Of a DNA stretch of 64,000 nucleotides, positions 1 through 64,000 are shown one piece after another (the first letter of the stretch is position 1; each line of letters opens with the position of its first letter). Where the stretch lies: contig CAILLK010000021.1 in assembly GCA_903835005.1 (NCBI GenBank), positions 1 to 64,000 on the forward strand, given 5' to 3'. The notes beneath the pieces were generated by a model, which was not told the DNA's origin, made no database searches, and worked only from the letters and a program-made list of their open reading frames with translations. The translations under genes and the position numbers were made by a program. Origin of the DNA: an uncultured Bacteroidota bacterium (GTDB taxonomy: Bacteria > Bacteroidota > Bacteroidia > Chitinophagales > Chitinophagaceae).

Positions 1-140
1 CCTGGCTGCGTGATGTACTGACCATAATCCCTTCTTATCCCGTCAATAAAATCAAAGAACTGTTGCCGCATAACTATACGCCACAGCAAAATTAAACCTC
101 AACAGCGAATCGGGAAACATGTACTTGCTGGGTCGGATAC
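1..140 (+). mobile_element. Right end of an IS66-family insertion sequence (partial)
   Basis: The window opens inside an insertion sequence: the reading frame at 3-95 is the conserved tail of an IS66 transposase, and the stop is followed by a short tail. The stretch at about 119-140 (TGTACTTGCTGGGTCGGATAC) resembles the terminal inverted repeats of IS66 elements, which usually end in TAC. I therefore place the element end near 140, just before sequence that reads as hsdS. The exact boundary and the target duplication cannot be fixed because the left end lies outside the window. Confidence 0.6.
3..95 (+). CDS. IS66 family transposase, C-terminal 30 residues (partial)
   Basis: Only the last 30 codons are present, in the frame beginning at base 3 and ending in TAA at 93-95. 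They contain WLRDVLTIIPSYPVNKIKEL followed by LPHNY, matching the tail of the large IS66 transposase (TnpC), whose usual end has the pattern WLxDVLxxIxxxPxxxxxELLPxxW. TnpC is a DDE transposase; the catalytic core lies upstream of the window. The assignment rests on this short but characteristic tail. Confidence 0.65.
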   Translation, partial: WLRDVLTIIPSYPVNKIKELLPHNYTPQQN

Positions 141-530
141 GGAGAAACGATCGAAGATCTGGGAAAAGGCACAGCCTGGTTAGGGGATAAAGGAGTGGTT
201 ATACATGACGCTTGTTTTTCGTACAAAAGCTCTTTTAACCCTAAATATGTAGCTTATTTTACACGTACTAAACAATACCATGATCAAATAAAAAAACACA
301 TTTCTTCAGGTAAAATTTCTGCTATTCATGCAGCAGGTTTAGGCAAAGTATTAATCCCGGTGCCTTCACCAGAAGAACAAGAACGCATAGTTGCAATCCT
401 AGACAAATTCGATATACTGACCACCTCCATATCTGAAGGTCTGCCAAAGGAGATAGAGCTAAGAAAAAAGCAGTATGAATACTACAGGGATTTATTACTG
501 ACATTCCCCAAAGATAATATAACAGCATAA
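141..530 (+). pseudogene. hsdS: Type I restriction specificity subunit HsdS, 5'-truncated remnant
   Basis: An open frame runs from just after the IS66 end to TAA at 528-530. It encodes the second half of a target-recognition domain (TAWLGDKGVVIHDACF, then ISSGKISAI) and the conserved C-terminal repeat helix (SPEEQERIVAILDKFD and KEIELRKKQYEYYRDLL). In type I restriction enzymes HsdS sets DNA sequence specificity for methylation and cleavage. Here the N-terminal recognition domain and central helix are missing and the IS66 tail takes their place, so the gene looks inactivated. A GTG at 195 could start a 111-residue product, but that would be only half a specificity domain. hsdR begins 43 bases downstream, consistent with a former hsdMSR operon. 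Confidence 0.7.
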
Positions 531-573
531 TATATGGGACAATCACTCAGGCAAATAGCACAAGAAGAAAAAA

Positions 574-3500
574 ATGGCACAATATAACACCATAGCAGAA
601 TCAAACAATTTCATCGTACTTGATAAATATACCAAGCACTCGATGGTGAATGAAGCTCCCGCCGTCTATCAAACCGAGACGGCCCTTGAGCGGGAATTCA
701 TTCAAGACTTAATAGATCAAGGGTATGAAAATCCATCTAACCGTGCTACCATGGAGTTCCTGCTTGATAATGCCAGAATACAGATTCAGGCGCTTAACAA
801 CATGCAGTTTACGGATAGTGAGTGGGCTCGTTACGTGGAAGAGTATCTGGACAAACCAAATGATAACCTTGTTGAAAAAACAAGGAAAATACATGACAAC
901 CATATCTACGATTTTGTTTTTGATGATGGGCATATCCAAAACATCTACTTAGTAGATAAGGAGAAGATTGCCCGAAATAAAGTACAAGTAATCTCACAGT
1001 TTGGACTAAAAGGAACCCAAGCTAACCGTTATGATGTTACTATATTAGTTAATGGATTACCTTTAGTACAAGTAGAACTGAAAAAACGTGGAGTTGCTAT
1101 ACGTGAGGCATTTAACCAAGTGCACAGGTATACCAAGGAGAGTTTTAATAGTAGCAACTCCTTGTTTAAATACGTGCAGATTTTTGTTATCTCCAACGGT
1201 ACAGACAGCCGATATTTTGCGAATACCGTGGAGCGAAATAAAAACAGCTTTGACTTCACCATGAACTGGGCCAGGGCTGATAATACGCTCATCAAAGACC
1301 TGAAAGACTTTACGGCAACCTTTTTTCAGAAGCATACTCTTTTAAAGATACTACTTACCTATTCGGTTTTTGACACCAGCGATACACTGCTCGTTATGAG
1401 GCCCTACCAGATAGCAGCAACAGAAAGGATTTTGTGGAAAATTGAGAGTTCGTATAATGCAAAAAAATGGTGCACACCAGAAAGCGGCGGCTATATATGG
1501 CATACTACGGGGTCGGGCAAAACACTGACCAGTTTCAAAGCTGCCCGATTAGCGACACAACTCGATTTTATTGATAAAGTATTCTTCGTAGTAGACCGTA
1601 AAGATCTGGACTTTCAAACTATGAAAGAATATCAAAAATTCTCTCCGGATAGTGTTAACGGATCAGATAATACGGCAGGCTTAAAGAGGAATATTGAGAA
1701 GGACGATAATAAAATTATTGTTACTACCATTCAAAAACTGAATAACCTCATGAAAAGTGAGGGAGATCTGGCCATATACAAAAAACAGGTTGTATTCATT
1801 TTCGATGAAGCACATCGTTCACAATTTGGTGAAGCACAAAAGAACCTACAGAAAAAATTCAAAAAGTTCTGTCAATTCGGGTTTACCGGAACACCCATAT
1901 TCCCTAAAAATGCTTCGGGAGCAGAAACTACAGCAAGTGTATTTGGCCGACAATTGCACTCCTACATCATTACTGATGCCATCAGGGATGAAAAAGTCCT
2001 CAAATTCAAGGTAGATTATAATAATGTGCGCCCTAAATTTAAGGATATTGAAAGGGAACAAGATGAGAAAAAGTTAAGCGCAGCAGAAAACAAATCAGCT
2101 TTGCTCCATCCTGCCCGTATCCGGGAAATTTCTCAATACATTTTACGGAATTTCAGGATAAAAACCCATAGAAACCAAGGCGGCAATAAAGGCTTTAATG
2201 CCATGTTTGCAGTTAGTAGTATTGATGCTGCCAAATGTTATTATCAGGAGTTAAACAGTGCGCAAAAAGAGAATGAAAAACCGCTTAAAATTGCAACAAT
2301 TTTTTCTTTTGCGGCCAACGAGGAACAAGGCGCCATAGGTGAGATAGCGGATGAAACCTTTGAACCTTCTGCCATGGAAAGCAGCGCCAAAGAATTTTTA
2401 GCTAATGCCATCAATGACTATAACGCTCTGTTCAAAACAAGTTATGGCGTTGACAGTAAAGAATTTCAGAATTATTATCGTGACCTTGCCAAGCGGGTAA
2501 AGAATAAAGAGATTGATCTGATAATCGTTGTCGGAATGTTTCTTACCGGTTTTGACGCGCCCACACTCAATACACTATTTGTAGATAAGAACCTGCGGTA
2601 TCATGGTTTGATCCAGGCATTTTCACGTACCAACCGTATTTACGATGCAACTAAAACCTTTGGCAATATTATTACTTTCAGAGACCTGGAACAAGCTACT
2701 ATTGATGCCATTACTATATTCGGAGAAAGCAACACTGCGAATGTAGTACTCGAAAAAAGTTATAAAGAATATTTAGATGGCTTTACGGACATTGCGACAG
2801 GGGAAGCCCGCAGAGGTTATACTGAAGTTGTGAATGAGTTAAATGACAAGTTCCCAAACCCTGATGAAATTGTAAAGGAAACAGATAAAAAAGCATTCGC
2901 AAAATTGTTTGGAGAGTACCTGCGAATAGAAAACATCTTACAGAATTATGATGAATTTGCCAATCTGAAAGCACTTCAGGCAGTAGACATAAATGATGCT
3001 GAAGCGGTTAAGACATTTAAAGAGGCTCATTATGTAACAGATGATGATATAGCTGCAATGCAAGCATTGGAAGTACTGCCTGAACGTACCATTCAAGATT
3101 ACCGATCAACGTATAATGATATCCGCGACTGGTTACGGCGCGAAAAAATTGGTAAAGAACCGGAAGAATCAAAAATTGATTGGGATGATGTCGTATTTGA
3201 AATAGACCTGCTTAAATCGCAGGAGATTAACCTTGATTATATACTTGAACTGATATTTGAGCATAATAAAAAGACAAAGGATAAAGTTACCTTAGTAGAA
3301 GAAGTTCGGCGTGTTATTCGTGCCAGCATTGGCAACAGAGCAAAAGAAAGTCTGGTAGTTGATTTTATTAATGAAACAGACTTTGAGCAGATTAAAGATA
3401 AAGCGAGTATCATCGATTCCTTCTTCGCATATGCGCAAGGGCGACAGAAAACAGAGGCTACCGAATTAATTGCGCAAGAGCAATTGAATGAGACAGAAGC

Positions 3501-3681
3501 AAAACGATATATTACCGCATCGTTGAAGCGTGAATTTGCCAGTGAAAACGGTACAGAGCTTAATACCATTTTGCCGAAAATGAGCCCTTTAAATCCTCTG
3601 TATTTGGCAAAAAAGCAACGAGTATTCCAGAAAATCAGCGCTTTTGTAGAAAAATTCAAAGGAGTTGGCGGGCAGCTATAA
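574..3681 (+). CDS. hsdR: Type I restriction endonuclease subunit HsdR
   Basis: 1,035 residues, the normal length for the motor/nuclease subunit that translocates DNA with ATP and cuts it at a distance. The N-terminal PD-(D/E)XK nuclease is visible (Asp154, then Glu168-Leu-Lys170 in VQVELKKRG). The superfamily 2 helicase core follows: Walker A TTGSGKT (residues 311-317), DEAH (411-414), motif III TGTP (about 438-441), and the late motifs FLTGFDAP and QAFSRTNRI. No frameshift or internal stop is seen. It follows the truncated hsdS by 43 bases. Without HsdS and HsdM it should not restrict DNA; hsdM is not in the window. Confidence 0.95.
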
Positions 3682-3721
3682 AATGATTTAGAACCTTCAG
3701 CATAACGAGTATTTCAGACTG

Positions 3722-3790
3722 TTGGGCCCTTCGCCCAATAGCAATCCTACTCTTGAATGGTGCCAATCCCGAAGGAAAATCGGGACTGGC
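3722..3790. repeat. Pair of hairpins downstream of hsdR
   Basis: TTGGGC (3722-3727) pairs with GCCCAA (3733-3738) around a five-base loop. GCCAATCCCGA (3762-3772) pairs with TCGGGACTGGC (3780-3790), giving 11 positions with one mismatch around a seven-base loop. Neither is followed by a T-run, so they are poor rho-independent terminators; they may be leftovers of a small mobile or palindromic repeat. Confidence 0.45.
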
Positions 3791-3931
3791 TGCCACTTCA
3801 GTTTAATAGATGCAATAAGCCGGGACAACAATTTATTTAACATCACTCAATTTTTCTATTTAAAACAATCCCCCGAATGTTAAACTTATTCTACATGATC
3901 AGAATTAGTTTCTCTATTAGCCATAATAGAT

Positions 3932-3939
3932 TACCTTTG
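3932..3939 (+). promoter_or_regulatory. TAnnTTTG promoter element for the tatA-type gene
   Basis: TACCTTTG matches the -7 element of Bacteroidota primary-sigma promoters exactly and lies 48 bases before the ATG at 3988. No clear TTTG -33 element is evident. Confidence 0.55.
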
Positions 3940-3987
3940 CCTTAACCCTGTTCAAACTATTTATTAATTTTCTAAAATTCTTTAGTA

Positions 3988-4242
3988 ATGTCAGTATTTA
4001 ATTTTCATCCGCAAATGCTTTTTGGTATGCCTAATGCCGGGGAGCTGGTTATTACACTTCTTATAGTGATAATATTCTTTGGTGGCAAAAAGATACCTGA
4101 GCTGGCAAAAGGCCTGGGTAAAGGAATCCGTGAGTTCAATGAAGCCAAAGACGGTATTAAAAGTGAAATTGAGAGCGGCATGAAAGAAAAAGAAAAAATT
4201 CCCGCTTCCAATACCACGGGTACCCGGGAAACAACCATTTAA
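3988..4242 (+). CDS. tatA: Sec-independent protein translocase TatA/TatE-type subunit
   Basis: 84 residues with the TatA layout: a short periplasmic start, one membrane helix (about residues 17-31), the hinge FGGKKIPELA (31-40), an amphipathic helix through GLGKGIREFNEAKDGI, and a charged polar tail. TatA oligomers form the channel that exports folded proteins carrying twin-arginine signals. No tatC is adjacent, which is common in this phylum. TatB/E-like function cannot be excluded by sequence alone. Confidence 0.9.
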   Translation: MSVFNFHPQMLFGMPNAGELVITLLIVIIFFGGKKIPELAKGLGKGIREFNEAKDGIKSEIESGMKEKEKIPASNTTGTRETTI

Positions 4243-4278
4243 TTACCTACGCTTCTTCACCCCGGGAAACACCCATTT
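4223..4278. repeat. 18-base direct repeat spanning the tatA stop codon
   Basis: CCCGGGAAACAACCATTT at 4223-4240 forms the last codons of the tatA-type gene. A copy with one mismatch (CCCGGGAAACACCCATTT) lies at 4261-4278, 38 bases on. This looks like a local duplication of the gene end. Confidence 0.55.
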
Positions 4279-4349
4279 TACCTTATTTTTTATTTATTAG
4301 CTTCCCTCTTCCAGGGTTGCATGCTTAACCGCTTTAACAACGATAAAAC

Positions 4350-5504
4350 ATGCAATACAAACGCATTATATATACATTATTTATTTCAGCAGTTTCTGTT
4401 GCAGCTTTTGCACAGCAACCAGCTGCAATTATCGCAAATACAAAAACTGATTCTGCTGCAAAAAATAAATCAGTTTCAACTCTGCCTCATACCAAAGGTT
4501 TACTGGCAAGCAATCTGCCACCCGCTGCCGATGGCAAAAAGGGATACAGCCATGTGCCACTGGCCGGCGAAAAATCTTATTTTGGTGAAAAAAATGATTA
4601 TGTAAACAGTTTCGTACGTAAATACCTCGAACTGCATTATAATACTCTGGGCAATGTACAGGGCCGCAGTTCTACCCCATTCTCAGTAATAGATGATGTG
4701 CTCGAAAAAAAGAACATGCCCAAGGAACTGAAATACCTTGCAGTTATTGAATCGGCTTTAAACCACAATGCAGTATCATCGGCGGGAGCAGTAGGCCCGT
4801 GGCAACTGATGAAAACTACTGCCGAAATGATGGGCCTCACCGTAACCCGCAAAAACGATGAGCGCAAGGATATGCTGAAATCGACCAGTGCTGCTACCAA
4901 GTACCTTGAGTTACTGTATGGCCAGCTGAATGACTGGTTGCTGGTTATTGCAGCTTACAACAGCGGACCGGTTCCGGTGCAGAAGGCTATTGAGCGCACA
5001 GGCAGTCATAGTTTCTGGGATATTAAGCCTTATCTGCCTCAGGAAACACAAGGCCATGTGCTGGCGTTTATTGCCACTGCAAGTATTTTCGAAAATCTCA
5101 GCAAATTTATTAACCTGGGCAGTATACCGGTAGATTTTAAGTTTGGCAATGAAGAAGAACCACCAGCGCCGCTGCCAGGTGCCCTGGCAGTGCCTAAAGA
5201 GCCTGGTGCTAAACCAATAACTACGTCGCCGGTAAGTAAAGTGTCGTGGACAGATGAAGAACTTAAAAACATGACCATGGTGCGTATTACCGAGCCTTTG
5301 TTTCTGGATTTTGTAGCCCAGGATATCAACTTCGACAAAAAAACACTGGCCAGGTGGAATAACGACTACGATCTTTTTATTTATAAAACATACCCTACAC
5401 CCTATTATAATCTGCGTATACCCAAAGATAAGCTGGAAACTTTCCTTTCAAAAAAGGAAGACATGACAAAAAGATCGAAACTTTATTTTGCAACAATCAA
5501 ATGA
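4350..5504 (+). CDS. Lytic transglycosylase (SLT domain), MltD-like
   Basis: 384 residues starting with a Sec signal peptide (about 1-21, ending FAQ). The SLT fold lies at about 110-250, with the catalytic glutamate in YLAVIESALN (Glu134), then SSAGAVGPWQLM (143-154) and AAYNSGP (201-207), the hallmarks of lysozyme-like transglycosylases. Such enzymes cleave murein between MurNAc and GlcNAc to give 1,6-anhydro ends. The C-terminal 100 residues, after a proline-rich stretch, may be a degenerate LysM-like or other wall-binding segment. It likely acts in the periplasm or at the outer membrane. Confidence 0.88.
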   Translation: MQYKRIIYTLFISAVSVAAFAQQPAAIIANTKTDSAAKNKSVSTLPHTKGLLASNLPPAADGKKGYSHVPLAGEKSYFGEKNDYVNSFVRKYLELHYNTLGNVQGRSSTPFSVIDDVLEKKNMPKELKYLAVIESALNHNAVSSAGAVGPWQLMKTTAEMMGLTVTRKNDERKDMLKSTSAATKYLELLYGQLNDWLLVIAAYNSGPVPVQKAIERTGSHSFWDIKPYLPQETQGHVLAFIATASIFENLSKFINLGSIPVDFKFGNEEEPPAPLPGALAVPKEPGAKPITTSPVSKVSWTDEELKNMTMVRITEPLFLDFVAQDINFDKKTLARWNNDYDLFIYKTYPTPYYNLRIPKDKLETFLSKKEDMTKRSKLYFATIK

Positions 5505-5550
5505 TTGGGAAAGCGGGCAGAAAAAAAGCTGAGATTATCTGAATATTATT

Positions 5551-5582
5551 TTTGGAATTTGATAATTTCTCAATTACCTTTG
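5551..5582 (+). promoter_or_regulatory. Promoter of rpsT (TTTG-N20-TAccTTTG)
   Basis: TTTG at 5551-5554 is followed after exactly 20 bases by TACCTTTG (5575-5582), a full match to the Bacteroidota primary-sigma consensus. The rpsT ATG lies 24 bases downstream. Confidence 0.75.
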
Positions 5583-5606
5583 CAGTCCGTAAAAAATTAA
5601 AATTGA

Positions 5607-5861
5607 ATGGCAAATCATAAAGCAACCAGAAAAGATGTCCGTCAGAGTGAAGCCCGCAGGGAGCGTAACCGTTATTATGGTAAAACAACCCGTAATGCTA
5701 TCCGTAATTTATTAGCTACAACCGATAAAGCCGTTGCACAGGAGAACCTGAGTAAAGTAATATCTATGATAGATAAGCTTGCTAAACGCAACGTAATTCA
5801 TAAAAACAAAGCAGGCAACATCAAATCCGGTATCGTGAAGAGGATTGCTGCCCTTGCTTAA
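5607..5861 (+). CDS. rpsT: 30S ribosomal protein S20
   Basis: 84 residues, the expected size for S20. It is highly basic, with the typical start MANHKATRKDVRQSEARR and the C-terminal motif KRNVIHKNKAGNIKSGI. S20 binds 16S rRNA early in 30S assembly. It is monocistronic: a consensus promoter lies upstream and a rho-independent terminator starts 23 bases after the stop. Confidence 0.97.
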   Translation: MANHKATRKDVRQSEARRERNRYYGKTTRNAIRNLLATTDKAVAQENLSKVISMIDKLAKRNVIHKNKAGNIKSGIVKRIAALA

Positions 5862-5884
5862 TATTCCATATCCACTATATCATA

Positions 5885-5917
5885 AACAGCCCTTCTCATG
5901 GGCTGTTTTCTTTTTTT
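5885..5917 (+). terminator. Rho-independent terminator of rpsT
   Basis: AACAGCCC (5885-5892) pairs perfectly with GGGCTGTT (5900-5907) around a seven-base loop, and is followed by a T-rich tail to 5917. Confidence 0.9.
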
Positions 5918-5972
5918 ATAACTGCTGACAAGCGCTTTTATCCGGAAACTATACAATAAATGATTAGTGGAT

Positions 5973-5980
5973 TATCTTTG
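5973..5980 (+). promoter_or_regulatory. TAnnTTTG promoter element for folC
   Basis: TATCTTTG matches the -7 consensus exactly, 48 bases before the folC ATG. A -33 TTTG at the right distance is not apparent. Confidence 0.55.
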
Positions 5981-6028
5981 CTGAACCAGTATAATTTCAG
6001 GTAATTACCGAAACTGAATTCTCAATCA

Positions 6029-7348
6029 ATGATATCTGATACTTACCAGCAGACACTTGATTATTTATTTGAAAAGTTGCCGGTGTTCTCGCGCATTGGC
6101 AAGGCAGCGTTAAAGCCTGATCTTACTAATACTATAAAACTGTGCGAAGCCCTGGGTAATCCGCATACCCGGTTTAAATCGGTTCATATAGCCGGCACAA
6201 ATGGCAAGGGCAGTACCAGTCACGGGCTTGCAGCCATACTGCAACATTCTGGTTATAAAACCGGTCTCTACACCTCTCCGCATCTGATTGACTTCAGAGA
6301 GCGCATCCGTATCAACGGCGAAATGGTGAGCAAAGAATGGGTAATCAGTTTTGTAGAACAACATAAAAACCTGATAGAAGAAATAAAGCCTTCTTTTTTT
6401 GAAATAACTGTAGCAATGGCATTTGCGGCATTCGCCGAGCAAAATGTAGACATTGCCGTTATAGAAACCGGGCTGGGAGGCAGGCTGGACAGTACCAATA
6501 TTATCACTCCCCTGCTCTCTGTAATCACCAATATCAGTTACGACCATAAAGACCTGCTTGGCGAAACCCTGCCGCTAATTGCGGCTGAGAAAGCAGGCAT
6601 CATTAAGCCACGTGTACCTGTGGTAATAGGTGAGCAGCAGGAAGAAACGGAAAGGGTATTCTTTGAACATTCGGTGCAGAAACAAAGCCCGTTATATTAT
6701 GCACAATCGCTGTGGGGCATAGTACGTACCGGTCAGGATTCAAAATACCAGTATTTCAAGGCAATACATAATGCCACACTGCAAATGAAGGATGTGAAAA
6801 CAGACCTGCAGGGCAATTATCAGCAGCACAATATTAAAACGATTCTCACGGCCACTGAATTACTCTCGCACCAGGGTTTTGAGTTAAACACAGATGCCGC
6901 AATAGAAGCGCTTGGCAATGTGAAGGGAGCCACCGGGCTGCATGGCAGGTGGGAGTGGCTGCAGGATGAACCTCCGGTAATATGTGATGTAGCCCATAAC
7001 GAAGCCGGCCTTAAAGAAGTGCTGGAACAATGGCAGCATTTGCCAGCCGAAAACAAGCATATTGTAGCAGGATTTGTAAAAGATAAAGAATTGGCCAGCG
7101 TGTTGCCGATATTCCCAAAGGCAACGTTTTATTATTTCTGCAATGCACAGATTCAGCGCGCATTACCCGCCTCTGAACTTAAAGCAATGGCAGAAAAATA
7201 TGGCCTTAACGGTGAAGCCTACCCAACTGTAGCCGATGCAGTTAATGCTGCCAGAAAGCACCTAAGCAAAGCAGATGCACTCCTTATTACCGGAAGCTTT
7301 TTTATTGTGGGAGAAGCGATGGAAGTTTTTAATAGTTCAATTGCTTAA
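6029..7348 (+). CDS. folC: Bifunctional folylpolyglutamate synthase / dihydrofolate synthase
   Basis: 439 residues, normal for FolC. The Mur-ligase-type P-loop is at VHIAGTNGKGSTSHGLA (about 52-68), followed by the family's GLGGRLDSTN motif and, in the C-terminal domain, VICDVAHNEAGLKE (about 315-328). The enzyme adds glutamate to dihydropteroate and to folates, with ATP, in the cytoplasm. It is transcribed alone from a consensus promoter element. Confidence 0.95.
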   Translation: MISDTYQQTLDYLFEKLPVFSRIGKAALKPDLTNTIKLCEALGNPHTRFKSVHIAGTNGKGSTSHGLAAILQHSGYKTGLYTSPHLIDFRERIRINGEMVSKEWVISFVEQHKNLIEEIKPSFFEITVAMAFAAFAEQNVDIAVIETGLGGRLDSTNIITPLLSVITNISYDHKDLLGETLPLIAAEKAGIIKPRVPVVIGEQQEETERVFFEHSVQKQSPLYYAQSLWGIVRTGQDSKYQYFKAIHNATLQMKDVKTDLQGNYQQHNIKTILTATELLSHQGFELNTDAAIEALGNVKGATGLHGRWEWLQDEPPVICDVAHNEAGLKEVLEQWQHLPAENKHIVAGFVKDKELASVLPIFPKATFYYFCNAQIQRALPASELKAMAEKYGLNGEAYPTVADAVNAARKHLSKADALLITGSFFIVGEAMEVFNSSIA

Positions 7349-7884
7349 TGACAGAATGTTTCGATGACTTAATGAATAAACAGCTTAAGACACATTGCAG
7401 TCTAATAATCAACCGGTTCCGTAATAGTGGTTGTCAAGTAATGGTGTCTGATTACGCATCAGGTCGGCAATGATATTGCCAATGGCATCAAAGCTGTATT
7501 TAGGGGTAAGCTGATGTCCATGTAAAAGTATCCAAATCATTGGCGGTGTAATAGGGCACACAGTAATATATCTGAATCAACTCATTATCTATTGACGATG
7601 CATAATTATATATTGGATAACCATCAAAGGTGTGCCATAACCGGCAATACATGCATACCCAGCTAATATCTGTAGATTCCCATAAGCAACATAAATATAA
7701 TTGTTCTGAAATCTGTCTGGCCGGTTAATATACCTTGAACAGTGTTTATTGAAGTAAAATTTTGATTATCAACGTTTTACCTATTTATTTTGATTGATTT
7801 TATACTCAATACACAGTTGATGTATAATTGTGCAACGGCCATTGAGGGTTAATAGATGCAAAAAGCCTTGAAAAAACCATTTTC
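7349..7884. other. 536-base region without an intact gene
   Basis: No intact gene is visible. On the minus strand several short frames read like fragments of one decayed protein. Next to the folC stop is AT-rich, loosely periodic sequence (TTAATGA-like words). No convincing terminator was found for either flanking gene. Confidence 0.5.
7409..7720 (-). pseudogene. Possible decayed gene remnant, YD/RHS-like words in shifting frames
   Basis: Reading the minus strand, consecutive short frames give NNYIYVAYGNLQILAGY, then FDGYPIYNYASSIDNELI and VPYYTANDLDTFTW, then KYSFDAIGNIIADLMRN, each cut by stops or frame changes. The last piece resembles the YDAxGNxI words of RHS/YD-repeat proteins. The series suggests one former gene broken by frameshifts. 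This is a by-eye reading; there is no functional product and the family call is weak. Confidence 0.3.
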
Positions 7885-9279
7885 CTATTTAAATAACCGA
7901 TAAATATCTTTATAATAATATACAGAATCGCCCCTGACCTGGGCGGGCATGTAGACAACAAATACGGGAATTTTTTTATCCAGGTTGACCGGACGTGGAT
8001 TCTGGTCTTTGTAGCAGGCTTTGAGGTAATTGGAATCGAGCTGGTTGTGGAGGAGGTAATTGCCGAGCTCGATAGGCTTTTCGACGCGAATGCAACCGTG
8101 GCTCAGGAATCGGATGTCGCGGAGGAAGGCAAGTTTGACATTGGTATCGTGGAGGTACACATCAAAGGGATCTGTGAGGTTGAACTTGATGACACCAAGC
8201 GAGTTATCGCAGCCGGTGCACTGCCTGAACTGGTAAGGGAAGTTATGGCTATTATACTGCGACCAGCTAATACCTGCATGGGATACCACCCTGCCGCTTT
8301 TGGTGACCAATTGCATATGGTCTTTGTCCATTGTGGCAGGATTGCGTTTCATACGGGGCAAAAGCTCCCGGATGCCTATATCGGGCGGTACATTCCAGTA
8401 GGGATAAAGGACCACCTGGTAGCACCAGGTGGAAAACCGGGGCGACCTGGTGGCGATTTTACCTACCACAACTTTGCTTTCCAGCTTCAGGCTGTCATTT
8501 TCGAAATAATTCAATATGGCTGCCGGAATATTGACCTGTATATATTGAGCAAAATGAAAATGATGGATCCACCGATATAGATTAATGCCGGCTATCAACT
8601 GAGCGGTTTTGAGGTTATTGTGCAGGGCAGTTTGTTTTTTCAGTTCGGCTTTGAGCAAGGAGTACTCTTCACCGGCCGGCTCGAGCGAGGCAAGGACTGT
8701 GGTAAGTTCTTCCGGTGATTTAATGGATGAGATTTTACCCAGCAGAAAATCTTCATCGGCCGATTGAGCAACGTGTGAAACCTCATCATTTTTGATCCAT
8801 TTCATAATATTGCCACCCTGGTAAATATCGCGGGCGAAAGCAAAAAGGTGATCGGTACAGAGTTTGTCGAGCTGCATTTTGGTCGCAGAATCGGCGGGGA
8901 TTAAAGATAGATTCATGGTATGAAGGCTGTATTCAGCACTGACGAGGCCCAACTGGTAAGCACTATCTGCCAAAACGGTAAACCGGACAAGTATGGCCAT
9001 TTTTGCCGGATCGCGAAACCAGAATGGTTGCTGATGATTCTGATTGTAAAAACGGTTTAAAAGGCCGGGGCAGATATAGTGGGTGGAGATTTTTGACAGT
9101 TGTTTGGCAATTAAGGCTGGCATGAATGAAAACAACAAAATAAAGGAAAGAGTAAGCTCAAGCAAGGTCGCAAAGGCGCGGTGTGCAAAAGACTTTTTAA
9201 AGACCGGAGTTGCCTGCTGAATACGTTTTTTTATAATAGTAAATGCAGAAAGGAAATAGTGAAGCTCTAACCTGATCAT
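7885..9279 (-). CDS. L,D-transpeptidase family protein (YkuD domain, YcbB-like)
   Basis: About 464 residues from the ATG at 9279; the frame stays open back to 9423, but the extra 48 residues look non-coding. A hydrophobic segment (SFILLFSFMPALIA) near the N-terminus suggests a signal or membrane anchor. The C-terminal YkuD domain carries the catalytic signature FLSHGCIRVEKP, whose Cys is 69 residues from the end, and an upstream His in SHAGISW. The long middle part resembles the scaffold domain of YcbB-type enzymes. Such enzymes form 3-3 crosslinks in peptidoglycan or attach proteins to it, using Cys chemistry in the periplasm. Confidence 0.85.
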   Translation of the reverse strand: MIRLELHYFLSAFTIIKKRIQQATPVFKKSFAHRAFATLLELTLSFILLFSFMPALIAKQLSKISTHYICPGLLNRFYNQNHQQPFWFRDPAKMAILVRFTVLADSAYQLGLVSAEYSLHTMNLSLIPADSATKMQLDKLCTDHLFAFARDIYQGGNIMKWIKNDEVSHVAQSADEDFLLGKISSIKSPEELTTVLASLEPAGEEYSLLKAELKKQTALHNNLKTAQLIAGINLYRWIHHFHFAQYIQVNIPAAILNYFENDSLKLESKVVVGKIATRSPRFSTWCYQVVLYPYWNVPPDIGIRELLPRMKRNPATMDKDHMQLVTKSGRVVSHAGISWSQYNSHNFPYQFRQCTGCDNSLGVIKFNLTDPFDVYLHDTNVKLAFLRDIRFLSHGCIRVEKPIELGNYLLHNQLDSNYLKACYKDQNPRPVNLDKKIPVFVVYMPAQVRGDSVYYYKDIYRLFK

Positions 9280-9797
9280 AATATATACATATTGTTTTTC
9301 CGGAAGGTGATTAAATCCGGTATTATTGCTGGAACAACCTTGCAAAATTGAAATAAAATGATTGAGGAGCATATGATTTTGAACAGATATCTGGCTGTTT
9401 CTGGTCTGTATTATGGGAATCAAATCTATAATAATTTACATCGAATAGCCCTGGTCTCCGGGATTATGTTCTACCAGGACCTACCCTTTTATCTTACTTA
9501 TAAACGATGATAAAATAAAGTACACCATCTTACTCGTTTTTCAACTTTTTTATTTCGTTGTAAACGTCTTTAAATAACTCACTCTTCGCAGAGGAGCTAT
9601 GCTCGTGCCTATGCGGGCATGCCTCATAAATAATAAAAATAACTTCGCAATAGGGTGGACTTTATTTAATCAACGTTCCTTACCAGGCAGCAGAGTTGAT
9701 TTTTCCGGTATAACAGGATTCTGCAAATTTCGAAGATTTGGCTAATGAAGGCATTAAATTCCTATCTGGATAAAAACCCTTTACCTTTACAACAATT
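9280..9797. other. Divergent intergenic region
   Basis: This lies between the divergent L,D-transpeptidase and methyltransferase genes. It is AT-rich with a more GC-balanced patch at about 9585-9630 that has no clear reading frame. A TACCTTTA element (one mismatch to TAnnTTTG) at about 9782-9789 is the best promoter candidate for the plus-strand gene, only 8 bases before its ATG. No other gene is seen. Confidence 0.4.
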
Positions 9798-10991
9798 ATG
9801 TCATTATACACAACCGCGGGATTAATTACCGTAACCTGCAATAAACGCCTTGCACCCTACCTGGAGCAGGAGGTAAAAGAACTGGGATTTGAAACTGAGG
9901 ATACCTTTATAACCGGAGTGCATCTGAAAGGCACACTTAACGACTGTATAATACTTAACCTGAACCTGCGCTGCGCCAGCCAGGTGCTGTATAGCCTGAA
10001 ACAATTTGAGGCGTATAATGCCGATGATATATATAACAACCTGGCTGATTATGCCTGGGAAAAACTGCTGCCTGCGGATGGTTATTTCTCTGTTACCAGC
10101 AATGTATTGAATGAGACGATCAACAACAGTATGTTTGCCAACCTGAGGGTGAAGGATGCCATTGTGGACCGGATGCGGGAAAAGACCGGCAAAAGGCCCA
10201 ATACAGGCGCTGAGCTGAGCGGTGCGGTGATTCACCTGTTCTGGAAAAATGAAACAGCCGAGGTATTTATAGATACATCGGGCGACTCCCTGGCACGGCA
10301 TGGCTACCGGAAAATACCAGGCCGGGCGCCTATGCTTGAGGCACTGGCATCGGCAGCAATAATGGCTACCCGCTGGGACAGGAATTCGCCGTTTGTGAAC
10401 CCGATGTGCGGCTCTGGCACAGTGGCTATAGAGGCAGCACTGATAGCTACCAATACCAGGCCCGGATTGTTCCGGCTCAACTATGCCTTTATGCACCTGA
10501 CCGGGTATGACCATGAAATATATCTGAAGGAAATGGAGCTGCTGGACAGCCAGATAAAAGAAGTAGCAGGGCTGCGTATAATAGCCACTGACTATAGTGA
10601 AGTGGCCATAGCCAATGCGAAGAAAAATGCTGTTGCCGCTGGTGTTGCGGATATGATTGAATTCAAAATTTGCGATTTTGAAGCTACTGATGTACCTGAA
10701 GGAGGCAAGGGCGTAATGTTTATGAACCCGGAATACGGAGAGCGCCTAGGAACGGAATCGGAACTGGAGGTTACTTACAAGCGCATTGGTGATTTTATGA
10801 AGAAAAAGTGCGGGGGATATTTCGGTTACATCTTTACCGGCAACCTGGACCTGGCCAAGAAGATAGGCCTCAAGGCAAAGCGGAGGATTGAGTTTTATAC
10901 CAGCATCATTGATTGCCGGATGATGGAATATGAACTTTATGAGGGGAGCCGGAGGATGGTAAGGGAAGGAGATAGCGGGAAAGATATCTAG
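9798..10991 (+). CDS. THUMP-domain class I SAM RNA methyltransferase (RlmL-N/Trm14-like)
   Basis: 397 residues: an N-terminal ferredoxin-like/THUMP RNA-binding half (about 1-160), then a Rossmann methyltransferase with the SAM loop NPMCGSGTVAIEAA (about 201-214). The family (RlmL N-terminal half, TrmN/Trm14) makes N2-methylguanosine in 23S rRNA or tRNA. The catalytic motif IV is usually NPPYGxR; here it reads NPEYGER (about 310-316), so the second proline is replaced by glutamate. Substrate cannot be told from sequence. Confidence 0.88.
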   Translation: MSLYTTAGLITVTCNKRLAPYLEQEVKELGFETEDTFITGVHLKGTLNDCIILNLNLRCASQVLYSLKQFEAYNADDIYNNLADYAWEKLLPADGYFSVTSNVLNETINNSMFANLRVKDAIVDRMREKTGKRPNTGAELSGAVIHLFWKNETAEVFIDTSGDSLARHGYRKIPGRAPMLEALASAAIMATRWDRNSPFVNPMCGSGTVAIEAALIATNTRPGLFRLNYAFMHLTGYDHEIYLKEMELLDSQIKEVAGLRIIATDYSEVAIANAKKNAVAAGVADMIEFKICDFEATDVPEGGKGVMFMNPEYGERLGTESELEVTYKRIGDFMKKKCGGYFGYIFTGNLDLAKKIGLKAKRRIEFYTSIIDCRMMEYELYEGSRRMVREGDSGKDI

Positions 10992-11147
10992 ACTATAGCT
11001 TTTAATTTGAATATCGAAATGTAGTTTTTGGAATTTTTACATACCCAAAAACACTCTCCCTGATTTTTTGTATCTTTCCGGCGGTATGAGCAATCATACC
11101 ATTTTTTTTGGTGGTGCCGTATTGAAATGAACAAATAATAACATAAA

Positions 11148-11726
11148 ATGTTTGCATATTTAGAGGGCCACATGGCCTATAAATCACCCTCTTTGCTGCA
11201 CCTGGATGTGCATGGTGTGGGGTATGAGATCAATATTACCCTGCAGACCTATGCCAAAATCCAGACAATGGAAAAATGCAGGTTATATACCCACCTGCAA
11301 GTGAGGGAAGATGCATGGGTATTGTATGGATTTGCCGATGAAGAAGAAAGGGCGACTTTCAGGCAATTACTGAATATAAACGGAGTTGGTGCAGTTACCG
11401 CACGGATCATATTGTCATCGCTTACACCAGATGAACTGGAACGTGCTGTGGCAGGTGAGGATAACCGCACATTGGAGAAGGTAAAAGGCATAGGCGCCAA
11501 AACTGCACAACGTATTATACTTGAATTAAAAGGGAAGCTAACCAGGCAGAAAAATACATCGGCAAATGCGCCAGTGGTGCACAATACAACACAGGAAGAT
11601 GCGTTAATAGCTTTGGTGAATTTGGGCATCAGCAGAGGGGTTGCGGAAGGGGCTATAAAGAAAATTTCTAATGCAGCCTCGCTGACTATTGAAGAACTGA
11701 TCAAACAAGCGCTACGTGTCTTGTAA
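11148..11726 (+). CDS. ruvA: Holliday junction branch migration protein RuvA
   Basis: 192 residues in the three-domain RuvA plan: N-terminal OB fold (1-64), two helix-hairpin-helix motifs (ININGVGAVTARIILS and VKGIGAKTAQRII, about 72-130) and a C-terminal RuvB-contacting domain after a short linker (ISRGVAEGAIKKI). RuvA tetramers hold four-way junctions and dock RuvB. A near-consensus TATCTTTC lies about 70 bases upstream. sprA begins 18 bases after the stop, so the two are probably co-transcribed; ruvA-sprA neighbourhood recurs in Bacteroidota. Confidence 0.95.
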   Translation: MFAYLEGHMAYKSPSLLHLDVHGVGYEINITLQTYAKIQTMEKCRLYTHLQVREDAWVLYGFADEEERATFRQLLNINGVGAVTARIILSSLTPDELERAVAGEDNRTLEKVKGIGAKTAQRIILELKGKLTRQKNTSANAPVVHNTTQEDALIALVNLGISRGVAEGAIKKISNAASLTIEELIKQALRVL

Positions 11727-11744
11727 AAACCACAAAAGCAAAAA

Positions 11745-14700
11745 TTGAAGGGCAGCAGTAATTTCGGATATAAATTAGTTTGTTTTATAGCGCTGGTAGC
11801 GGCTATAATGCATGTTGCTGCCCGGGGTTACCGTCCTTTTTATAAGCATTATGATCCGGATCCGGACTCAACATCCTATGATGACAGTGTGGCAAGGGCA
11901 ACAGACAGTATAGCTAAGGCCGAAAAAGAGAAGCACCATCTGAGGTTCCCGATTTATGACAAAACAGGTGACCCATTTACAGATTATAACCGCCCGGGGA
12001 GCATGGACCTCAAAGACCCGAGAAATGAGCACCAGGGATTTGAATACGATCCGGACTCCAACCACTACAACTTTAACGATAAATTAGGGAATGAATTTCT
12101 GCGTAATCCCACCTATCTCACACTTGATGAATACGAGAAATACAGGGGTAAGGAGGATGAGGATGCCTACTGGCAACGCAGGATGGATGCCATGATGCTG
12201 TTTAACAAAACACCGGAATTGCCCCAGATGTACAAAGATGGTTTGTTTGACCGAATATTCGGAACCAATACCATATCTGTAAAGCCGCAGGGAAATGTGG
12301 ACGTAACCTTTGGCGGTAACTGGCAGAATATCAAAAACCCGACCCTGACTCAGCGAGCACAGAAGTATGGCGTATTTGATTTCAACATGGATATGAACAT
12401 CAACCTGCTGGCAACGGTGGGTGATAAACTGAAACTGAATATCAGTAACAATACCAAGGCGACATTTGATTACCAGAATATACAGAAACTGGACTATAGC
12501 GGTAAGGAAGATGAAATGCTTAAAAAGATTGAGGCAGGGAATATCAGTTTCCCGTTAAAGAGCAATCTTATAAGTGGTGTTCAGTCCCTGTTCGGGCTAA
12601 AAACCCAGTTGCAGTTTGGTAAACTTTGGGTAACAACTGTATTGTCTCAGCAGAAATCACAGCGGAAGAGCCTTACCATACAGGGAGGGGCACAATCGCA
12701 GCAGATACTGATAAAGGCCGATAACTATGAGGAAAACAAGGACTTCCTTCTTGCCCAGTATTTCCATGACCATTATAATTCGGCACTTGCCAGTTTTCCA
12801 TTAATCAATTCGGGTGTTAATATCAGCAAAATTGAGGTATGGGTAACCAACAAAAACGGGGTTGTGAACGGAGTGAGAAATGTAGTTGGGTTTATGGACC
12901 TGGGGGAAGCAATGCCCAATAATGGTACGGCCAACCCGATATATAATCCCCGCAATCCGATCAGGAACGGATTACCTGATAACAGCGCTAATTTTCTTTA
13001 CCAGGAGCTGGAACAGAATCCGGCAGCACGTCTGCAATCAACCTCAATCAATACATTACATACTACACTGGGATTAACCCAAGGGCAGGATTTTGAAGCT
13101 GTAACGGCCAGGCAGCTGGCAACAACAGAATTTTCATTTAACCCCGCACTTGGGTATATATTGCTGAATACGCAAATGAACCCATCGGATGTATTAGGTA
13201 TTGCATACCGTTATACCTATAAAGGAAAGGTTTACCAGGTGGGTGAATTTGCAGAAGACCTACCGCCAGACAGTACCGACTCGAAAGTTATTTTTCTGAA
13301 GTTGCTGAAAGGTACATCAGCCAGGCCGGGATTACCTATATGGAAGCTGATGATGAAAAACATCTATGCGCTGGGCGGTTTCGGGGTTTCGAAAGACAAT
13401 TTTATTTTAAATATCCTTTACCAGGAACCGGGAGGTGATGATCTGCGGTATCTGCCAGAAGGGCCCAAAAAAGATATCCCGCTGCTTACCTTGCTTAACC
13501 TTGACCGCCTTAATGCACAAGGAGAGCCCCAGCCTGATGGAATTTTCGACTTTGTGGAAGGGATTACCATCAATACGCAGCAGGGGAAAATAATTTTCCC
13601 AGTGCTTGAACCATTTGGTGAGGATCTGGCACCTGCACTTACTATTCCTCCCAATACCACCCCGGACAGGGTGCTGGCCCAGAAATATGATTTCCAGGTG
13701 CTTTATGATTCGACCAAAGTAATTGCTCAGCAAAACCAGCAAACGGACCGGTACATTCTTAAGGGGAGTTATAAATCTACATCGTCATCAGATATCTTCC
13801 TGGGAGGTTTCGCTATACCTCCCGGATCAGTTTCGGTATCGGCCGGGGGAACAAAGCTGGTGGAGAACCAGGATTATACTGTGGACTATGGGCTGGGGCG
13901 ATTAAAAATCATCAATACGGGGATACTTAATTCCGGGGTGCCTATAAATATTCAGTATGAGGATAATGCCACATTTGGTTTTCAGCAACAGAATTTCATG
14001 GCTGCCAGGTTTGATTATTATGTGAGCAAAAAGCTCACACTGGGCGCAACCATCATGCGGCTGAATGAACGGCCTTTTACGCAGCAGGTAAATTACGGTG
14101 ATGACCCGATTAAAAACACGGTAATAGGCCTGGACATGAATTATCAGTCGGAAGTGGCTGCCATAACCCGTGCATTGAATGTAGTACCAAAGATAATTTC
14201 CACATCGGCATCTTCATTTATCAATGCCAACCTGGAAGGGGCAGCACTATTGCCGGGCCATCCCAAGCAAATAGATGCCCTTGACCCTGAAGGATCGGTA
14301 TATATAGACAACTTTGAGGGTACCAGCAGCACCTACGATCTGAAATTTCCGGCTGTAGCCTGGTCGTTATCCTCAACGCCGTTTGGAGCGGTTAATAAAA
14401 ACAATATTTCATTGTTTCCTGAAGCAGCCAATGATGATGTACTGACCAACGGCCAGAACAGGGCAAAACTGGCATGGTACACACTGGAGCCAACACTTGT
14501 AGACCCGGGGAGCAGTGTGCCTAACTATGTAAAGTATGATACCTTCAACAATAACGCCAACCAGCACTATGTACGAATGGTGCAGCAGCAGGATGTATTT
14601 CCGAATCTGCAAACACAGGCGCTGCAGACTTCACTGAGCACCTTTGACCTGGCCTTTTTCCCCAATCAGCGGGGACCCTATAACTTTGATGCAACCAATG

Positions 14701-17700
14701 TAAATCCGGATGGTACACTTATGAACCCTGCCAGCAGATGGGGTGGTATCAGCAGATCGATAGACAATACCGATTTTGAAGCTTCGAATGTGGAATATAT
14801 CCAATTCTGGGTGATGGACCCTTTTATAGGTAATACACCAAGAACAGGAGGGTCATTGTATATCAACCTGGGAGATATATCGGAAGACATTCTGAAAGAT
14901 TCGAGGATGTTTTTTGAAAATGGTATTCCCAGCCCGTTTGACAATACAAAACTGGATACCACTGTCTGGGGATACGTACCTAAATTTGAACAACAGATTA
15001 CCCAGGCATTTGATAATGACCCAAATGCAAGAATACTGCAGGACGTAGGGTATGATGGTTTACCGGATACAACAACACTGGCAGGGCAACTTGATGAGCG
15101 GCACAAATTTTCAGCATTTTTAAATCAGCTTAAAACCAGATTAGGAGCTAATAATCCGGCATATATATCATCCTTCAATGACCCCTCGAATGATAATTAT
15201 CATTTTTACAGGGGGGGCGACTATGATACTGCTTATGCAGGCAACGGCCTACCGGTAATAAGCAGGTATAAGGCCTATAATAATCCTCAGGGTAACTCCC
15301 CTATCACTGACCCGAATGCTTCTTACTCTACCGCTGAGACTACAATACCGGAATCGGAAGATATCAACAGGGACAATACGCTTAATGAAGCAGAGAACTA
15401 TTTTCAGTACCGTATTGATTTCACGCCCAATATGCCCATTGGCACCAATTATGTTGTGAATACAATTGATACCCTGGTAACCCTGGCAAGCGGCCAGACC
15501 AACCAACGGGAAAAGTGGTACCAGTTTAAAATTCCGATAAAGAACTACAACCATGTAGTAGGTGGTATAGCAGATTTCAGGTCAATCCGGTTTATGCGTA
15601 TGTTCCTGGCCGGGTGGAGCGACAGTGTGGTATTCCGTTTTGCATCGTTGGAACTGGGGCGTAACCAATGGAGAAATTACGAATACAGCCTGCTGACACC
15701 CGGTGAGAATGTACCCCAGGCCAATGCTTCGACAACTGATTTTACTGTTACCTCAGTAAGTATTGAACAAAACGGCTCAAGAACACCCATACCTTATGTA
15801 ATACCACCCGGAGTTTCGCGGCAGCTGACTACAGTGCAAACCGGAGTTAATCTGCAGCAAAATGAACAATCGCTCTCATTAAAAACCTGCGCCCTGCAGG
15901 ATGGCGATGCCCGGGCTGTATATAAAGAGGTGGATGTTAACATGAACCAGTTTACCTACCTGAGAATGTTTATCCATGCCGAGACTGTGCAAGGTGAGCC
16001 GACCGTGAAAGATGCCGATGTAGATGCATTTGTGAGGATAGGGAGTGACTTTACGAACAACTATTATGAGTACAGGATGCCCCTTACCATAACCAAAGTA
16101 CCCGGGCCAACCGCGGACGTGTATGTATGGCCAGCCTCAAACGAAATGGACCTGGTACTGCAAGACCTTGTAAGCGCAAAAAAAGAGCGTGACCTGAAGA
16201 ACTGGCCCAATACGCAACCTTACTATACCAAAGATTCTAAAGGAAATACCATTGTAGTATTGGGCACACCGAATATAGGTGCAGCAAAAAATATTATGCT
16301 GGGTGTAATGAATCCAAAAAAGACCAGCCAAACACCGGGTGATGACGGACTGGCCAAATGCACCGAAGTATGGTTTGATGAGCTGAGGATGGCAGGAATC
16401 AATGACCATGCAGGTTACGCTGCCGCAGGAAAAATAGGGATTCAGCTTGCCGACCTCGGGAATATCAATCTTTCAGGCACCATGCATACGCCCGGGTATG
16501 GCAATATAGACCAGAAAATAGCCCAGAGACTACAGGATAATTACTACCAGTTTAATACATCGGCCAACATAGCGCTTGGTAAATTTTTTCCAAGATCATG
16601 GGGTGTGCAATTGCCGATGTTTGTGGGTTATACCGAGAGCGTCAGCACTCCAAAATATGATCCGTTTAACGGAGATGTGCTGCTGAGCGATGAGCTTTCG
16701 GCTGCCAAAAACAGGGCACAGCGCGACTCTATAAAAAATGTATCGCAGGATTTTACTTCAATCAAAAGCCTGAATTTTACAAATGTGCGGATACTCGGTG
16801 ATAAGGCCGCACCTCCCAAAGCCTTCAAGATGCCCTGGAGCCTTAAAAATTTTGATTTCAGTTATTCACTCAATGACCAGAACAAGCATAATCCGACTGT
16901 ATCAATGGATAATCTGCTTACACAGAAACTGGGCATTGGATATGCTTATAGTATTAAGGTAAAACCGATAGAACCATTCAAAAGGTTAATCACCTCCAAA
17001 TCAAAATGGTTTGCACTGATAAGGGATATCAATATTACGCCCCTGCCATCCACATTCACCATGCGCAACGACCTGAACAGGGTAACGGAAGAAACCCAGG
17101 TAAGAAGCGCCAATGACGGAAGTGGCTATGTGATACCCCCTTCTTTTTACAAAAACTTTACCTGGAACAGGGTGTATACACTGCGTTGGGAATTAATGAG
17201 GTCGCTTTCTTTCGATTATTCGGCCACGAATATCTCAAGAATTGATCAGCCATACGGGCTGATTGATACTAAAGCAAAAGAAGACTCCTTGTGGAACAGG
17301 ATAAAGACACTGGGGCATACAACCAACTATTCGCAGACATTCAACAGCACGTATAATGTGCCTCTGGCAAAACTGCCCCTTACCGACTGGATGACTTTAA
17401 GAGCAAGTTATTCGGCCAATTACTCCTGGACCGGGGCGGCACCTGTGGCTTATGACCTGGGGAATACTATAGGCAATACCCAGACTAAAACAATAGCTGG
17501 TGAAATGAACTTTAATAAACTATATGATAAATGGCGATGGCTGAAAGCAATAAATGCACCACAACCTGCCGCCAAAAAAGACCTGAAAGGCGGTAATATT
17601 TCTGTTCCCGCGAGTGATACCAAACAAACCGTAAAAGACCTCCGGAAAAACCCGACATCGGCATTGCCCGGCGGAGGTAATGGCCCTGGTGGCCTTAACA

Positions 17701-19568
17701 GCCCTGGCGGAAGCGGCAGCGGTGCAGCCGGTGGTGGTAGTGGTGCAGGAGGCAACAACAGTAACGGGCCCGACAGCAGCAAGGCTGGCAGCAATAATCA
17801 TAAAGCCGACAGTAGTAAAACAGGCAAAGGCGGTGCTGGAACAGGGACAGCAGGCACCGGGACCGGAAGTGGCTCAGGGAATACGGCAGGCAATGGTAGT
17901 GGTGGAACCGGCGGTGGAAATAGTGGAGGAAGCAGCGCAAATAATCCTTATTCCGGGGCAATATTCAAAGGCGTAAACATATCGAAACTTACAGACCAGC
18001 AACTGGACTCCATGGTAGACCTGCAAGACGAACTGGATGAGGCCAAGGCTGCCGCCGATAAAGCCAAAAGGAAGGCAGAACGCAAGGCTGCACGGAAACT
18101 GCGAAGAAGCAAACTGCCCCACCTTTCTCCAACAGAAATTGCCATTGGCCGTGTGCTCACTGCACTGACCAGGGTGACGGTTAATTACACTCAGACTGAA
18201 GGCACTATATTGCCGGGATATATGGACAGCACCAGGATTATGGGCGTGAACAATTATTCGAGCGCTCCGGGCTTTAATTTTGTGTATGGCTACCAACCCA
18301 ATGCCACCTGGCTCTACCAGCAGGCAGTAGCCGGCAGACTGACCAGGGACTCGCTATTCAATGCACAGTTTCAGCAAAACTTTACCAGTAATCTCAATGC
18401 CACTGCATCGCTCTCGCCGGTAAAAGATTTAAGGATAGACCTAACACTAACCAAAACATTCAGCAATTCGCGTAGCGCACTCTATGCAGATACGAGCGTA
18501 ACATCGAATACACAACCCTACAGCGCTGATAGTTTCCATCAGTTTAACCCTTATGGCTCAGGGTCGTTTAATATTTCCTACATGTCCCTTAAAACCATGT
18601 TTCAGAATACCAGTGTAGGTTCAAATGTATATAACCAGTTTCTTGCCGACAGGATGATAGTATCGACCCGGCTGGGTAAAAGCAACCCATATACAAATGG
18701 ATTACCTGACCCGTCGAACCCAGGGTATCTAAAAGGCTACGGGCCTTACTCACAGGATGTGTTGGTACCATCATTTATTGCAGCCTATTCTGGCAACAGC
18801 GCCGGAGCAATACCAATGATTGATTACAATCACACCTCCCTGCAGGACAATCCGTTTAAATATTTTAACCCTACGCCTAACTGGAAAATAACTTATAACG
18901 GATTAAGCAAATTGCCGTTTTTCAGTAATTATTTCAAAAGCTTTACCATTAATAATGCATATACAGGTACCATGTCTATAAACGGGTTTAATTCGAACCT
19001 GCTGTTTAATGACCTTTATGGCCTGGGCTTCCCGTCTTTCATCGATTCCAACTCGCATAATTATGTGCCATTCTTCCAGGTGCCGAATGTTACGATATCG
19101 CAGGCGTTCAACCCGCTTGTTGGATTTGATGTTGCATTTAAAAACAACCTTACCTGCAAATTTGAGTTAAGGGAGTCGAAGATGGAGAGCCTTAGTCTGA
19201 TAGATTACCAGATAGCTGAGAATACCAGCAAGGAATATGTGATCGGGCTTGGATTCCGTAAGAAGGGTATCAAGCTTCCTTTTAAGGTAGCAGGCATACG
19301 TAAACTGAAAAATGAACTGATCTGCAAGATGGATATTGGCCTGAGGGATGACAAGACCAGCAATACCTTCCTGGCCAACAATATCAACGTGGTATCGAGG
19401 GGGCAGCAGGTATTAAGGATATCGCCTACTGTAGATTATTCTGTGACACAGAAACTGACGCTTCACTTTTTCTTCGACCGCACGCAGACGATACCTTATG
19501 TGTCTAACTCCTACCCTACTACCACAACCAGGGCAGGCCTGACACTCCGGTTTATATTTGCACAGTAG
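11745..19568 (+). CDS. sprA: T9SS outer-membrane translocon SprA (Sov)
   Basis: 2,607 residues, in the range of SprA/Sov, the giant beta-barrel through which type IX substrates cross the outer membrane. The start is TTG at 11745, giving a signal peptide (about residues 1-28, core LVCFIALVAAIMHVAA); no upstream ATG exists before the ruvA stop. Typical SprA words occur throughout, such as DPEGSVYIDNFEGT and VWFDELRMAGI. Unusual here is a Gly/Ser/Asn-rich stretch of about 90 residues (17,664-17,940) followed by an Ala/Lys/Arg-rich helix (about 18,020-18,115). These sit inside the C-terminal barrel part and probably form an extended loop. Confidence 0.95.
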   Translation: MKGSSNFGYKLVCFIALVAAIMHVAARGYRPFYKHYDPDPDSTSYDDSVARATDSIAKAEKEKHHLRFPIYDKTGDPFTDYNRPGSMDLKDPRNEHQGFEYDPDSNHYNFNDKLGNEFLRNPTYLTLDEYEKYRGKEDEDAYWQRRMDAMMLFNKTPELPQMYKDGLFDRIFGTNTISVKPQGNVDVTFGGNWQNIKNPTLTQRAQKYGVFDFNMDMNINLLATVGDKLKLNISNNTKATFDYQNIQKLDYSGKEDEMLKKIEAGNISFPLKSNLISGVQSLFGLKTQLQFGKLWVTTVLSQQKSQRKSLTIQGGAQSQQILIKADNYEENKDFLLAQYFHDHYNSALASFPLINSGVNISKIEVWVTNKNGVVNGVRNVVGFMDLGEAMPNNGTANPIYNPRNPIRNGLPDNSANFLYQELEQNPAARLQSTSINTLHTTLGLTQGQDFEAVTARQLATTEFSFNPALGYILLNTQMNPSDVLGIAYRYTYKGKVYQVGEFAEDLPPDSTDSKVIFLKLLKGTSARPGLPIWKLMMKNIYALGGFGVSKDNFILNILYQEPGGDDLRYLPEGPKKDIPLLTLLNLDRLNAQGEPQPDGIFDFVEGITINTQQGKIIFPVLEPFGEDLAPALTIPPNTTPDRVLAQKYDFQVLYDSTKVIAQQNQQTDRYILKGSYKSTSSSDIFLGGFAIPPGSVSVSAGGTKLVENQDYTVDYGLGRLKIINTGILNSGVPINIQYEDNATFGFQQQNFMAARFDYYVSKKLTLGATIMRLNERPFTQQVNYGDDPIKNTVIGLDMNYQSEVAAITRALNVVPKIISTSASSFINANLEGAALLPGHPKQIDALDPEGSVYIDNFEGTSSTYDLKFPAVAWSLSSTPFGAVNKNNISLFPEAANDDVLTNGQNRAKLAWYTLEPTLVDPGSSVPNYVKYDTFNNNANQHYVRMVQQQDVFPNLQTQALQTSLSTFDLAFFPNQRGPYNFDATNVNPDGTLMNPASRWGGISRSIDNTDFEASNVEYIQFWVMDPFIGNTPRTGGSLYINLGDISEDILKDSRMFFENGIPSPFDNTKLDTTVWGYVPKFEQQITQAFDNDPNARILQDVGYDGLPDTTTLAGQLDERHKFSAFLNQLKTRLGANNPAYISSFNDPSNDNYHFYRGGDYDTAYAGNGLPVISRYKAYNNPQGNSPITDPNASYSTAETTIPESEDINRDNTLNEAENYFQYRIDFTPNMPIGTNYVVNTIDTLVTLASGQTNQREKWYQFKIPIKNYNHVVGGIADFRSIRFMRMFLAGWSDSVVFRFASLELGRNQWRNYEYSLLTPGENVPQANASTTDFTVTSVSIEQNGSRTPIPYVIPPGVSRQLTTVQTGVNLQQNEQSLSLKTCALQDGDARAVYKEVDVNMNQFTYLRMFIHAETVQGEPTVKDADVDAFVRIGSDFTNNYYEYRMPLTITKVPGPTADVYVWPASNEMDLVLQDLVSAKKERDLKNWPNTQPYYTKDSKGNTIVVLGTPNIGAAKNIMLGVMNPKKTSQTPGDDGLAKCTEVWFDELRMAGINDHAGYAAAGKIGIQLADLGNINLSGTMHTPGYGNIDQKIAQRLQDNYYQFNTSANIALGKFFPRSWGVQLPMFVGYTESVSTPKYDPFNGDVLLSDELSAAKNRAQRDSIKNVSQDFTSIKSLNFTNVRILGDKAAPPKAFKMPWSLKNFDFSYSLNDQNKHNPTVSMDNLLTQKLGIGYAYSIKVKPIEPFKRLITSKSKWFALIRDINITPLPSTFTMRNDLNRVTEETQVRSANDGSGYVIPPSFYKNFTWNRVYTLRWELMRSLSFDYSATNISRIDQPYGLIDTKAKEDSLWNRIKTLGHTTNYSQTFNSTYNVPLAKLPLTDWMTLRASYSANYSWTGAAPVAYDLGNTIGNTQTKTIAGEMNFNKLYDKWRWLKAINAPQPAAKKDLKGGNISVPASDTKQTVKDLRKNPTSALPGGGNGPGGLNSPGGSGSGAAGGGSGAGGNNSNGPDSSKAGSNNHKADSSKTGKGGAGTGTAGTGTGSGSGNTAGNGSGGTGGGNSGGSSANNPYSGAIFKGVNISKLTDQQLDSMVDLQDELDEAKAAADKAKRKAERKAARKLRRSKLPHLSPTEIAIGRVLTALTRVTVNYTQTEGTILPGYMDSTRIMGVNNYSSAPGFNFVYGYQPNATWLYQQAVAGRLTRDSLFNAQFQQNFTSNLNATASLSPVKDLRIDLTLTKTFSNSRSALYADTSVTSNTQPYSADSFHQFNPYGSGSFNISYMSLKTMFQNTSVGSNVYNQFLADRMIVSTRLGKSNPYTNGLPDPSNPGYLKGYGPYSQDVLVPSFIAAYSGNSAGAIPMIDYNHTSLQDNPFKYFNPTPNWKITYNGLSKLPFFSNYFKSFTINNAYTGTMSINGFNSNLLFNDLYGLGFPSFIDSNSHNYVPFFQVPNVTISQAFNPLVGFDVAFKNNLTCKFELRESKMESLSLIDYQIAENTSKEYVIGLGFRKKGIKLPFKVAGIRKLKNELICKMDIGLRDDKTSNTFLANNINVVSRGQQVLRISPTVDYSVTQKLTLHFFFDRTQTIPYVSNSYPTTTTRAGLTLRFIFAQ
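17664..17940 (+). repeat. Gly/Ser/Asn-rich low-complexity insert within sprA
   Basis: This in-frame stretch of about 92 codons is dominated by GGT, GGC, GGA, AGC and AAC, encoding runs such as GGNGPGGLNSPGGSGSG. It has the look of a slippage-expanded linker and keeps the reading frame. A basic Ala/Lys/Arg helix follows. It lies between blocks that look like ordinary SprA barrel strands. Confidence 0.7.
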
Positions 19569-19878
19569 CAGGTATTGACATTGATTTATGCAAGTAACGT
19601 GAAAATAAACTATATCGAACAACGCATGGTCGATACCTCAAGTTATTCCTCCATTGGTTTCATCCAATGCTATAATCTCAATGCCTTTAGCAAGAATTAT
19701 TCCACCCTTACAGGGTTACGAGCGTCTTGATATACTATCGGGGCCCCGCTAATGTATTATGCCCTTTCAGGGCGGTCCGTATATATAAGATATTGACATT
19801 GTAGTTTCACAGGTGGCTATTCACATCTTAAACCCTGCTGGAGTATAATTGGCAGAGGAATTTGAACAGGATCGTCGC
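19569..19878. other. Intergenic region after sprA with a hairpin cluster
   Basis: No gene is seen in 310 bases between the convergent sprA and M20 genes. The centre holds four short palindromes (see the repeat entry at 19652-19773); the rest is unremarkable. Confidence 0.5.
19652..19773. repeat. Cluster of four short palindromic hairpins (REP-like)
   Basis: Four palindromes lie in 122 bases: CATTGG/CCAATG (19652-19669, six-base loop), ACCCT/AGGGT (19704-19716, loop TAC), CGGGGCCCCG (19739-19748, no loop) and GCCCT/AGGGC (19761-19773, loop TTC). Loops of TTC/TAC type flanked by short GC stems recall intergenic repeats seen in many Bacteroidota genomes. Their role is unknown; they could also act as a bidirectional terminator between convergent genes. 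Confidence 0.5.
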
Positions 19879-21066
19879 CTAATCTTTCAATGCATTGAAC
19901 GCGCAAAAGGCCATCATTCCCATACCTGTTTTGAGCGCTGATTCATCAATATCAAAATGAGCATTATGTACAGGCGTAGTAAATTCTTTGCCATCGCGGC
20001 TGGTGCCCAGCCTGAAAAAACAGCCTGGTACATGATGGGTATAAAAACTGAAATCCTCTCCGGTCATGCGCATATCCAGGGCATGAACATTTGCCGGGCC
20101 GGTAAAAGACTTAGCCCAGTCAATAGACTTGCCGGTAAGTTCCGGATCATTATATACGCACGGATAGCCAGAAGGTATATTAATAGTTACTTCAGCACCA
20201 TAAGCAGTACATGTTTTCCAGGTAAAATCCTTTATCCACTGGTGAGCCTCATGGCGCCATTTTTCATCCATTGTTCTGAAAGTACCCTGAATTTCAACTT
20301 TCTCAGGTATAACATTGGTTGTAAATCCACCCTCAATTTTGCCGAAGGTAAGTACAGACGGGATCAACGGATTAGCTTTTCGGGATACCACCTGCTGAAG
20401 ACCGGTAATGAGCAAGGCAGCGATAGCAATTGTGTCGACTGTAAGATTTGGCAAGGCAGCATGGCCACCTTTGCCCTTTATGGTTATATATATTTCATCG
20501 GCACTGGCCATGTATTTTCCCGGGCGGAAACCGACAGAACCTGAAGGCAGATCGGGATAAACATGTAATGCAAAAATAGCGTCAGGTTTCGGATTATCGA
20601 GTACACCCGCGTCTATCATTAGACTAGCCCCGCCGGGATGCATTTCCTCTCCGGGCTGAAAGATCAGTTTCACTGATCCATCAATTTCATCTTTCAGATC
20701 ATTCAAAATATGCGCAGCACCCAACAGGCAACTGGTATGCACATCATGGCCGCAAGCATGCATAACACCTATATTCTGTGATTTATAACTGGTATTGTTT
20801 TTTTCTTCAATAGGCAAGGCGTCCATATCAGCACGCAGGGCTATACATCTCTTACCCGGAATCTTACCTTCTATAATACCCACTACGCCTGTACCTGCAA
20901 TACCTGCCTGATACTTAATACCCCATTCTTTTAATTTTCCGGCAACGAAAGTTGCGGTATTCACTTCATTGAATGATAGCTCGGGATGGGCATGCAGATG
21001 GTGCCTTATCTCCTGAATTTCCGCAAAATACTGCTCTGTTTTTTCCTTTATTCTTGAAAGTATCAT
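19879..21066 (-). CDS. M20-family amidohydrolase (N-acyl-amino acid / hippurate hydrolase type)
   Basis: 395 residues, usual for the family. Metal ligands appear in HACGHDVHT (His103, Cys104, His106, Asp107 region) and FQPGEEMHPGGA (about 137-147), and the lid domain has GGHAALPN. M20 amidohydrolases hydrolyse N-acyl groups from amino acids using two metal ions (Mn or Zn). No signal peptide is seen, so it is probably cytoplasmic. A CTAAGGTA element (one mismatch to the reverse of TAnnTTTG) sits just upstream at 21072-21079. Confidence 0.9.
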   Translation of the reverse strand: MILSRIKEKTEQYFAEIQEIRHHLHAHPELSFNEVNTATFVAGKLKEWGIKYQAGIAGTGVVGIIEGKIPGKRCIALRADMDALPIEEKNNTSYKSQNIGVMHACGHDVHTSCLLGAAHILNDLKDEIDGSVKLIFQPGEEMHPGGASLMIDAGVLDNPKPDAIFALHVYPDLPSGSVGFRPGKYMASADEIYITIKGKGGHAALPNLTVDTIAIAALLITGLQQVVSRKANPLIPSVLTFGKIEGGFTTNVIPEKVEIQGTFRTMDEKWRHEAHQWIKDFTWKTCTAYGAEVTINIPSGYPCVYNDPELTGKSIDWAKSFTGPANVHALDMRMTGEDFSFYTHHVPGCFFRLGTSRDGKEFTTPVHNAHFDIDESALKTGMGMMAFCAFNALKD

Positions 21067-21147
21067 CAGGACTAAGGTAAACTATTTTATGTGGTTTTGA
21101 ACAGCCGGAAACCTTTCAGGTTTTTTTGCTGCCTTAATATCTGTATA

Positions 21148-21726
21148 TCAATGAACTATATTGTCGGGAATAATCATTGAAATACTGCTGAGCGTCTTTA
21201 CTTTTTTAAGCAAAGCGGCAGCATCATCCCGGTTTGTAAAATCACCTGCTTTTAGGCGGAAAGAGGGTGCGGTAAACACCATGTATTCCGGTATTCCGGG
21301 GAAACGCTTACTGAATTCCTTTTTCAGGTTATTGGCTTTTTCCCTGTCAGATCCGCTATAGAGCTGCACTCTGAATCCTTTTGTGGTGCCCATTTTGACA
21401 GCAGCCTGAATTTTGGGTACGGAAACTTTGTTTACAGTATCGGAAGCTTCAGGATTACGCCTGCCAAGACCCGGCTTCAGGTTTGATGCGGCATCATCAG
21501 GCGTTTTATCAACAGATTCTCCTTTTTCAACATGCAAGGCAGATCCTGGCACCTTACGGTTTGAATTGCTTGCGGCATTTTCATCACCGGCAGGGTTCTT
21601 TTTAAGGAACAGCAACCTCGGGTCGGAATGTATCACCACATTTCCTGTCTTATATTGCTGGGCAAATACACTTGATGGACCCGGAATTAAACAAAAAGCA
21701 ACAAGTAATATGTATAAATAATTCAT
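21148..21726 (-). CDS. SPOR-domain protein, exported
   Basis: 192 residues from the ATG at 21726, which gives a clean signal peptide (MNYLYILLVAFCLIPG ending FAQ). The frame is open to 21783 but a promoter element at 21741-21748 lies inside that extension. A low-complexity polar middle leads to a C-terminal SPOR domain (GFRVQLYSGSDREKANNLKK to about the end), a fold that binds denuded glycan strands at the septum. It likely has a periplasmic role in wall remodelling or division. Confidence 0.82.
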   Translation of the reverse strand: MNYLYILLVAFCLIPGPSSVFAQQYKTGNVVIHSDPRLLFLKKNPAGDENAASNSNRKVPGSALHVEKGESVDKTPDDAASNLKPGLGRRNPEASDTVNKVSVPKIQAAVKMGTTKGFRVQLYSGSDREKANNLKKEFSKRFPGIPEYMVFTAPSFRLKAGDFTNRDDAAALLKKVKTLSSISMIIPDNIVH

Positions 21727-21740
21727 CAGTAAAAATGAGG

Positions 21741-21748
21741 CAAATTTA
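21741..21748 (-). promoter_or_regulatory. TAnnTTTG element for the SPOR gene
   Basis: Read on the minus strand it is TAAATTTG, an exact match, about 15 bases before the ATG at 21726. It argues against the longer start at 21783. Confidence 0.5.
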
Positions 21749-21854
21749 CTGAAATCATCAATGCTACCTGCCTGATTTAACAAAAAAATACAGCAATACC
21801 TGATAGCACCCAGCTAAAATTTATACAAATAATCACTTAGTTAATAAAATAATA

Positions 21855-22535
21855 TTACTGATTAATATTCCGGCTTTCTTTCATAATTTGAACACTTGCC
21901 GAAGTACCTAACCTAAGTGCCCCCGCCTCAATAAGATCAAGGGCTGCCTGATAGGTACGGATGCCTCCCGAAGCTTTGATACCAACCCTGTAGGGAAGAT
22001 TGGCCCTCATTGTTCTAACAGCTTCAACTGTTGCGCCTCTGCTGGCAAAACCAGTAGAGGTTTTCATGAAATCAATGTCGTAATTGCTATAAAGCCTGCA
22101 ACATTCAAGCAGTTCATTTTTGGTAAGAATACCGCTTTCAACAATTACTTTGAGAACTTTTCCTTCTGAATAAACTGGTTTCAGGCAAGTTTCGATTTCA
22201 TATTCAAGTTGTTTGTAATTCCCGCTTTTCAGTGCAGTGAGATCAATAACCATATCCAGTTCATCGGCTCCTTTGGCAAGCGCATCCTCAATTTCCTGTA
22301 CCTTAGAATCAGGAGAATTACCACCCAATGGAAAACTGATAATAGTTACTACTTTTACATTTGAACCATCCAGCATTTTCCTGGCGTTCACAATATACTT
22401 GGCAGGTATACAGACCGCATAAAAGTTTTCGAGGGAAGCTTCAAGGCATAATTTGTCCACTTCCGACATTGTAGTGCCCGGTTTCAACAGAGTATGCTCT
22501 ATTGAATTAGATAAGTTAAAAGACATAGTTTCCAA
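21855..22535 (-). CDS. deoC: Deoxyribose-phosphate aldolase
   Basis: 226 residues, standard DeoC length. The Schiff-base lysine is in FMKTSTGF (Lys158), the proton-relay Lys in VGIKASGGIRT (Lys187) and the Asp in DELDMVID (Asp94). The enzyme splits 2-deoxyribose 5-phosphate into glyceraldehyde 3-phosphate and acetaldehyde during deoxynucleoside catabolism. It stands alone rather than in a deo operon. A second ATG at codon 4 is an alternative start. Confidence 0.95.
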   Translation of the reverse strand: METMSFNLSNSIEHTLLKPGTTMSEVDKLCLEASLENFYAVCIPAKYIVNARKMLDGSNVKVVTIISFPLGGNSPDSKVQEIEDALAKGADELDMVIDLTALKSGNYKQLEYEIETCLKPVYSEGKVLKVIVESGILTKNELLECCRLYSNYDIDFMKTSTGFASRGATVEAVRTMRANLPYRVGIKASGGIRTYQAALDLIEAGALRLGTSASVQIMKESRNINQ

Positions 22536-22652
22536 TTAATTTAATGCCAAATTAATCTTTAAAAATGTAAACGAGTCGTTATTAATGGGAAAACAACAAA
22601 TAATCTATTGCCTCGATTGTATAATCTTTAACTTGTTTAAATGTTCCGGCTA

Positions 22653-23927
22653 TTAAGCCAGATTTTTAATGATTTCTTCTGCAAACTCACTGGTTTTCAA
22701 GAGAGTGGCATCATGCATGAGGTTATAAAAATCAATAGTTACTCTTTTTCTTTTAATGGTTGTAGCGAGGGCTTCCTCAATACAGGTGGCAGCCTCATGC
22801 CAGCCTAAATATTCCAGCATCATAACACCACTCAACAATAAGGAAGAGGGGTTCATGGTATTGGTGTTGGCAAACCGGGGAGCCGTGCCATGAGTTGCTT
22901 CAAAAACGGCATGACCGGTAATATAATTGATATTGGCTCCGGGAGCGATGCCTATACCACCAACTGATGCCGCAGCTGCATCTGATATATAATCGCCATT
23001 AAGGTTGAGGGTAGCAACCACTGAATAATCTTTGGGAGATAGCAATATCTGCTGCAGAAAATTATCGGCAATAACATCTTTTATTATCAGTTTCCCCTGC
23101 GATTCAGCTTTTTTCAGTCGGGCATTGGCCACATCTTCTCCCTGTGTTTTACGGGCATTTTCCCATTGCCCCCAAGTATAGACTTTATCGCCGAATTCCC
23201 TTTCGGCCAATTCGTAGCCCCAAAGTTTGAATGCGCCCTCGGTATATTTCATAATATTGCCCTTGTGCACAATTGTAACTGAAGGCATATTATGCTCCAG
23301 TGCATATTTTATCGCAGCCCTTATGAGCCTTTCACTACCCTCTTTTGACACCGGCTTAATACCGAAAGCAGAGGATTCCGGGAACCTGATTTTTTTCCCG
23401 GCATGAAGATCATTAACCAGGAAATGCAATAATTTTTCCGCTTCCGGACTACCCATGGCAAATTCAATACCGGCGTAAATATCCTCAGTATTTTCCCTGA
23501 AGATTACCATATCTACATTTTCGGGATGCACCACTGGCGATGGCACACCTTTATACCACTTTACAGGCCGCAGGCACACATAGAGATCCAACTCCTGCCT
23601 TAAGGCAACATTGAGCGAACGGATGCCACCACCAACAGGAGTGGTCAAAGGACCTTTGATAGAAACCAGGTATTCGCGCGCGATATCGAGGCTTTCGGCA
23701 GGCAGCCATTCACCTGTTTCGTTGAAAGCTTTTTCACCAGCCAGAATTTCCAGCCATTCAATCTGGCGTTTGCCACCATATACAAATTCAACAGCAGCAT
23801 CCAGCACCAGTTTGCTTGCCCGCCATACGTCCGGCCCTATACCATCGCCTTCAATAAAAGGAATTACAGGGTTCTCGGGAACTATCAGGCGGCCATCCGG
23901 GCCCATTACTATTTTATCGCCAGGCAT
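22653..23927 (-). CDS. icd: NADP-dependent isocitrate dehydrogenase
   Basis: 424 residues from the ATG at 23927 ([12 protein letters not shown]), close to the E. coli enzyme. The substrate loop [19 protein letters not shown], the clasp region [14 protein letters not shown], the Lys in [15 protein letters not shown] and the metal-binding [14 protein letters not shown] are all present. It oxidatively decarboxylates isocitrate to 2-oxoglutarate in the TCA cycle. The frame is open to 23972, but a promoter element lies at 23950-23957, so the shorter start is preferred. Confidence 0.95.
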
Positions 23928-23949
23928 TTTAATATGGGATTTTGAGGTG

Positions 23950-23981
23950 CGAAGGTAATTGATGCCATGCAAGCTGGCAAA
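23950..23981 (-). promoter_or_regulatory. Promoter of icd
   Basis: On the minus strand, TTTG (23981-23978) is followed after 20 bases by TACCTTCG (23957-23950), seven of eight matches to TAnnTTTG. Its place 23 bases before the ATG at 23927 supports that start. Confidence 0.55.
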
Positions 23982-24223
23982 AAGAAAACAATGGCAAAAG
24001 CTAAATTCATCTTTTATTGGGTATATATCATTGCAACTTTGTTCAGAAATAAGTAAACATTTTATTTTATGGACTATAAAGCTACTTTAATCACGTTTTT
24101 TGAGATTTAATATCATCAAATTACGCATAATAAATAAATACAAGCAACGATCAAAAAACAATAATGATAAACAATAATTTAACTTTACAAAACGTTATTA
24201 ACCATAAACACAAATACTTATTG

Positions 24224-24925
24224 ATGAAATCACTACCCATACTCCTATTATCAGTGATACTTGGCGGCAATATATCGGCCCAGATTACGTTTGCACCTGA
24301 ATTCGGGGTAAATGCAGGTGCTTATTTTGCAGCGAAAGACGGCACAAACAGAAGTAAAATCAGCCCGGGTATCAGAACCGGTATCAAAACAGATATTCCA
24401 TTGTTCCGAAGGTATCATTTACTTACCGGCTTGCTTTATGTGCGGAATGGGTATTCAACCGGGCAGGAAGCAGCGGCGGGCGGCGGGTCTACTGATTTAT
24501 CGATTAACACTATAGAACTGCCTTTACAATTTATATACAGATCGAAAGGGAATGCTGTCGCAGCTCCCTATTGCGGAATTGGCCCGTACTTAGGTTTTAA
24601 TGCAGGCGGAAGAGCCTTTATTCCGGGTGCAATAATTTATCCGGGCTCCGGCAACTTTGACAGTTACAGGTCACTGGCGGTTGGTTCATCAGCCAAGGAT
24701 GATATCAGGATGCTTGATGCAGGTATCAGTATTACCGCCGGTATGAAAATGATAAATGGCATTTATATTTCGCTTTTGCTGCAGAGAGGTATGGTTAATC
24801 TTGATCCGCCCGGCGAGTACGGAGCAAAGACCAAATCGTTTGGTGCAGGTATGAATATTGGCTATTTTATTCACCATAAAAAAGTCGCAAAAACTGAACC
24901 CACAGTAAAGAAACAGGAAATGTAA
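24224..24925 (+). CDS. Outer-membrane beta-barrel protein (porT-like family)
   Basis: 233 residues from the ATG at 24224, giving a signal peptide (LPILLLSVILGGNISAQ). The open frame begins at 24164 but the extra residues are polar and unlikely. The mature part alternates short hydrophobic strands with turns (FGVNAGAYF, LTGLLYVRNGY, YISLLLQRGMVNL), as in the small barrels called outer membrane protein beta-barrel domain (PorT-like). A role in the outer membrane is likely; no specific ligand can be named. Confidence 0.75.
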   Translation: MKSLPILLLSVILGGNISAQITFAPEFGVNAGAYFAAKDGTNRSKISPGIRTGIKTDIPLFRRYHLLTGLLYVRNGYSTGQEAAAGGGSTDLSINTIELPLQFIYRSKGNAVAAPYCGIGPYLGFNAGGRAFIPGAIIYPGSGNFDSYRSLAVGSSAKDDIRMLDAGISITAGMKMINGIYISLLLQRGMVNLDPPGEYGAKTKSFGAGMNIGYFIHHKKVAKTEPTVKKQEM

Positions 24926-25035
24926 ACCTGCCTTAATCAATAACCGTTAATAAACTGTGGTATTATATTTTCAATTTACAGGCAAGGTTTGAATAGAGCA
25001 CTTCCCAAAACCTACCAAGTAATCGTCCTAAATCG

Positions 25036-25043
25036 TATCTTTG
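25036..25043 (+). promoter_or_regulatory. TAnnTTTG promoter element for accD
   Basis: TATCTTTG, an exact match, lies 25 bases before the accD ATG. Confidence 0.55.
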
Positions 25044-25068
25044 CTGCCCGGCAAAATATTTTTATACT

Positions 25069-25992
25069 ATGTCATCTACCTGGTTCCGTCGTAATAAGAA
25101 AGGAATACTGACTACTACAGAAGAGAAAAAGGAGACCCCTGATGGCTTGTGGCACAAGTGCAGTCAGTGTAAGGCCACGGTAACCGTAAAGGAACTGCAC
25201 GATAACCTGTACATATGCCACAAGTGCAACTACCACAACCGCATCAATGCAAAGGAGTATTTCGAGATACTATTCGACAACAACAAATATGAGTTGTTGT
25301 TTGAAAACATAGCACCTAAGGATTTCCTGGGGTTCGTGGATATGAAACCATATGACGAACGCCTGCTGGAGGCTCAGAAAACGACCGGGCTTAAAGATGC
25401 TATGACAGTGGGCGTGGGAAAGACGGGTGGCATATGCTTTGTAATCGCCTGCATGAACTTTAACTTTATAGGCGGGTCAATGGGCTCGGTGGTAGGTGAA
25501 AAGATCAGCCGCTCAATAGACTATTGCATTGAGCACAATCTGCCCCTGATGGTGATATCCAAATCGGGCGGGGCAAGGATGATGGAGAGCGCCTTTTCGC
25601 TGATGCAGATGGCTAAAACAGCAGCAAAACTGACGCAGCTAGCCAAGGCCGGACTGCCCTATATCTCCCTGATGACCGACCCTACAACCGGTGGAGTTAC
25701 TGCCTCATATGCTATGCTGGGCGATATAAATATTGCAGAACCCAATGCACTGATCTGCTTTGCAGGCCCGAGGGTGATAAAGGAAACCATAAAGAAAGAC
25801 CTGCCTGAGGGTTTTCAGCGATCGGAGTTCCTGCTGGAGCATGGATTCCTGGATTTTATTGCCGACCGCAAGGTTCTTAAAAACAAGCTGAATATGGCTC
25901 TGGAATGGTTTATAAAGGGAAAGACCAAACCAAAATGTATGGAACTGATAAGCGATGAAAACCATACACTAATTGCTGAAATAACTGCTTGA
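25069..25992 (+). CDS. accD: Acetyl-CoA carboxylase carboxyltransferase subunit beta
   Basis: 307 residues. The N-terminal zinc ribbon has Cys31, Cys34, Cys50 and Cys53. The crotonase-like carboxyltransferase fold follows, with motifs [32 protein letters not shown] and [20 protein letters not shown]. With AccA it transfers carboxyl from biotin to acetyl-CoA, the first step of fatty-acid synthesis. It ends just before an AT-rich heptamer repeat; smpB follows. Confidence 0.96.
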
Positions 25993-26015
25993 TTAAATTC
26001 CAAAGCCCTAATTTC

Positions 26016-26043
26016 AAATTCCAAATTCCAAATTCCAAATTCC
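26016..26043. repeat. Tandem heptamer repeat AAATTCC x4
   Basis: Four perfect copies of AAATTCC (26016-26043), flanked by imperfect versions (AAATTCCAAAGCC before, TAATTCCAAGTCC after), fill the gap between accD and smpB. It is a simple tandem array without spacers, likely made by slippage. Confidence 0.85.
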
Positions 26044-26081
26044 ATTTCGTAATTCCAAGTCCTAAGTTCCCAAAATAACTC

Positions 26082-26528
26082 TTGTCAGAAAACGTATACA
26101 TAAAAAACCGACCCGCTACCTTTGAGTATGCCATTGAAGACAGGCTCAAAGCCGGCATAGTGCTTACAGGGTCTGAAATAAAATCGGTAAGAAACAGTAA
26201 AGTAAGCTTTAACGACAGTTACTGCCTCTTCATTGACAGTGAATTATGGGTTAAAAGCCTGCATATAGCTGAATATGTAAATGCAGGCTATGCCGGCCAT
26301 ATACCTGTGCACGACCGCAAACTGCTGCTGACCAAAAAGGAACTGGCCAAATGGGAAGCAAAGGTGCGTGAAAAGGGTTATTCAATAGTGCCGCTGAATA
26401 TGTATATTGATGAAAAAGGACTGGCGAAAATGGAGATCGGACTTGGCAAGGGCAAAAAGCTGCACGACAAGCGCGAAAGCATCAAATCGAGAGATGTGGA
26501 AAAGGAAATGAAACGGTTTTTGAAATAA
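26082..26528 (+). CDS. smpB: SsrA-binding protein SmpB
   Basis: 148 residues. The start is TTG at 26082 (SENVYIKNRPATFEY); the first in-frame ATG would remove conserved sequence. SmpB motifs are clear: GIVLTGSEIKSVRNSKVSF, HIPVHDRKLLLTKKE (the usual form begins HxPxRxRKLLL, here with Asp in place of the Arg) and KKLHDKRESIKSRD. SmpB binds tmRNA and brings it to stalled ribosomes for trans-translation. The tmRNA gene itself is not in the window. Confidence 0.93.
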   Translation: MSENVYIKNRPATFEYAIEDRLKAGIVLTGSEIKSVRNSKVSFNDSYCLFIDSELWVKSLHIAEYVNAGYAGHIPVHDRKLLLTKKELAKWEAKVREKGYSIVPLNMYIDEKGLAKMEIGLGKGKKLHDKRESIKSRDVEKEMKRFLK

Positions 26529-26529
26529 T

Positions 26530-26640
26530 TACTTAATAGCTCAATTATTTAATGGCTGAATTGCATAATTACTCAATTGTTTAGTGGATAGATTTTCGAG
26601 AATCGAATAATTGCCTATTCGTAATTTTGCCATTCAGCCA
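26530..26640. repeat. AT-rich quasi-periodic intergenic patch after smpB
   Basis: Repeated words TTAATAGCTCAATT, TTTAATGGCTGAATTG and ATTACTCAATTGTTTAG recur at roughly 7-base steps, then CCATTCAG occurs twice in tandem near 26630-26645. It lies between the convergent smpB and saccharopine dehydrogenase genes and looks like a degraded tandem repeat. Confidence 0.4.
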
Positions 26641-26649
26641 TTCAGCATC

Positions 26650-27978
26650 CTACTCCACTATCTCGTTAAATACAATACCATGATGTGCCATCTCAACCAT
26701 CAAGGGTCTGTATACGGATACCATATTTGGAAGAAGAACACCAACCGGCGGTTTTATCCTGTTAGTAAGTACCAGTTTTGCAAGTACAGCCATGGGCAGA
26801 CCTACAGTCTTGGCCATTGCAGAATGCTCCCTGTCATCCCCTTTTATGATCATGGTACTCGATACCTTAACTAAGGCGCCCCTGCGTTCGTACTCTATTT
26901 CATGCTGCATTACTACCATATCTTTGTCTTCCGGCGACATGCTCCATTTTTCAAGCAGCAGGCTCAGCAACACCTCGGCCGATGAATAACGGCCAGGCTG
27001 TAGCGGTTTTTCATCAAATAATCCCAACCATTGCAACATGCCCATCAGTTTACCATTTTCATCAATAAGCAATTTATCTGCAATATGGCGGCTAAGTGCA
27101 ACCGAATTGTGGTAGCCGGTTTTCATTTTTACCCAGGAGGCATAAGTATGGCCTTTCGTTTCAAAAAAATCATCCTGACTGGTAAGTCCCATCAGTAAAA
27201 GGGCCTGCCAGCCCTGGCAAAAATCGGGATGCCTGAGGGTAGCACGGATAAATGTTTTTATTTCCGGAACCTCATATAGGTCAAGATAGCGCAGTGAATC
27301 ACGGTTGGGGTACCATGCCAGGGAGCCTGCACCATCAATATGCAATCGTTTATTGTGCTCAAAAATGCGGTCGTAAGGCACTTCAGTTACTCTGCTTTTA
27401 TTCAGGTATGAAGCACCACCCACGCCTGCGGTAACCACATTCCGGGGGTTCCAGGTAAATTTATAATGCCAGGGATTGTTGTCGCTTTCGGGAGCTATCA
27501 GGCCGCCGCACATAGATTTAAAACTGGTAATAGTACCCGACACCTTTTGAATGCTGTGTATGAGTGCATTGGCCGACATATGATCTATACCCGGATCAAG
27601 GCCCATTTCGCACATAAACATCAATCCAGCTTCCTTCACAGCTTTATCCATTTCCTTCATTTCATCTGAAATGTAAGATGAGGTAATCAGGTTCTTTTTA
27701 TGTTTCAGGCAGTCTTTTGCCAGGTGTATATGCAGGTGAGCTGGCATTAAGGAGATTACAATATCGGCACGTTTTACCAGTGGTTCCCTGTCTGATTCTT
27801 TAGTAATATCTATTACCGCCATCTCCCCGTTTTCATTTCCATTCAGCTTTTCAGTTATAGAATTTGCATCACCATCAGCAACGATTATTTTCCATTTATT
27901 TCGTTTTGCATTGATCAGAAGATAGTGAATGAGGAATGAGGAAGATTTACCGGCGCCGGCGACTAATATGGTGTACAT
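26650..27978 (-). CDS. Saccharopine dehydrogenase family protein
   Basis: 442 residues with an N-terminal Rossmann fold (MYTILVAGAGKSSSFLI) and the saccharopine reductase layout: SLMPAHLHIHLAKDC, TSSYISDEM, CEMGLDPGIDHMSA. This matches the glutamate-forming (Lys9-type) enzymes that convert saccharopine and aminoadipate semialdehyde in lysine metabolism. Whether it degrades lysine or makes it cannot be decided here. A TATTTTTG element on the minus strand at 28018-28025, about 40 bases upstream, is a likely promoter. Confidence 0.88.
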   Translation of the reverse strand: MYTILVAGAGKSSSFLIHYLLINAKRNKWKIIVADGDANSITEKLNGNENGEMAVIDITKESDREPLVKRADIVISLMPAHLHIHLAKDCLKHKKNLITSSYISDEMKEMDKAVKEAGLMFMCEMGLDPGIDHMSANALIHSIQKVSGTITSFKSMCGGLIAPESDNNPWHYKFTWNPRNVVTAGVGGASYLNKSRVTEVPYDRIFEHNKRLHIDGAGSLAWYPNRDSLRYLDLYEVPEIKTFIRATLRHPDFCQGWQALLLMGLTSQDDFFETKGHTYASWVKMKTGYHNSVALSRHIADKLLIDENGKLMGMLQWLGLFDEKPLQPGRYSSAEVLLSLLLEKWSMSPEDKDMVVMQHEIEYERRGALVKVSSTMIIKGDDREHSAMAKTVGLPMAVLAKLVLTNRIKPPVGVLLPNMVSVYRPLMVEMAHHGIVFNEIVE

Positions 27979-28017
27979 TTTAAATTACGGGAAATTTTTT
28001 GTGAATTAAGATTTTTG

Positions 28018-28025
28018 CAAAAATA
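28018..28025 (-). promoter_or_regulatory. TAnnTTTG element for the saccharopine dehydrogenase gene
   Basis: Read on the minus strand the element is TATTTTTG, an exact match to TAnnTTTG, 40 bases before the ATG at 27978. Confidence 0.45.
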
Positions 28026-28242
28026 AGATTAAGGCACCTGTTTTAAACCAATGTTTTCATATTTATATTGGCATTGAGCATAGCAAACAACTGGTTTTGG
28101 TTATTACCTTCCCATTGCCTATAATCCGAGTTTAGGATTTAAGATTACTATCGAAAATCAGTTGTATGATTATCTGATTATTATGCACGCTATCAGTATT
28201 CAGCATGCCAGATAATTGAATACAAAAATCATTCAAGCAAGG

Positions 28243-28485
28243 TCAGTGAAACTTTATTTCCAGCAATTCATCTTTAATTATGCCACTGAAAATCTGCAAA
28301 AACTGGTACTCATTATAACTGTTATAAACCATAACATTATCCCGCCATATAGTATATACAAAATACCCTTTCAGCCGACGCCTGAAAAGCAGGTACTGAT
28401 TGTGCAGGTAGTAGCTTGTATCGGGGTTTAAAACCGCCCAGTTTATCTGTGACATGACAACAAAATTAGGGTTGTTGGCAGCCAA
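28243..28485 (-). CDS. Hypothetical protein or gene fragment
   Basis: An 80-residue frame starting with TTG at 28485 (NPNFVVMSQINWAVLNPD, then FRRRLKGYFVYTIWRDN). I do not recognise it. The same frame stays open about 20 codons further upstream with protein-like sequence (KPVVHSNKVIHKFPEYLPLA) but has no ATG. It may therefore be the 3' part of a larger decayed gene. No domain, signal peptide or membrane segment is evident, and its neighbours give no clue. Confidence 0.35.
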   Translation of the reverse strand: MAANNPNFVVMSQINWAVLNPDTSYYLHNQYLLFRRRLKGYFVYTIWRDNVMVYNSYNEYQFLQIFSGIIKDELLEIKFH

Positions 28486-28662
28486 AGGCAGGTATTCTGG
28501 AAATTTGTGGATAACTTTATTGGAATGAACTACAGGCTTGACATTTAGTTTTCAAAATTATCCACAAAACATAAGCAAAGTATCACTTTACCTGAGATTA
28601 CTTAATAAGTATTTAAGGACATTAAAATTAATAGATGTTTCCACTTAAGGCACTAAGTGAGA

Positions 28663-29271
28663 TCAAGGATTTGCCATTTCTTTCCACTCAGGCCCCAATT
28701 GCAGTGCACTGCCAATATAGAGTTGCATTATCTGCACCATTTCTTCAGCATCCCAGGAGAAGACGCCGGCTGCAAAATAAACCCTGCCTTCATAAGTCTC
28801 AAAATAGAGATTGCCCTCATCGTGCAAGCTTTGTATCAGATGCTCCTGGGTCTCAAAGCCAAGGTAGTCGTAGCACTTTCCCTTTAGCGGATGATCGGTT
28901 TTCATGCGCTTGCCTTCATAATGAAGAGCGCCTATTTCGCGCCAGTTATAGCGCCTCACCTGCTGAGCCAGCGCCCATTTCCTAATTATGGTCAGTGATT
29001 GGGTATCAATGAGCAACCGCTCACTGAAAAATATCCTGGATAAAAAACGGAATGCAGCAAACAGATACAAACACATTCCGCCCACCCCGGCTGCCCAATC
29101 GATAAATACATGCCTGAAAGGAAGTGACTTGATCAGTAAAACGGTAGCGATAAAAGAGGTCAGAATAAATTCGGCAATAAACAAAGCACGTATACGGGCA
29201 TTGGTTCTGTTGCCCAGTTTTATCAGAAGGCTTCTGTCGCCCCAATAGTATGTTATATCATTCTTTGCCAA
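28663..29271 (-). CDS. Hypothetical membrane protein with a PH-like soluble tail
   Basis: 202 residues. Two hydrophobic helices (about 30-48, IAEFILTSFIATVLLI; about 57-78, DWAAGVGGMCLYLFAAFRF) are followed by a soluble region of alternating strands (LLIDTQSLTIIRKWALAQQ onward) that resembles bacterial PH-like or photosystem-assembly (YcdP-type) folds. This resemblance is inferred from layout only. No family is recognised with certainty. It precedes lipB on the same strand with a gap of about 100 bases. Confidence 0.65.
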   Translation of the reverse strand: MAKNDITYYWGDRSLLIKLGNRTNARIRALFIAEFILTSFIATVLLIKSLPFRHVFIDWAAGVGGMCLYLFAAFRFLSRIFFSERLLIDTQSLTIIRKWALAQQVRRYNWREIGALHYEGKRMKTDHPLKGKCYDYLGFETQEHLIQSLHDEGNLYFETYEGRVYFAAGVFSWDAEEMVQIMQLYIGSALQLGPEWKEMANP

Positions 29272-29367
29272 AATAACTCAAATCATATATAAAGATACAG
29301 TTTTTTAACTAAAAAGTCCGCAATAATCAGTTTAAAGTTTATTTACAGCCTAAAAAATCTGTTCCTT

Positions 29368-30081
29368 TTAAACAATGGCAGCTCCGAAAACCGAACCAAA
29401 CTCCTGCCGCAATAATTGTTTTACCTCATCTATATCCACTTCCCGACCCAGTTCCTTGTGCATAGAAGTTACTGTCTTATCTGTGATGCCACAGGGCACT
29501 ATATAATCGAAGTAGCGCAGGTCGGTATTTACATTCAGCGCAAAGCCATGCATGGTAACCCACCGGCTACAGCGCACACCCATAGCGCAAATCTTGCGCG
29601 CCCTGCCCTTCACCTCCGCATCCAGCCATACACCCGTGCAGCCGGGAATTCTGTCGGCAGTAATGCCATAATGCATCAGCATCCTTATCATTACTTCCTC
29701 AAGGTTGCGCATGTATTTGCCCAGGTCGGTACCAAAGTATTCCAGGTCCAGAATAGGATAACCCACCACCTGCCCGGGCCCATGATAAGTTATATCCCCT
29801 CCCCTGTTGGTCTTTACAAATGTTACATCCAGTTCTTTCATGCGGGCATCATTCACCAGCAGATTTTCGATATGTCCGCTTTTGCCCAGTGTGTATACAT
29901 GAGGATGCTCTACAAACAACAGATGATGCCGGGTGATGTCTTCAACCAGCACACTATCATCATCCTGCTTATTAAAGCGCCTTGCTTTTATTTTCAGGTT
30001 GGCCTGCATCAGGGTTTCCTGGTAGTTCCAGGCCGCATCATAAGCCATTTTGCCGAGGTCCTGAAAGTGAATTGTTTGCAT
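29368..30081 (-). CDS. lipB: Lipoyl(octanoyl) transferase LipB
   Basis: 237 residues. The conserved RGGDITYHGPGQ lies at 93-104, the catalytic Lys in ARKICAMGV (Lys163) and the acyl-carrying Cys in IVPCGI (Cys197). LipB moves octanoate from acyl carrier protein to lipoyl domains of 2-oxoacid dehydrogenases and GcvH. It is cytoplasmic. No lipA is adjacent. Confidence 0.96.
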   Translation of the reverse strand: MQTIHFQDLGKMAYDAAWNYQETLMQANLKIKARRFNKQDDDSVLVEDITRHHLLFVEHPHVYTLGKSGHIENLLVNDARMKELDVTFVKTNRGGDITYHGPGQVVGYPILDLEYFGTDLGKYMRNLEEVMIRMLMHYGITADRIPGCTGVWLDAEVKGRARKICAMGVRCSRWVTMHGFALNVNTDLRYFDYIVPCGITDKTVTSMHKELGREVDIDEVKQLLRQEFGSVFGAAIV

Positions 30082-30190
30082 AATTGGATATGCAATTTAG
30101 GGGATTTTGATGATTTAGTTTTTCAGAAATTTATTCTACAAAAAATCATTTCCGGTATTTTCAATTAGTTGAATTTGCTAATTTTATAGG

Positions 30191-31768
30191 ATGTCATTTC
30201 CGCAGATACCAAGGCAAGTAATTGTCGGGCTGTTTTATGCAGTACCGCTGCTGTTGCTATTGGAGATGAATTTAAAGCCTAAAGCCAGGGTGAACTATTC
30301 TACTTACGATAGTCTGTTTGCAATATCTGATAAGAGAATAAAGGCTTACAATGATGAAATTATTTCCTACAGCAGAAAATACATGAACAAAGTTGGTTCG
30401 CATACGGAGGGATTGAAATATTCTTTACAAATAGATTCCATTGTCATCAGATCGTATATTAAAGTCGGGAAAATAAAACAGAGATTGATTGAGGAATCAG
30501 GAATACAATCATTGGAGAAACAGCGAAGCCTAATGTTTCCAGATTATAATAAGGCTCTCAAAAACAATTTTATCAATAACAACTCTGCTGATACAATCCA
30601 GAGATTAATAGACAGTACTATAGAGCAATTAATGACTTTTATACCGCTATACGACACACCTATCTACAGGAAACTTGTAAACTACCAGTGGTTCCCAAAT
30701 AGCATAGAAGAATATAGAAATTCAGATTATAAATTCGATGACCATTGGTGTTCAAAAATATTTGAACAAGAAAATATGGACGGTGTTTTAGTTCTTTTAT
30801 CAATGATCCAAAATAATTTATTGGTTACAGAACATTTATTCCTTACCAGGATTATTGAAATATATCGTTTCCGTTATGGGGGTTTTGACCATCTCGGCGC
30901 AGTTTTTATTCCAGGTCAGCCTTTTGCTCTCAAAAATAGTCTGATGAAAGCATATGCATTGTTTGCAGATTATGGATGTCAAAATTATAATTTTACCTTT
31001 CAGGCAGATGAAGGCAAATTTGGTACTCATGCCATCAACTGTGTTGGGGCTTTAACCATTACTACAAAAGGGCTGGGACTGCATACAGTTCATGGTACTG
31101 ACACAAATAAAACAGATGATTCAATAAGAGTTTATCCCTGGTCATTCAGTTATTTCGTAGCTGCACCCGGAGCTGCCTTGGAACTGGATAGTTTGGAAAT
31201 ACTCTACAGGGGTATAGCCAACAGTGTAACTATCAGTGTGCCGGGCTACCCGCTGTCTGAAATTTCATTAAGAGTGCCGGGAGCAACAATCAAAAAAATT
31301 GCAGATGGGCAATATGAAATAATAGTTTCTGAAAAAGCACCAAAAAAACTAACTGCCTATACCGATGCAACCAACAATAAAGGTATAACCAGTACAGTGA
31401 ACATTACAGAACTAAAAGTGAAAGACCTGCCGCCACCGGAGTGCCTCTTAAATGGCTTGAAAAATGATACCCTTAGCCTGGATGATTTTCAAAGCCATGC
31501 CGAACTGAGTATTCGGTTCGCTGATAGCGATTTTATTGTAAAATATAATCTGGTAAAGTATTCAGTAAGCCTCCGTAAAAGCAATCAACAATGCATAGGG
31601 CCAATTGAATGTACCAACCCGATACTTGCAAAGAATGAAGCACTATCAGAATTATTAAATCAGGTTGAGAACGGGGACAGAATCTATATTAATGATGTGT
31701 TGGTTAATAGCGAAGGCAGGAAAAATATTGAAGCAATGCCTGCTACTGTTTTATTGAAACGGCTGTAA
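30191..31768 (+). CDS. Orphan GldM-like protein (T9SS motor component paralogue)
   Basis: 525 residues. The N-terminus (PRQVIVGLFYAVPLLLLLEM) has one membrane helix placed like the GldM start PRQKMIGMMYLVL. A helical periplasmic region follows (about 40-190). The C-terminal half has GldM words: SFSYFVAAPGAALELDSLEI then LYRGIANSVTISVPG (about 337-352), and GDRIYINDVLVNSEGRKNI near the end. GldM spans the periplasm and links the GldL motor to the outer-membrane ring in T9SS. This copy is divergent and has no gldK, gldL or gldN beside it. It could be an accessory or regulatory paralogue. Confidence 0.7.
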   Translation: MSFPQIPRQVIVGLFYAVPLLLLLEMNLKPKARVNYSTYDSLFAISDKRIKAYNDEIISYSRKYMNKVGSHTEGLKYSLQIDSIVIRSYIKVGKIKQRLIEESGIQSLEKQRSLMFPDYNKALKNNFINNNSADTIQRLIDSTIEQLMTFIPLYDTPIYRKLVNYQWFPNSIEEYRNSDYKFDDHWCSKIFEQENMDGVLVLLSMIQNNLLVTEHLFLTRIIEIYRFRYGGFDHLGAVFIPGQPFALKNSLMKAYALFADYGCQNYNFTFQADEGKFGTHAINCVGALTITTKGLGLHTVHGTDTNKTDDSIRVYPWSFSYFVAAPGAALELDSLEILYRGIANSVTISVPGYPLSEISLRVPGATIKKIADGQYEIIVSEKAPKKLTAYTDATNNKGITSTVNITELKVKDLPPPECLLNGLKNDTLSLDDFQSHAELSIRFADSDFIVKYNLVKYSVSLRKSNQQCIGPIECTNPILAKNEALSELLNQVENGDRIYINDVLVNSEGRKNIEAMPATVLLKRL

Positions 31769-31801
31769 CAGGCAAAAATTCAATCTAAATCAAATAACTT
31801 A

Positions 31802-33472
31802 TTATCTTCTTCTAAAAAACACAAAACCATTCCTGCTGCCCGTTTGCTCCAGTTGAGGCAATAAAGCATATTTAGTACTGTCCTGGACTTTACATATAAA
31901 ATAAGCAGGCTTATCGAGTTTACCTCTGAGTAACCATTTTTCATTTGGTTCCGGCTGCTTGTCCCGACCCTTACTTTCTATGCGTAAACTCTGGTATGAC
32001 GGATTGAGTGATGGCTGTTTTCGCGAATAAAATAGTGTAGCATAGCTTTTGAATCCCAGTGAATGGATATAAACATCTTTACCTGCAAGACCTTGGTAAT
32101 ACTCAATTGCTGCCCCCTGTGAAAATGCTTCAATTTTGGGTGTAAAATGCACAAGAGCCACTTCTATTATCAGTATCTGAATACAGCAAAGCATTATTAG
32201 CCCTTTCCGGAATTCCTTCTTCATCATAATTGCTGCGGTTATAATACCTGCCATATATACTATGCCCCACAAGCACTCTGAATAGCTCCAGGCAACATCT
32301 GCCCGCAAGTTGCCCCTCACAAAAGGATCATCAATAAGAGGAATAAGTTTATTCTTATAAATGCCGACAAGAGGCAAAAGGGCAATCAATAAAGCAATAA
32401 TGGAACCAATGGAAATCAATACGGGCCTGATCCATTTTTTAATATTGCCGGGGTTATCAATCAAGCGGCTGATCTGAACAGCGGCAAGGTAAGTAAGCGG
32501 GAAATAGCAGAGTGAAGAGTAATGTACAATTTTGGTTTTAACTACCGAAAACAGGATCAGTACCACCCAAAACAAGATCCACATCCATTTGGTGAAGTCC
32601 GCCTTGCCGGCAGCCTCACTGATCTTTTTTCGTGAATACTGAAAAAGAAAAACAGATGCAGGAAAACAACCAATAAGCAGCACGATAAAATGATAAAAAA
32701 ATGGCCCTCCGTGATCGGCATCCTCGGTAGAAAACAGCCGAACCTGGTAAATCAGAAATTCGCTCAGAAACCAGTTGCCATAGGCGGCCCCATAATGAAG
32801 CACAGCCAGCCCCAGCCATGCAGCCACCGGTATTAAACCAATAAATGCAACGCAGAACAGGTGGAGCAATTTATAGCTATTCAGACCCCGGTTGATAACC
32901 AGGTAAACCACCATTGTAAGCGCTGCAATAAGTAATGCTACCGGCCCTTTTGTAAGCACGGCAAATCCCAGAAAACAACCAGCAAGCAGTACATGCATCA
33001 CCTTACCACCCGACAAACGAAGAAAATGAACCTGAAGTATGGCCAGGAATATGAACAGGTTAAAAGTAGGGTCAATGATGCCCGAATGAAAATAAAAATG
33101 AGGTAACCAGGTTGCTGCATAAATCACTACCCACCAGGTGGCAGTTTTTTCATTGACTATTTTTTTTCCGGCATAAAACAAGACACACAAAGTAACTACA
33201 CCAGCCAGCGCATCGGGAAACCGGGCTGCAAATTCACCAACGCCAAACAGCTTCATGGACAATACCTGCAACCATATAAAAAACGGAGGCTTTTCCCAGA
33301 AGGGCATAAAGTCTATCTGCGCCCTCAGGTACTCTTTTGATACAATCATTTCCCTTGCACATTCAGCAAAGTTGATCTCATCCCAGTCGAAAAGGTGAAC
33401 ATGCCCCAGGAACGGGAAGAATAACATGCTGGCTGCGCAAATGATGAAAATATATTTCAGGTAATTAGGCAT
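31802..33472 (-). CDS. ArnT/PMT-type membrane glycosyltransferase
   Basis: 556 residues with about 12 hydrophobic helices and a periplasmic C-terminal part. The first loop contains the conserved acidic motif DWDEINFAE and FWEKPPFFIW, features of GT-C enzymes (GT83/GT39), such as ArnT, that use undecaprenyl-phosphate sugars. The likely acceptor is lipid A, another lipid or a protein on the periplasmic face. Its ATG at 33472 overlaps the stop of the PAP2 gene by one base (TGATG), so they are translationally coupled. Confidence 0.85.
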   Translation of the reverse strand: MPNYLKYIFIICAASMLFFPFLGHVHLFDWDEINFAECAREMIVSKEYLRAQIDFMPFWEKPPFFIWLQVLSMKLFGVGEFAARFPDALAGVVTLCVLFYAGKKIVNEKTATWWVVIYAATWLPHFYFHSGIIDPTFNLFIFLAILQVHFLRLSGGKVMHVLLAGCFLGFAVLTKGPVALLIAALTMVVYLVINRGLNSYKLLHLFCVAFIGLIPVAAWLGLAVLHYGAAYGNWFLSEFLIYQVRLFSTEDADHGGPFFYHFIVLLIGCFPASVFLFQYSRKKISEAAGKADFTKWMWILFWVVLILFSVVKTKIVHYSSLCYFPLTYLAAVQISRLIDNPGNIKKWIRPVLISIGSIIALLIALLPLVGIYKNKLIPLIDDPFVRGNLRADVAWSYSECLWGIVYMAGIITAAIMMKKEFRKGLIMLCCIQILIIEVALVHFTPKIEAFSQGAAIEYYQGLAGKDVYIHSLGFKSYATLFYSRKQPSLNPSYQSLRIESKGRDKQPEPNEKWLLRGKLDKPAYFICKVQDSTKYALLPQLEQTGSRNGFVFFRRR

Positions 33473-34131
33473 CAGGCTGTAAGATTCTTTTTGAAGAATT
33501 TGCTTTTATACTGATTCATGATGCTGAACATAAGCATTGTAAGGGTTGTGCCCAGTATACTACCTGCATAAACATCATCGAAAAAGTGTGCCGCAAGATA
33601 CATACGGGAATAACAAACTGACAATGCCAGCAAAAAAAACAGGAGACCGAATGCCTTATACCGGGCTGTAAGGATCAATGAAAGGAAACAAAAAAAACTG
33701 AAAGCCCCTGTGCTGTGCCCCGACGGAAAACTCCGGCTCAGGTATACCGGCCATTCGGGAAGATAATGCATCCACAGCCTGTCGTAAAACAATAGCCGGG
33801 GCCGGGGCCTGTCGAATAAAGTTTTTAGAATCTGCTCTGCAAAAAATGGAACCAGGTTGCAAACCAAGGCAGTAGTAAAATACCACCAGTTTCGAAACGG
33901 GCGATAAAGCATTAATAAAACAAGGACAGGTATTATCACTTCTCCCTGCCCCAGCCATGTAGTATAAAACATAAACACGTTGGCCCAGTCTGAAAAATTT
34001 GTATTGGGTGTAAAGAAGAGATCCTTGCGCGAAAAGAACAAAAGCAATAATGCTCCTGCCACAAACCATAGCAGGAATGGAATAATAAAAAAAGGATTAG
34101 CTGGTATTTTTCTATTTCCGGCCAATGGCAT
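33472..34131 (-). CDS. PAP2-family membrane phosphatase
   Basis: 219 residues, six membrane helices, and all three PAP2 motifs: Lys103-x6-Arg110-Pro111, PSGH (136-139) and Ser175-Arg176-x5-His182-x3-Asp186. Such enzymes remove phosphate from lipids, such as undecaprenyl pyrophosphate or lipid A (LpxE/F-type). It overlaps the LptF/G gene by 20 bases upstream and the glycosyltransferase by one base downstream. The context favours lipid A or lipid-carrier phosphate removal followed by sugar decoration, which is an inference. Confidence 0.88.
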   Translation of the reverse strand: MPLAGNRKIPANPFFIIPFLLWFVAGALLLLFFSRKDLFFTPNTNFSDWANVFMFYTTWLGQGEVIIPVLVLLMLYRPFRNWWYFTTALVCNLVPFFAEQILKTLFDRPRPRLLFYDRLWMHYLPEWPVYLSRSFPSGHSTGAFSFFCFLSLILTARYKAFGLLFFLLALSVCYSRMYLAAHFFDDVYAGSILGTTLTMLMFSIMNQYKSKFFKKNLTA

Positions 34132-35578
34132 TTAATTTTACAGGTACAATTTTTACAATTAACCGCCACATACGCACATACCACTCCTTGGTAAATATCT
34201 GAGAATCATTGCGGGCTGAAGTAACCAGCCAGGCGGCCAGCGGAAGCATAATAATAGTAGACAACCACATACCAATCCAAGGAATCACCGTTTCTGATTT
34301 AACCAGTTTTTCACCGGTTATATTCAGAATATGAAAAACCATAAAAAAGATAACAGCTATGACCAGCGGCATACCCAGCCCGCCTTTGCGGATTATAGCA
34401 CCCAATGGAGCGCCAATCAGAAAAAGCAGAATACAGGCAAATGATAATGCATACTTCCGGTGCCATTCCACATCGAGTTTTAAATAATTTTCCAACTGCA
34501 GTTTTTTATCGTAGGAGGTAATATCCATCGACCCTTTGAAATTCCGGACATTGTTCAGAGCAGTAGTCAATGCAGCGTTCCGGTTGGAATCGGGAATGTG
34601 CTGTAAAAATGAGGTATCATATTTAATGATGGCAATCTTATTGTTTTTTATTCCGGCCATCAACTGATCGCTTTCCTTACTCTTGTTATTAAACAGAATA
34701 TAAGGCGCCAGGTATGAATTTACGGAGCCAATACTTTTTTTCACCGACCGTTTAATACTATCCATCTGTTCAGATAACTGGGAAACATTCAGCATCTGGT
34801 TAGATGTTTTAAAGAGATCTTCGTTGGTACGTGTGAACCTGAGCGCAGTAAGATCAAACACTTTGTCCCATTTGTCGAAATGCATCCGTGTTTGGGTAAA
34901 GTCATTAACACCACGTGTATAGCCTTCTTCATAACGCCAACCATCTCTCAGCTTAAATACCAGCGATTGTTTATCTGGCGATGAAGTCATTTCCCCTTCC
35001 TTTGCCAGTATAATCTTATTATTCCCGAGGTTGTCTGAATGGTCATAAATGATAATATCCCTGATCGTATTGCCATCCGGGTCTTTGTGACCAACCCTGA
35101 TGGAAAATCCGGGAATATCACTGGAGAATTTATCCTCCTTAATATTCATGGTGGGCTTGGCATTACGCACATCATACAGCAGGGAAAAAGCTTTGAGATT
35201 TGCCACCGGAATTACATTATTGCTGAAGACAAATGCCAGCCCGCTAACAAAAATTATAAACACAAGCAACGGACGCATAAACCTGAGGAAGGAAATACCA
35301 GATGATTTAATGGCCACCAACTCAAAATTTTCGCCCATGTTACCAAATGTCATAATTGAAGCCAGCAAAATACTCAGGGGCAATGCCAGTGGCACCAGCG
35401 TTGTTGACATGAAAATAAGTAACTGAAGTATAGTCCAGGCATTTACCCCCTTGCCTATCAGTTCATCCATGTACAACCAGAAGAACTGCATGACCAATAC
35501 AAAAAGCGCTACAAAAAAAGTAACGATAAATGGCCCTGTAAAACTTCGGACTATGAGAAAATCCAGCTTTTTTATCAA
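34112..35578 (-). CDS. LptF/LptG family permease (lipopolysaccharide export)
   Basis: 488 residues with the YjgP/YjgQ plan: three N-terminal helices (first pair visible in IVTFFVALFVLVMQFFWLY and ILQLLIFMSTTLVPLALPL), the conserved loop MGENFELVAIKSSGIS, a long periplasmic beta-jellyroll (about 130-370) and three C-terminal helices. LptF and LptG form the inner-membrane part of the LptB2FG exporter that extracts LPS. A single gene is present here; the partner subunit and LptB are elsewhere. It is the first gene of the overlapping operon, with TAGGTTTG just upstream. Confidence 0.9.
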   Translation of the reverse strand: MIKKLDFLIVRSFTGPFIVTFFVALFVLVMQFFWLYMDELIGKGVNAWTILQLLIFMSTTLVPLALPLSILLASIMTFGNMGENFELVAIKSSGISFLRFMRPLLVFIIFVSGLAFVFSNNVIPVANLKAFSLLYDVRNAKPTMNIKEDKFSSDIPGFSIRVGHKDPDGNTIRDIIIYDHSDNLGNNKIILAKEGEMTSSPDKQSLVFKLRDGWRYEEGYTRGVNDFTQTRMHFDKWDKVFDLTALRFTRTNEDLFKTSNQMLNVSQLSEQMDSIKRSVKKSIGSVNSYLAPYILFNNKSKESDQLMAGIKNNKIAIIKYDTSFLQHIPDSNRNAALTTALNNVRNFKGSMDITSYDKKLQLENYLKLDVEWHRKYALSFACILLFLIGAPLGAIIRKGGLGMPLVIAVIFFMVFHILNITGEKLVKSETVIPWIGMWLSTIIMLPLAAWLVTSARNDSQIFTKEWYVRMWRLIVKIVPVKLNAIGRK

Positions 35579-35599
35579 TACCAGGAGGCTTTTAGATTA

Positions 35600-35607
35600 C
35601 AAACCTA
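35600..35607 (-). promoter_or_regulatory. TAnnTTTG element for the LptF/G-PAP2-glycosyltransferase operon
   Basis: On the minus strand it reads TAGGTTTG, an exact match, 21 bases before the ATG at 35578. Confidence 0.55.
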
Positions 35608-35666
35608 CATAAAAACACGGGCTAATACAGTAAATAATTGCTATCATTAACCTTTCTTTATATCAC

Positions 35667-35694
35667 CAATGCCTGCTCTCAGAAGCAGGCATTG
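35667..35694. terminator. Perfect 11-bp hairpin between the START-like gene and the lpt operon
   Basis: CAATGCCTGCT (35667-35677) pairs perfectly with AGCAGGCATTG (35684-35694) with loop CTCAGA. The T-rich side is on the plus strand (GTTATTTT), although both flanking genes are on the minus strand. It may still end transcription of the upstream START-like gene. Confidence 0.6.
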
Positions 35695-35763
35695 TTATTT
35701 TCAGGACCAAATCCTTTATAAGCTGGCCCTTTATAATGACCTGCTTCCCTATCAGTATAAAGA

Positions 35764-36147
35764 TTAACTGCCGATCCTGTGTTTCAATTCGCTCACCTGC
35801 GAATTCCAAAGGCGCTGCTGATCTTTCATATCGGCCTTATCTGCAAAATCAGTGATTCTGAGAATAGTTTCATTGGTAATATTACTCTGGTCAATACTAA
35901 ATTCAAAGAATTCATCCTTATTGGAATAATCCCACCTCAGCCTGATGAATTCGTTGTCTATATGCTCCAGTATCTCAGCCGAATCGGTACTGCCGTTCCA
36001 GGTAAAATAAAATGTATTATCCTTTTGATCTACCTTGTCGGCAAACCATTCCTGCAGACCAACGGAAGTTGATAAAAATTCGTATAAAATATTCGGAGAA
36101 CAGCGAATAGGGAATTCCACGGAGTACATTGTCTTCTTTTTATTCAT
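35764..36147 (-). CDS. START-like (SRPBCC/AHSA1-type) domain protein
   Basis: About 127 residues from the ATG at 36147 (a GTG at 36162 would add five). The fold is suggested by VEFPIRCSPNILYEFLSTSV, LQEWFADKV, FYFTWNGS and a long C-terminal helix (QQRLWNSQVSELKHRI), as in AHSA1/START-like proteins of Bacteroidota. Ligand and role are unknown. It is divergent from rpoD. Confidence 0.8.
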   Translation of the reverse strand: MNKKKTMYSVEFPIRCSPNILYEFLSTSVGLQEWFADKVDQKDNTFYFTWNGSTDSAEILEHIDNEFIRLRWDYSNKDEFFEFSIDQSNITNETILRITDFADKADMKDQQRLWNSQVSELKHRIGS

Positions 36148-36291
36148 TATCGGAGTAGCCACTTTTAGTAGTTTGGGTGCAATAATAAAAAAAGGAAGCT
36201 AGAATCAAAATTTTATTATCGTTTCTGACAGATATTTATTTAGCGTATCTGCCAATATAATGGATTAACGTTAATAGATTCCCAAATTTTT

Positions 36292-36323
36292 TTTGGGTGG
36301 GAATGTTAAGACCCTTAGATTTG
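36292..36323 (+). promoter_or_regulatory. Promoter of rpoD (TTTG-N20-TAgaTTTG)
   Basis: TTTG (36292-36295), a 20-base spacer and TAGATTTG (36316-36323) match the complete Bacteroidota consensus. The sigma factor gene thus appears to be read by the promoter class it itself recognises. The leader is about 70 bases. Confidence 0.7.
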
Positions 36324-36399
36324 TCATGATAATCTTTTAACTAAAGGTTCTCAAAGTTGTGCGATTTAAACATAACCACTCAATTCTTTGCCTATGTCT

Positions 36400-37269
36400 A
36401 TGCGTCAGTTAAAGATCACAAAATCAATTACTAACCGGGAAAGTCAGTCATTGGAAAAGTACCTCCAGGAGATCGGCAAAGTTGATTTGATAACACCTGA
36501 GGAAGAAGTTCAGCTCGCAATCAGGATCAAACAGGGAGATCAGAGAGCGCTTGAAAAATTAACAAAAGCTAATCTTCGTTTTGTCGTATCTGTGGCAAAA
36601 CAATATCAGAATCAGGGCCTCTCCCTGAGCGATCTGATCAATGAAGGAAATCTCGGACTGATAAAAGCCGCCCAGCGCTTTGACGAAACAAGAGGGTTTA
36701 AATTTATTTCTTATGCAGTATGGTGGATACGCCAGTCGATTCTGCAGGCCCTGGCCGAACAATCGCGTATTGTGCGACTTCCGCTCAACAAAGTAGGTCT
36801 TAGTAATAAGATAAGTAAAGCATATTCTCAACTGGAACAGGAGTATGAGCGCGAACCATCTACCGAAGAACTGGCTGAATTGCTGGATATTGGTACCGAA
36901 GAAGTGGAAACAACACTGGGCGTAGCTGCAAGGCATGTATCGGTTGATGCCCCTTTTGTGGACAGTGAAGACAATACTTTGCTGGACATACTGGAGAATC
37001 CTAATTCAGACTCTGCAGATGCAGAACTTTATCATGGAGAATCACTTCGTTGCGAAATTGAACGTTCGCTCAGTACACTTACAGACAGGCAACGCGATGT
37101 GATTAAATTATACTTTGGTATCGGTGTAGCAAACCCGATGAGCCTGGAGGATATTGGCGATAAATTTTCGCTTACACGTGAGCGCGTGCGCCAGATAAAA
37201 GATAAAGCTATCACCAAGCTGCGCACAGCAAGCAGGTGCCAGTTGCTGAAGACCTATCTGGGGAATTAA
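36400..37269 (+). CDS. rpoD: RNA polymerase primary sigma factor RpoD
   Basis: 289 residues from the ATG at 36400 ([20 protein letters not shown]), the standard start in this phylum; ATG at 36394 and TTG at 36388 are alternatives. Region 1.2 ([17 protein letters not shown]), region 2 ([48 protein letters not shown]), region 3 and region 4 ([28 protein letters not shown]) are all present. The lack of the long region 1.1 is usual for Bacteroidota RpoD, which recognises TTTG/TAnnTTTG promoters. Confidence 0.97.
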
Positions 37270-37280
37270 TAAATATTTAA

Positions 37281-37322
37281 AATTAAACAGCCCTTTATAT
37301 CACTATAAAGGGCTGTTTAATT
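37281..37322. terminator. Bidirectional terminator between rpoD and trmH
   Basis: A perfect 19-bp stem (37281-37299 with 37304-37322) with loop TCAC and A/T-rich flanks lies between these convergent genes. The core is AAACAGCCCTTTATA. It can act in both directions. Confidence 0.88.
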
Positions 37323-37351
37323 TTATGTTTAAACTAATAATAAAAAATAAG

Positions 37352-37945
37352 CTATTTCTCCGGATACATCCGCCATTGCAAAGCCAGTTTATTCCATTCG
37401 CCTTCCTGTAATGCCGGGGTTCCATTATAAAAATCCTCATTATGCCTCTGCCTGAATGCTTCATAAAGCGTTATAGCACATGCCACTGAGATATTCAAAG
37501 ATTGCACCATGCCTACCTGCGGGATAATGAAATTACCATCACAATATTTCAGGCATTCTTCTGTTACACCGGCATGCTCATTGCCGAAAACCAGCGCAAC
37601 TTTATTTGTAAGTTGAAGATCATACAACGAAACTGATTCAACACCAAGATGGGTTGCATAAATTTTATCGCAACGTTTGCGCACTTCATTCATACACTCC
37701 TCCGTATTTTCGTATTGGTGGATGGTCAGCCATCCCAAGGCGCTGGCGGCACTTGTTTTTCCGAATTTCTGGTGCCTTGGCATAATTGTCATCAGCACAA
37801 AAACATCCTGCACACCAACTGCATCACAGGTGCGCATTACTGCAGATATGTTGTGCGGGTCGTGCACATTTTCAAGCACCACCACCAGGCCCGGCTGGCG
37901 GTTATTCAACACTTTTGTAATTTTCGCACTTCTTTCAGGTGTCAT
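37352..37945 (-). CDS. trmH: SpoU-family RNA 2'-O-methyltransferase (TrmH type)
   Basis: 197 residues with the three SPOUT motifs: motif 1 LENVHDPHNISAVMRTCDA, motif 2 VALVFGNEHAGVTEE and motif 3 IPQVGMVQSLNISVACAI, which form the trefoil-knot SAM site. The N-terminal RSAKITKVLNNRQ fits TrmH, which methylates the ribose of G18 in tRNA. A related rRNA target cannot be excluded. Confidence 0.9.
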   Translation of the reverse strand: MTPERSAKITKVLNNRQPGLVVVLENVHDPHNISAVMRTCDAVGVQDVFVLMTIMPRHQKFGKTSAASALGWLTIHQYENTEECMNEVRKRCDKIYATHLGVESVSLYDLQLTNKVALVFGNEHAGVTEECLKYCDGNFIIPQVGMVQSLNISVACAITLYEAFRQRHNEDFYNGTPALQEGEWNKLALQWRMYPEK

Positions 37946-38172
37946 ACTTAGCCTTAGTAAATGCCAAAACTAATCAAGGAATATTAAATCATCAATAGTA
38001 TCTGTTTCCTGAGATAAAGATAAATTCATCTGCTGTCATCAAAGCCATCTGGCATAACGCGCAATTAATTACTGGCCTGATTTGAAATTAGTAATAAAGA
38101 AATTCAGCAGAGAGCACCGGAAATGTTGTACTTTTCACCTCTAAAATCAGCGTAGTTCAGGCATAATTATTC

Positions 38173-41100
38173 ATGAATCAAGGCATAGTACTTGGAGCCG
38201 TCCGACCAGACCTCTTGCGCGATGAAACACTTGCGGATATTTTCCGTATGTCGGCTAAGACATACGGTTCAAATACTGCTTTGATTTTCAATGATCAGAA
38301 TATCAGTTATGCCGAACTGGACAAATGGAGTGATGCCCAGGCAGATTATCTGTACCAGCAAGGTATAATGCCCGGCGACTCTGTTGGCTTATGGTGGCCT
38401 CGCGGCCTGGAATTGCATGTAGCCGTTTTAGGCATTGTAAAAGCCGGTGCCGCATATGTGCCGCTGGATAGAGAAATGCCTGCGGAAAGAGTTGAAACAG
38501 TACTGAAGGAAGTTGGCGCTAAAGGATATATCAGTGATGAAAAGCTTGCATTGGATTGCCAGATGTTTGGTGTAGTCCCTCAGCCGAAAACAGATGTACC
38601 TGTTTACATTACCCCTGGCGCTCGACCTGATAACTGGGCCTATGTTTTGTATACATCGGGCAGTACAGGTAAACCTAAGGGCATACCTATTGCCCACCGC
38701 CAGATATGCCATTTTGTAAGAGCCGAACAATCAGTTCTGGAGATAACCAGCAGTGATAAAGTTTACCAGGGTTTTTCTGTTTCATTTGATATGTGGTGCG
38801 AAGAAACCTGGATATCTTACTTTGCCGGAGCTACATTGTGGGTAGCAGATATGGCCACAGCCAAATCTATTGATGAACTGGGTGAAGTTATCCGCAAAAA
38901 CCGGATAACAGTGCTCCATGCAGTGCCCAGCCTTTTGGCGGTGATGGAGGACGACATACCGCTTCTGAGACTGGTGAATGCCGGCGGGGAAGCTTGCACA
39001 CAGCAGGTACTGGCAAGATGGTCTGTTCCAGCCCGAAGATTTTTTAACAGCTACGGGCCTACCGAAACTACAGTTACTGCAACGCTTATTTCTCTGCAAC
39101 CTGGCGATGCTATCACTATTGGCATTCCATTGCCCAATTATAATATTGCTGTGGTTGACGAAAATCTGAATATTCTGCCAGTTGGCGAACGGGGCGAGCT
39201 GGTGATAACCGGACCGGGAGTTTGCAAAGGGTATATTAATCTTCCGGAATTAACTGCACAGAAATTCGTACCTAAACCCCCTCAAATGGATGCACTGCCG
39301 GGGGATATGGTATACCGATCAGGCGATGCAGCTATAATAAACCCCGATAAAAGTATTGATTTCCAGGGCCGTTTTGATGATCAGATAAAACTGCGCGGAT
39401 ACCGTATTGAACTTGGAGAAATTGAAACCAGGTTAAGCAATCTGCCCGACATAGCTGCAGCTGCGGTAGCTGTCAAGCAGGATGTAAACGGCCAGGACCA
39501 CCTTGCCGGCTATGTGGTTTGCGATGACCCGGTAACCATGAATCAGCAGCATATACGCGGTGAGCTGGCAAAAGTATTACCTGCCTATATGGTGCCAAGC
39601 GTGATCATGCAATTGTCGGAAATGCCGCGCCTGCCCAGTGGCAAAATAAACCGGAAAGCGCTGCCAATTCCGGCCATGCTGCTCGAAAATGCAGGAGCTA
39701 TCACTAACGAAATTATTGATCTTGATGCCCCTATGGGCGACAGGGTTATAGCTGCGTTAAAAAAGTTTTTCCCAAACAGGATAATAGAACTGACCAATGA
39801 TTTTTTTACAGACCTGGGCGGGCATTCCTTACTGGCAGCAGCTGTTGTTTCCCGGTTAAGAAGGGAAGCCAACATTCCGCAGGCATCTTTAAAAGACATA
39901 TACCAGCACCGGCCTTTAAGCAACCTGGTTCAGTATTGGGAAACCAAACCGGTCGCTGAAACCAAGGCAAAGAAAATATTTAATGAAATACCGCGCAAAA
40001 GATACCTGGTATGCTGGCTTGCACAAACATGCTCCCTAATGCTGTTTTACTGCCTGTTTGCTGTTCAGATTTTCTTTCCTTACCTGGGGTATTATATAGT
40101 AGTGGAGGAAACGAAAAACATACCTTATGCCATCACAACGGCTCTTTGTTTGTTTTGTTTTATACCCCCTTTATTTTCGCTGCTCACTATTGCCGTTAAA
40201 TGGCTGGTTATTGGTAAAATGAAGGAAGGCGACTATCCGCTCTGGGGCACTTATTACTTCAGGTGGTGGTTTGTGAAAACAATGCAACGTTTATTGCCAT
40301 CGCAGTTTCTGAATGGAACGCCTCTTTACAATGGCTTTATGCGGCGTATTGGTGTAAAAGTGGCCAAAGACGCACAGCTTGGCGCCATGACTATCGGAGC
40401 CGAAGACCTCGTAACCATTGGCAGTGATGTAAGTATCAGTTCACAGGTAGTACTCAATAATGCAATTGTGGAAGATGGGATGCTCCGGTTGCGCAGCATT
40501 TATCTTGGCGACCACGCCTATATAGGAAGCAGCGCTGTCATTTCGGGCGGAGCAAGAATCGAAGACTGGGGAGAATTGCAGGACCTTAGTTTCCTGCAGG
40601 AAGGCAAAACAATTAAAAGTGGTGAAGTATGGATGGGAAGTCCTGCGGTGTTTAAAGAAAAGAAAGCAATTGAAGATCTTCCCCAACCCCTGTTCGTATC
40701 CAATGCGAAACGCAACAGGTATACCCTTATTTTCTCGCTTTCATTACTCATTTTTCCGTTCGTTGTTCTGCTGCCGCTATTGCCTACCATCATCATCATC
40801 AACAATCTCGATAACTCAACTCCCGATTACGACTTCAGTTACCTGATTGTGACCCCATCTCTTGCACTGAGTTACATTATTGTTTTTACACTTGTTACAG
40901 TTGTATTGACCCGGTTGCTTCAGCGCGGAATTAAACCTGGTAAGTATCCAATTTACAGCTGGTTTTATGTGCGCAAATGGTTTGCCGACCAGCTGATGTC
41001 CCTATCCCTTATTGTATTGCATCCTATTTATGCCACAGTATATATATCCCTGCTTTTCCGCGCACTGGGTGCCAAAGTAGGCCGCAATACAGAAATTTCT

Positions 41101-42111
41101 ACAGCCAGCAGTGTAACCCATCCCTTGCTGGAAATTGGTAAAGGATCATTTATAGCAGATGCAGTAACCCTTGGAGAGTCGGACATAAGAGGGCAACAAC
41201 TGATACTCGATAAAACGGTTATCGGCAACAACAGTTTTGTGGGCAACAGTGCCTTGATTCCACAGGGGTATAATCTGCCGGGGCGTATGCTTATCGGGGT
41301 ATTGTCTACACCTCCTACAAAAGAGCAAATAGCAGGAGAAACAGCCCGCGATTGGTTTGGCTCACCTGCCATTGCCCTACCCCGTCGCCAGGCAAGCAGG
41401 ACTTTTGCTACCGAGCTAACTGCCCGCCCGCGTCCGTCGGTGGTGTTAGCTAGGAGTATTGTAGAATTTATCCGTATTCTGATACCTGAAACAGTAATCC
41501 TGATCTGCAGTATTCTTTTTATTGCCTATACACACGACCTGCTGGTAAGTAAGCCCTGGTGGATGATAATACTGCTGATGCCATTTTACTATTTATTCTT
41601 TATGGGTTTCCCTACATTCCTGATAACGGTGTTATTAAAATGGATTACGGTAGGTAAGTATATACCCGAACAAAAACCAATGTGGACATCTAAAGTCTGG
41701 CGAAGCGAAGCCATTACCTCAACATATGAAGCCCTGGCAGTTCCCTTCCTGCTCGACTTTATGAAAGGCACACCATGGCTTCCTATAGTACTCAGATTGC
41801 TGGGCATGAAAACCGGCAAAAGGGTATGGATGAATACAACTGACATCACCGAGCATGATATGGTGAGTATTGGCGATGACACTGCCCTGAACGAAGACTG
41901 CGGCCCTCAAACCCACCTGTTTGAAGACCGGGTTATGAAAGTAGGCCCGGTTAAGGTTGGAAAAAAGTGCAGCATAGGCGCCAAAACCATTATACTATAC
42001 GACAGTGAGATAGGTGATAATGTAAACATTGAGGCTCTTTCACTCGTTATGAAGGGCGAGAACCTGCAATCTGACAGCAGCTGGGGCGGCAGTCCTATCA
42101 AGCCTGTGTAA
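38173..42111 (+). CDS. Pls/PosA-family non-ribosomal peptide synthetase (epsilon-poly-lysine synthetase-like)
   Basis: 1,312 residues. An adenylation domain fills about 15-500: A3 YTSGSTGKPKG (160-170), A5 NSYGPTETT (292-300), A7 YRSGDAA, GYRIELGEIE (409-418) and A10 SGKINRKALP. A carrier domain has the phosphopantetheine serine in DLGGHSLLAA (Ser552). Then come three similar modules, each a pair of membrane helices (about 612-680, 851-915, 1102-1160) followed by a left-handed beta-helix (about 718-825, 955-1066, 1198-1308) ending in WMGSPA, WFGSPA and WGGSPI. There is no condensation or thioesterase domain. This is the layout of the Pls/PosA family, whose founder polymerises lysine through its side-chain amine. 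Read against GrsA by eye, the pocket is D-M-E-S-V-A-S-V-T-K. The product is unknown. Confidence 0.88.
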   Translation: MNQGIVLGAVRPDLLRDETLADIFRMSAKTYGSNTALIFNDQNISYAELDKWSDAQADYLYQQGIMPGDSVGLWWPRGLELHVAVLGIVKAGAAYVPLDREMPAERVETVLKEVGAKGYISDEKLALDCQMFGVVPQPKTDVPVYITPGARPDNWAYVLYTSGSTGKPKGIPIAHRQICHFVRAEQSVLEITSSDKVYQGFSVSFDMWCEETWISYFAGATLWVADMATAKSIDELGEVIRKNRITVLHAVPSLLAVMEDDIPLLRLVNAGGEACTQQVLARWSVPARRFFNSYGPTETTVTATLISLQPGDAITIGIPLPNYNIAVVDENLNILPVGERGELVITGPGVCKGYINLPELTAQKFVPKPPQMDALPGDMVYRSGDAAIINPDKSIDFQGRFDDQIKLRGYRIELGEIETRLSNLPDIAAAAVAVKQDVNGQDHLAGYVVCDDPVTMNQQHIRGELAKVLPAYMVPSVIMQLSEMPRLPSGKINRKALPIPAMLLENAGAITNEIIDLDAPMGDRVIAALKKFFPNRIIELTNDFFTDLGGHSLLAAAVVSRLRREANIPQASLKDIYQHRPLSNLVQYWETKPVAETKAKKIFNEIPRKRYLVCWLAQTCSLMLFYCLFAVQIFFPYLGYYIVVEETKNIPYAITTALCLFCFIPPLFSLLTIAVKWLVIGKMKEGDYPLWGTYYFRWWFVKTMQRLLPSQFLNGTPLYNGFMRRIGVKVAKDAQLGAMTIGAEDLVTIGSDVSISSQVVLNNAIVEDGMLRLRSIYLGDHAYIGSSAVISGGARIEDWGELQDLSFLQEGKTIKSGEVWMGSPAVFKEKKAIEDLPQPLFVSNAKRNRYTLIFSLSLLIFPFVVLLPLLPTIIIINNLDNSTPDYDFSYLIVTPSLALSYIIVFTLVTVVLTRLLQRGIKPGKYPIYSWFYVRKWFADQLMSLSLIVLHPIYATVYISLLFRALGAKVGRNTEISTASSVTHPLLEIGKGSFIADAVTLGESDIRGQQLILDKTVIGNNSFVGNSALIPQGYNLPGRMLIGVLSTPPTKEQIAGETARDWFGSPAIALPRRQASRTFATELTARPRPSVVLARSIVEFIRILIPETVILICSILFIAYTHDLLVSKPWWMIILLMPFYYLFFMGFPTFLITVLLKWITVGKYIPEQKPMWTSKVWRSEAITSTYEALAVPFLLDFMKGTPWLPIVLRLLGMKTGKRVWMNTTDITEHDMVSIGDDTALNEDCGPQTHLFEDRVMKVGPVKVGKKCSIGAKTIILYDSEIGDNVNIEALSLVMKGENLQSDSSWGGSPIKPV

Positions 42112-42455
42112 TGTTTGTTCTTGAATAAATTATAAACCGGAAGTTTTACCTGGGAAACCGAATTGAGATGGTCCTGATGCTAAAGAAGTGTGTGAAGTTT
42201 TATTTTACGGTGATATTTATGAAAATAGTACTCAATCTGCTACCATTAAATCAAAATCTATTCTGCCTGAATCATCTGTAATTTGGATCGTTCCTTTTTT
42301 ATCCGCAATCTGATAATTATTTGTATCAGAGCCAAAATTGCACCCTAGTTTTGCTGGTATAATTCAATTTGTTCATAAAAAATTTATATGTTTAATCTGG
42401 AATTCAATTTATACTTAAATAATAGAATCAAGTATTTTTATACTTAAAATCAATC
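42112..42455. other. 344-base intergenic region
   Basis: AT-rich sequence with no credible gene. A small stem CTGATA/TATCAG (42310-42329) is the only structure noted. The 3' end is a very A/T-rich leader before the GNAT gene. Confidence 0.4.
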
Positions 42456-42989
42456 ATGAACATATCATTCCTAAACCTCACCCTCCGTTCCCTGACCATT
42501 GATGATGGCCCTGAATTTTATGCCTTGATAGACCGCAACAGGCTGCGCCTGCGCGACTATTTCCCTGTCACCACCGCAACAATATTCAGCCTGGATGACT
42601 GTTTTAAGTATATAGATAATAAAGTAGATCAGGCCAATAAAAAAGAACATTTCACATTCGTTATTGAAGATGTAAACAAGCAACTCCGTGGTCTGTTTTT
42701 TATCAAAAACATCGATTGGCGGGTACCAAAAGCCGAACTTGCTTACTTCATTGATAAAACGCTGGAGGGCAAAGGCATTATGACAAGTGCACTAGGAGCA
42801 GTTGTTGATTATGGATTCAATAACTTACAAATGAACAAGCTTTTTTTGCTCACAGCCACCGACAACCTTCCCAGCCGCAAAATTGCAGAGAAAAACAGGT
42901 TTCAGCTGGAAGGAATTCTGAAGAGTAATTTCAAACTTTGTTCGGGCGAACTGACAGATATGGCATACTATGGCCTATTGCGGGGATAA
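42456..42989 (+). CDS. GNAT-family N-acetyltransferase (RimL-like)
   Basis: 177 residues. GNAT motif A is in AELAYFIDKTLEGKGIMTSA (acetyl-CoA pyrophosphate loop, LEGKGI), with motif B in KLFLLTATDNLPSRKIAEKN, then FQLEGILK. RimL/RimJ relatives acetylate N-terminal or side-chain amines of ribosomal proteins or small molecules. It is 344 bases after the Pls/PosA-like gene on the same strand. A link to that product is possible but unproven. Confidence 0.85.
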   Translation: MNISFLNLTLRSLTIDDGPEFYALIDRNRLRLRDYFPVTTATIFSLDDCFKYIDNKVDQANKKEHFTFVIEDVNKQLRGLFFIKNIDWRVPKAELAYFIDKTLEGKGIMTSALGAVVDYGFNNLQMNKLFLLTATDNLPSRKIAEKNRFQLEGILKSNFKLCSGELTDMAYYGLLRG

Positions 42990-43010
42990 AATCACCGATT
43001 GATTTTTCTT
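42988..43010 (+). terminator. Weak terminator-like hairpin after the GNAT gene
   Basis: AAAATCA (42988-42994) pairs with TGATTTT (43000-43006) around a five-base loop, followed by TCTT. The stem overlaps the stop codon and is AT-rich, so strength is doubtful. Confidence 0.35.
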
Positions 43011-43347
43011 AGCTGCTGGGGAGGGGCTGATAAATTTTAAAAAACAGGATCGCCAACATATCCGGGGGTGCGAATTTTTGCATTTCATCAATTGTTCTTC
43101 TAATTTATCATCAGGATTGACAACTGAAAGAGTTGCTTTTTATACCTTTTTAATTCCAAAAAGTGAACTACAAATTATCTCTTCATTTGTACTATACAGA
43201 TAAAATCCGGAAGTCAAAGTAGTTCTGCCTGGCATAGGTAAATCATTAATATTACCAGTATTTCATTACCGTATAATTACAGTACAGGATAAAATTTATT
43301 GGACTAAAAATATTACAATACGCACGCTAAACCTAGGTGAGCAATAC
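42990..43347. other. Intergenic region before the regulator pseudogene
   Basis: No intact gene is seen. It may hold the decayed upstream part of the LuxR-type gene, but no receiver-domain words could be read. A short stem CAACT/AGTTG (43121-43135) is followed by a T-rich run. Confidence 0.35.
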
Positions 43348-43608
43348 ATGGAAACCAACCTTAAAAAATAGGTTTTGCAGGATGCTTTGAATGCAAAAAA
43401 ACAACTGTCAAGCAAGCCGGTACTATTTCCACGCAAAAAAGAAGTATTGCAGAATATGGCTGCAGAGCTTACCAGCCAGCAAATAGCTGATAAACTTTTT
43501 GTTAGCAGGCATACCATCGACAGCTACCGCATAAGCCTGATGATAAAGTCAGGTGTTAAAAGCGCTCCTGCTCTGTTCAAAAAAAGGTATCCAGCCCGGA
43601 TTGATTGA
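43348..43608 (+). pseudogene. LuxR-type helix-turn-helix regulator, degenerate with in-frame stop
   Basis: The frame from the ATG at 43348 reads METNLKK, then TAG (43369-43371), then continues for 79 codons. These end in a LuxR/GerE DNA-binding domain: FPRKKEVLQNMAAELTSQQI, ADKLFVSRHTIDSYR, LMIKSGVKS. The domain resembles the C-terminus of NarL-type response regulators. The receiver domain is missing and the usual LTxREKEVL has changed to LFPRKKEVL. It is most likely a dead fragment; internal starts (TTG at 43375) could give only the DNA-binding part. Confidence 0.65.
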
Positions 43609-43729
43609 TTAATTTAAAATCAGAATTGATGAACAATTTGCAAACAGATTATACAACTGCAGTATTTGTAATTTCCTCCATGCTTAAAGTTAAAAAACAT
43701 ATCTCTTTTCAGACTTTCCGCTAAAATCT

Positions 43730-43737
43730 TATCTTTG
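43730..43737 (+). promoter_or_regulatory. TAnnTTTG promoter element for ddl
   Basis: TATCTTTG, an exact match, 16 bases before the ddl ATG. Confidence 0.55.
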
Positions 43738-43753
43738 GAGATCAACTGATACA

Positions 43754-44749
43754 ATGAAGAAAAATATCGCTTTGCTTGCCGGCGGTTATTCCGGTGAATA
43801 TGTCATTTCCATACAAACTGCCGAAACAATTCAGAAAAATCTGGATGAAAGCCTGTATAACATCTACAAAATAGTTGTTACCCGCGATGAGTGGTGCTAT
43901 GACAATGAAGGCAGTAAGATCCAGGTAAATAAAAATGATTTTTCTCTTGATCTGGAAACAGGCAAAGTAACATTCGATTGTGTTTTCATTGCCATACACG
44001 GATCTCCGGGCGAAGACGGCCGAATTCAGGGTTACCTGGATATGCTGGGTATTCCCTATACCTCGTGCAATGCTATTGTATCGGCTCTTACATTTAATAA
44101 AAGCTACTGCAATAAGGTAGTTAAAGCCTTCAATGTGGTCAATATAGCCAATTCCGTTCATCTCATAAAAGGCGAGCCATACTCTATGGGCGCAGTATTG
44201 GATGAACTGAGGCTGCCTGTATTTGTAAAACCCAATGAAAGCGGCAGCAGCCTGGGAATAAGTAAAGTAAAGAAGGTAGAGGAATTATTTCCTGCTATCG
44301 AAAAGGCCTTCAGGGAGGATGATCAGGTGCTTATAGAAGAATTTATAGAAGGCAGGGAGCTGACTATAGGCGTCTATAAAGCTAATGGCTACCTCTATGC
44401 TCTCCCCGCTACTGAAATTGTGAGCAAAAACGAGTTTTTTGATTATGAAGCCAAGTACACCCCCGGTGTAACTAATGAAATAACACCTGCTCCTGTTGAT
44501 AATAACCTGAAAGAACAACTCGAAAACAAGGCAATGTTTATATACCGGCACCTGAATTGCCGCGGCATTGTCCGGATGGATTTTATCCTGCAGAATGTTA
44601 CAAACAAGTTATTTTTCCTTGAGGTTAATACTATGCCCGGACAAAGCGAAAACAGCATAGTGCCGCAACAGGTAAGGGCCTCAGGCCGCAGCCTGAGGGA
44701 TTTTTACGGGCAGATACTTGAAGACTGCATGAAGCCTGTTTCAGCTTAA
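43754..44749 (+). CDS. ddl: D-alanine--D-alanine ligase
   Basis: 331 residues with the ATP-grasp plan: N-terminal GGYSGEYVISIQTA, IHGSPGEDGRIQGYLDMLGI (substrate loop), FVKPNESGSSLGISKV (ATP-binding), EEFIEGRELTIGVY and the C-terminal EVNTMPGQSENSI. It joins two D-Ala for peptidoglycan precursors, with ATP. A PASTA protein follows after 29 bases, a pairing common in this phylum. The family's usual EHEVS is EYVIS here. Confidence 0.95.
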   Translation: MKKNIALLAGGYSGEYVISIQTAETIQKNLDESLYNIYKIVVTRDEWCYDNEGSKIQVNKNDFSLDLETGKVTFDCVFIAIHGSPGEDGRIQGYLDMLGIPYTSCNAIVSALTFNKSYCNKVVKAFNVVNIANSVHLIKGEPYSMGAVLDELRLPVFVKPNESGSSLGISKVKKVEELFPAIEKAFREDDQVLIEEFIEGRELTIGVYKANGYLYALPATEIVSKNEFFDYEAKYTPGVTNEITPAPVDNNLKEQLENKAMFIYRHLNCRGIVRMDFILQNVTNKLFFLEVNTMPGQSENSIVPQQVRASGRSLRDFYGQILEDCMKPVSA

Positions 44750-44778
44750 AATACTACTTTTATACGGTTAAACGATTT

Positions 44779-45540
44779 ATGAAAGCAAACATCCGGAAGT
44801 CCTTTTTATTTAACCTCGGTATAATATTGGTTCTATGCCTCTTATTGTATATAGCATTTTTTGCTACACTTAAGTGCATTACCCGTCATGGACAGCAGGT
44901 AATGATTCCGGATGTGAGAGGCAAAGAGATTAATACGGCTGTTACAATGCTGAAACAGATGCGTTTTGAGATAAGTATTGATTCTACATTTGAGCCCGAC
45001 CAGAAGCCGCTTACCGTGCTGAAGCAGGTACCCGATACCGGCTCAGTAGTAAAAGAGGGGAGAACCATTTTCCTTACTGTAAACTGCATTCATCCACCAC
45101 AGATTGCTATGCCGCAGCTTGTAAACCTTTCTTTTCGCAGCGCTGTAATGATGCTCCGTAATAACAAACTGAAACTGGGTGATACAGCATTTAAGCCAGA
45201 CCTCGCGGCTGGTCTGGTATTGGAGCAGAAATATAATGGTCAGCAGGTAAAACCAGGTGATGTTGTTCCTCAGGGAAGTAAAATAAGTCTGGTTATTGGT
45301 GACGGGATGGGAAAAAACACCTTTAATGTACCCGATGTGGTAAACCTGACTGTGGATGACGCTGAATTAACCATTAACTCAAACAATCTGCAATATAGCA
45401 TTTCACTTGCCGATCCTTCTGCAACAATTTCAGATACATCATCTGCTACAGTTGTTAGCCAGGTACCATCTCCTTTGAATGATATTGGCGAACACAATAC
45501 TGTAAAAGCCGGAACCATAATCAACTTAATGATTAAATAA
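44779..45540 (+). CDS. PASTA-domain membrane protein
   Basis: 253 residues: one N-terminal membrane helix (LFNLGIILVLCLLLYIAFFA, about 10-30) and three PASTA repeats outside the membrane (about 40-110, 111-183, 186-253), each starting with a MPxLVNLS- or IPDVRGKE-like word. PASTA domains bind muropeptides or beta-lactams and occur on PBPs and Ser/Thr kinases; here there is no kinase or transpeptidase. It is co-transcribed with ddl and probably located at sites of wall synthesis. Confidence 0.88.
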   Translation: MKANIRKSFLFNLGIILVLCLLLYIAFFATLKCITRHGQQVMIPDVRGKEINTAVTMLKQMRFEISIDSTFEPDQKPLTVLKQVPDTGSVVKEGRTIFLTVNCIHPPQIAMPQLVNLSFRSAVMMLRNNKLKLGDTAFKPDLAAGLVLEQKYNGQQVKPGDVVPQGSKISLVIGDGMGKNTFNVPDVVNLTVDDAELTINSNNLQYSISLADPSATISDTSSATVVSQVPSPLNDIGEHNTVKAGTIINLMIK

Positions 45541-45605
45541 TTTCCGTTAAGATTAAAAAAATTTAAACAATATTTACGGTGTAATCAGCGTTATCTATAG
45601 TTAAA

Positions 45606-47492
45606 GTGAAGCAATTGAAACAGATATTTTTAATAAAATATATATTTTTAACCTGTCTTATTGCAGCTTGTTTATTAGCAGATGCACAGGAAATGACCGG
45701 GCCCCTAATGTGGAATCCGGTATTGGCCCATCAGCAAAGCAACCTGAAAAAACTGGCTAAAAAAACAACCGCTGCCTTATCACTTCCATTCTTCGAAGAT
45801 TTCACCTACTATACACCCTACCCTGACTCTAATAAATGGGTTGATTTTGAAGCCTTTATCAATAATACAATGGGGCGGACCCCTGTAAGTTGGGGAGTAG
45901 CCACTCTCGACGATCTCAATCAGCTTGGACTCCCCTACGACTCCTTCAGTAATAATACTACAAGATATTGCGATAGTCTTACCTCCCGGCCAATAGATAT
46001 CAGCTCCAATTCGGTTGGCGACAGTTTATACCTGAGCTTTTTTTACCAGGCCCAGGGCAACGGGTATTACCCCCAGCCCGAAGATTCATTGCAGCTTTAT
46101 TTTAAAAACAAATATGGCGATTATGAGCTAGTCTGGTCTGCTCCCGGCCCTGATCCCGGCGCTTTGGTTCAGCCTTTCCAGATAGCTATGATCCCGGTTA
46201 CCGATACACTCGATTTTCATGGTTCATTCCAGTTCCGGTTTGTCAATATCGCCGCACTCAACTGGTCGGATGCGGTTTGGAATGTAGATTACATAAAACT
46301 GGATAAATACCGTACCCTTTCTGATACCACAGTGAGTGATGTAGGGTTTACCTGTGCCCCCGGTTACCTGCTGAATGATTATACTTATATGCCCTATAAT
46401 CAGTTTAAGGCCAACCCTAATTCTGAAATCGTATCTACTCTTTTTGATAGTATCAGAAATGATACGTCCTATGGCCAGACGGTGAATTTCTCATTTACGG
46501 TTAAAGATAGTGCAACAAACATTGCCGGTAGCGCTGGGTCAAGCAGTATTTTCCTGTCGGGATACCAGGCGAACCAGGTAAATGAACCATTTTTACCCTT
46601 CGGGTTCCCGAGTCATCCTGCAAATTCAGTGGTAAATTACCAGGTTAAGTTTTTTATTGACAGCGACATAACTACCGGACCAACCAATAATGATACGGTC
46701 GTCCGCAATCAGGTATTCGACAATTACCTTGCCTATGATGACGGTACTGCTGAAAAGAGTTATTATCTCAACCTGTTCACTTCATTACCTGGAAAAATTT
46801 CCATAGAATACCATCTCAATCAGCCTGATACACTAAGGGCCCTGGCTATTTATTTTGGCCGGCAAATCCCGTTTGCGAATTATAAACCATTCTATATAGA
46901 AGTATACAGCGCTCTGAACACCATAAACGGAGCAACTGCCGATGTTCCGCTGTATTCATCCTTAACACCTCAGTATCCTGCTTATGCTGATAGTGTAAAC
47001 CATTTCTGGATCTACCCCCTGGATACTCCTATCGGATTACCCGCAGGAGTTTTTTATGCCGGAACCATGCAGACTGATGCTGATGGCAGTGACAGTATCT
47101 ATTACGGGCTTGATGTAAACAGGGTTGGAAATAATCACGCTTACTACAATGTGCTGGGCGACTGGACGCCCTCAACAATTGGCGGAGCTATTATGATAAG
47201 GCCTATCCTCGGGAAAGTAGTATCGGGCAGCTACGTTACCACTGTATTGCCTGCCAACCTTGTTGACTGGCAGGCAAGCCCCAATCCTGCAACCGGTAAT
47301 CTTAAGTTTGAGTTTGGAACCGATCAGGCGGCACAATATATACTTTCAGATGTGATGGGCCACACCCTGATGACCGGATCTGTTTTCAGCGGCAAATCAA
47401 TAAACCTGGAAGAACTGCCACCCGGTATGTATTTTGTATCGCTTCGTGCCAGCGGGATTTCACCGGTTCCTAAAAAGATTATCAGGTTGTAA
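45606..47492 (+). CDS. Secreted protein with T9SS type A sorting domain
   Basis: 628 residues from GTG at 45606, with a signal peptide (IFLTCLIAACLLADAQ). The body contains beta-rich segments of no recognised family (PFFEDFTYYTPYPDSNKW near the start recalls MAM/jellyroll-like extracellular domains). The last 75 residues form a T9SS C-terminal domain: WQASPNPATGNLKFEF, YILSDVMGHTLMTG, LEELPPGMYFVSL and KKIIRL. The cargo should be exported through SprA and attached or released at the surface. Its task is unknown. Confidence 0.8.
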   Translation: MKQLKQIFLIKYIFLTCLIAACLLADAQEMTGPLMWNPVLAHQQSNLKKLAKKTTAALSLPFFEDFTYYTPYPDSNKWVDFEAFINNTMGRTPVSWGVATLDDLNQLGLPYDSFSNNTTRYCDSLTSRPIDISSNSVGDSLYLSFFYQAQGNGYYPQPEDSLQLYFKNKYGDYELVWSAPGPDPGALVQPFQIAMIPVTDTLDFHGSFQFRFVNIAALNWSDAVWNVDYIKLDKYRTLSDTTVSDVGFTCAPGYLLNDYTYMPYNQFKANPNSEIVSTLFDSIRNDTSYGQTVNFSFTVKDSATNIAGSAGSSSIFLSGYQANQVNEPFLPFGFPSHPANSVVNYQVKFFIDSDITTGPTNNDTVVRNQVFDNYLAYDDGTAEKSYYLNLFTSLPGKISIEYHLNQPDTLRALAIYFGRQIPFANYKPFYIEVYSALNTINGATADVPLYSSLTPQYPAYADSVNHFWIYPLDTPIGLPAGVFYAGTMQTDADGSDSIYYGLDVNRVGNNHAYYNVLGDWTPSTIGGAIMIRPILGKVVSGSYVTTVLPANLVDWQASPNPATGNLKFEFGTDQAAQYILSDVMGHTLMTGSVFSGKSINLEELPPGMYFVSLRASGISPVPKKIIRL

Positions 47493-47600
47493 TCACTTTC
47501 CGGTTTTCTGATTATTCCATCACTGCAATATTTTGCGGCTTTAATACTTATTTTACAGATTATTACCACTGCCGTTGAATACCACTTCCCTGCTTTTTAT

Positions 47601-47608
47601 TAATTTTG
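47601..47608 (+). promoter_or_regulatory. TAnnTTTG promoter element for the rhodanese gene
   Basis: TAATTTTG, an exact match, 19 bases before the ATG at 47628. Confidence 0.5.
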
Positions 47609-47627
47609 CAGAAACTAAACCAGGATT

Positions 47628-47933
47628 ATGAAGAATATTACGGTAGAGGAATTGAAAGCGAGAATGGACAATGGAGAAGCACTGAATATAATTGATGTGC
47701 GCGAACCAGCTGAATATGCGGAATACAATATAGGCGCAAAACTGATACCACTTGGTAAAATAGCAGGTATGCAACTGGAAGACCTTGAAAACCTGAAAAA
47801 TGATGAATTGATCATTCATTGCAAAATGGGCGGCCGTAGTATGCAGGCTTGCCAGATACTCGAAATGGCAGGGTTTACCAATGTGGTGAATCTCACCGGG
47901 GGAACGAATGCCTGGAAGCAAAAATTCGGATAA
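47628..47933 (+). CDS. Single-domain rhodanese-like protein
   Basis: 101 residues, a complete small rhodanese: NIIDVREPAEYAEYNIGAKL near the start, active loop CKMGGRS (about 65-71) with the catalytic Cys, and NLTGGTNAWKQKFG at the end. Such proteins carry sulfur as a persulfide and move it between donors and acceptors, in the cytoplasm. The substrate is unknown. It is followed by a strong hairpin. Confidence 0.93.
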   Translation: MKNITVEELKARMDNGEALNIIDVREPAEYAEYNIGAKLIPLGKIAGMQLEDLENLKNDELIIHCKMGGRSMQACQILEMAGFTNVVNLTGGTNAWKQKFG

Positions 47934-47956
47934 AAAATACGTGTAGTTTATGGTCG

Positions 47957-47989
47957 AAGTGTGCCATACCTAAAGGGTGTGGCACACTT
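47957..47989 (+). terminator. Strong 14-bp hairpin after the rhodanese gene
   Basis: AAGTGTGCCATACC (47957-47970) pairs with GGTGTGGCACACTT (47976-47989) around loop TAAAG, with one G-U pair. It is not followed by a T-run, so it is either a weak terminator or a structured leader of the next gene. Confidence 0.5.
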
Positions 47990-48029
47990 ATAAATCCAAC
48001 CCCTTTGCAACTCAATTTAAAAACAACCG

Positions 48030-48593
48030 ATGCACGAAATAGAACCCTTCTACAACTGGCGACATTTATATACTGCCGAAGAAGATGAAAACTCACCTTA
48101 TTTTGGTGTGGAACACAGTGAATTTGAATTCTCAAACACAGTGTATAACTATTACATTCACCCTCAGTGGGATGAGTTCGGATCGAAGACTCTTTACCTC
48201 AAAGTTTTGTTTGCCGATTATGAATTGAGCTATGCTATTATAGAAATGATAGGTGAATGGAATGATGCCATTGAAAATGACATTATGCAACTCAAGCGCT
48301 CATTGATAGACCTTATGATAGCCAGAGGAATAACCAAGTACATCCTGATCACCGAAAATGTATTGAATTTTCACAGCAGTGATACCGATTATTATGAAGA
48401 GTGGTATGAAGATATAAAGGATGACGGCGGATGGATTGCCGCCATAAATATGCCCGACCAGACACAATTCGATTTTCACCGCTCGCATATCGACAGGTAT
48501 GTAAAATTAACAGACAGCCCCAATTGGCGCACCTTTCAGCCTCACGATTTCTTCCAGGCTATTGATAACCAGATGATCCGCTTGCTGTATTGA
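48030..48593 (+). CDS. Conserved hypothetical protein
   Basis: 187 residues, acidic and rich in Tyr, Trp and Asp (WRHLYTAEEDENSPYFG, YYIHPQWDEFGSKTLYLKVL, FHSSDTDYYEEWYEDIKDDG). There is no signal peptide or membrane helix. The pattern looks like a real, well-folded cytoplasmic protein, but I recognise no family or motif. It lies 96 bases after the rhodanese gene on the same strand. Confidence 0.75.
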   Translation: MHEIEPFYNWRHLYTAEEDENSPYFGVEHSEFEFSNTVYNYYIHPQWDEFGSKTLYLKVLFADYELSYAIIEMIGEWNDAIENDIMQLKRSLIDLMIARGITKYILITENVLNFHSSDTDYYEEWYEDIKDDGGWIAAINMPDQTQFDFHRSHIDRYVKLTDSPNWRTFQPHDFFQAIDNQMIRLLY

Positions 48594-48625
48594 TTCTGAT
48601 GCAGAAAATTATTCGTTGCACACTG

Positions 48626-48667
48626 CTTCCGACTTAATCCTAAAGACTTCCGACTAAAGACTACAAC
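48626..48667. repeat. Seven-base periodic repeat after the hypothetical gene
   Basis: CTTCCGACT occurs at 48626-48634 and 48647-48655 (21 bases apart), and TAAAGACT at 48641-48648 and 48655-48662 (14 bases apart). Words such as GACTTAA, GACTTCC, GACTAAA and GACTACA follow each other in steps of seven. It ends at the stop of the small minus-strand gene. Confidence 0.55.
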
Positions 48668-48862
48668 CTACATTCCCGATAATTTCCTCATCAGGTTTAC
48701 CCCTCCTTTCCTCGATTTATCTACAGTAGCCTTAGCTTGTTTCCCGCCCTTGGCAGTGGGATGATTGGAAAAAGATATTGTTTTTGATGGCAGTTTAGAT
48801 GGGCCTTTTTTAGCAGCTGGCGCCGGTTTTTTCTGCTCTTCGTTCTGATTAGGAGTGTCCAT
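48668..48862 (-). CDS. Small basic hypothetical protein
   Basis: 64 residues, rich in Lys, Pro and Ala (KKPAPAAKKGPSKLPSKT, then HPTAKGGKQAKATVDKSRKG and VNLMRKLSGM). There is no signal peptide or membrane segment; it is probably largely disordered. Its high positive charge could suit nucleic-acid or ribosome binding, but this is conjecture. I include it because the composition is protein-like and coherent, unlike the overlapping frame on the same strand (48721-48948). Confidence 0.5.
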   Translation of the reverse strand: MDTPNQNEEQKKPAPAAKKGPSKLPSKTISFSNHPTAKGGKQAKATVDKSRKGGVNLMRKLSGM

Positions 48863-48971
48863 ATTAAGCTTTGATTTTTAACGGTACTGCAATTTAAACA
48901 TAATTGCACAAAAACCGCAAAGAACAATATCTTTTCTCCGGAAATCACAGCCGGACTAAGTGCTTTTATTT

Positions 48972-49002
48972 AAAAAAATAAAGCGGGTTTTTAAGGCCCG
49001 CT
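48972..49002 (-). terminator. Rho-independent terminator of the lipoprotein gene
   Basis: On the minus strand AGCGGG (49002-48997) pairs with CCCGCT (48987-48982), followed by a T-rich run to 48972. Confidence 0.85.
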
Positions 49003-49029
49003 GTTATCCATCCCCATTTATGATAAAAA

Positions 49030-49896
49030 TCAGTGCAGATAAATTGTGTAAGTAGTCGTGCCTATGGTCAGCTGGGCCCATGCATCGCAACCTCCGCCAC
49101 CGTAAGTATAGTTGAGCGTACGGGAACCGGTTGTAAATGAGCTGCTTGTTATTACCACTGTACCTGCTTCTATATAGGGGCAGGCAACAGCTATCTTCAG
49201 CGGATCAGCAGTTGAAATAGTAAAGGTGTATACATTGCCATCTGCCCTGGTTACCGACGTTACGCCGCCTATCAGATATACATCATCAAGTCTTTCAGCA
49301 GTCGGATAGCCGGCATACCAAGTTCGGGTGCGGGTACCTGTCCAGCTGATGGTACTGTCTGAAGATCCGTCAAGTAACATGGTATCGTTTACCGTAACGT
49401 TGTAGTATACCTGACCGCTGTCATTAGTGCCCATATTGTCTACGGTTTTATGAGCCAGAATCTGGTTTGTGCCTAAAAAATAATTGTTGGTGGTAATAGT
49501 CCTGGTACTGCCACTTGCTTTATAAGGGCCTGTATAGTTTACTATAATCTGGCCTTTGCGGGTTTTTCCATCAAGGCCTGTTACACCCGCTGTACCAAAA
49601 TCAATAGTCAGTGTAGTATCTGTACCAGATACCGTCTTTGTAAAAGTGGGGTAAGGTGATGTTACTCTCAGGTTACTTGTACTACCTGATGTAGCCACAA
49701 AATCGGCAACCGACAATACATCATTGTTGGCCGATTCCAGTTTAGATGCATCAGAGGCATAGCCTCCGTTGTCATCAGCACTCAGTGTGGTTTGCGTCTG
49801 GTTGTTATTGCTTGTGCTTTTCTTGCATGCTGCAAGAGTGAGCAAGGAGGCTGCTAATATAAACAAGCCGTTCCTTATTATGGATGTGTTCGACAT
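49030..49896 (-). CDS. Hypothetical lipoprotein
   Basis: 288 residues with a lipoprotein signal: hydrophobic FILAASLLTLAACKK with the lipid-accepting Cys24. The mature part is Ser/Thr/Asn-rich and beta-strand-like, with repeated TSGSTS, TGTRTRTW and YTYGGGGCDAW words, typical of surface-exposed Bacteroidota lipoproteins. No enzyme motif is seen. A terminator follows, and the upstream leader contains a 17-bp perfect inverted repeat (49898-50031). Confidence 0.8.
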   Translation of the reverse strand: MSNTSIIRNGLFILAASLLTLAACKKSTSNNNQTQTTLSADDNGGYASDASKLESANNDVLSVADFVATSGSTSNLRVTSPYPTFTKTVSGTDTTLTIDFGTAGVTGLDGKTRKGQIIVNYTGPYKASGSTRTITTNNYFLGTNQILAHKTVDNMGTNDSGQVYYNVTVNDTMLLDGSSDSTISWTGTRTRTWYAGYPTAERLDDVYLIGGVTSVTRADGNVYTFTISTADPLKIAVACPYIEAGTVVITSSSFTTGSRTLNYTYGGGGCDAWAQLTIGTTTYTIYLH

Positions 49897-49897
49897 A

Positions 49898-50031
49898 GTT
49901 TTTTGCTTTTAAGTTTTGTTTTTTATCGCGCTGCGTTGCTGTATTAAGACGAAACACAATAAAAAAAGTTTAACGTCACAGCGTTAAAATAAAAAAACTT
50001 AAAATAACATATCGACTTAAAAGCAAAAAAC
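49898..50031. repeat. Perfect 17-bp inverted repeat with nested hairpin around the lipoprotein leader
   Basis: GTTTTTTGCTTTTAAGT at 49898-49914 is the exact reverse complement of ACTTAAAAGCAAAAAAC at 50015-50031, with 100 bases between. Inside is a second hairpin, TTTAACG/CGTTAAA (49969-49988, loop TCACAG). The left arm begins two bases upstream of the lipoprotein ATG, so in the mRNA it would cover the ribosome-binding region. It may be a regulatory fold or a small MITE-like element. Confidence 0.7.
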
Positions 50032-50090
50032 AGGATTATAATATACGGCAGCGCGCAGTAAATCCTTCATTAGTAACCAAATAAAGCGGC

Positions 50091-51581
50091 TTATTTCAGC
50101 TTGCTGTTTTTACGGCTGTATGCAAAATAAATTACAAGACCAATAATTAGCCAGCCACCAAGGCGTGCCCAGTTTGTCCAGCCTAGTCCGGCTATCATTG
50201 CACCACAAACAATAATGCCTAATATTGGCACCAATGGAACAAATGGCACTTTAAACTGCCGCTTAATATCCGGATTGGTCCGGCGCAATATCCAGACTCC
50301 GGCACAAACCAATATAAAGGCAAATAAGGTTCCGATACTGGTCATATCTCCTACAATATCGCCTGGTATGAAAGCTGCAAAACCACCTACCAGAACCAGG
50401 AAAATCCAGTTGGATTTATATGGAGTGCTGTACTTTGGGTGCAGATCTGAAAACATTTTAGGAACAAGGCCATCACGGCTCATAGAATAGAACACCCTTG
50501 ATTGCCCCATAAGCATTACCAGGATAACTGATGAAAAACCAAATAAGATAGCTACTGTTACCAGATTGGCCAGCCAACCATATCCGGTCATGTATGTTTT
50601 TATTGCATAAACCACCGACCCCTCCTTTCCGGCAGTACGGAAATCATTTACTGAAGCAACACCTGTAAGTACATAGGCAAACAGGATATAGAGCACAGTG
50701 CAAATTACCAATGAGCCAAGAATCCCTATAGGCATATCCTTTTTAGGGGTTTTGGCCTCCTGTGCTGCCGTTGATACAGCATCAAAACCAATGAAGGCAA
50801 AGAATACCACACCGGCCGCACCTAATATACCCCATATGCCCCCAAAATTATGCCCTACGCCCTGGCTGTCTGTATAAGTAGTTGCAGGAGGTATAAAAGG
50901 AACATGATTGGCAGGATTCATATAACTCCATCCCAATACAATAAATATAATTACAATAGCAACCTTCGAAATAACGATGATACCATTTACAAAAGCAGAT
51001 TCCTTTGTTCCTCTTATCAGTAATATGGTCAACATAAATATGATGAATAGCGCTGGGATATTCATCAGGCCATGCACACCAAATTCATCCGGAAAATTAG
51101 CCGTCTGACTATGCAACTGACAAACTTCAAACGGGGAATGGCACCATTTAAACGGTATCCGGACATCAAATATGGCCAGTAGTTTATTCAGGTATTCACT
51201 CCAGGCAATTCCGACTGTTGCTGCCCCTACAGCATATTCCAATACAAGGTCCCAGCCAATAATCCATGCTACCAGTTCTCCCATAGTGGCATAGGAATAA
51301 GTATACGCGCTGCCGGCTATAGGTATCATACTCGCAAACTCGGCATAACAAAGCCCTGCGAATGCGCATCCAATGCCAGCGACTACAAACGCCAGCGCAA
51401 CAGATGGTCCGGCATTGTTTGCTGCTGCTGCTGCTGTCCGCACGAAAAGTCCTGCACCAATAATAGCGCCTATGCCCAATGCAATAAGGTTACCAGCGCT
51501 AAGACTTCGTTTTAGTCCCTTCTCACCATCGTCTGCATCGAGTATCAGTTTGTCAATTGGTTTTTTTGTGAATAAACCCAT
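50091..51581 (-). CDS. Amino-acid permease of the APC superfamily (cationic amino-acid transporter type)
   Basis: 496 residues and about 12-14 hydrophobic helices. The first carries the APC motif LIALGIGAIIGAGLFVRTA, followed by CYAEFASMIPIAGSAYTY and GWDLVLEYAVGAATVGIAWS, both typical of the CAT-like (YfnA/YhdG) branch. It probably imports amino acids with protons or sodium. Which amino acid is not readable. It is divergent from the FnIII-like gene and apparently monocistronic. Confidence 0.92.
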   Translation of the reverse strand: MGLFTKKPIDKLILDADDGEKGLKRSLSAGNLIALGIGAIIGAGLFVRTAAAAANNAGPSVALAFVVAGIGCAFAGLCYAEFASMIPIAGSAYTYSYATMGELVAWIIGWDLVLEYAVGAATVGIAWSEYLNKLLAIFDVRIPFKWCHSPFEVCQLHSQTANFPDEFGVHGLMNIPALFIIFMLTILLIRGTKESAFVNGIIVISKVAIVIIFIVLGWSYMNPANHVPFIPPATTYTDSQGVGHNFGGIWGILGAAGVVFFAFIGFDAVSTAAQEAKTPKKDMPIGILGSLVICTVLYILFAYVLTGVASVNDFRTAGKEGSVVYAIKTYMTGYGWLANLVTVAILFGFSSVILVMLMGQSRVFYSMSRDGLVPKMFSDLHPKYSTPYKSNWIFLVLVGGFAAFIPGDIVGDMTSIGTLFAFILVCAGVWILRRTNPDIKRQFKVPFVPLVPILGIIVCGAMIAGLGWTNWARLGGWLIIGLVIYFAYSRKNSKLK

Positions 51582-51707
51582 GGAGTATCATTATCGCGTG
51601 AAAGGCTAAGATAGGTATTTAGTTGATAATTCTAAGCCACCGGGCCAGAACTCTTTTTCTGATATAGTTATTCGCCAGGATTACTAAATTTACATTAGGT
51701 TTGATTT

Positions 51708-52481
51708 ATGGTTCTGAAGCTCCTGCTTTATGGCGTATTTTTAATTGCGGTTGCTTCCTGTCCGGCCCTGGCTCAGCCTGTGCTGCCCGATATTGCAGGA
51801 ACTGCCGGCAGGGGTTCGGTAACACTCAACTGGCAATGCCAGTATAACACCGTTAAGGCTATTTCTGTATTACGTGCCACCGACAGCAATGCCGGTTATT
51901 CACTCATTGGTTATGTGGAGCAAACAGATAAAGGCATCCAGACCTTCAAAGATATCCATCCGCTTAATGGCTTCAACTGCTACAAACTGGCTATCGAATT
52001 CAAAACAGGTCTTATCTGGCGCAGCAACCATTTATGCCTCCGGGTAGAGAACTATTCAACGGAGTCTGAAAAAAAATTATTGCCTGCCGATAAAGCTGAA
52101 ATACAAAGGCCTGATATAACAATAACTGAACCGGCTTCAAAACAAACCTATGCCGGCACACAGCCAGTAACGCTCAAGCTTAAAATGCCACCTTTGCCGG
52201 ATGATACTATTGATATTACGGCTACCAATGTTACTTCCCGATATTGTACCGCTGATGCCCGTTCCGGCAATATCATCCTCCGTCTGCCTGCCAATCTGGA
52301 ACGATTCTCTTATTCAATAAAATTTTTCGATCTTCAAAATCACCTGATTACTGAAGTGCCACATTTAGGCACGGCCGCCTTGATTTTCGATAAAAGAAAT
52401 TTCCAGCACAGGAAATACATAAGGTTTGTACTGAGAAAAGACGGTGTTGAACTGGAGGAAGGCTGGTTGCTGATGCCATAA
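51708..52481 (+). CDS. Secreted hypothetical protein with FnIII-like domain
   Basis: 257 residues. The signal peptide (LLLYGVFLIAVASCPALAQ) is followed by a beta-sandwich resembling fibronectin III (GSVTLNWQCQYNTVKAISVL to CYKLAIEF). No T9SS sorting tail is seen, so it probably stays in the periplasm or outer membrane. TAGGTTTG ends five bases before the ATG and TAAATTTA sits about 20 bases upstream, so the leader must be very short. Function unknown. Confidence 0.7.
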   Translation: MVLKLLLYGVFLIAVASCPALAQPVLPDIAGTAGRGSVTLNWQCQYNTVKAISVLRATDSNAGYSLIGYVEQTDKGIQTFKDIHPLNGFNCYKLAIEFKTGLIWRSNHLCLRVENYSTESEKKLLPADKAEIQRPDITITEPASKQTYAGTQPVTLKLKMPPLPDDTIDITATNVTSRYCTADARSGNIILRLPANLERFSYSIKFFDLQNHLITEVPHLGTAALIFDKRNFQHRKYIRFVLRKDGVELEEGWLLMP

Positions 52482-52583
52482 TCCTCCTTGTTTTTGTTAC
52501 GTGTTCATTTTACAGCTTTCACCGGTTGATAAGAATTAGCCGCTACTCTGACGGATATCAATCTCCTGCAAAAGGGCTGATTT

Positions 52584-52591
52584 TATCTTTG
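52584..52591 (+). promoter_or_regulatory. TAnnTTTG promoter element for the T9SS cargo gene at 52608
   Basis: TATCTTTG, an exact match, 16 bases before the ATG. Confidence 0.55.
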
Positions 52592-52607
52592 TACAAAATA
52601 ATTAAAC

Positions 52608-54020
52608 ATGAAAAAGACATTACTTACAGCAACAATGGCATTGCTGATGTATGGTGTTGCCTGTGCGCAAAGTTGCCCGAATCCGGATTTCGAAAACTGG
52701 AATTCAACTAATAATTATGCCCCTGATTCAGGATGGTACAACTCAAATGTTCAATCGCTGACATGGCATGATTCCCTTACGGTCTGGAGTGTAAGTGGTT
52801 TCAGCGGACATGCGGCGCATATTCAGACAGCCATCATAGGTACCGATACCATGCAGGCATGGCTGATCAACTCTGTTGGCGATCCGCGTAAAGGCATAGG
52901 AGGTGTTCCTTACTCTCAGCAACCAACCGCGCTAACAGGATATTATCGCTACAGCCTTCCCGGAAATGACAGCGCTGGCATAATGGTTGTTTTCAAAAAA
53001 AGCGGAACAATCGTCAGCACTAACGGAATGATGATACGAAATGCATCAGGCAGTCTGCTCACTTATACTCCTTTCACTGTGCCCATTACCCTTTCTGTAG
53101 TACCCGATACCGTAATTATAGCCATAGTAAGCAGCAATCTTTTTGGAACCGGACTTCAATCAGGCAGCTGGCTTGAGGTCGATCAGCTGGCATTTTCAGG
53201 TACGGGCATTTCACAAATAATTCCTGATGGCAATTTCGATACATGGATCAATAATCCGGTTATTGTACCTGAAGGCTGGCTCTCAGGTGCCAACTTTAAT
53301 ACTACAGGCGTCAGTCAGTCAACAGATGCCTATTCCGGCACTTATTCAGTACAACTCGTCAGCACACCGGGCGATAATGGTTCGGGAGGAACCAGAATAG
53401 TTGGTGCTGAAATAACAAATGGCAGAATGGTATCAAACCATGGACCTGAAGGAGGCCTGCCTTACACACATGCTGGAGCAGACACTTTGTTCGGATATTA
53501 TAAATATACCCCGGGAGGCACAGACAGTGCTGCCATATCAGTTAACCTCACTCATCTGGGAACTATGGTTGGCGGCAACGGTATTACCTTACCTGCTGCC
53601 TCTGCCTGGACACTATTTTCATTGCCCCTCAATTCAATGAGCACACCGGACTCTATACTCATAACCATTCAGAGTTCTTCCTGGAATTCAACAACTACTA
53701 TTCCCGGCAGTACACTCAAAGTAGATCACATGTGGCTAAAATCACAGCCATTATACCTTAATGAATTATCCAATTCAGCTGGTCTGGTTGTTTACCCCAA
53801 TCCGGCAAACGATGTGCTCAATTTCAGATTTGATGAACAGGAAACCGGCCCGGTATCCATAAAAATATACGATCTGACGGGAAGGGTAATTGATAATTAT
53901 GATTATGTCAGAGTACCCTTTATAATAACTTTACCAGTAGAACCATTACCAATGGGTATGTATTTATATGAAATCAGGAACAATGGTACGGTAATAAGAG
54001 ATAAGTTTATAAAAAAATAA
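52608..54020 (+). CDS. Secreted protein with two PCMD-like repeats and T9SS sorting domain
   Basis: 470 residues with a signal peptide (TLLTATMALLMYGVACAQ). Two similar jellyroll-type repeats (about 20-200 and 205-385) begin with CPNPDFENWNSTNNYAPDSGW and IPDGNFDTWINN and include the parallel words LTGYYRYSLPGNDSAGIMV and LFGYYKYTPGGTDSAAISV. These resemble putative carbohydrate-binding PCMD domains. The C-terminus is a type A T9SS tail (VVYPNPANDVLNFRF, IKIYDLTGRVI, MGMYLYEI, KFIKK). It is probably a surface or matrix protein that binds glycans. Confidence 0.8.
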   Translation: MKKTLLTATMALLMYGVACAQSCPNPDFENWNSTNNYAPDSGWYNSNVQSLTWHDSLTVWSVSGFSGHAAHIQTAIIGTDTMQAWLINSVGDPRKGIGGVPYSQQPTALTGYYRYSLPGNDSAGIMVVFKKSGTIVSTNGMMIRNASGSLLTYTPFTVPITLSVVPDTVIIAIVSSNLFGTGLQSGSWLEVDQLAFSGTGISQIIPDGNFDTWINNPVIVPEGWLSGANFNTTGVSQSTDAYSGTYSVQLVSTPGDNGSGGTRIVGAEITNGRMVSNHGPEGGLPYTHAGADTLFGYYKYTPGGTDSAAISVNLTHLGTMVGGNGITLPAASAWTLFSLPLNSMSTPDSILITIQSSSWNSTTTIPGSTLKVDHMWLKSQPLYLNELSNSAGLVVYPNPANDVLNFRFDEQETGPVSIKIYDLTGRVIDNYDYVRVPFIITLPVEPLPMGMYLYEIRNNGTVIRDKFIKK

Positions 54021-54031
54021 TAAAATCGCAT

Positions 54032-54086
54032 CAGTTCCTAAATAATTAGTCCCCGGTATATCCGGGGACTAATTATTTAGGAACTG
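54032..54086. terminator. Perfect 25-bp hairpin after the T9SS cargo gene
   Basis: Bases 54032-54056 pair without mismatch with 54062-54086 around a five-base loop (TATAT). The stem runs from CAGTTCC to CCCCGG. It starts 12 bases after the stop codon at 54020 and is followed by AAAAGTTTCTTT rather than a clean T-run. Stems this long are rare for terminators. Confidence 0.85.
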
Positions 54087-54295
54087 AAAAGTTTCTTTAC
54101 CCAAAACATCATTCAGGTTGAAAGCAATTCCTCATCGAATCAAAACAGCTATTGGATGAATTTTACTACATTACATGTAATTATATTTTAATTTTTAAAA
54201 TTTCTATAATATTAGCTGATGTATTTAAGACGCAATAGCCACCACATAATAAAATTATATTCCCTTACCTTTACATCCTTTATACGTTTACAATA

Positions 54296-55336
54296 ATGAA
54301 ACAGATAATCCTTACTTTTTCTGCACTTTTGTTTGCCTTTTGGGCACATGCCATCAGCCCGGTATCCGGCCCATCAGTAGTATGTGTTTCCTCCACCGAA
54401 ACCTATACTGATTCAAGCATTGGTGGCAACTGGAGCAGTAGTAATATATCTGTAGCCACTATTGGCTCTGCAAGCGGTCTGCTTACCGCCATTTCTTCAG
54501 GCACAGTTACTGTTACCTACACCGTTGGCGTCAATTCAGCCACCGAAACCATTACTGTAAACCCTTATCCCACTTCATTTACTCTTAATGCCAGCGCCAC
54601 AATTTGTGCAGGCGATTCAGGTACTCATCTTATTTTATCAGGTTCTTCATCCGGGGTCAGCTACCAGTTATATCAGGGAATGGGATCTACCGGCCCGGTC
54701 ATCTACGGAACCGGGACAACCCTGGACCTGGGGTTGCAGACCATAGCCGGCACATATACAGTAAGAGCAACTGATACTACAACAGGATGCAGCCAAACTA
54801 TGACAGGGCACCCGGTTATAACAGTTAATTCTGCGGTTACCCCAATTTATGGCCCTTCAGAATTGTGCCAGGGAACCACTCTGACCTTAAGCAACATCAC
54901 TGCTGGAGGAACATGGGCCAGTGGTTCGCCGGTAATAGCATCGGTCGATCCTGCCAGCGGCGTTGTCAGCGGCGTTTCTGCCGGTTCTTCCATTATATAT
55001 TATTCATTTACCTCAACAGGTTGTTATGCCGCTGCGTTGGTAACGGTTGATGCTTTGCCCTGTAGTAATGTGAGTGTCAAAGAAACCAGCTTACCCGACA
55101 ATTCATTAGTTAAAATTTACCCGGTACCTGCATCAGGTAGCTTTACCATTACATCTGCACCAGGCGCCTATAACCAATATTCGATTACAGGCATTGAAGG
55201 GAAAATATTTATACAGGAAAATATTACTGCTTCTCCCCTCAAGGTAGATATCAGCAACCTGCCCGATGGGCTGTATTTGCTTATATTTTACGGCCCTGAT
55301 GGAACAAAAGTCCTGAAGCTGCAGAAAAAACAATAA
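54296..55336 (+). CDS. Secreted protein with bacterial Ig-like (Big_2) domains and T9SS sorting tail
   Basis: 346 residues with a signal peptide (ILTFSALLFAFWAHA). Two Ig-like Big_2 units show as NWSSSNISVATIGSASGLL with TAISSGTVTVTY, and GGTWASGSPVIASVDPASGV with VSGVSAGSSIIYY. A third segment (about 100-180, CAGDSGTHLILSGSSSGVSY) is another beta-sandwich. The C-terminal T9SS tail is LVKIYPVPASGSFTIT, YSITGIEGKIF, LPDGLYLLIFYG. It is likely a surface adhesin-like protein and ends four bases from the convergent NHL gene. Confidence 0.8.
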   Translation: MKQIILTFSALLFAFWAHAISPVSGPSVVCVSSTETYTDSSIGGNWSSSNISVATIGSASGLLTAISSGTVTVTYTVGVNSATETITVNPYPTSFTLNASATICAGDSGTHLILSGSSSGVSYQLYQGMGSTGPVIYGTGTTLDLGLQTIAGTYTVRATDTTTGCSQTMTGHPVITVNSAVTPIYGPSELCQGTTLTLSNITAGGTWASGSPVIASVDPASGVVSGVSAGSSIIYYSFTSTGCYAAALVTVDALPCSNVSVKETSLPDNSLVKIYPVPASGSFTITSAPGAYNQYSITGIEGKIFIQENITASPLKVDISNLPDGLYLLIFYGPDGTKVLKLQKKQ

Positions 55337-55340
55337 TAAT

Positions 55341-56684
55341 TTACCGGATAATTACCTGCTCAGTACAGCTCCACTCTTTGGCTTTAGTTGTTATCATATA
55401 GCAACCCGGTGACACAACGCCGGTATTCATAACCTTAATTGTATTGGTAACACCCGTTGTTTTCATTACTTCCTGCGCGTTAATGGTGGTCAGGCAAATT
55501 TCAATAGGCTCATTTACCAGGGAGGAAACAGAAAGCTCAAATATTCGCGTCGCCGGTTGTGGCCAGATTTTCAGCTTGTGAACCGATGATTCATTTAATA
55601 AAGAAGTCCGGTTATTATAAGCAGCTATTTCCCTGACAACATCAGATAGTATATCAGCTATATAGATATTGCCGGCATTATCGGCCAGCACGGCTATCGG
55701 GGCATTAAGTTTCGCTGCAGTGGCCGGGCCGCCATTACCCGAATTGCCAACGGTTCCGTTTCCTGCAATAGTCGAGATGATACCTTCACTATTTATCGAT
55801 CTTATACAGTTATCACCCAAATCGGCAATAAATACATTTTCATACCTGTCAACCGACACGCCTGTAGGATAATAAAGTTCTGCTGTAGTCGCCTGCCCTC
55901 CATCGCCACTATAGCCCAATGAGCCATTCCCGGCTATTGTATGAATGATTCCGGCTGTATTTATTTTCCTTATTCTGGCACTGTTATAGTCAGCAATATA
56001 AATGTTACCGGAATTATCAACAGCCACACTGCGTGCATCCAGTTCTGCATTAATGGCAGGCCCTCCATCTCCGCTGAAAGAAGTCAGACCGTTGCCCGCA
56101 ATGGTTGTTATAATCCCGGTTGTATCTACTTTTCTTACCCTGCTGTTCAGGTTATCGGCAATAAAAATGTTTCCTGCCTTGTCCACAGCTACACTGGTTG
56201 GTCCGAATAGCCAAGCCGCAGTAGCAGGCCCGCCATCTCCTTTGAATCCGGCCGAATCATTTCCTGCAATTGTATAAATTATACCCGTTGCAGATATTTT
56301 CCGGATACAATTATTATTATAATCTGCCACAAAAACATTCCCGTTAGCATCGGTAGCAATTCCAGAGGGGTTATTTAAGGTGGCTGTTGTTGCTGAACTC
56401 CCGTCGCCGGAATAACTTGCTGATCCTGTACCAGCATAGGTTGTTATAACACCTGCCGGGTTCACACATCGTATCCTGTTGTTATGGCTGTCAGAAATAA
56501 ACAAATTTCCGCTTCCATCTGACGCCAACCCACAGGGTCCGAATATCCGGGCTGATATGGCCGGAATGCCATCACCATTGTACCCCGCTGTGTCATTTCC
56601 TGCCACAGCAGTAATAATTTGCGATTCGGCTATTGTTGTGCTGAATATCAGGAAAACCAGGATGGAAATTCTGTAGTAACTCAT
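55341..56684 (-). CDS. NHL-repeat beta-propeller protein with T9SS sorting tail
   Basis: 447 residues with a signal peptide (ISILVFLIFSTTIAESQ). Six NHL repeats of about 55 residues fill about 25-350. Each repeats TIAGNxxxGxxGDGGPATxA, a PxxVAVDxxGNIYIAD-like strand and IRKIxxxGII, and together they should close a beta-propeller. The C-terminus has the T9SS features LKIWPQPATRIFELSV, GCYMITTKAKEW and EQVIIR. The propeller probably mediates protein or ligand binding at the cell surface. Confidence 0.85.
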   Translation of the reverse strand: MSYYRISILVFLIFSTTIAESQIITAVAGNDTAGYNGDGIPAISARIFGPCGLASDGSGNLFISDSHNNRIRCVNPAGVITTYAGTGSASYSGDGSSATTATLNNPSGIATDANGNVFVADYNNNCIRKISATGIIYTIAGNDSAGFKGDGGPATAAWLFGPTSVAVDKAGNIFIADNLNSRVRKVDTTGIITTIAGNGLTSFSGDGGPAINAELDARSVAVDNSGNIYIADYNSARIRKINTAGIIHTIAGNGSLGYSGDGGQATTAELYYPTGVSVDRYENVFIADLGDNCIRSINSEGIISTIAGNGTVGNSGNGGPATAAKLNAPIAVLADNAGNIYIADILSDVVREIAAYNNRTSLLNESSVHKLKIWPQPATRIFELSVSSLVNEPIEICLTTINAQEVMKTTGVTNTIKVMNTGVVSPGCYMITTKAKEWSCTEQVIIR

Positions 56685-56781
56685 AATTACAATGCTGAAT
56701 TAATTATACTTTTAGGGTAAAATGAGCAATTATCTTGGGCTAAAAAAATAACAATCGTTTTACTAATAAATGAGTACTGAA

Positions 56782-57477
56782 TTATACACCGGCAGCACTG
56801 ATTTCTTTTACTTGTCCCTGCTCTATGCGCACCACCCTTGCAGGGTACTTCTGAATAATACTGTAGTCATGGGTTGCCATAATAAAAGCGGTCTGATCAT
56901 CCCGGCAGATATTAAACAGCAACTGCATAATTTCATCAGTGGTATCAGGGTCAAGGTTACCGGTGGGTTCATCAGCAAGAATCAATTTAGGCTTATTCAA
57001 TAGGGCCCGGGCTATATCCACACGCTGTTGCTCCCCACCCGACATTTCATAGGTCATTTTATTGCCTCTGTTCTTCAATCCAACTTTAGCAAGTACATTC
57101 TCTATCGTTTCCCTGATTTCATCTTTATTTTTCCACCCGGTTGCTTTAAGTACGAATTCAAGGTTCTGGTATACGTCTCTGTCGGTGAGCAGCCTGAAAT
57201 CCTGGAATACTATGCCCAGGTTGCGCCTCAACAAGGGTATTTTTTGCCAGGTCAGGTCTTTCAGATCAAACCCGGCTACATTTCCCTCCCCCTCCTTCAG
57301 ATACAATTCACCATAAAGGGTTTTCAACAGACTGGATTTTCCTGTACCGGTTTTACCAATCATATAAATAAACTCCCCTTTATCTACTTCCAGATTAACA
57401 TTATTCAGCACAAGGGTATTACCCTGATATATATTTGCCTCCTTCAGAGATACTATATTGTTTATCTGGTCCGTCAT
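56782..57477 (-). CDS. ftsE: Cell division ABC transporter ATPase FtsE
   Basis: 231 residues with all ABC ATPase motifs: Walker A GKTGTGKS (41-48), Q-loop VFQDFRLL (91-98), signature SGGEQQ (147-152), Walker B LILADE (166-171) and the switch His in MATHDYS. The sequence [16 protein letters not shown] is typical of FtsE, which with FtsX activates septal peptidoglycan hydrolases. No ftsX is adjacent, so the partner is elsewhere. Confidence 0.93.
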
Positions 57478-57495
57478 TTCATCTGTTATTTAATA

Positions 57496-57503
57496 CAAAG
57501 GTA
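57496..57503 (-). promoter_or_regulatory. TAnnTTTG promoter element for ftsE
   Basis: On the minus strand it reads TACCTTTG, an exact match, 18 bases before the ATG at 57477. Confidence 0.55.
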
Positions 57504-57594
57504 ACTGCATTTATTTTCAAAAATCAACCGGGAAGGCAAACAATCTCTGATCATTTATTAACCACCAGACCTGCATCAAAACCCATTATTTATG

Positions 57595-57627
57595 AAAAAA
57601 AATGGCTGCCCTGATGAGGTACAGCCA
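57595..57627 (-). terminator. Rho-independent terminator of the M43 protease gene
   Basis: On the minus strand TGGCTG (57627-57622) pairs with CAGCCA (57608-57603), with a smaller inner CCT/AGG pair, followed by eight T. Confidence 0.85.
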
Positions 57628-57651
57628 CTTTGAAGAACTTTTATTAATCAA

Positions 57652-60033
57652 TTATTGAACCATCAGTTTTTGAGTATGAACCTGGCTTCCGGTTGCAGTT
57701 TGCACAACGTACATACCAGGAACTGAAATTACATCATGTGGAATCAGAATCCTGGCCTCATTAGAAGTCAATTGCTCACTGGTACGGAACACTTCTTTGC
57801 CAGTAATATCACAAACCACAATATTGGCAACAGCATACTCAGCATCTTTAATAATTACATAAGCATCACCATTGGTTGGATTCGGAGCAATTGCAACATC
57901 CATGTTATCCAGTTTTACATTGGCAACACCGGCAGGGAACGGACTGAAAAATACCCTGTCCATAAAGAAGTTGTTACCACTGCTGTAAATTCCGGTTCCT
58001 ACAGTTCCATCATACCCTGCAGCTACACCCGGTTTGTAGCGCCAGCGGAAAACAGTGTAATTGGTCTTAGCTGCAGCAGGCAGGTTTATGCTCATCTGTG
58101 CCCAGTCGCTTGCAGAAGTAGGGTAAAAAGCAGTACCCACCGGACCCATATTATCAACGCCTCTTTTGGTAAGCACAGCTAGTGTGTTCCATCCCTGAGA
58201 CTCTCTTACCGAATAATCGATTTCCAGGGTATCATTCAAATCGAAGGCATTGCTGGAACGGGAAGCTCCTGAATAAAAATAATTAAGGCTGCAATATCCG
58301 GTATAAGAAGACAGATCAAACGGGATACTGAAAAAATCATCAAAATCGCCATAGGGGCTTCCTGTATTTGGATAGGCACCGGTCAATGGATTATATCTGT
58401 TATCATAACCGGTATACATTATACAGCTGTTATCTAAATAACCCACATTGGCCCATTGCCATTTGAATTCATTGTTATAATAATTGAATGAAGGCCATTT
58501 TGCAGTATCAGCACCATTAAAATCCTGAAAATAAGAATTTGCATTAAGGCCTGCTGCATCTGCAACGAAAACCGCACGTGGCCACTCAACTGTTGTGTCT
58601 CCGCTGGCTCCGTTGCCTGTAGCATGCATTTTCACATCAACCCAGCCGGGTGTACTAAAGTTATTATTGAAGTAGGTAAGAGCGCTGTCATTGGTAGATG
58701 AGTTAAAATCAGAATGCAATGCACCATTTGAGAATGTCCAGTCAAGGTTGCTCAAAGTATCATTCCATGTTTCGTTACGGAAAGTTACTGATGTACCTGG
58801 GAAAGTAAAATACTCAGGATCATTATGATACTGAAGGCTTAATGAATAGGGTGTTACTTCAAATTCCGGAATTGGTTTCAGATCCAGCCTTGGAGTAAAT
58901 GTCTTTGCTACAGTATCATTCAATACACCCGTAATATAAAGGTTGCTAACGCTCCACAGATTATTGCGGCCTGCTACATCACTGTTCAGCGCCTGGTGCA
59001 TACGGTAAACCTGTCCCTTTGTAAACATCCTTGAACAATAGGTGTAGTCCATTATATTCTGAGTATTGGTAGTATCCGGATAATTAACAAGTGAATCCAG
59101 GCCAGCATCATTAGAATATAATTTAAAATAATTCGTGGCACATGCAGAGTCATACAGACTGTTAGGATTACTGCTCGGAAGATCAGGACGACAACCAGGC
59201 TCAACATGCCCCATTGTAGGAGGTGTATCGTCTACTTCATCATCGCCGCAGGCTACTCCCGGATTATTCGTTCCACCCCAGGGATGGTAAAGGCTGAATA
59301 CATGGCCCATTTCATGGTTAATAGTTTTACTTACCGACAATGCACCGGTATATTCATTTGCCAAATAAGAAGCATCTGAAATTACGCCATCATAAAAAGG
59401 AACATACGTTACAGACGACGGGAAGTAGGCATAAGCTGCTGCTTCTCCGTTTCCGGTGGTAATTACTTCTACTGTCCAGATATTTACATATGAGGTTGGA
59501 GGCCATCCATCAAATTTTGACTGATCACCACCATAGTAGTTCAGATAGCTTCTGTGGCGGGTGATACCCTTGGTAGGATTTCCATTGGGATCCCTTGAAG
59601 CAAGGTGCAACCGGATGTGAGGATTACCAATATATGGAACGAATGGCGCAACCACACTGTTTGTATCATAGTTTTCTTTCGCATATACAATATTCCAGTT
59701 CAGCAGGTCATTGAAAATATCATCGTCTGTCAGGTACAAACTTTTGTCATTGCCGTAATCATGTATAACGTGTACTACAATTGGAATATCATACCAGAAA
59801 TTAGCATTATCAGTTTCATCAGTAAATGTTGTCTTTTTTGCAGTTCTGAAGTCAATTTTTTTCAGACCGTCATTAATCTGTTTTTCATATTCAGCTTCAA
59901 GCTGAGCCAGTTCCGGATGGGCGAACAATAAACGCTTATGCATTTCATCAGTAGCACAAGGGCGATTTTGAGCATACGTACTGCCTGCAAAACATACCAG
60001 TGCAAGCGCTAAAAGAAAATAGTTCTTTGTCAT
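57652..60033 (-). CDS. M43-family (pappalysin/cytophagalysin) metalloprotease with T9SS sorting domain
   Basis: 793 residues from the ATG at 60033, giving signal peptide MTKNYFLLALALVCFAG ending YAQ; the frame is open to 60075 but the promoter element at 60055-60062 lies inside that extension. The conserved start CATDEMHKRLLFAHPE is followed by the zinc site HEMGHVFSLYH (HExxHxxxxxH), the M43 loop CGDDEVDDTPPT and the Met-turn NIMDYTYCSRMFTKGQ. A PKD-like segment (about 400-470), a MAM-like jellyroll and a C-terminal T9SS domain (APNPTNGDAYVII, VVCDITGKEVF, PGMYVVQTATG) complete it. It is probably a secreted endopeptidase. Confidence 0.93.
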   Translation of the reverse strand: MTKNYFLLALALVCFAGSTYAQNRPCATDEMHKRLLFAHPELAQLEAEYEKQINDGLKKIDFRTAKKTTFTDETDNANFWYDIPIVVHVIHDYGNDKSLYLTDDDIFNDLLNWNIVYAKENYDTNSVVAPFVPYIGNPHIRLHLASRDPNGNPTKGITRHRSYLNYYGGDQSKFDGWPPTSYVNIWTVEVITTGNGEAAAYAYFPSSVTYVPFYDGVISDASYLANEYTGALSVSKTINHEMGHVFSLYHPWGGTNNPGVACGDDEVDDTPPTMGHVEPGCRPDLPSSNPNSLYDSACATNYFKLYSNDAGLDSLVNYPDTTNTQNIMDYTYCSRMFTKGQVYRMHQALNSDVAGRNNLWSVSNLYITGVLNDTVAKTFTPRLDLKPIPEFEVTPYSLSLQYHNDPEYFTFPGTSVTFRNETWNDTLSNLDWTFSNGALHSDFNSSTNDSALTYFNNNFSTPGWVDVKMHATGNGASGDTTVEWPRAVFVADAAGLNANSYFQDFNGADTAKWPSFNYYNNEFKWQWANVGYLDNSCIMYTGYDNRYNPLTGAYPNTGSPYGDFDDFFSIPFDLSSYTGYCSLNYFYSGASRSSNAFDLNDTLEIDYSVRESQGWNTLAVLTKRGVDNMGPVGTAFYPTSASDWAQMSINLPAAAKTNYTVFRWRYKPGVAAGYDGTVGTGIYSSGNNFFMDRVFFSPFPAGVANVKLDNMDVAIAPNPTNGDAYVIIKDAEYAVANIVVCDITGKEVFRTSEQLTSNEARILIPHDVISVPGMYVVQTATGSQVHTQKLMVQ

Positions 60034-60054
60034 TATTAAATAATTAAGAAGTTC

Positions 60055-60062
60055 CAAAGATA
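60055..60062 (-). promoter_or_regulatory. TAnnTTTG promoter element for the M43 protease gene
   Basis: On the minus strand it reads TATCTTTG, an exact match, 21 bases before the ATG at 60033. Confidence 0.55.
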
Positions 60063-60238
60063 AAAAAATAAACAAACTTTCACAATAATTTCAGAGTTTA
60101 ATGACCTCTGAAAAGTAAATTTCTGAATATTAGTTCAGTCATCTTCATGTATAGACGAGTATTCCGGCAAAAATCTTGGGTATTTATAAAAATATTTTTT
60201 TCGGAACTAAAAAAAGAGGCCTCAATTACTATATAACA

Positions 60239-60275
60239 AAAGCCTCAATATTATTGTTTCAAATATTGAGGCTTT
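60239..60275 (-). terminator. Terminator of tRNA-Gly
   Basis: A perfect 14-bp stem (60239-60252 with 60262-60275) with a nine-base loop lies immediately downstream of the tRNA, followed on the minus strand by TGTTATATAG. It begins one base after the mature tRNA end. Confidence 0.75.
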
Positions 60276-60276
60276 G

Positions 60277-60349
60277 AGCGGAAAACGAGACTCGAACCCG
60301 CGACCCTCAGCTTGGGAAGCTGATGCTCTACCAACTGAGCTACTTCCGC
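60277..60349 (-). tRNA. tRNA-Gly (anticodon CCC)
   Basis: Read on the minus strand, 73 bases fold as a cloverleaf. The acceptor GCGGAAG pairs with TTTCCGC, the D-arm is GCTCAGTTGGTAGAGC, and the anticodon arm is TCAGC-TTCCCAA-GCTGA with CCC at 34-36. The T-arm contains GGTTCGAGTC. The 3' CCA is not encoded. The anticodon reads GGG glycine codons. Confidence 0.93.
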
Positions 60350-60446
60350 TGGTTACTTTACCAGGGGGTAAAGTTAGGAGATTCTCCGTAATTATCAAAT
60401 ATCGGTTACCTTACAATGACATTTAGAATTCCGGATATTTGCACTA

Positions 60447-61232
60447 ATGAAAAAGAAATGGTTTACAGACATGATGGGTAATCGCGTAAGTATAAATTAC
60501 CCGCCTATCCGGATAATTTCGCTGGTACCCTCACAAACCGAGCTGCTCTTTGATCTGGGATTGGGTGAGCGGGTAGTCGGAATAACCAAATTCTGTATAC
60601 ACCCTTCTGAGTGGTTCCGGACCAAAAAAAGGGTTGGCGGCACCAAAACTATTCATGCCGACCGTATAAGGGAGTTAAACCCCGACCTGGTCATCGCTAA
60701 TAAGGAAGAGAATACCAAAGAACAGATTGAAGAACTCGCTGCCCTTTTCCCGGTATGGGTTAGTAACATAAAGACTATTGATGATGCTTTAAGAATGATA
60801 AGTGATGTAGGTGATTTGGTGGGCAGAAAGAAGCGGGCACTCGAATTGGTTGCAGAGATCAGAAATGGTTTTCAGGGTTTGTATCAGCCGGCAAACGGAA
60901 ATAACAAAAAAGTGGCCTATTTCATCTGGCGCAATCCCTGGATGGTGGCAGGGGGCGATACTTTTATAAGCGATATGATAAAGGCTTGCGGCTGGGAAAA
61001 TGTATTTTCAGGCACCCAACGGTACCCGGAAATAACACTGGATCTGTTGAAGGAAATGCACCCGGACCTGGTATTGCTTTCTTCAGAGCCCTACCCCTTT
61101 AAGGAAGCACATATTGAGGAGGTTAAATCAACATTGCCAGGCACAGAGGTACTGCTGGCAGATGGAGAAATGTTCAGCTGGTATGGAAGCCGTATGAAGC
61201 TGGCACCTCAGTATTTAAAAAGGTTTTTATAA
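60447..61232 (+). CDS. BtuF/FhuD-like helical-backbone metal receptor protein
   Basis: 261 residues of the type III periplasmic binding fold: RIISLVPSQTELLFDLGLGE (first lobe), VGITKFCIHP, RVGGTKTIHADRIRELNPDL, a long connecting helix (about 120-150) and PEITLDLLKEMHPDLVLLSS (second lobe). Such proteins bind cobalamin or ferric siderophores for ABC importers. No signal peptide or lipobox is visible and no permease or ATPase is adjacent, so it may act in the cytoplasm or be a repurposed receptor. Its 3' end overlaps the CoA-transferase gene by six bases. Confidence 0.85.
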   Translation: MKKKWFTDMMGNRVSINYPPIRIISLVPSQTELLFDLGLGERVVGITKFCIHPSEWFRTKKRVGGTKTIHADRIRELNPDLVIANKEENTKEQIEELAALFPVWVSNIKTIDDALRMISDVGDLVGRKKRALELVAEIRNGFQGLYQPANGNNKKVAYFIWRNPWMVAGGDTFISDMIKACGWENVFSGTQRYPEITLDLLKEMHPDLVLLSSEPYPFKEAHIEEVKSTLPGTEVLLADGEMFSWYGSRMKLAPQYLKRFL

Positions 61233-62519
61233 CCCTTTTATCATCCTTCCGAACCTTTTGTGGTAGGCCATCTCCAGGCTTTCTCTGTGATCGGGATGGG
61301 CAATACTTGTAAGCAAAATGGCCCTCTGCTCCAGGTTCCTGGCATACAGATTTACAATGCCATATTCTGTAGCCACATAATGAATATGTCCCCTGGTTGT
61401 AACAACTCCTGCTCCTTCATTAAGGTGCGGCACTATACGCGATATACCTTTATTGGTAACTGATGGAATTGCTATAATCGGTTTTCCCCCTTCCGACAAA
61501 GCAGCACCGCGCATAAAATCCATCTGGCCGCCAATACCTGAATACTGATAAATGCCCAGAGAGTCGGCACACACCTGGCCGGTAATATCTATTTCTATTG
61601 CACTGTTTATTGCTACTACCTTAGGGTTTTTGCGGATTACACTTACATCATTTACATAAGATACATCCATGGCATGTATATAAGGATTATTATCAACAAA
61701 ATCATACACCTTACGCGTACCCAGGATAAAGGAAGTAACTACTTCGCCGCAAGATACCTTTTTCTTTGAATTGTTGACTACACCACTTACTACCAGCGGA
61801 ATCAGCCCGTCCGAAAACATTTCGGTATGCACGCCAAGGTCTTTGTGGCTGCCCAGTTTGCCAAGTATAGCATTGGGTATAGCGCCTATACCCATCTGCA
61901 ATGTAGAGCCGTCTTCAATAAGATTAGCTACTTGCTGGCCTATTTTGTCGGCCACAAGGTCCACTTTACCAGCATAGTCCACCTCCGGAAGTTCGGCCTC
62001 CTCCCACACGATAGAATCAAATTTTGATATATGGATTATACCATCCCCCAGCACCCGGGGCATGCGGGGATTGATCTGAGCTATAATTCTTTTAGCATTC
62101 CGGGTAGCGCTTATTGCTATATCGGCTGAAGTGCCGAGGGTGCAATAACCATGCTCATCGGGTGGCGAAACATGAATCAGTGCCACATCCAGCGGTAGGT
62201 ATCCCTCCCTGAACAGTTTAGGTATTTCACTCAGAAAAACAGGAACAAAACCACCATATTCAGAGTTAGCCCAGCCTCTTATGTTTTCTGATACGAAAAG
62301 AGAATTCATAAAAAAGGATTGCATAACCTCCGGGTGGTTCCAGTCTATTTTGCCATAAGTACTTATAGAAACCAGTTCCACATCCTTAACCTGCCCGGCA
62401 CGTTTCAGCAATGCCTCTACAAGTTTAAGGGGGGTTGCTGCACTGCCATGAATAAAAACCCTGTTGCCACTTTTAACCAACTTTACTGCTTCTTCTGCCG
62501 TTGTATATCCCGGTTTCAT
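61227..62519 (-). CDS. Acetyl-CoA hydrolase/transferase family protein (4-hydroxybutyrate CoA-transferase-like)
   Basis: 430 residues. The N-terminal half has IHGSAATPLKLVEALLKRA and VSPPDEHGYCTLGTSADI; the C-terminal half has LQMGIGAIPNAIL, the catalytic glutamate in GVHTEMFSDGL (Glu233) and GIGGQMDFMRGAALSEGGKP. Family members move CoA between acetate, butyrate, 4-hydroxybutyrate or succinate through a glutamyl-CoA intermediate. The exact acyl group is unknown. It is cytoplasmic and probably part of acetate or butyrate metabolism. Confidence 0.92.
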   Translation of the reverse strand: MKPGYTTAEEAVKLVKSGNRVFIHGSAATPLKLVEALLKRAGQVKDVELVSISTYGKIDWNHPEVMQSFFMNSLFVSENIRGWANSEYGGFVPVFLSEIPKLFREGYLPLDVALIHVSPPDEHGYCTLGTSADIAISATRNAKRIIAQINPRMPRVLGDGIIHISKFDSIVWEEAELPEVDYAGKVDLVADKIGQQVANLIEDGSTLQMGIGAIPNAILGKLGSHKDLGVHTEMFSDGLIPLVVSGVVNNSKKKVSCGEVVTSFILGTRKVYDFVDNNPYIHAMDVSYVNDVSVIRKNPKVVAINSAIEIDITGQVCADSLGIYQYSGIGGQMDFMRGAALSEGGKPIIAIPSVTNKGISRIVPHLNEGAGVVTTRGHIHYVATEYGIVNLYARNLEQRAILLTSIAHPDHRESLEMAYHKRFGRMIKGL

Positions 62520-62565
62520 AACCTATTTATTGCTGTTTTCAATACACTGCTCTATGCCAATAACT

Positions 62566-62589
62566 AAATACTAAATACTGAGAAATACT
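62566..62589. repeat. AAATACT heptamer repeat at the end of the beta-CASP gene
   Basis: AAATACT occurs at 62566-62572, 62573-62579 and 62583-62589, the last reaching the stop codon of the minus-strand gene. It resembles the other short, roughly seven-base periodic patches in this window. Confidence 0.6.
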
Positions 62590-63995
62590 CAATCCCTAAG
62601 CCCTATTACCTCATGCAATGAGGGTATCTGCACATCCGGAAATCCTTTTTTTATCAGCCTTTCCTTAAAATTCACCTGAACATCATAATCGCCATGCACC
62701 AGGAACAATGTTTTCACATCCTTCGGATTCTGGCATGCAAGCCACTGACAAAGGTCTTCATAATCGCCATGTGCGCTTAGGGTGGCAATCTCATCAACAT
62801 GTGCTTTTACCGCAAATTCTTTACTGAATATTTTTACGGATTCAGGTTGTTTCTTCAACCGGCCCCCCAGCGAATTCGGTTCGCAATAACCTGTAAATAA
62901 TATGGTATTCCGGCTATCCGAAACATTATTGGCTATATGGTGTTTTACCCTGCCCGCCTCTGCCATACCCGATGCAGATATGATTACACAGGGTTCTTCA
63001 ATATCATTCAGTTTAATAGAATCTTCAACTTTGTCGATATACTTAAGGCCGGCAAACGAAAATACATCTTCATCCCTGTGCAGTAACTGTTTTACATCAT
63101 CATTGTAATAATCGGGATACTTTTTGATGGTATCGGTTATTTTGATGGATAATGGGCTGTCTACATAGTAATTCAGTGGGGGCAACCGGTGTTCCAGTTC
63201 CAGCCGGTTGAGCATAAATAATACATCCTGTGTTCGACCCAGGCTGAAGGCAGGGATGATTAGTTTCCCTTTCTTTTTAAGACAGGTATCCACAATAAAC
63301 TTCAATAACCTGTCGGCGGTAGCCGTCGATACCTCATGCAGCCTGTCGCCATAGGTCGATTCCATAATAATATAGTCGGCCTGAGGAAACGGCTGCGGAT
63401 TGCGCAATATCATATCATGGTAAGAGCCCACATCTCCGCTGAAGGTGATCCTCTTCTCTTTACCATTTTCCTTAATTTTCAGATTCACAGCAGCGCTGCC
63501 CAGGATATGGCCACAATCCGTAAACATAAGATCTATGCCACTCTCAATTTTGTAATGCTCATTATAAGGAATGGTTTCAAACAATGGAAACACCTTAATG
63601 GCATCATCTTCATCATAGAGCGGCTCAAATAGTGGCAGCCCGGCCTTTTCCCGTTTGGCATTCACATACCGCAGATCATCTTCCTGAATTCGAGCCGAAT
63701 CTATCAGCAATAATTTAGCAAGGCTGGCAGTAGCCGGCGTACAGAATATTTTGCCCTTATAGCCGTCCTTTACCAGTTTGGGCAGCAGCCCGATATGATC
63801 AATATGTGCATGACTGATGACTACATAATCAATTTCGGCAGGCACAAAGCCCCAATTACTGTTCAGTTCCGTTGTCTCTTTACCCATGCCCTGGTACAGG
63901 CCGCAATCAAGCAGTATCTGCTTGCCCGGATTAACATGTATAATGTGCTTGGATCCCGTAACCGTTCGGGCTGCGCCATGAAATGCTATTTTCAT
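62589..63995 (-). CDS. MBL-fold beta-CASP RNA exonuclease-like protein
   Basis: 468 residues, a complete beta-CASP nuclease: metallo-beta-lactamase motif SHAHIDHIG (61-69, HxHxDH), FSGDVGSYHD, then the beta-CASP cap with IMESTYGDRLH, IPAFSLGRTQDVLFMLNRLE, ISASGMAEAGRVKHHI and motif C SAHGDYEDL near the end. Homologues are zinc-dependent RNA 5'-3' exo/endonucleases or CPSF73-like enzymes. The ATG at 63995 leaves only five bases to the window edge, so a slightly earlier start cannot be excluded. Confidence 0.94.
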   Translation of the reverse strand: MKIAFHGAARTVTGSKHIIHVNPGKQILLDCGLYQGMGKETTELNSNWGFVPAEIDYVVISHAHIDHIGLLPKLVKDGYKGKIFCTPATASLAKLLLIDSARIQEDDLRYVNAKREKAGLPLFEPLYDEDDAIKVFPLFETIPYNEHYKIESGIDLMFTDCGHILGSAAVNLKIKENGKEKRITFSGDVGSYHDMILRNPQPFPQADYIIMESTYGDRLHEVSTATADRLLKFIVDTCLKKKGKLIIPAFSLGRTQDVLFMLNRLELEHRLPPLNYYVDSPLSIKITDTIKKYPDYYNDDVKQLLHRDEDVFSFAGLKYIDKVEDSIKLNDIEEPCVIISASGMAEAGRVKHHIANNVSDSRNTILFTGYCEPNSLGGRLKKQPESVKIFSKEFAVKAHVDEIATLSAHGDYEDLCQWLACQNPKDVKTLFLVHGDYDVQVNFKERLIKKGFPDVQIPSLHEVIGLRD

Positions 63996-64000
63996 TTTTG

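Follow-up and report, generated by a model that had tools for sequence, protein, structure and literature searches.

A probable PosA-type delta-poly-L-ornithine synthetase, near-core in one genus of Bacteroidota

The stretch of DNA analysed here (the window, 64,000 nucleotides of contig CAILLK010000021.1 from an uncultured Bacteroidota bacterium of the Chitinophagaceae, assembly GCA_903835005.1) encodes on its forward strand a protein of 1,312 amino acids (38173..42111, stop included), which a sequence-only reading had taken for a Pls/PosA-type synthetase of an unknown amino-acid homopolymer, and the question is which amino acid, if any, it polymerises. Its anatomy, pocket identity, grouping with PosA, predicted fold and conservation are established here, and the enzyme is probably a PosA-type delta-poly-L-ornithine synthetase, bound to the membrane and built as a single module, where substrate, linkage, polymerisation, catalytic residue and biological role are what we infer.

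The frame lies exactly where that reading had placed it, with an ATG start, no internal stop and strong conservation, and the proposed plan of adenylation, carrier and three membrane/beta-helix modules is borne out. Pfam cut-offs are passed by AMP-binding (residues 24-354) and AMP-binding_C (416-491) in an adenylation (A) domain of about residues 15-500 (38215..39672), for which TIGR01733 scores 371.9 bits against a cut-off of 317.4 and the best solved fold match is PosA 8g95, and by PP-binding (534-588) in a carrier (PCP) domain of about residues 520-595 (39730..39957), whose Ser552 in GGHSL, the phosphopantetheine site, is kept in all 90 sequences compared. This one A domain and one carrier are followed by the C-terminal NRPS_term_dom region, where TIGR02353, 'Pls/PosA family non-ribosomal peptide synthetase', reaches 663.2 bits against a cut-off of 423.1 and aligns residues 617-1309 with model positions 2-695 of 695; condensation, thioesterase and reductase domains are absent among the six Pfam families reported for the protein, as had been claimed of condensation and release domains. 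An AlphaFold2 model of residues 505-1312 (mean pLDDT 86.2, pTM 0.87) contains a long helix pair and then a beta-helix three times over, and each of the six helices includes a strongly hydrophobic stretch. From the model and inter-module alignment, module C1 spans residues 608-839 (39994..40689; helices 608-647 and 650-680), C2 residues 844-1079 (40702..41409; helices 844-882 and 889-916) and C3 residues 1088-1308 (41434..42096; helices 1088-1126 and 1129-1160), the latter two being marked also by conserved residues. The Pls/PosA layout of six predicted membrane helices in three pairs, each preceding a beta-helix module, is thus present in the model, and PosA has been modelled with the same layout (PMC10522769). 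Since the TIGR02353 score, the domain order and the predicted helix/beta-helix layout all fit, we can conclude that the window synthetase is a member of the Pls/PosA family.

The substrate is addressed by the pocket of the A domain. Gap-free alignment of residues 195-311 with the PosA crystal structure 8g95 gives positions 1-9 as D206, M207, E210, H249, N269, G271, S293, V301 and T302 (38788..39078), and with K491 (39643..39645), which we take to be the catalytic Lys of motif A10, as the tenth position the pocket reads DMEHNGSVTK. For PosA, the delta-poly-L-ornithine synthetase of Acinetobacter, the pocket has been published as DMEHNGTVSK (PMC10522769), a code that an A. baumannii posA locus returned at our pocket columns; eight positions are identical and the other two (7 and 9) are Ser/Thr exchanges that keep both hydroxyls. 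The pocket called earlier by eye, D-M-E-S-V-A-S-V-T-K, was right in seven of ten letters, but its S-V-A at positions 4-6 does not align with His260, Asn280 and the next Gly of PosA, and the true letters are H-N-G. The accompanying argument from Glu for a side-chain amine holds, as Glu210 aligns with Glu221 of PosA, the residue that binds the terminal amine of the substrate in published structures, and the roles described in PosA for Asp, Met and Glu at positions 1-3 and for the hydroxyls at 7 and 9 (PMC10522769) have their counterparts in D206, M207 and E210 and in S293 and T302. At the same columns an annotated Streptomyces pls reads DAESIGTVVK, the epsilon-poly-L-lysine synthetase code, whose Ala at position 2 is not found in the window synthetase, two loci adjoining a diaminobutyrate transaminase gene read DFECLSAVTK and DFECLSVVTK, and one locus reads DSECYGGVTK, a code reported for an Arg-activating enzyme (PMC10522769). 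The residues at position 2 of the loci examined agree with the published pattern of Ala in Lys enzymes and Phe in Dab/Dap enzymes (PMC10522769). Among 80 relatives from the named collection, the pattern DMEHNG plus V and K, with Ser or Thr filling positions 7 and 9, holds in 78; of the remaining two, one replaces H by S and the other is truncated before the end of the pocket. Substrate prediction from pocket codes is imperfect.

PosA (A. baumannii, PMC10522769; PDB 8G95-8G98) furthermore shares with the window synthetase its domain order, a similar length and 39.1% identity over 100% of the query (only about 44% for the A domain and 37% for the C-terminal domain), although the two belong to different phyla and the activity of the Bacteroidota enzyme is a prediction. 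With the A-domain model, Foldseek ranked PosA 8g95/8g96 best (43-44% identity, TMt 0.91-0.92) and the epsilon-PL synthase 7wew 20th (36% identity). In three trees of 33 sequences, made from the A domain, the C-terminal domain and both, the split that unites the Bacteroidota DMEHNG group with PosA and an Azospirillum/Rhizobium pair has support of 0.979, 0.94 and 0.994, respectively, and with Sphingomonas added 0.902, 0.709 and 0.983; three plasmid-collection homologues, L124 and L127 (no readable A-domain motifs, presumably a wrong frame) and L125 (incomplete ORF), were left out of the final trees and the conservation counts. The Azospirillum and Rhizobium members carry the different code DLEDIG, and the pocket can therefore change within the PosA group. 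Streptomyces epsilon-poly-L-lysine synthetase, Pls (A domain PDB 7WEW), shares the family, the domain plan and the invariant residues of the C-terminal domain but differs in its pocket, and the annotated pls, from a plasmid record, is 39% (A) and 28% (C-terminal) identical to the window synthetase. Synthetases of the poly-diaminobutyrate/diaminopropionate type likewise share family and plan but have Phe at pocket position 2 and, at two fetched loci, the diaminobutyrate transaminase gene beside them, a gene absent among the nine neighbouring ORFs scanned in the window. Given the pocket match, the grouping with PosA and PosA as best structural match, the polymer made is most likely delta-poly-L-ornithine, which is already known. 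The epithet "unknown" is accordingly not supported, since the aligned pocket matches a characterised synthetase better than it does Lys-, Dab- or Arg-type codes, and of lysine, ornithine and diaminobutyrate, all proposed before, the corrected alignment favours ornithine, the other two fitting less well. The polymer itself is probably not new; new is the branch of bacteria in which this known kind of enzyme is found.

In such a cycle the A domain would activate L-ornithine to ornithyl-AMP, with E210, S293 and T302 holding the side-chain amine, and load it onto the phosphopantetheine arm of S552, which a phosphopantetheinyl transferase from another part of the genome would first have to install. 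The search for such an enzyme that had been advised gave three PF01648 matches over the cut-off in this genome, in open frames of 139, 240 and 231 amino acids, the two longer presumably being of Sfp size. The C-terminal domain, a putative pseudo-trimer whose beta-helices resemble those of hexapeptide acyltransferases and sit on six hydrophobic helices, would then couple one ornithine, via its thioester carbonyl, to the delta-amine of another, over and over, yielding a short, positively charged chain with isopeptide links.

Among the histidines of the C-terminal domain, H1248 (41914..41916) alone is conserved across all 90 sequences compared; it lies in module C3 together with Q1246 (90 of 90) and E1296 (89 of 90), whereas D996 and N1025, each likewise kept in all 90, lie in C2. 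From this pattern H1248 is likely the catalytic (general) base, and its position in the third module suggests that the pseudo-trimer has one composite active site rather than three. Profile searches with this domain matched gamma-carbonic anhydrases, LpxD and acetyltransferases, and Foldseek gave partial matches only, among the best 50 of 477. LpxD uses a carrier-protein thioester to acylate an amine; hexapeptide-repeat acyltransferases such as LpxD and maltose O-acetyltransferase are separate trimeric enzymes with the same left-handed beta-helix fold, to which the matches are short and weak, whereas in the window synthetase three modules form one continuous chain that also includes hydrophobic helix pairs. 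In five such alignments to solved hexapeptide enzymes, H1248 was not placed on a known catalytic His. From a model, the PosA paper suggested that the three regions together make up one domain, naming no catalytic residue in the sections consulted (PMC10522769). It is conceivable, though less likely than not, that throughout the family the so-called 'three tandem condensation domains' amount to a single fused pseudo-trimer having just one carrier-dependent site, built from the QTH motif of C3 (Q1246, H1248), E1296 and perhaps D996 and N1025 of C2, which forms the isopeptide bond in the manner of a hexapeptide-type acyltransferase while C1 is structural, and that in the Bacteroidota branch the polymer is a constitutive cell component and not an occasional antibiotic.

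The surroundings of the gene are of little help for the substrate, as gene content varies by lineage among the 81 loci compared, the window included. Several of these end at contig ends and neighbour counts are therefore lower bounds: a trmH-like gene is near the synthetase in at least 16, a PPTase-like gene adjoins it in at least 19 (BLAST clustering; Pfam on 2 of 19), and a GNAT gene follows directly in at least 15 (BLAST clustering; Pfam on 2 of 15). The GNAT of the window (42456-42989) has no significant similarity to the two others compared, one of them from Chitinophaga, nor have those two to each other, and it was therefore not counted as part of the system. PosA has no obvious cotranscribed partners (PMC10522769), and the window-type loci are alike in this. 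The gene is present in 32 of 35 genomes of the genus, hence near-core, yet in just 6 of 395 in a sample of the phylum. Of six relatives, two with finite dS give dN/dS of 0.024 (dS 1.37) and 0.027 (dS 3.44, near saturation), while in the other four synonymous change is saturated against a dN of 0.118-0.136; the gene is thus under strong purifying selection and not a chance ORF.

That the polymer consists of a different diamino acid (lysine, diaminobutyrate) or of arginine is unlikely, even though the family makes polymers of lysine, beta-lysine, diaminobutyrate, diaminopropionate and ornithine, one of its A domains activates arginine, Glu at position 3 suits any side-chain amine, and PosA itself adenylates some L-Lys, although it made no lysine polymer (PMC10522769). 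Yet Met at position 2 is shared with PosA and not with the Lys or Dab/Dap enzymes (PMC10522769), and the combination of His at position 4 with Asn at position 5 was confined, in the sets examined, to DME-type sequences.

Marginally less probable still is that ornithine is activated but that one or a few units are put on another acceptor, such as a lipid, an envelope component or a small molecule, with no free polymer made. The beta-helix fold is that of acyltransferases with varied acceptors, near-core retention is unusual for an antibiotic pathway, and the downstream GNAT genes would also be in line with it; however, the C-terminal domain has retained every position found invariant across the compared set, PosA and Pls included, PosA alone makes 7-12-mers in vitro (PMC10522769), and the GNAT of the window is not detectably similar to that of Chitinophaga. 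A non-functional relic, for which we found no supporting point, is highly improbable, since the frame is intact, the carrier Ser and the pocket are conserved, dN/dS is low in both finite comparisons, and nearly all genomes of the genus carry the gene.

A PosA-type delta-poly-L-ornithine synthetase thus remains the preferred explanation, and it turns an 'unknown polymer' into a specific and cheaply testable prediction. It also extends PosA-type enzymes to a Bacteroidota lineage for which a limited literature search found no published report, in agreement with the earlier remark that such polymers are little studied in this phylum. New, besides, are the distribution of the gene, rare in the phylum sample yet near-core in one genus, a retention that raises the question of what role a polycation plays there, and the conservation pattern of H1248, which singles out this residue as bearing on the number of active sites, one or three, in the polymerising domain.

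The synthetase is encoded by an intact reading frame (positions 38173-42111, plus strand) that opens with ATG and specifies 1,312 residues, in which a Pfam scan finds AMP-binding (residues 24-354), AMP-binding_C (416-491), PP-binding (534-588) and hexapeptide repeat (1260-1290) domains and no condensation or release domain. The Pls/PosA terminal domain family TIGR02353 of NCBIfam furthermore matches residues 617-1309 with 663.2 bits against a cut-off of 423.1, and the anatomy described in the sequence-only reading is therefore confirmed. The genome check for a phosphopantetheinyl transferase, which that reading had suggested, was likewise passed, since three matches over the cut-off are present in the same genome (open frames of 139, 240 and 231 residues). 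Elsewhere the window holds a type I restriction enzyme subunit R (574-3681, plus strand), a large SprA_N protein of type IX secretion or gliding (11745-19568, plus strand; 2,607 residues from the reading frame call) and proteins with type IX sorting tails at 45606-47492, 52608-54020 and 57652-60075.

The substrate pocket can be read by comparison with PosA, the δ-poly-L-ornithine synthetase of Acinetobacter baumannii, as residues 195-311 align to it without gaps (PDB 8G95/8G97; E = 3.6e-38) and more weakly to the ε-poly-lysine synthase 7WEW (E = 6e-21). Counting off from the PosA pocket residues given in the available text of PMC10522769 (Asp217, Met218, Glu221, His260, Asn280, Thr304, Val312 and Ser313) yields D206, M207, E210, H249, N269, G271, S293, V301 and T302, which together with K491, taken from the SGKINRK motif, make up the code DMEHNGSVTK; that of PosA is DMEHNGTVSK (PMC10522769). 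By this alignment seven letters of the pocket formerly read by eye were right, while those at positions 4-6 (S, V, A) were wrong. Read at these columns, the A. baumannii posA locus gives exactly the published code, and a Streptomyces gene that carries the annotation pls gives DAESIGTVVK; two genes adjoining a diaminobutyrate transaminase gene give DFECLSAVTK and DFECLSVVTK, and another locus gives DSECYGGVTK, a code reported for an enzyme of Bdellovibrionales that showed modest activity with L-Arg (PMC10522769, as available). In the 80 relatives that come from named genomes the pocket is DMEHNGSVTK in 53, DMEHNGSVSK in 20, DMEHNGTVTK in four and DMEHNGTVSK and DMESNGSVSK in one each, and one further relative is cut within the pocket. 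A second set of 35 loci, which includes the window's own and partly overlaps these relatives, has the DMEHNG code in 31; three are cut, and one, L132 from a Bacteroidota genome of the same class (G529), carries the lysine-type pocket DAESIGTVIK. L132 does not belong to the group that holds the window's enzyme and represents a second Pls/PosA kind in the phylum. On its contigs C109, C82 and C31 the window's own genome encodes another nine NRPS adenylation domains that exceed the cut-off, the open frames that hold them spanning 1,180 to 4,197 residues, and the DMEHNG code is absent from the eight that were read, the nearest being DAEDIGAV-K.

Kinship with PosA extends over the whole protein: in an alignment that covers 100% of the query, the A. 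baumannii locus shares 39.1% identity with it, with values of 44.5% for the A domain and 36.6% for the C-terminal domain. The best Foldseek matches of the AlphaFold2 A-domain model (pLDDT 86.1) are PosA structures at 43-44% identity. A plain sequence search placed the gramicidin synthase LgrA, which has two A domains, above PosA by summed score, but per domain PosA (365 bits) exceeds the better LgrA domain (192 bits). In trees of 33 sequences, the Bacteroidota DMEHNG group, the A. baumannii locus and an Azospirillum/Rhizobium pair are split from the rest with support of 0.979 for the A domain, 0.94 for the C-terminal domain and 0.994 for both; with the Sphingomonas DMEHNG sequence added, the values are 0.902, 0.709 and 0.983. 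When the trees are rooted on two Streptomycetaceae lysine-type enzymes Sphingomonas is the first branch, which suggests that an ornithine-type pocket was the ancestral state and was altered in the Azospirillum/Rhizobium pair. These two plasmid-borne enzymes (L115 and L117) group with PosA, yet have the pocket DLEDIG(S/T)VVK; a similar code, DLEDIGTV(T/V/I)K, is listed as a unique signature in the available text of PMC10522769. They are a better place to seek an unknown polymer.

Modelled with AlphaFold2 (56 sequences; pLDDT 86.2, pTM 0.87), residues 505-1312 show six long helices arranged as three pairs, each followed by a β-helix, and the authors of the PosA study modelled the same layout for their enzyme (PMC10522769). 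Among the matches listed from fold and profile comparisons, solved relatives include γ-carbonic anhydrases, LpxD and maltose and serine acetyltransferases, all partial. Enzymes of this β-helix fold act at interfaces between β-helices, often with a catalytic histidine, and we therefore propose that the C-terminal domain would contain a single composite active site rather than three. Across 90 sequences (the window's, 78 from Bacteroidota and 11 plasmid-collection homologues from Pseudomonadota and Actinomycetota) H1248 of the third module is the sole histidine of this domain kept in all, and alignment of the modules with one another places A764 of the first and S1003 of the second opposite it. 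Q1246 of the third module and D996 and N1025 of the second are likewise kept in 90/90, and E1296 in 89/90.

In 19 of 81 loci the synthetase lies next to a PPTase-like gene. On a Sphingomonas plasmid (L116, 4938-10053) synthetase, PPTase and GNAT genes overlap by four bases each in an operon-like manner. In 15 loci, mostly of Chitinophaga (L056, L058-L069, L080 and L088), a GNAT acetyltransferase gene lies directly downstream, starting -3 to 131 bases from the synthetase end, and its product could act in modification of the polymer or in protection of the cell.

Matches over the cut-off occur in 32 of 35 genomes of the genus, the window's own included (that of G024 being split over two contigs), and the three genomes that lack one are 65%, 59% and 99% complete. 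The whole search of relatives gave 41/149 and an even sample of the phylum 6/395, own genome included. Records of relatives bear the names Chitinophagaceae, Taibaiella, Flavipsychrobacter, Chitinophaga, Mucilaginibacter, Pedobacter and uncultured Bacteroidetes bins. Of six comparisons, two had a finite dS, and these give dN/dS values of 0.024 and 0.027. The family is thus, as judged from these sequences, rare in the phylum sample, yet a near-core gene under selection in this genus.

A limited search of the open-licence literature identified no report of poly-ornithine or NAPAA from Bacteroidota. The stems bacteroid, chitinophag, flavobact and sphingobact are absent from the main text of the study that characterises PosA (PMC10522769), as are ornithine, lysine and homopoly from the available part of a paper on Pedobacter natural products (PMC12181424). 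In the accessible text of PMC13291983, NAPAA is named as a class of gene cluster and a Pls/PosA-like domain is mentioned; that of PMC11613949 has NAPAA only as an entry in a legend. PosA makes 7-12-mers in vitro, and a synthetic 12-mer inhibited growth of three fungi at 0.15-0.30 g/L and left two bacteria uninhibited up to 0.30 g/L (PMC10522769, as available). The predicted polymer may have the antimicrobial role earlier suggested; its published activity is antifungal rather than antibacterial. The synthetase belongs to a kind of enzyme that is known, in a lineage that is new, and its predicted product is specific and already known.
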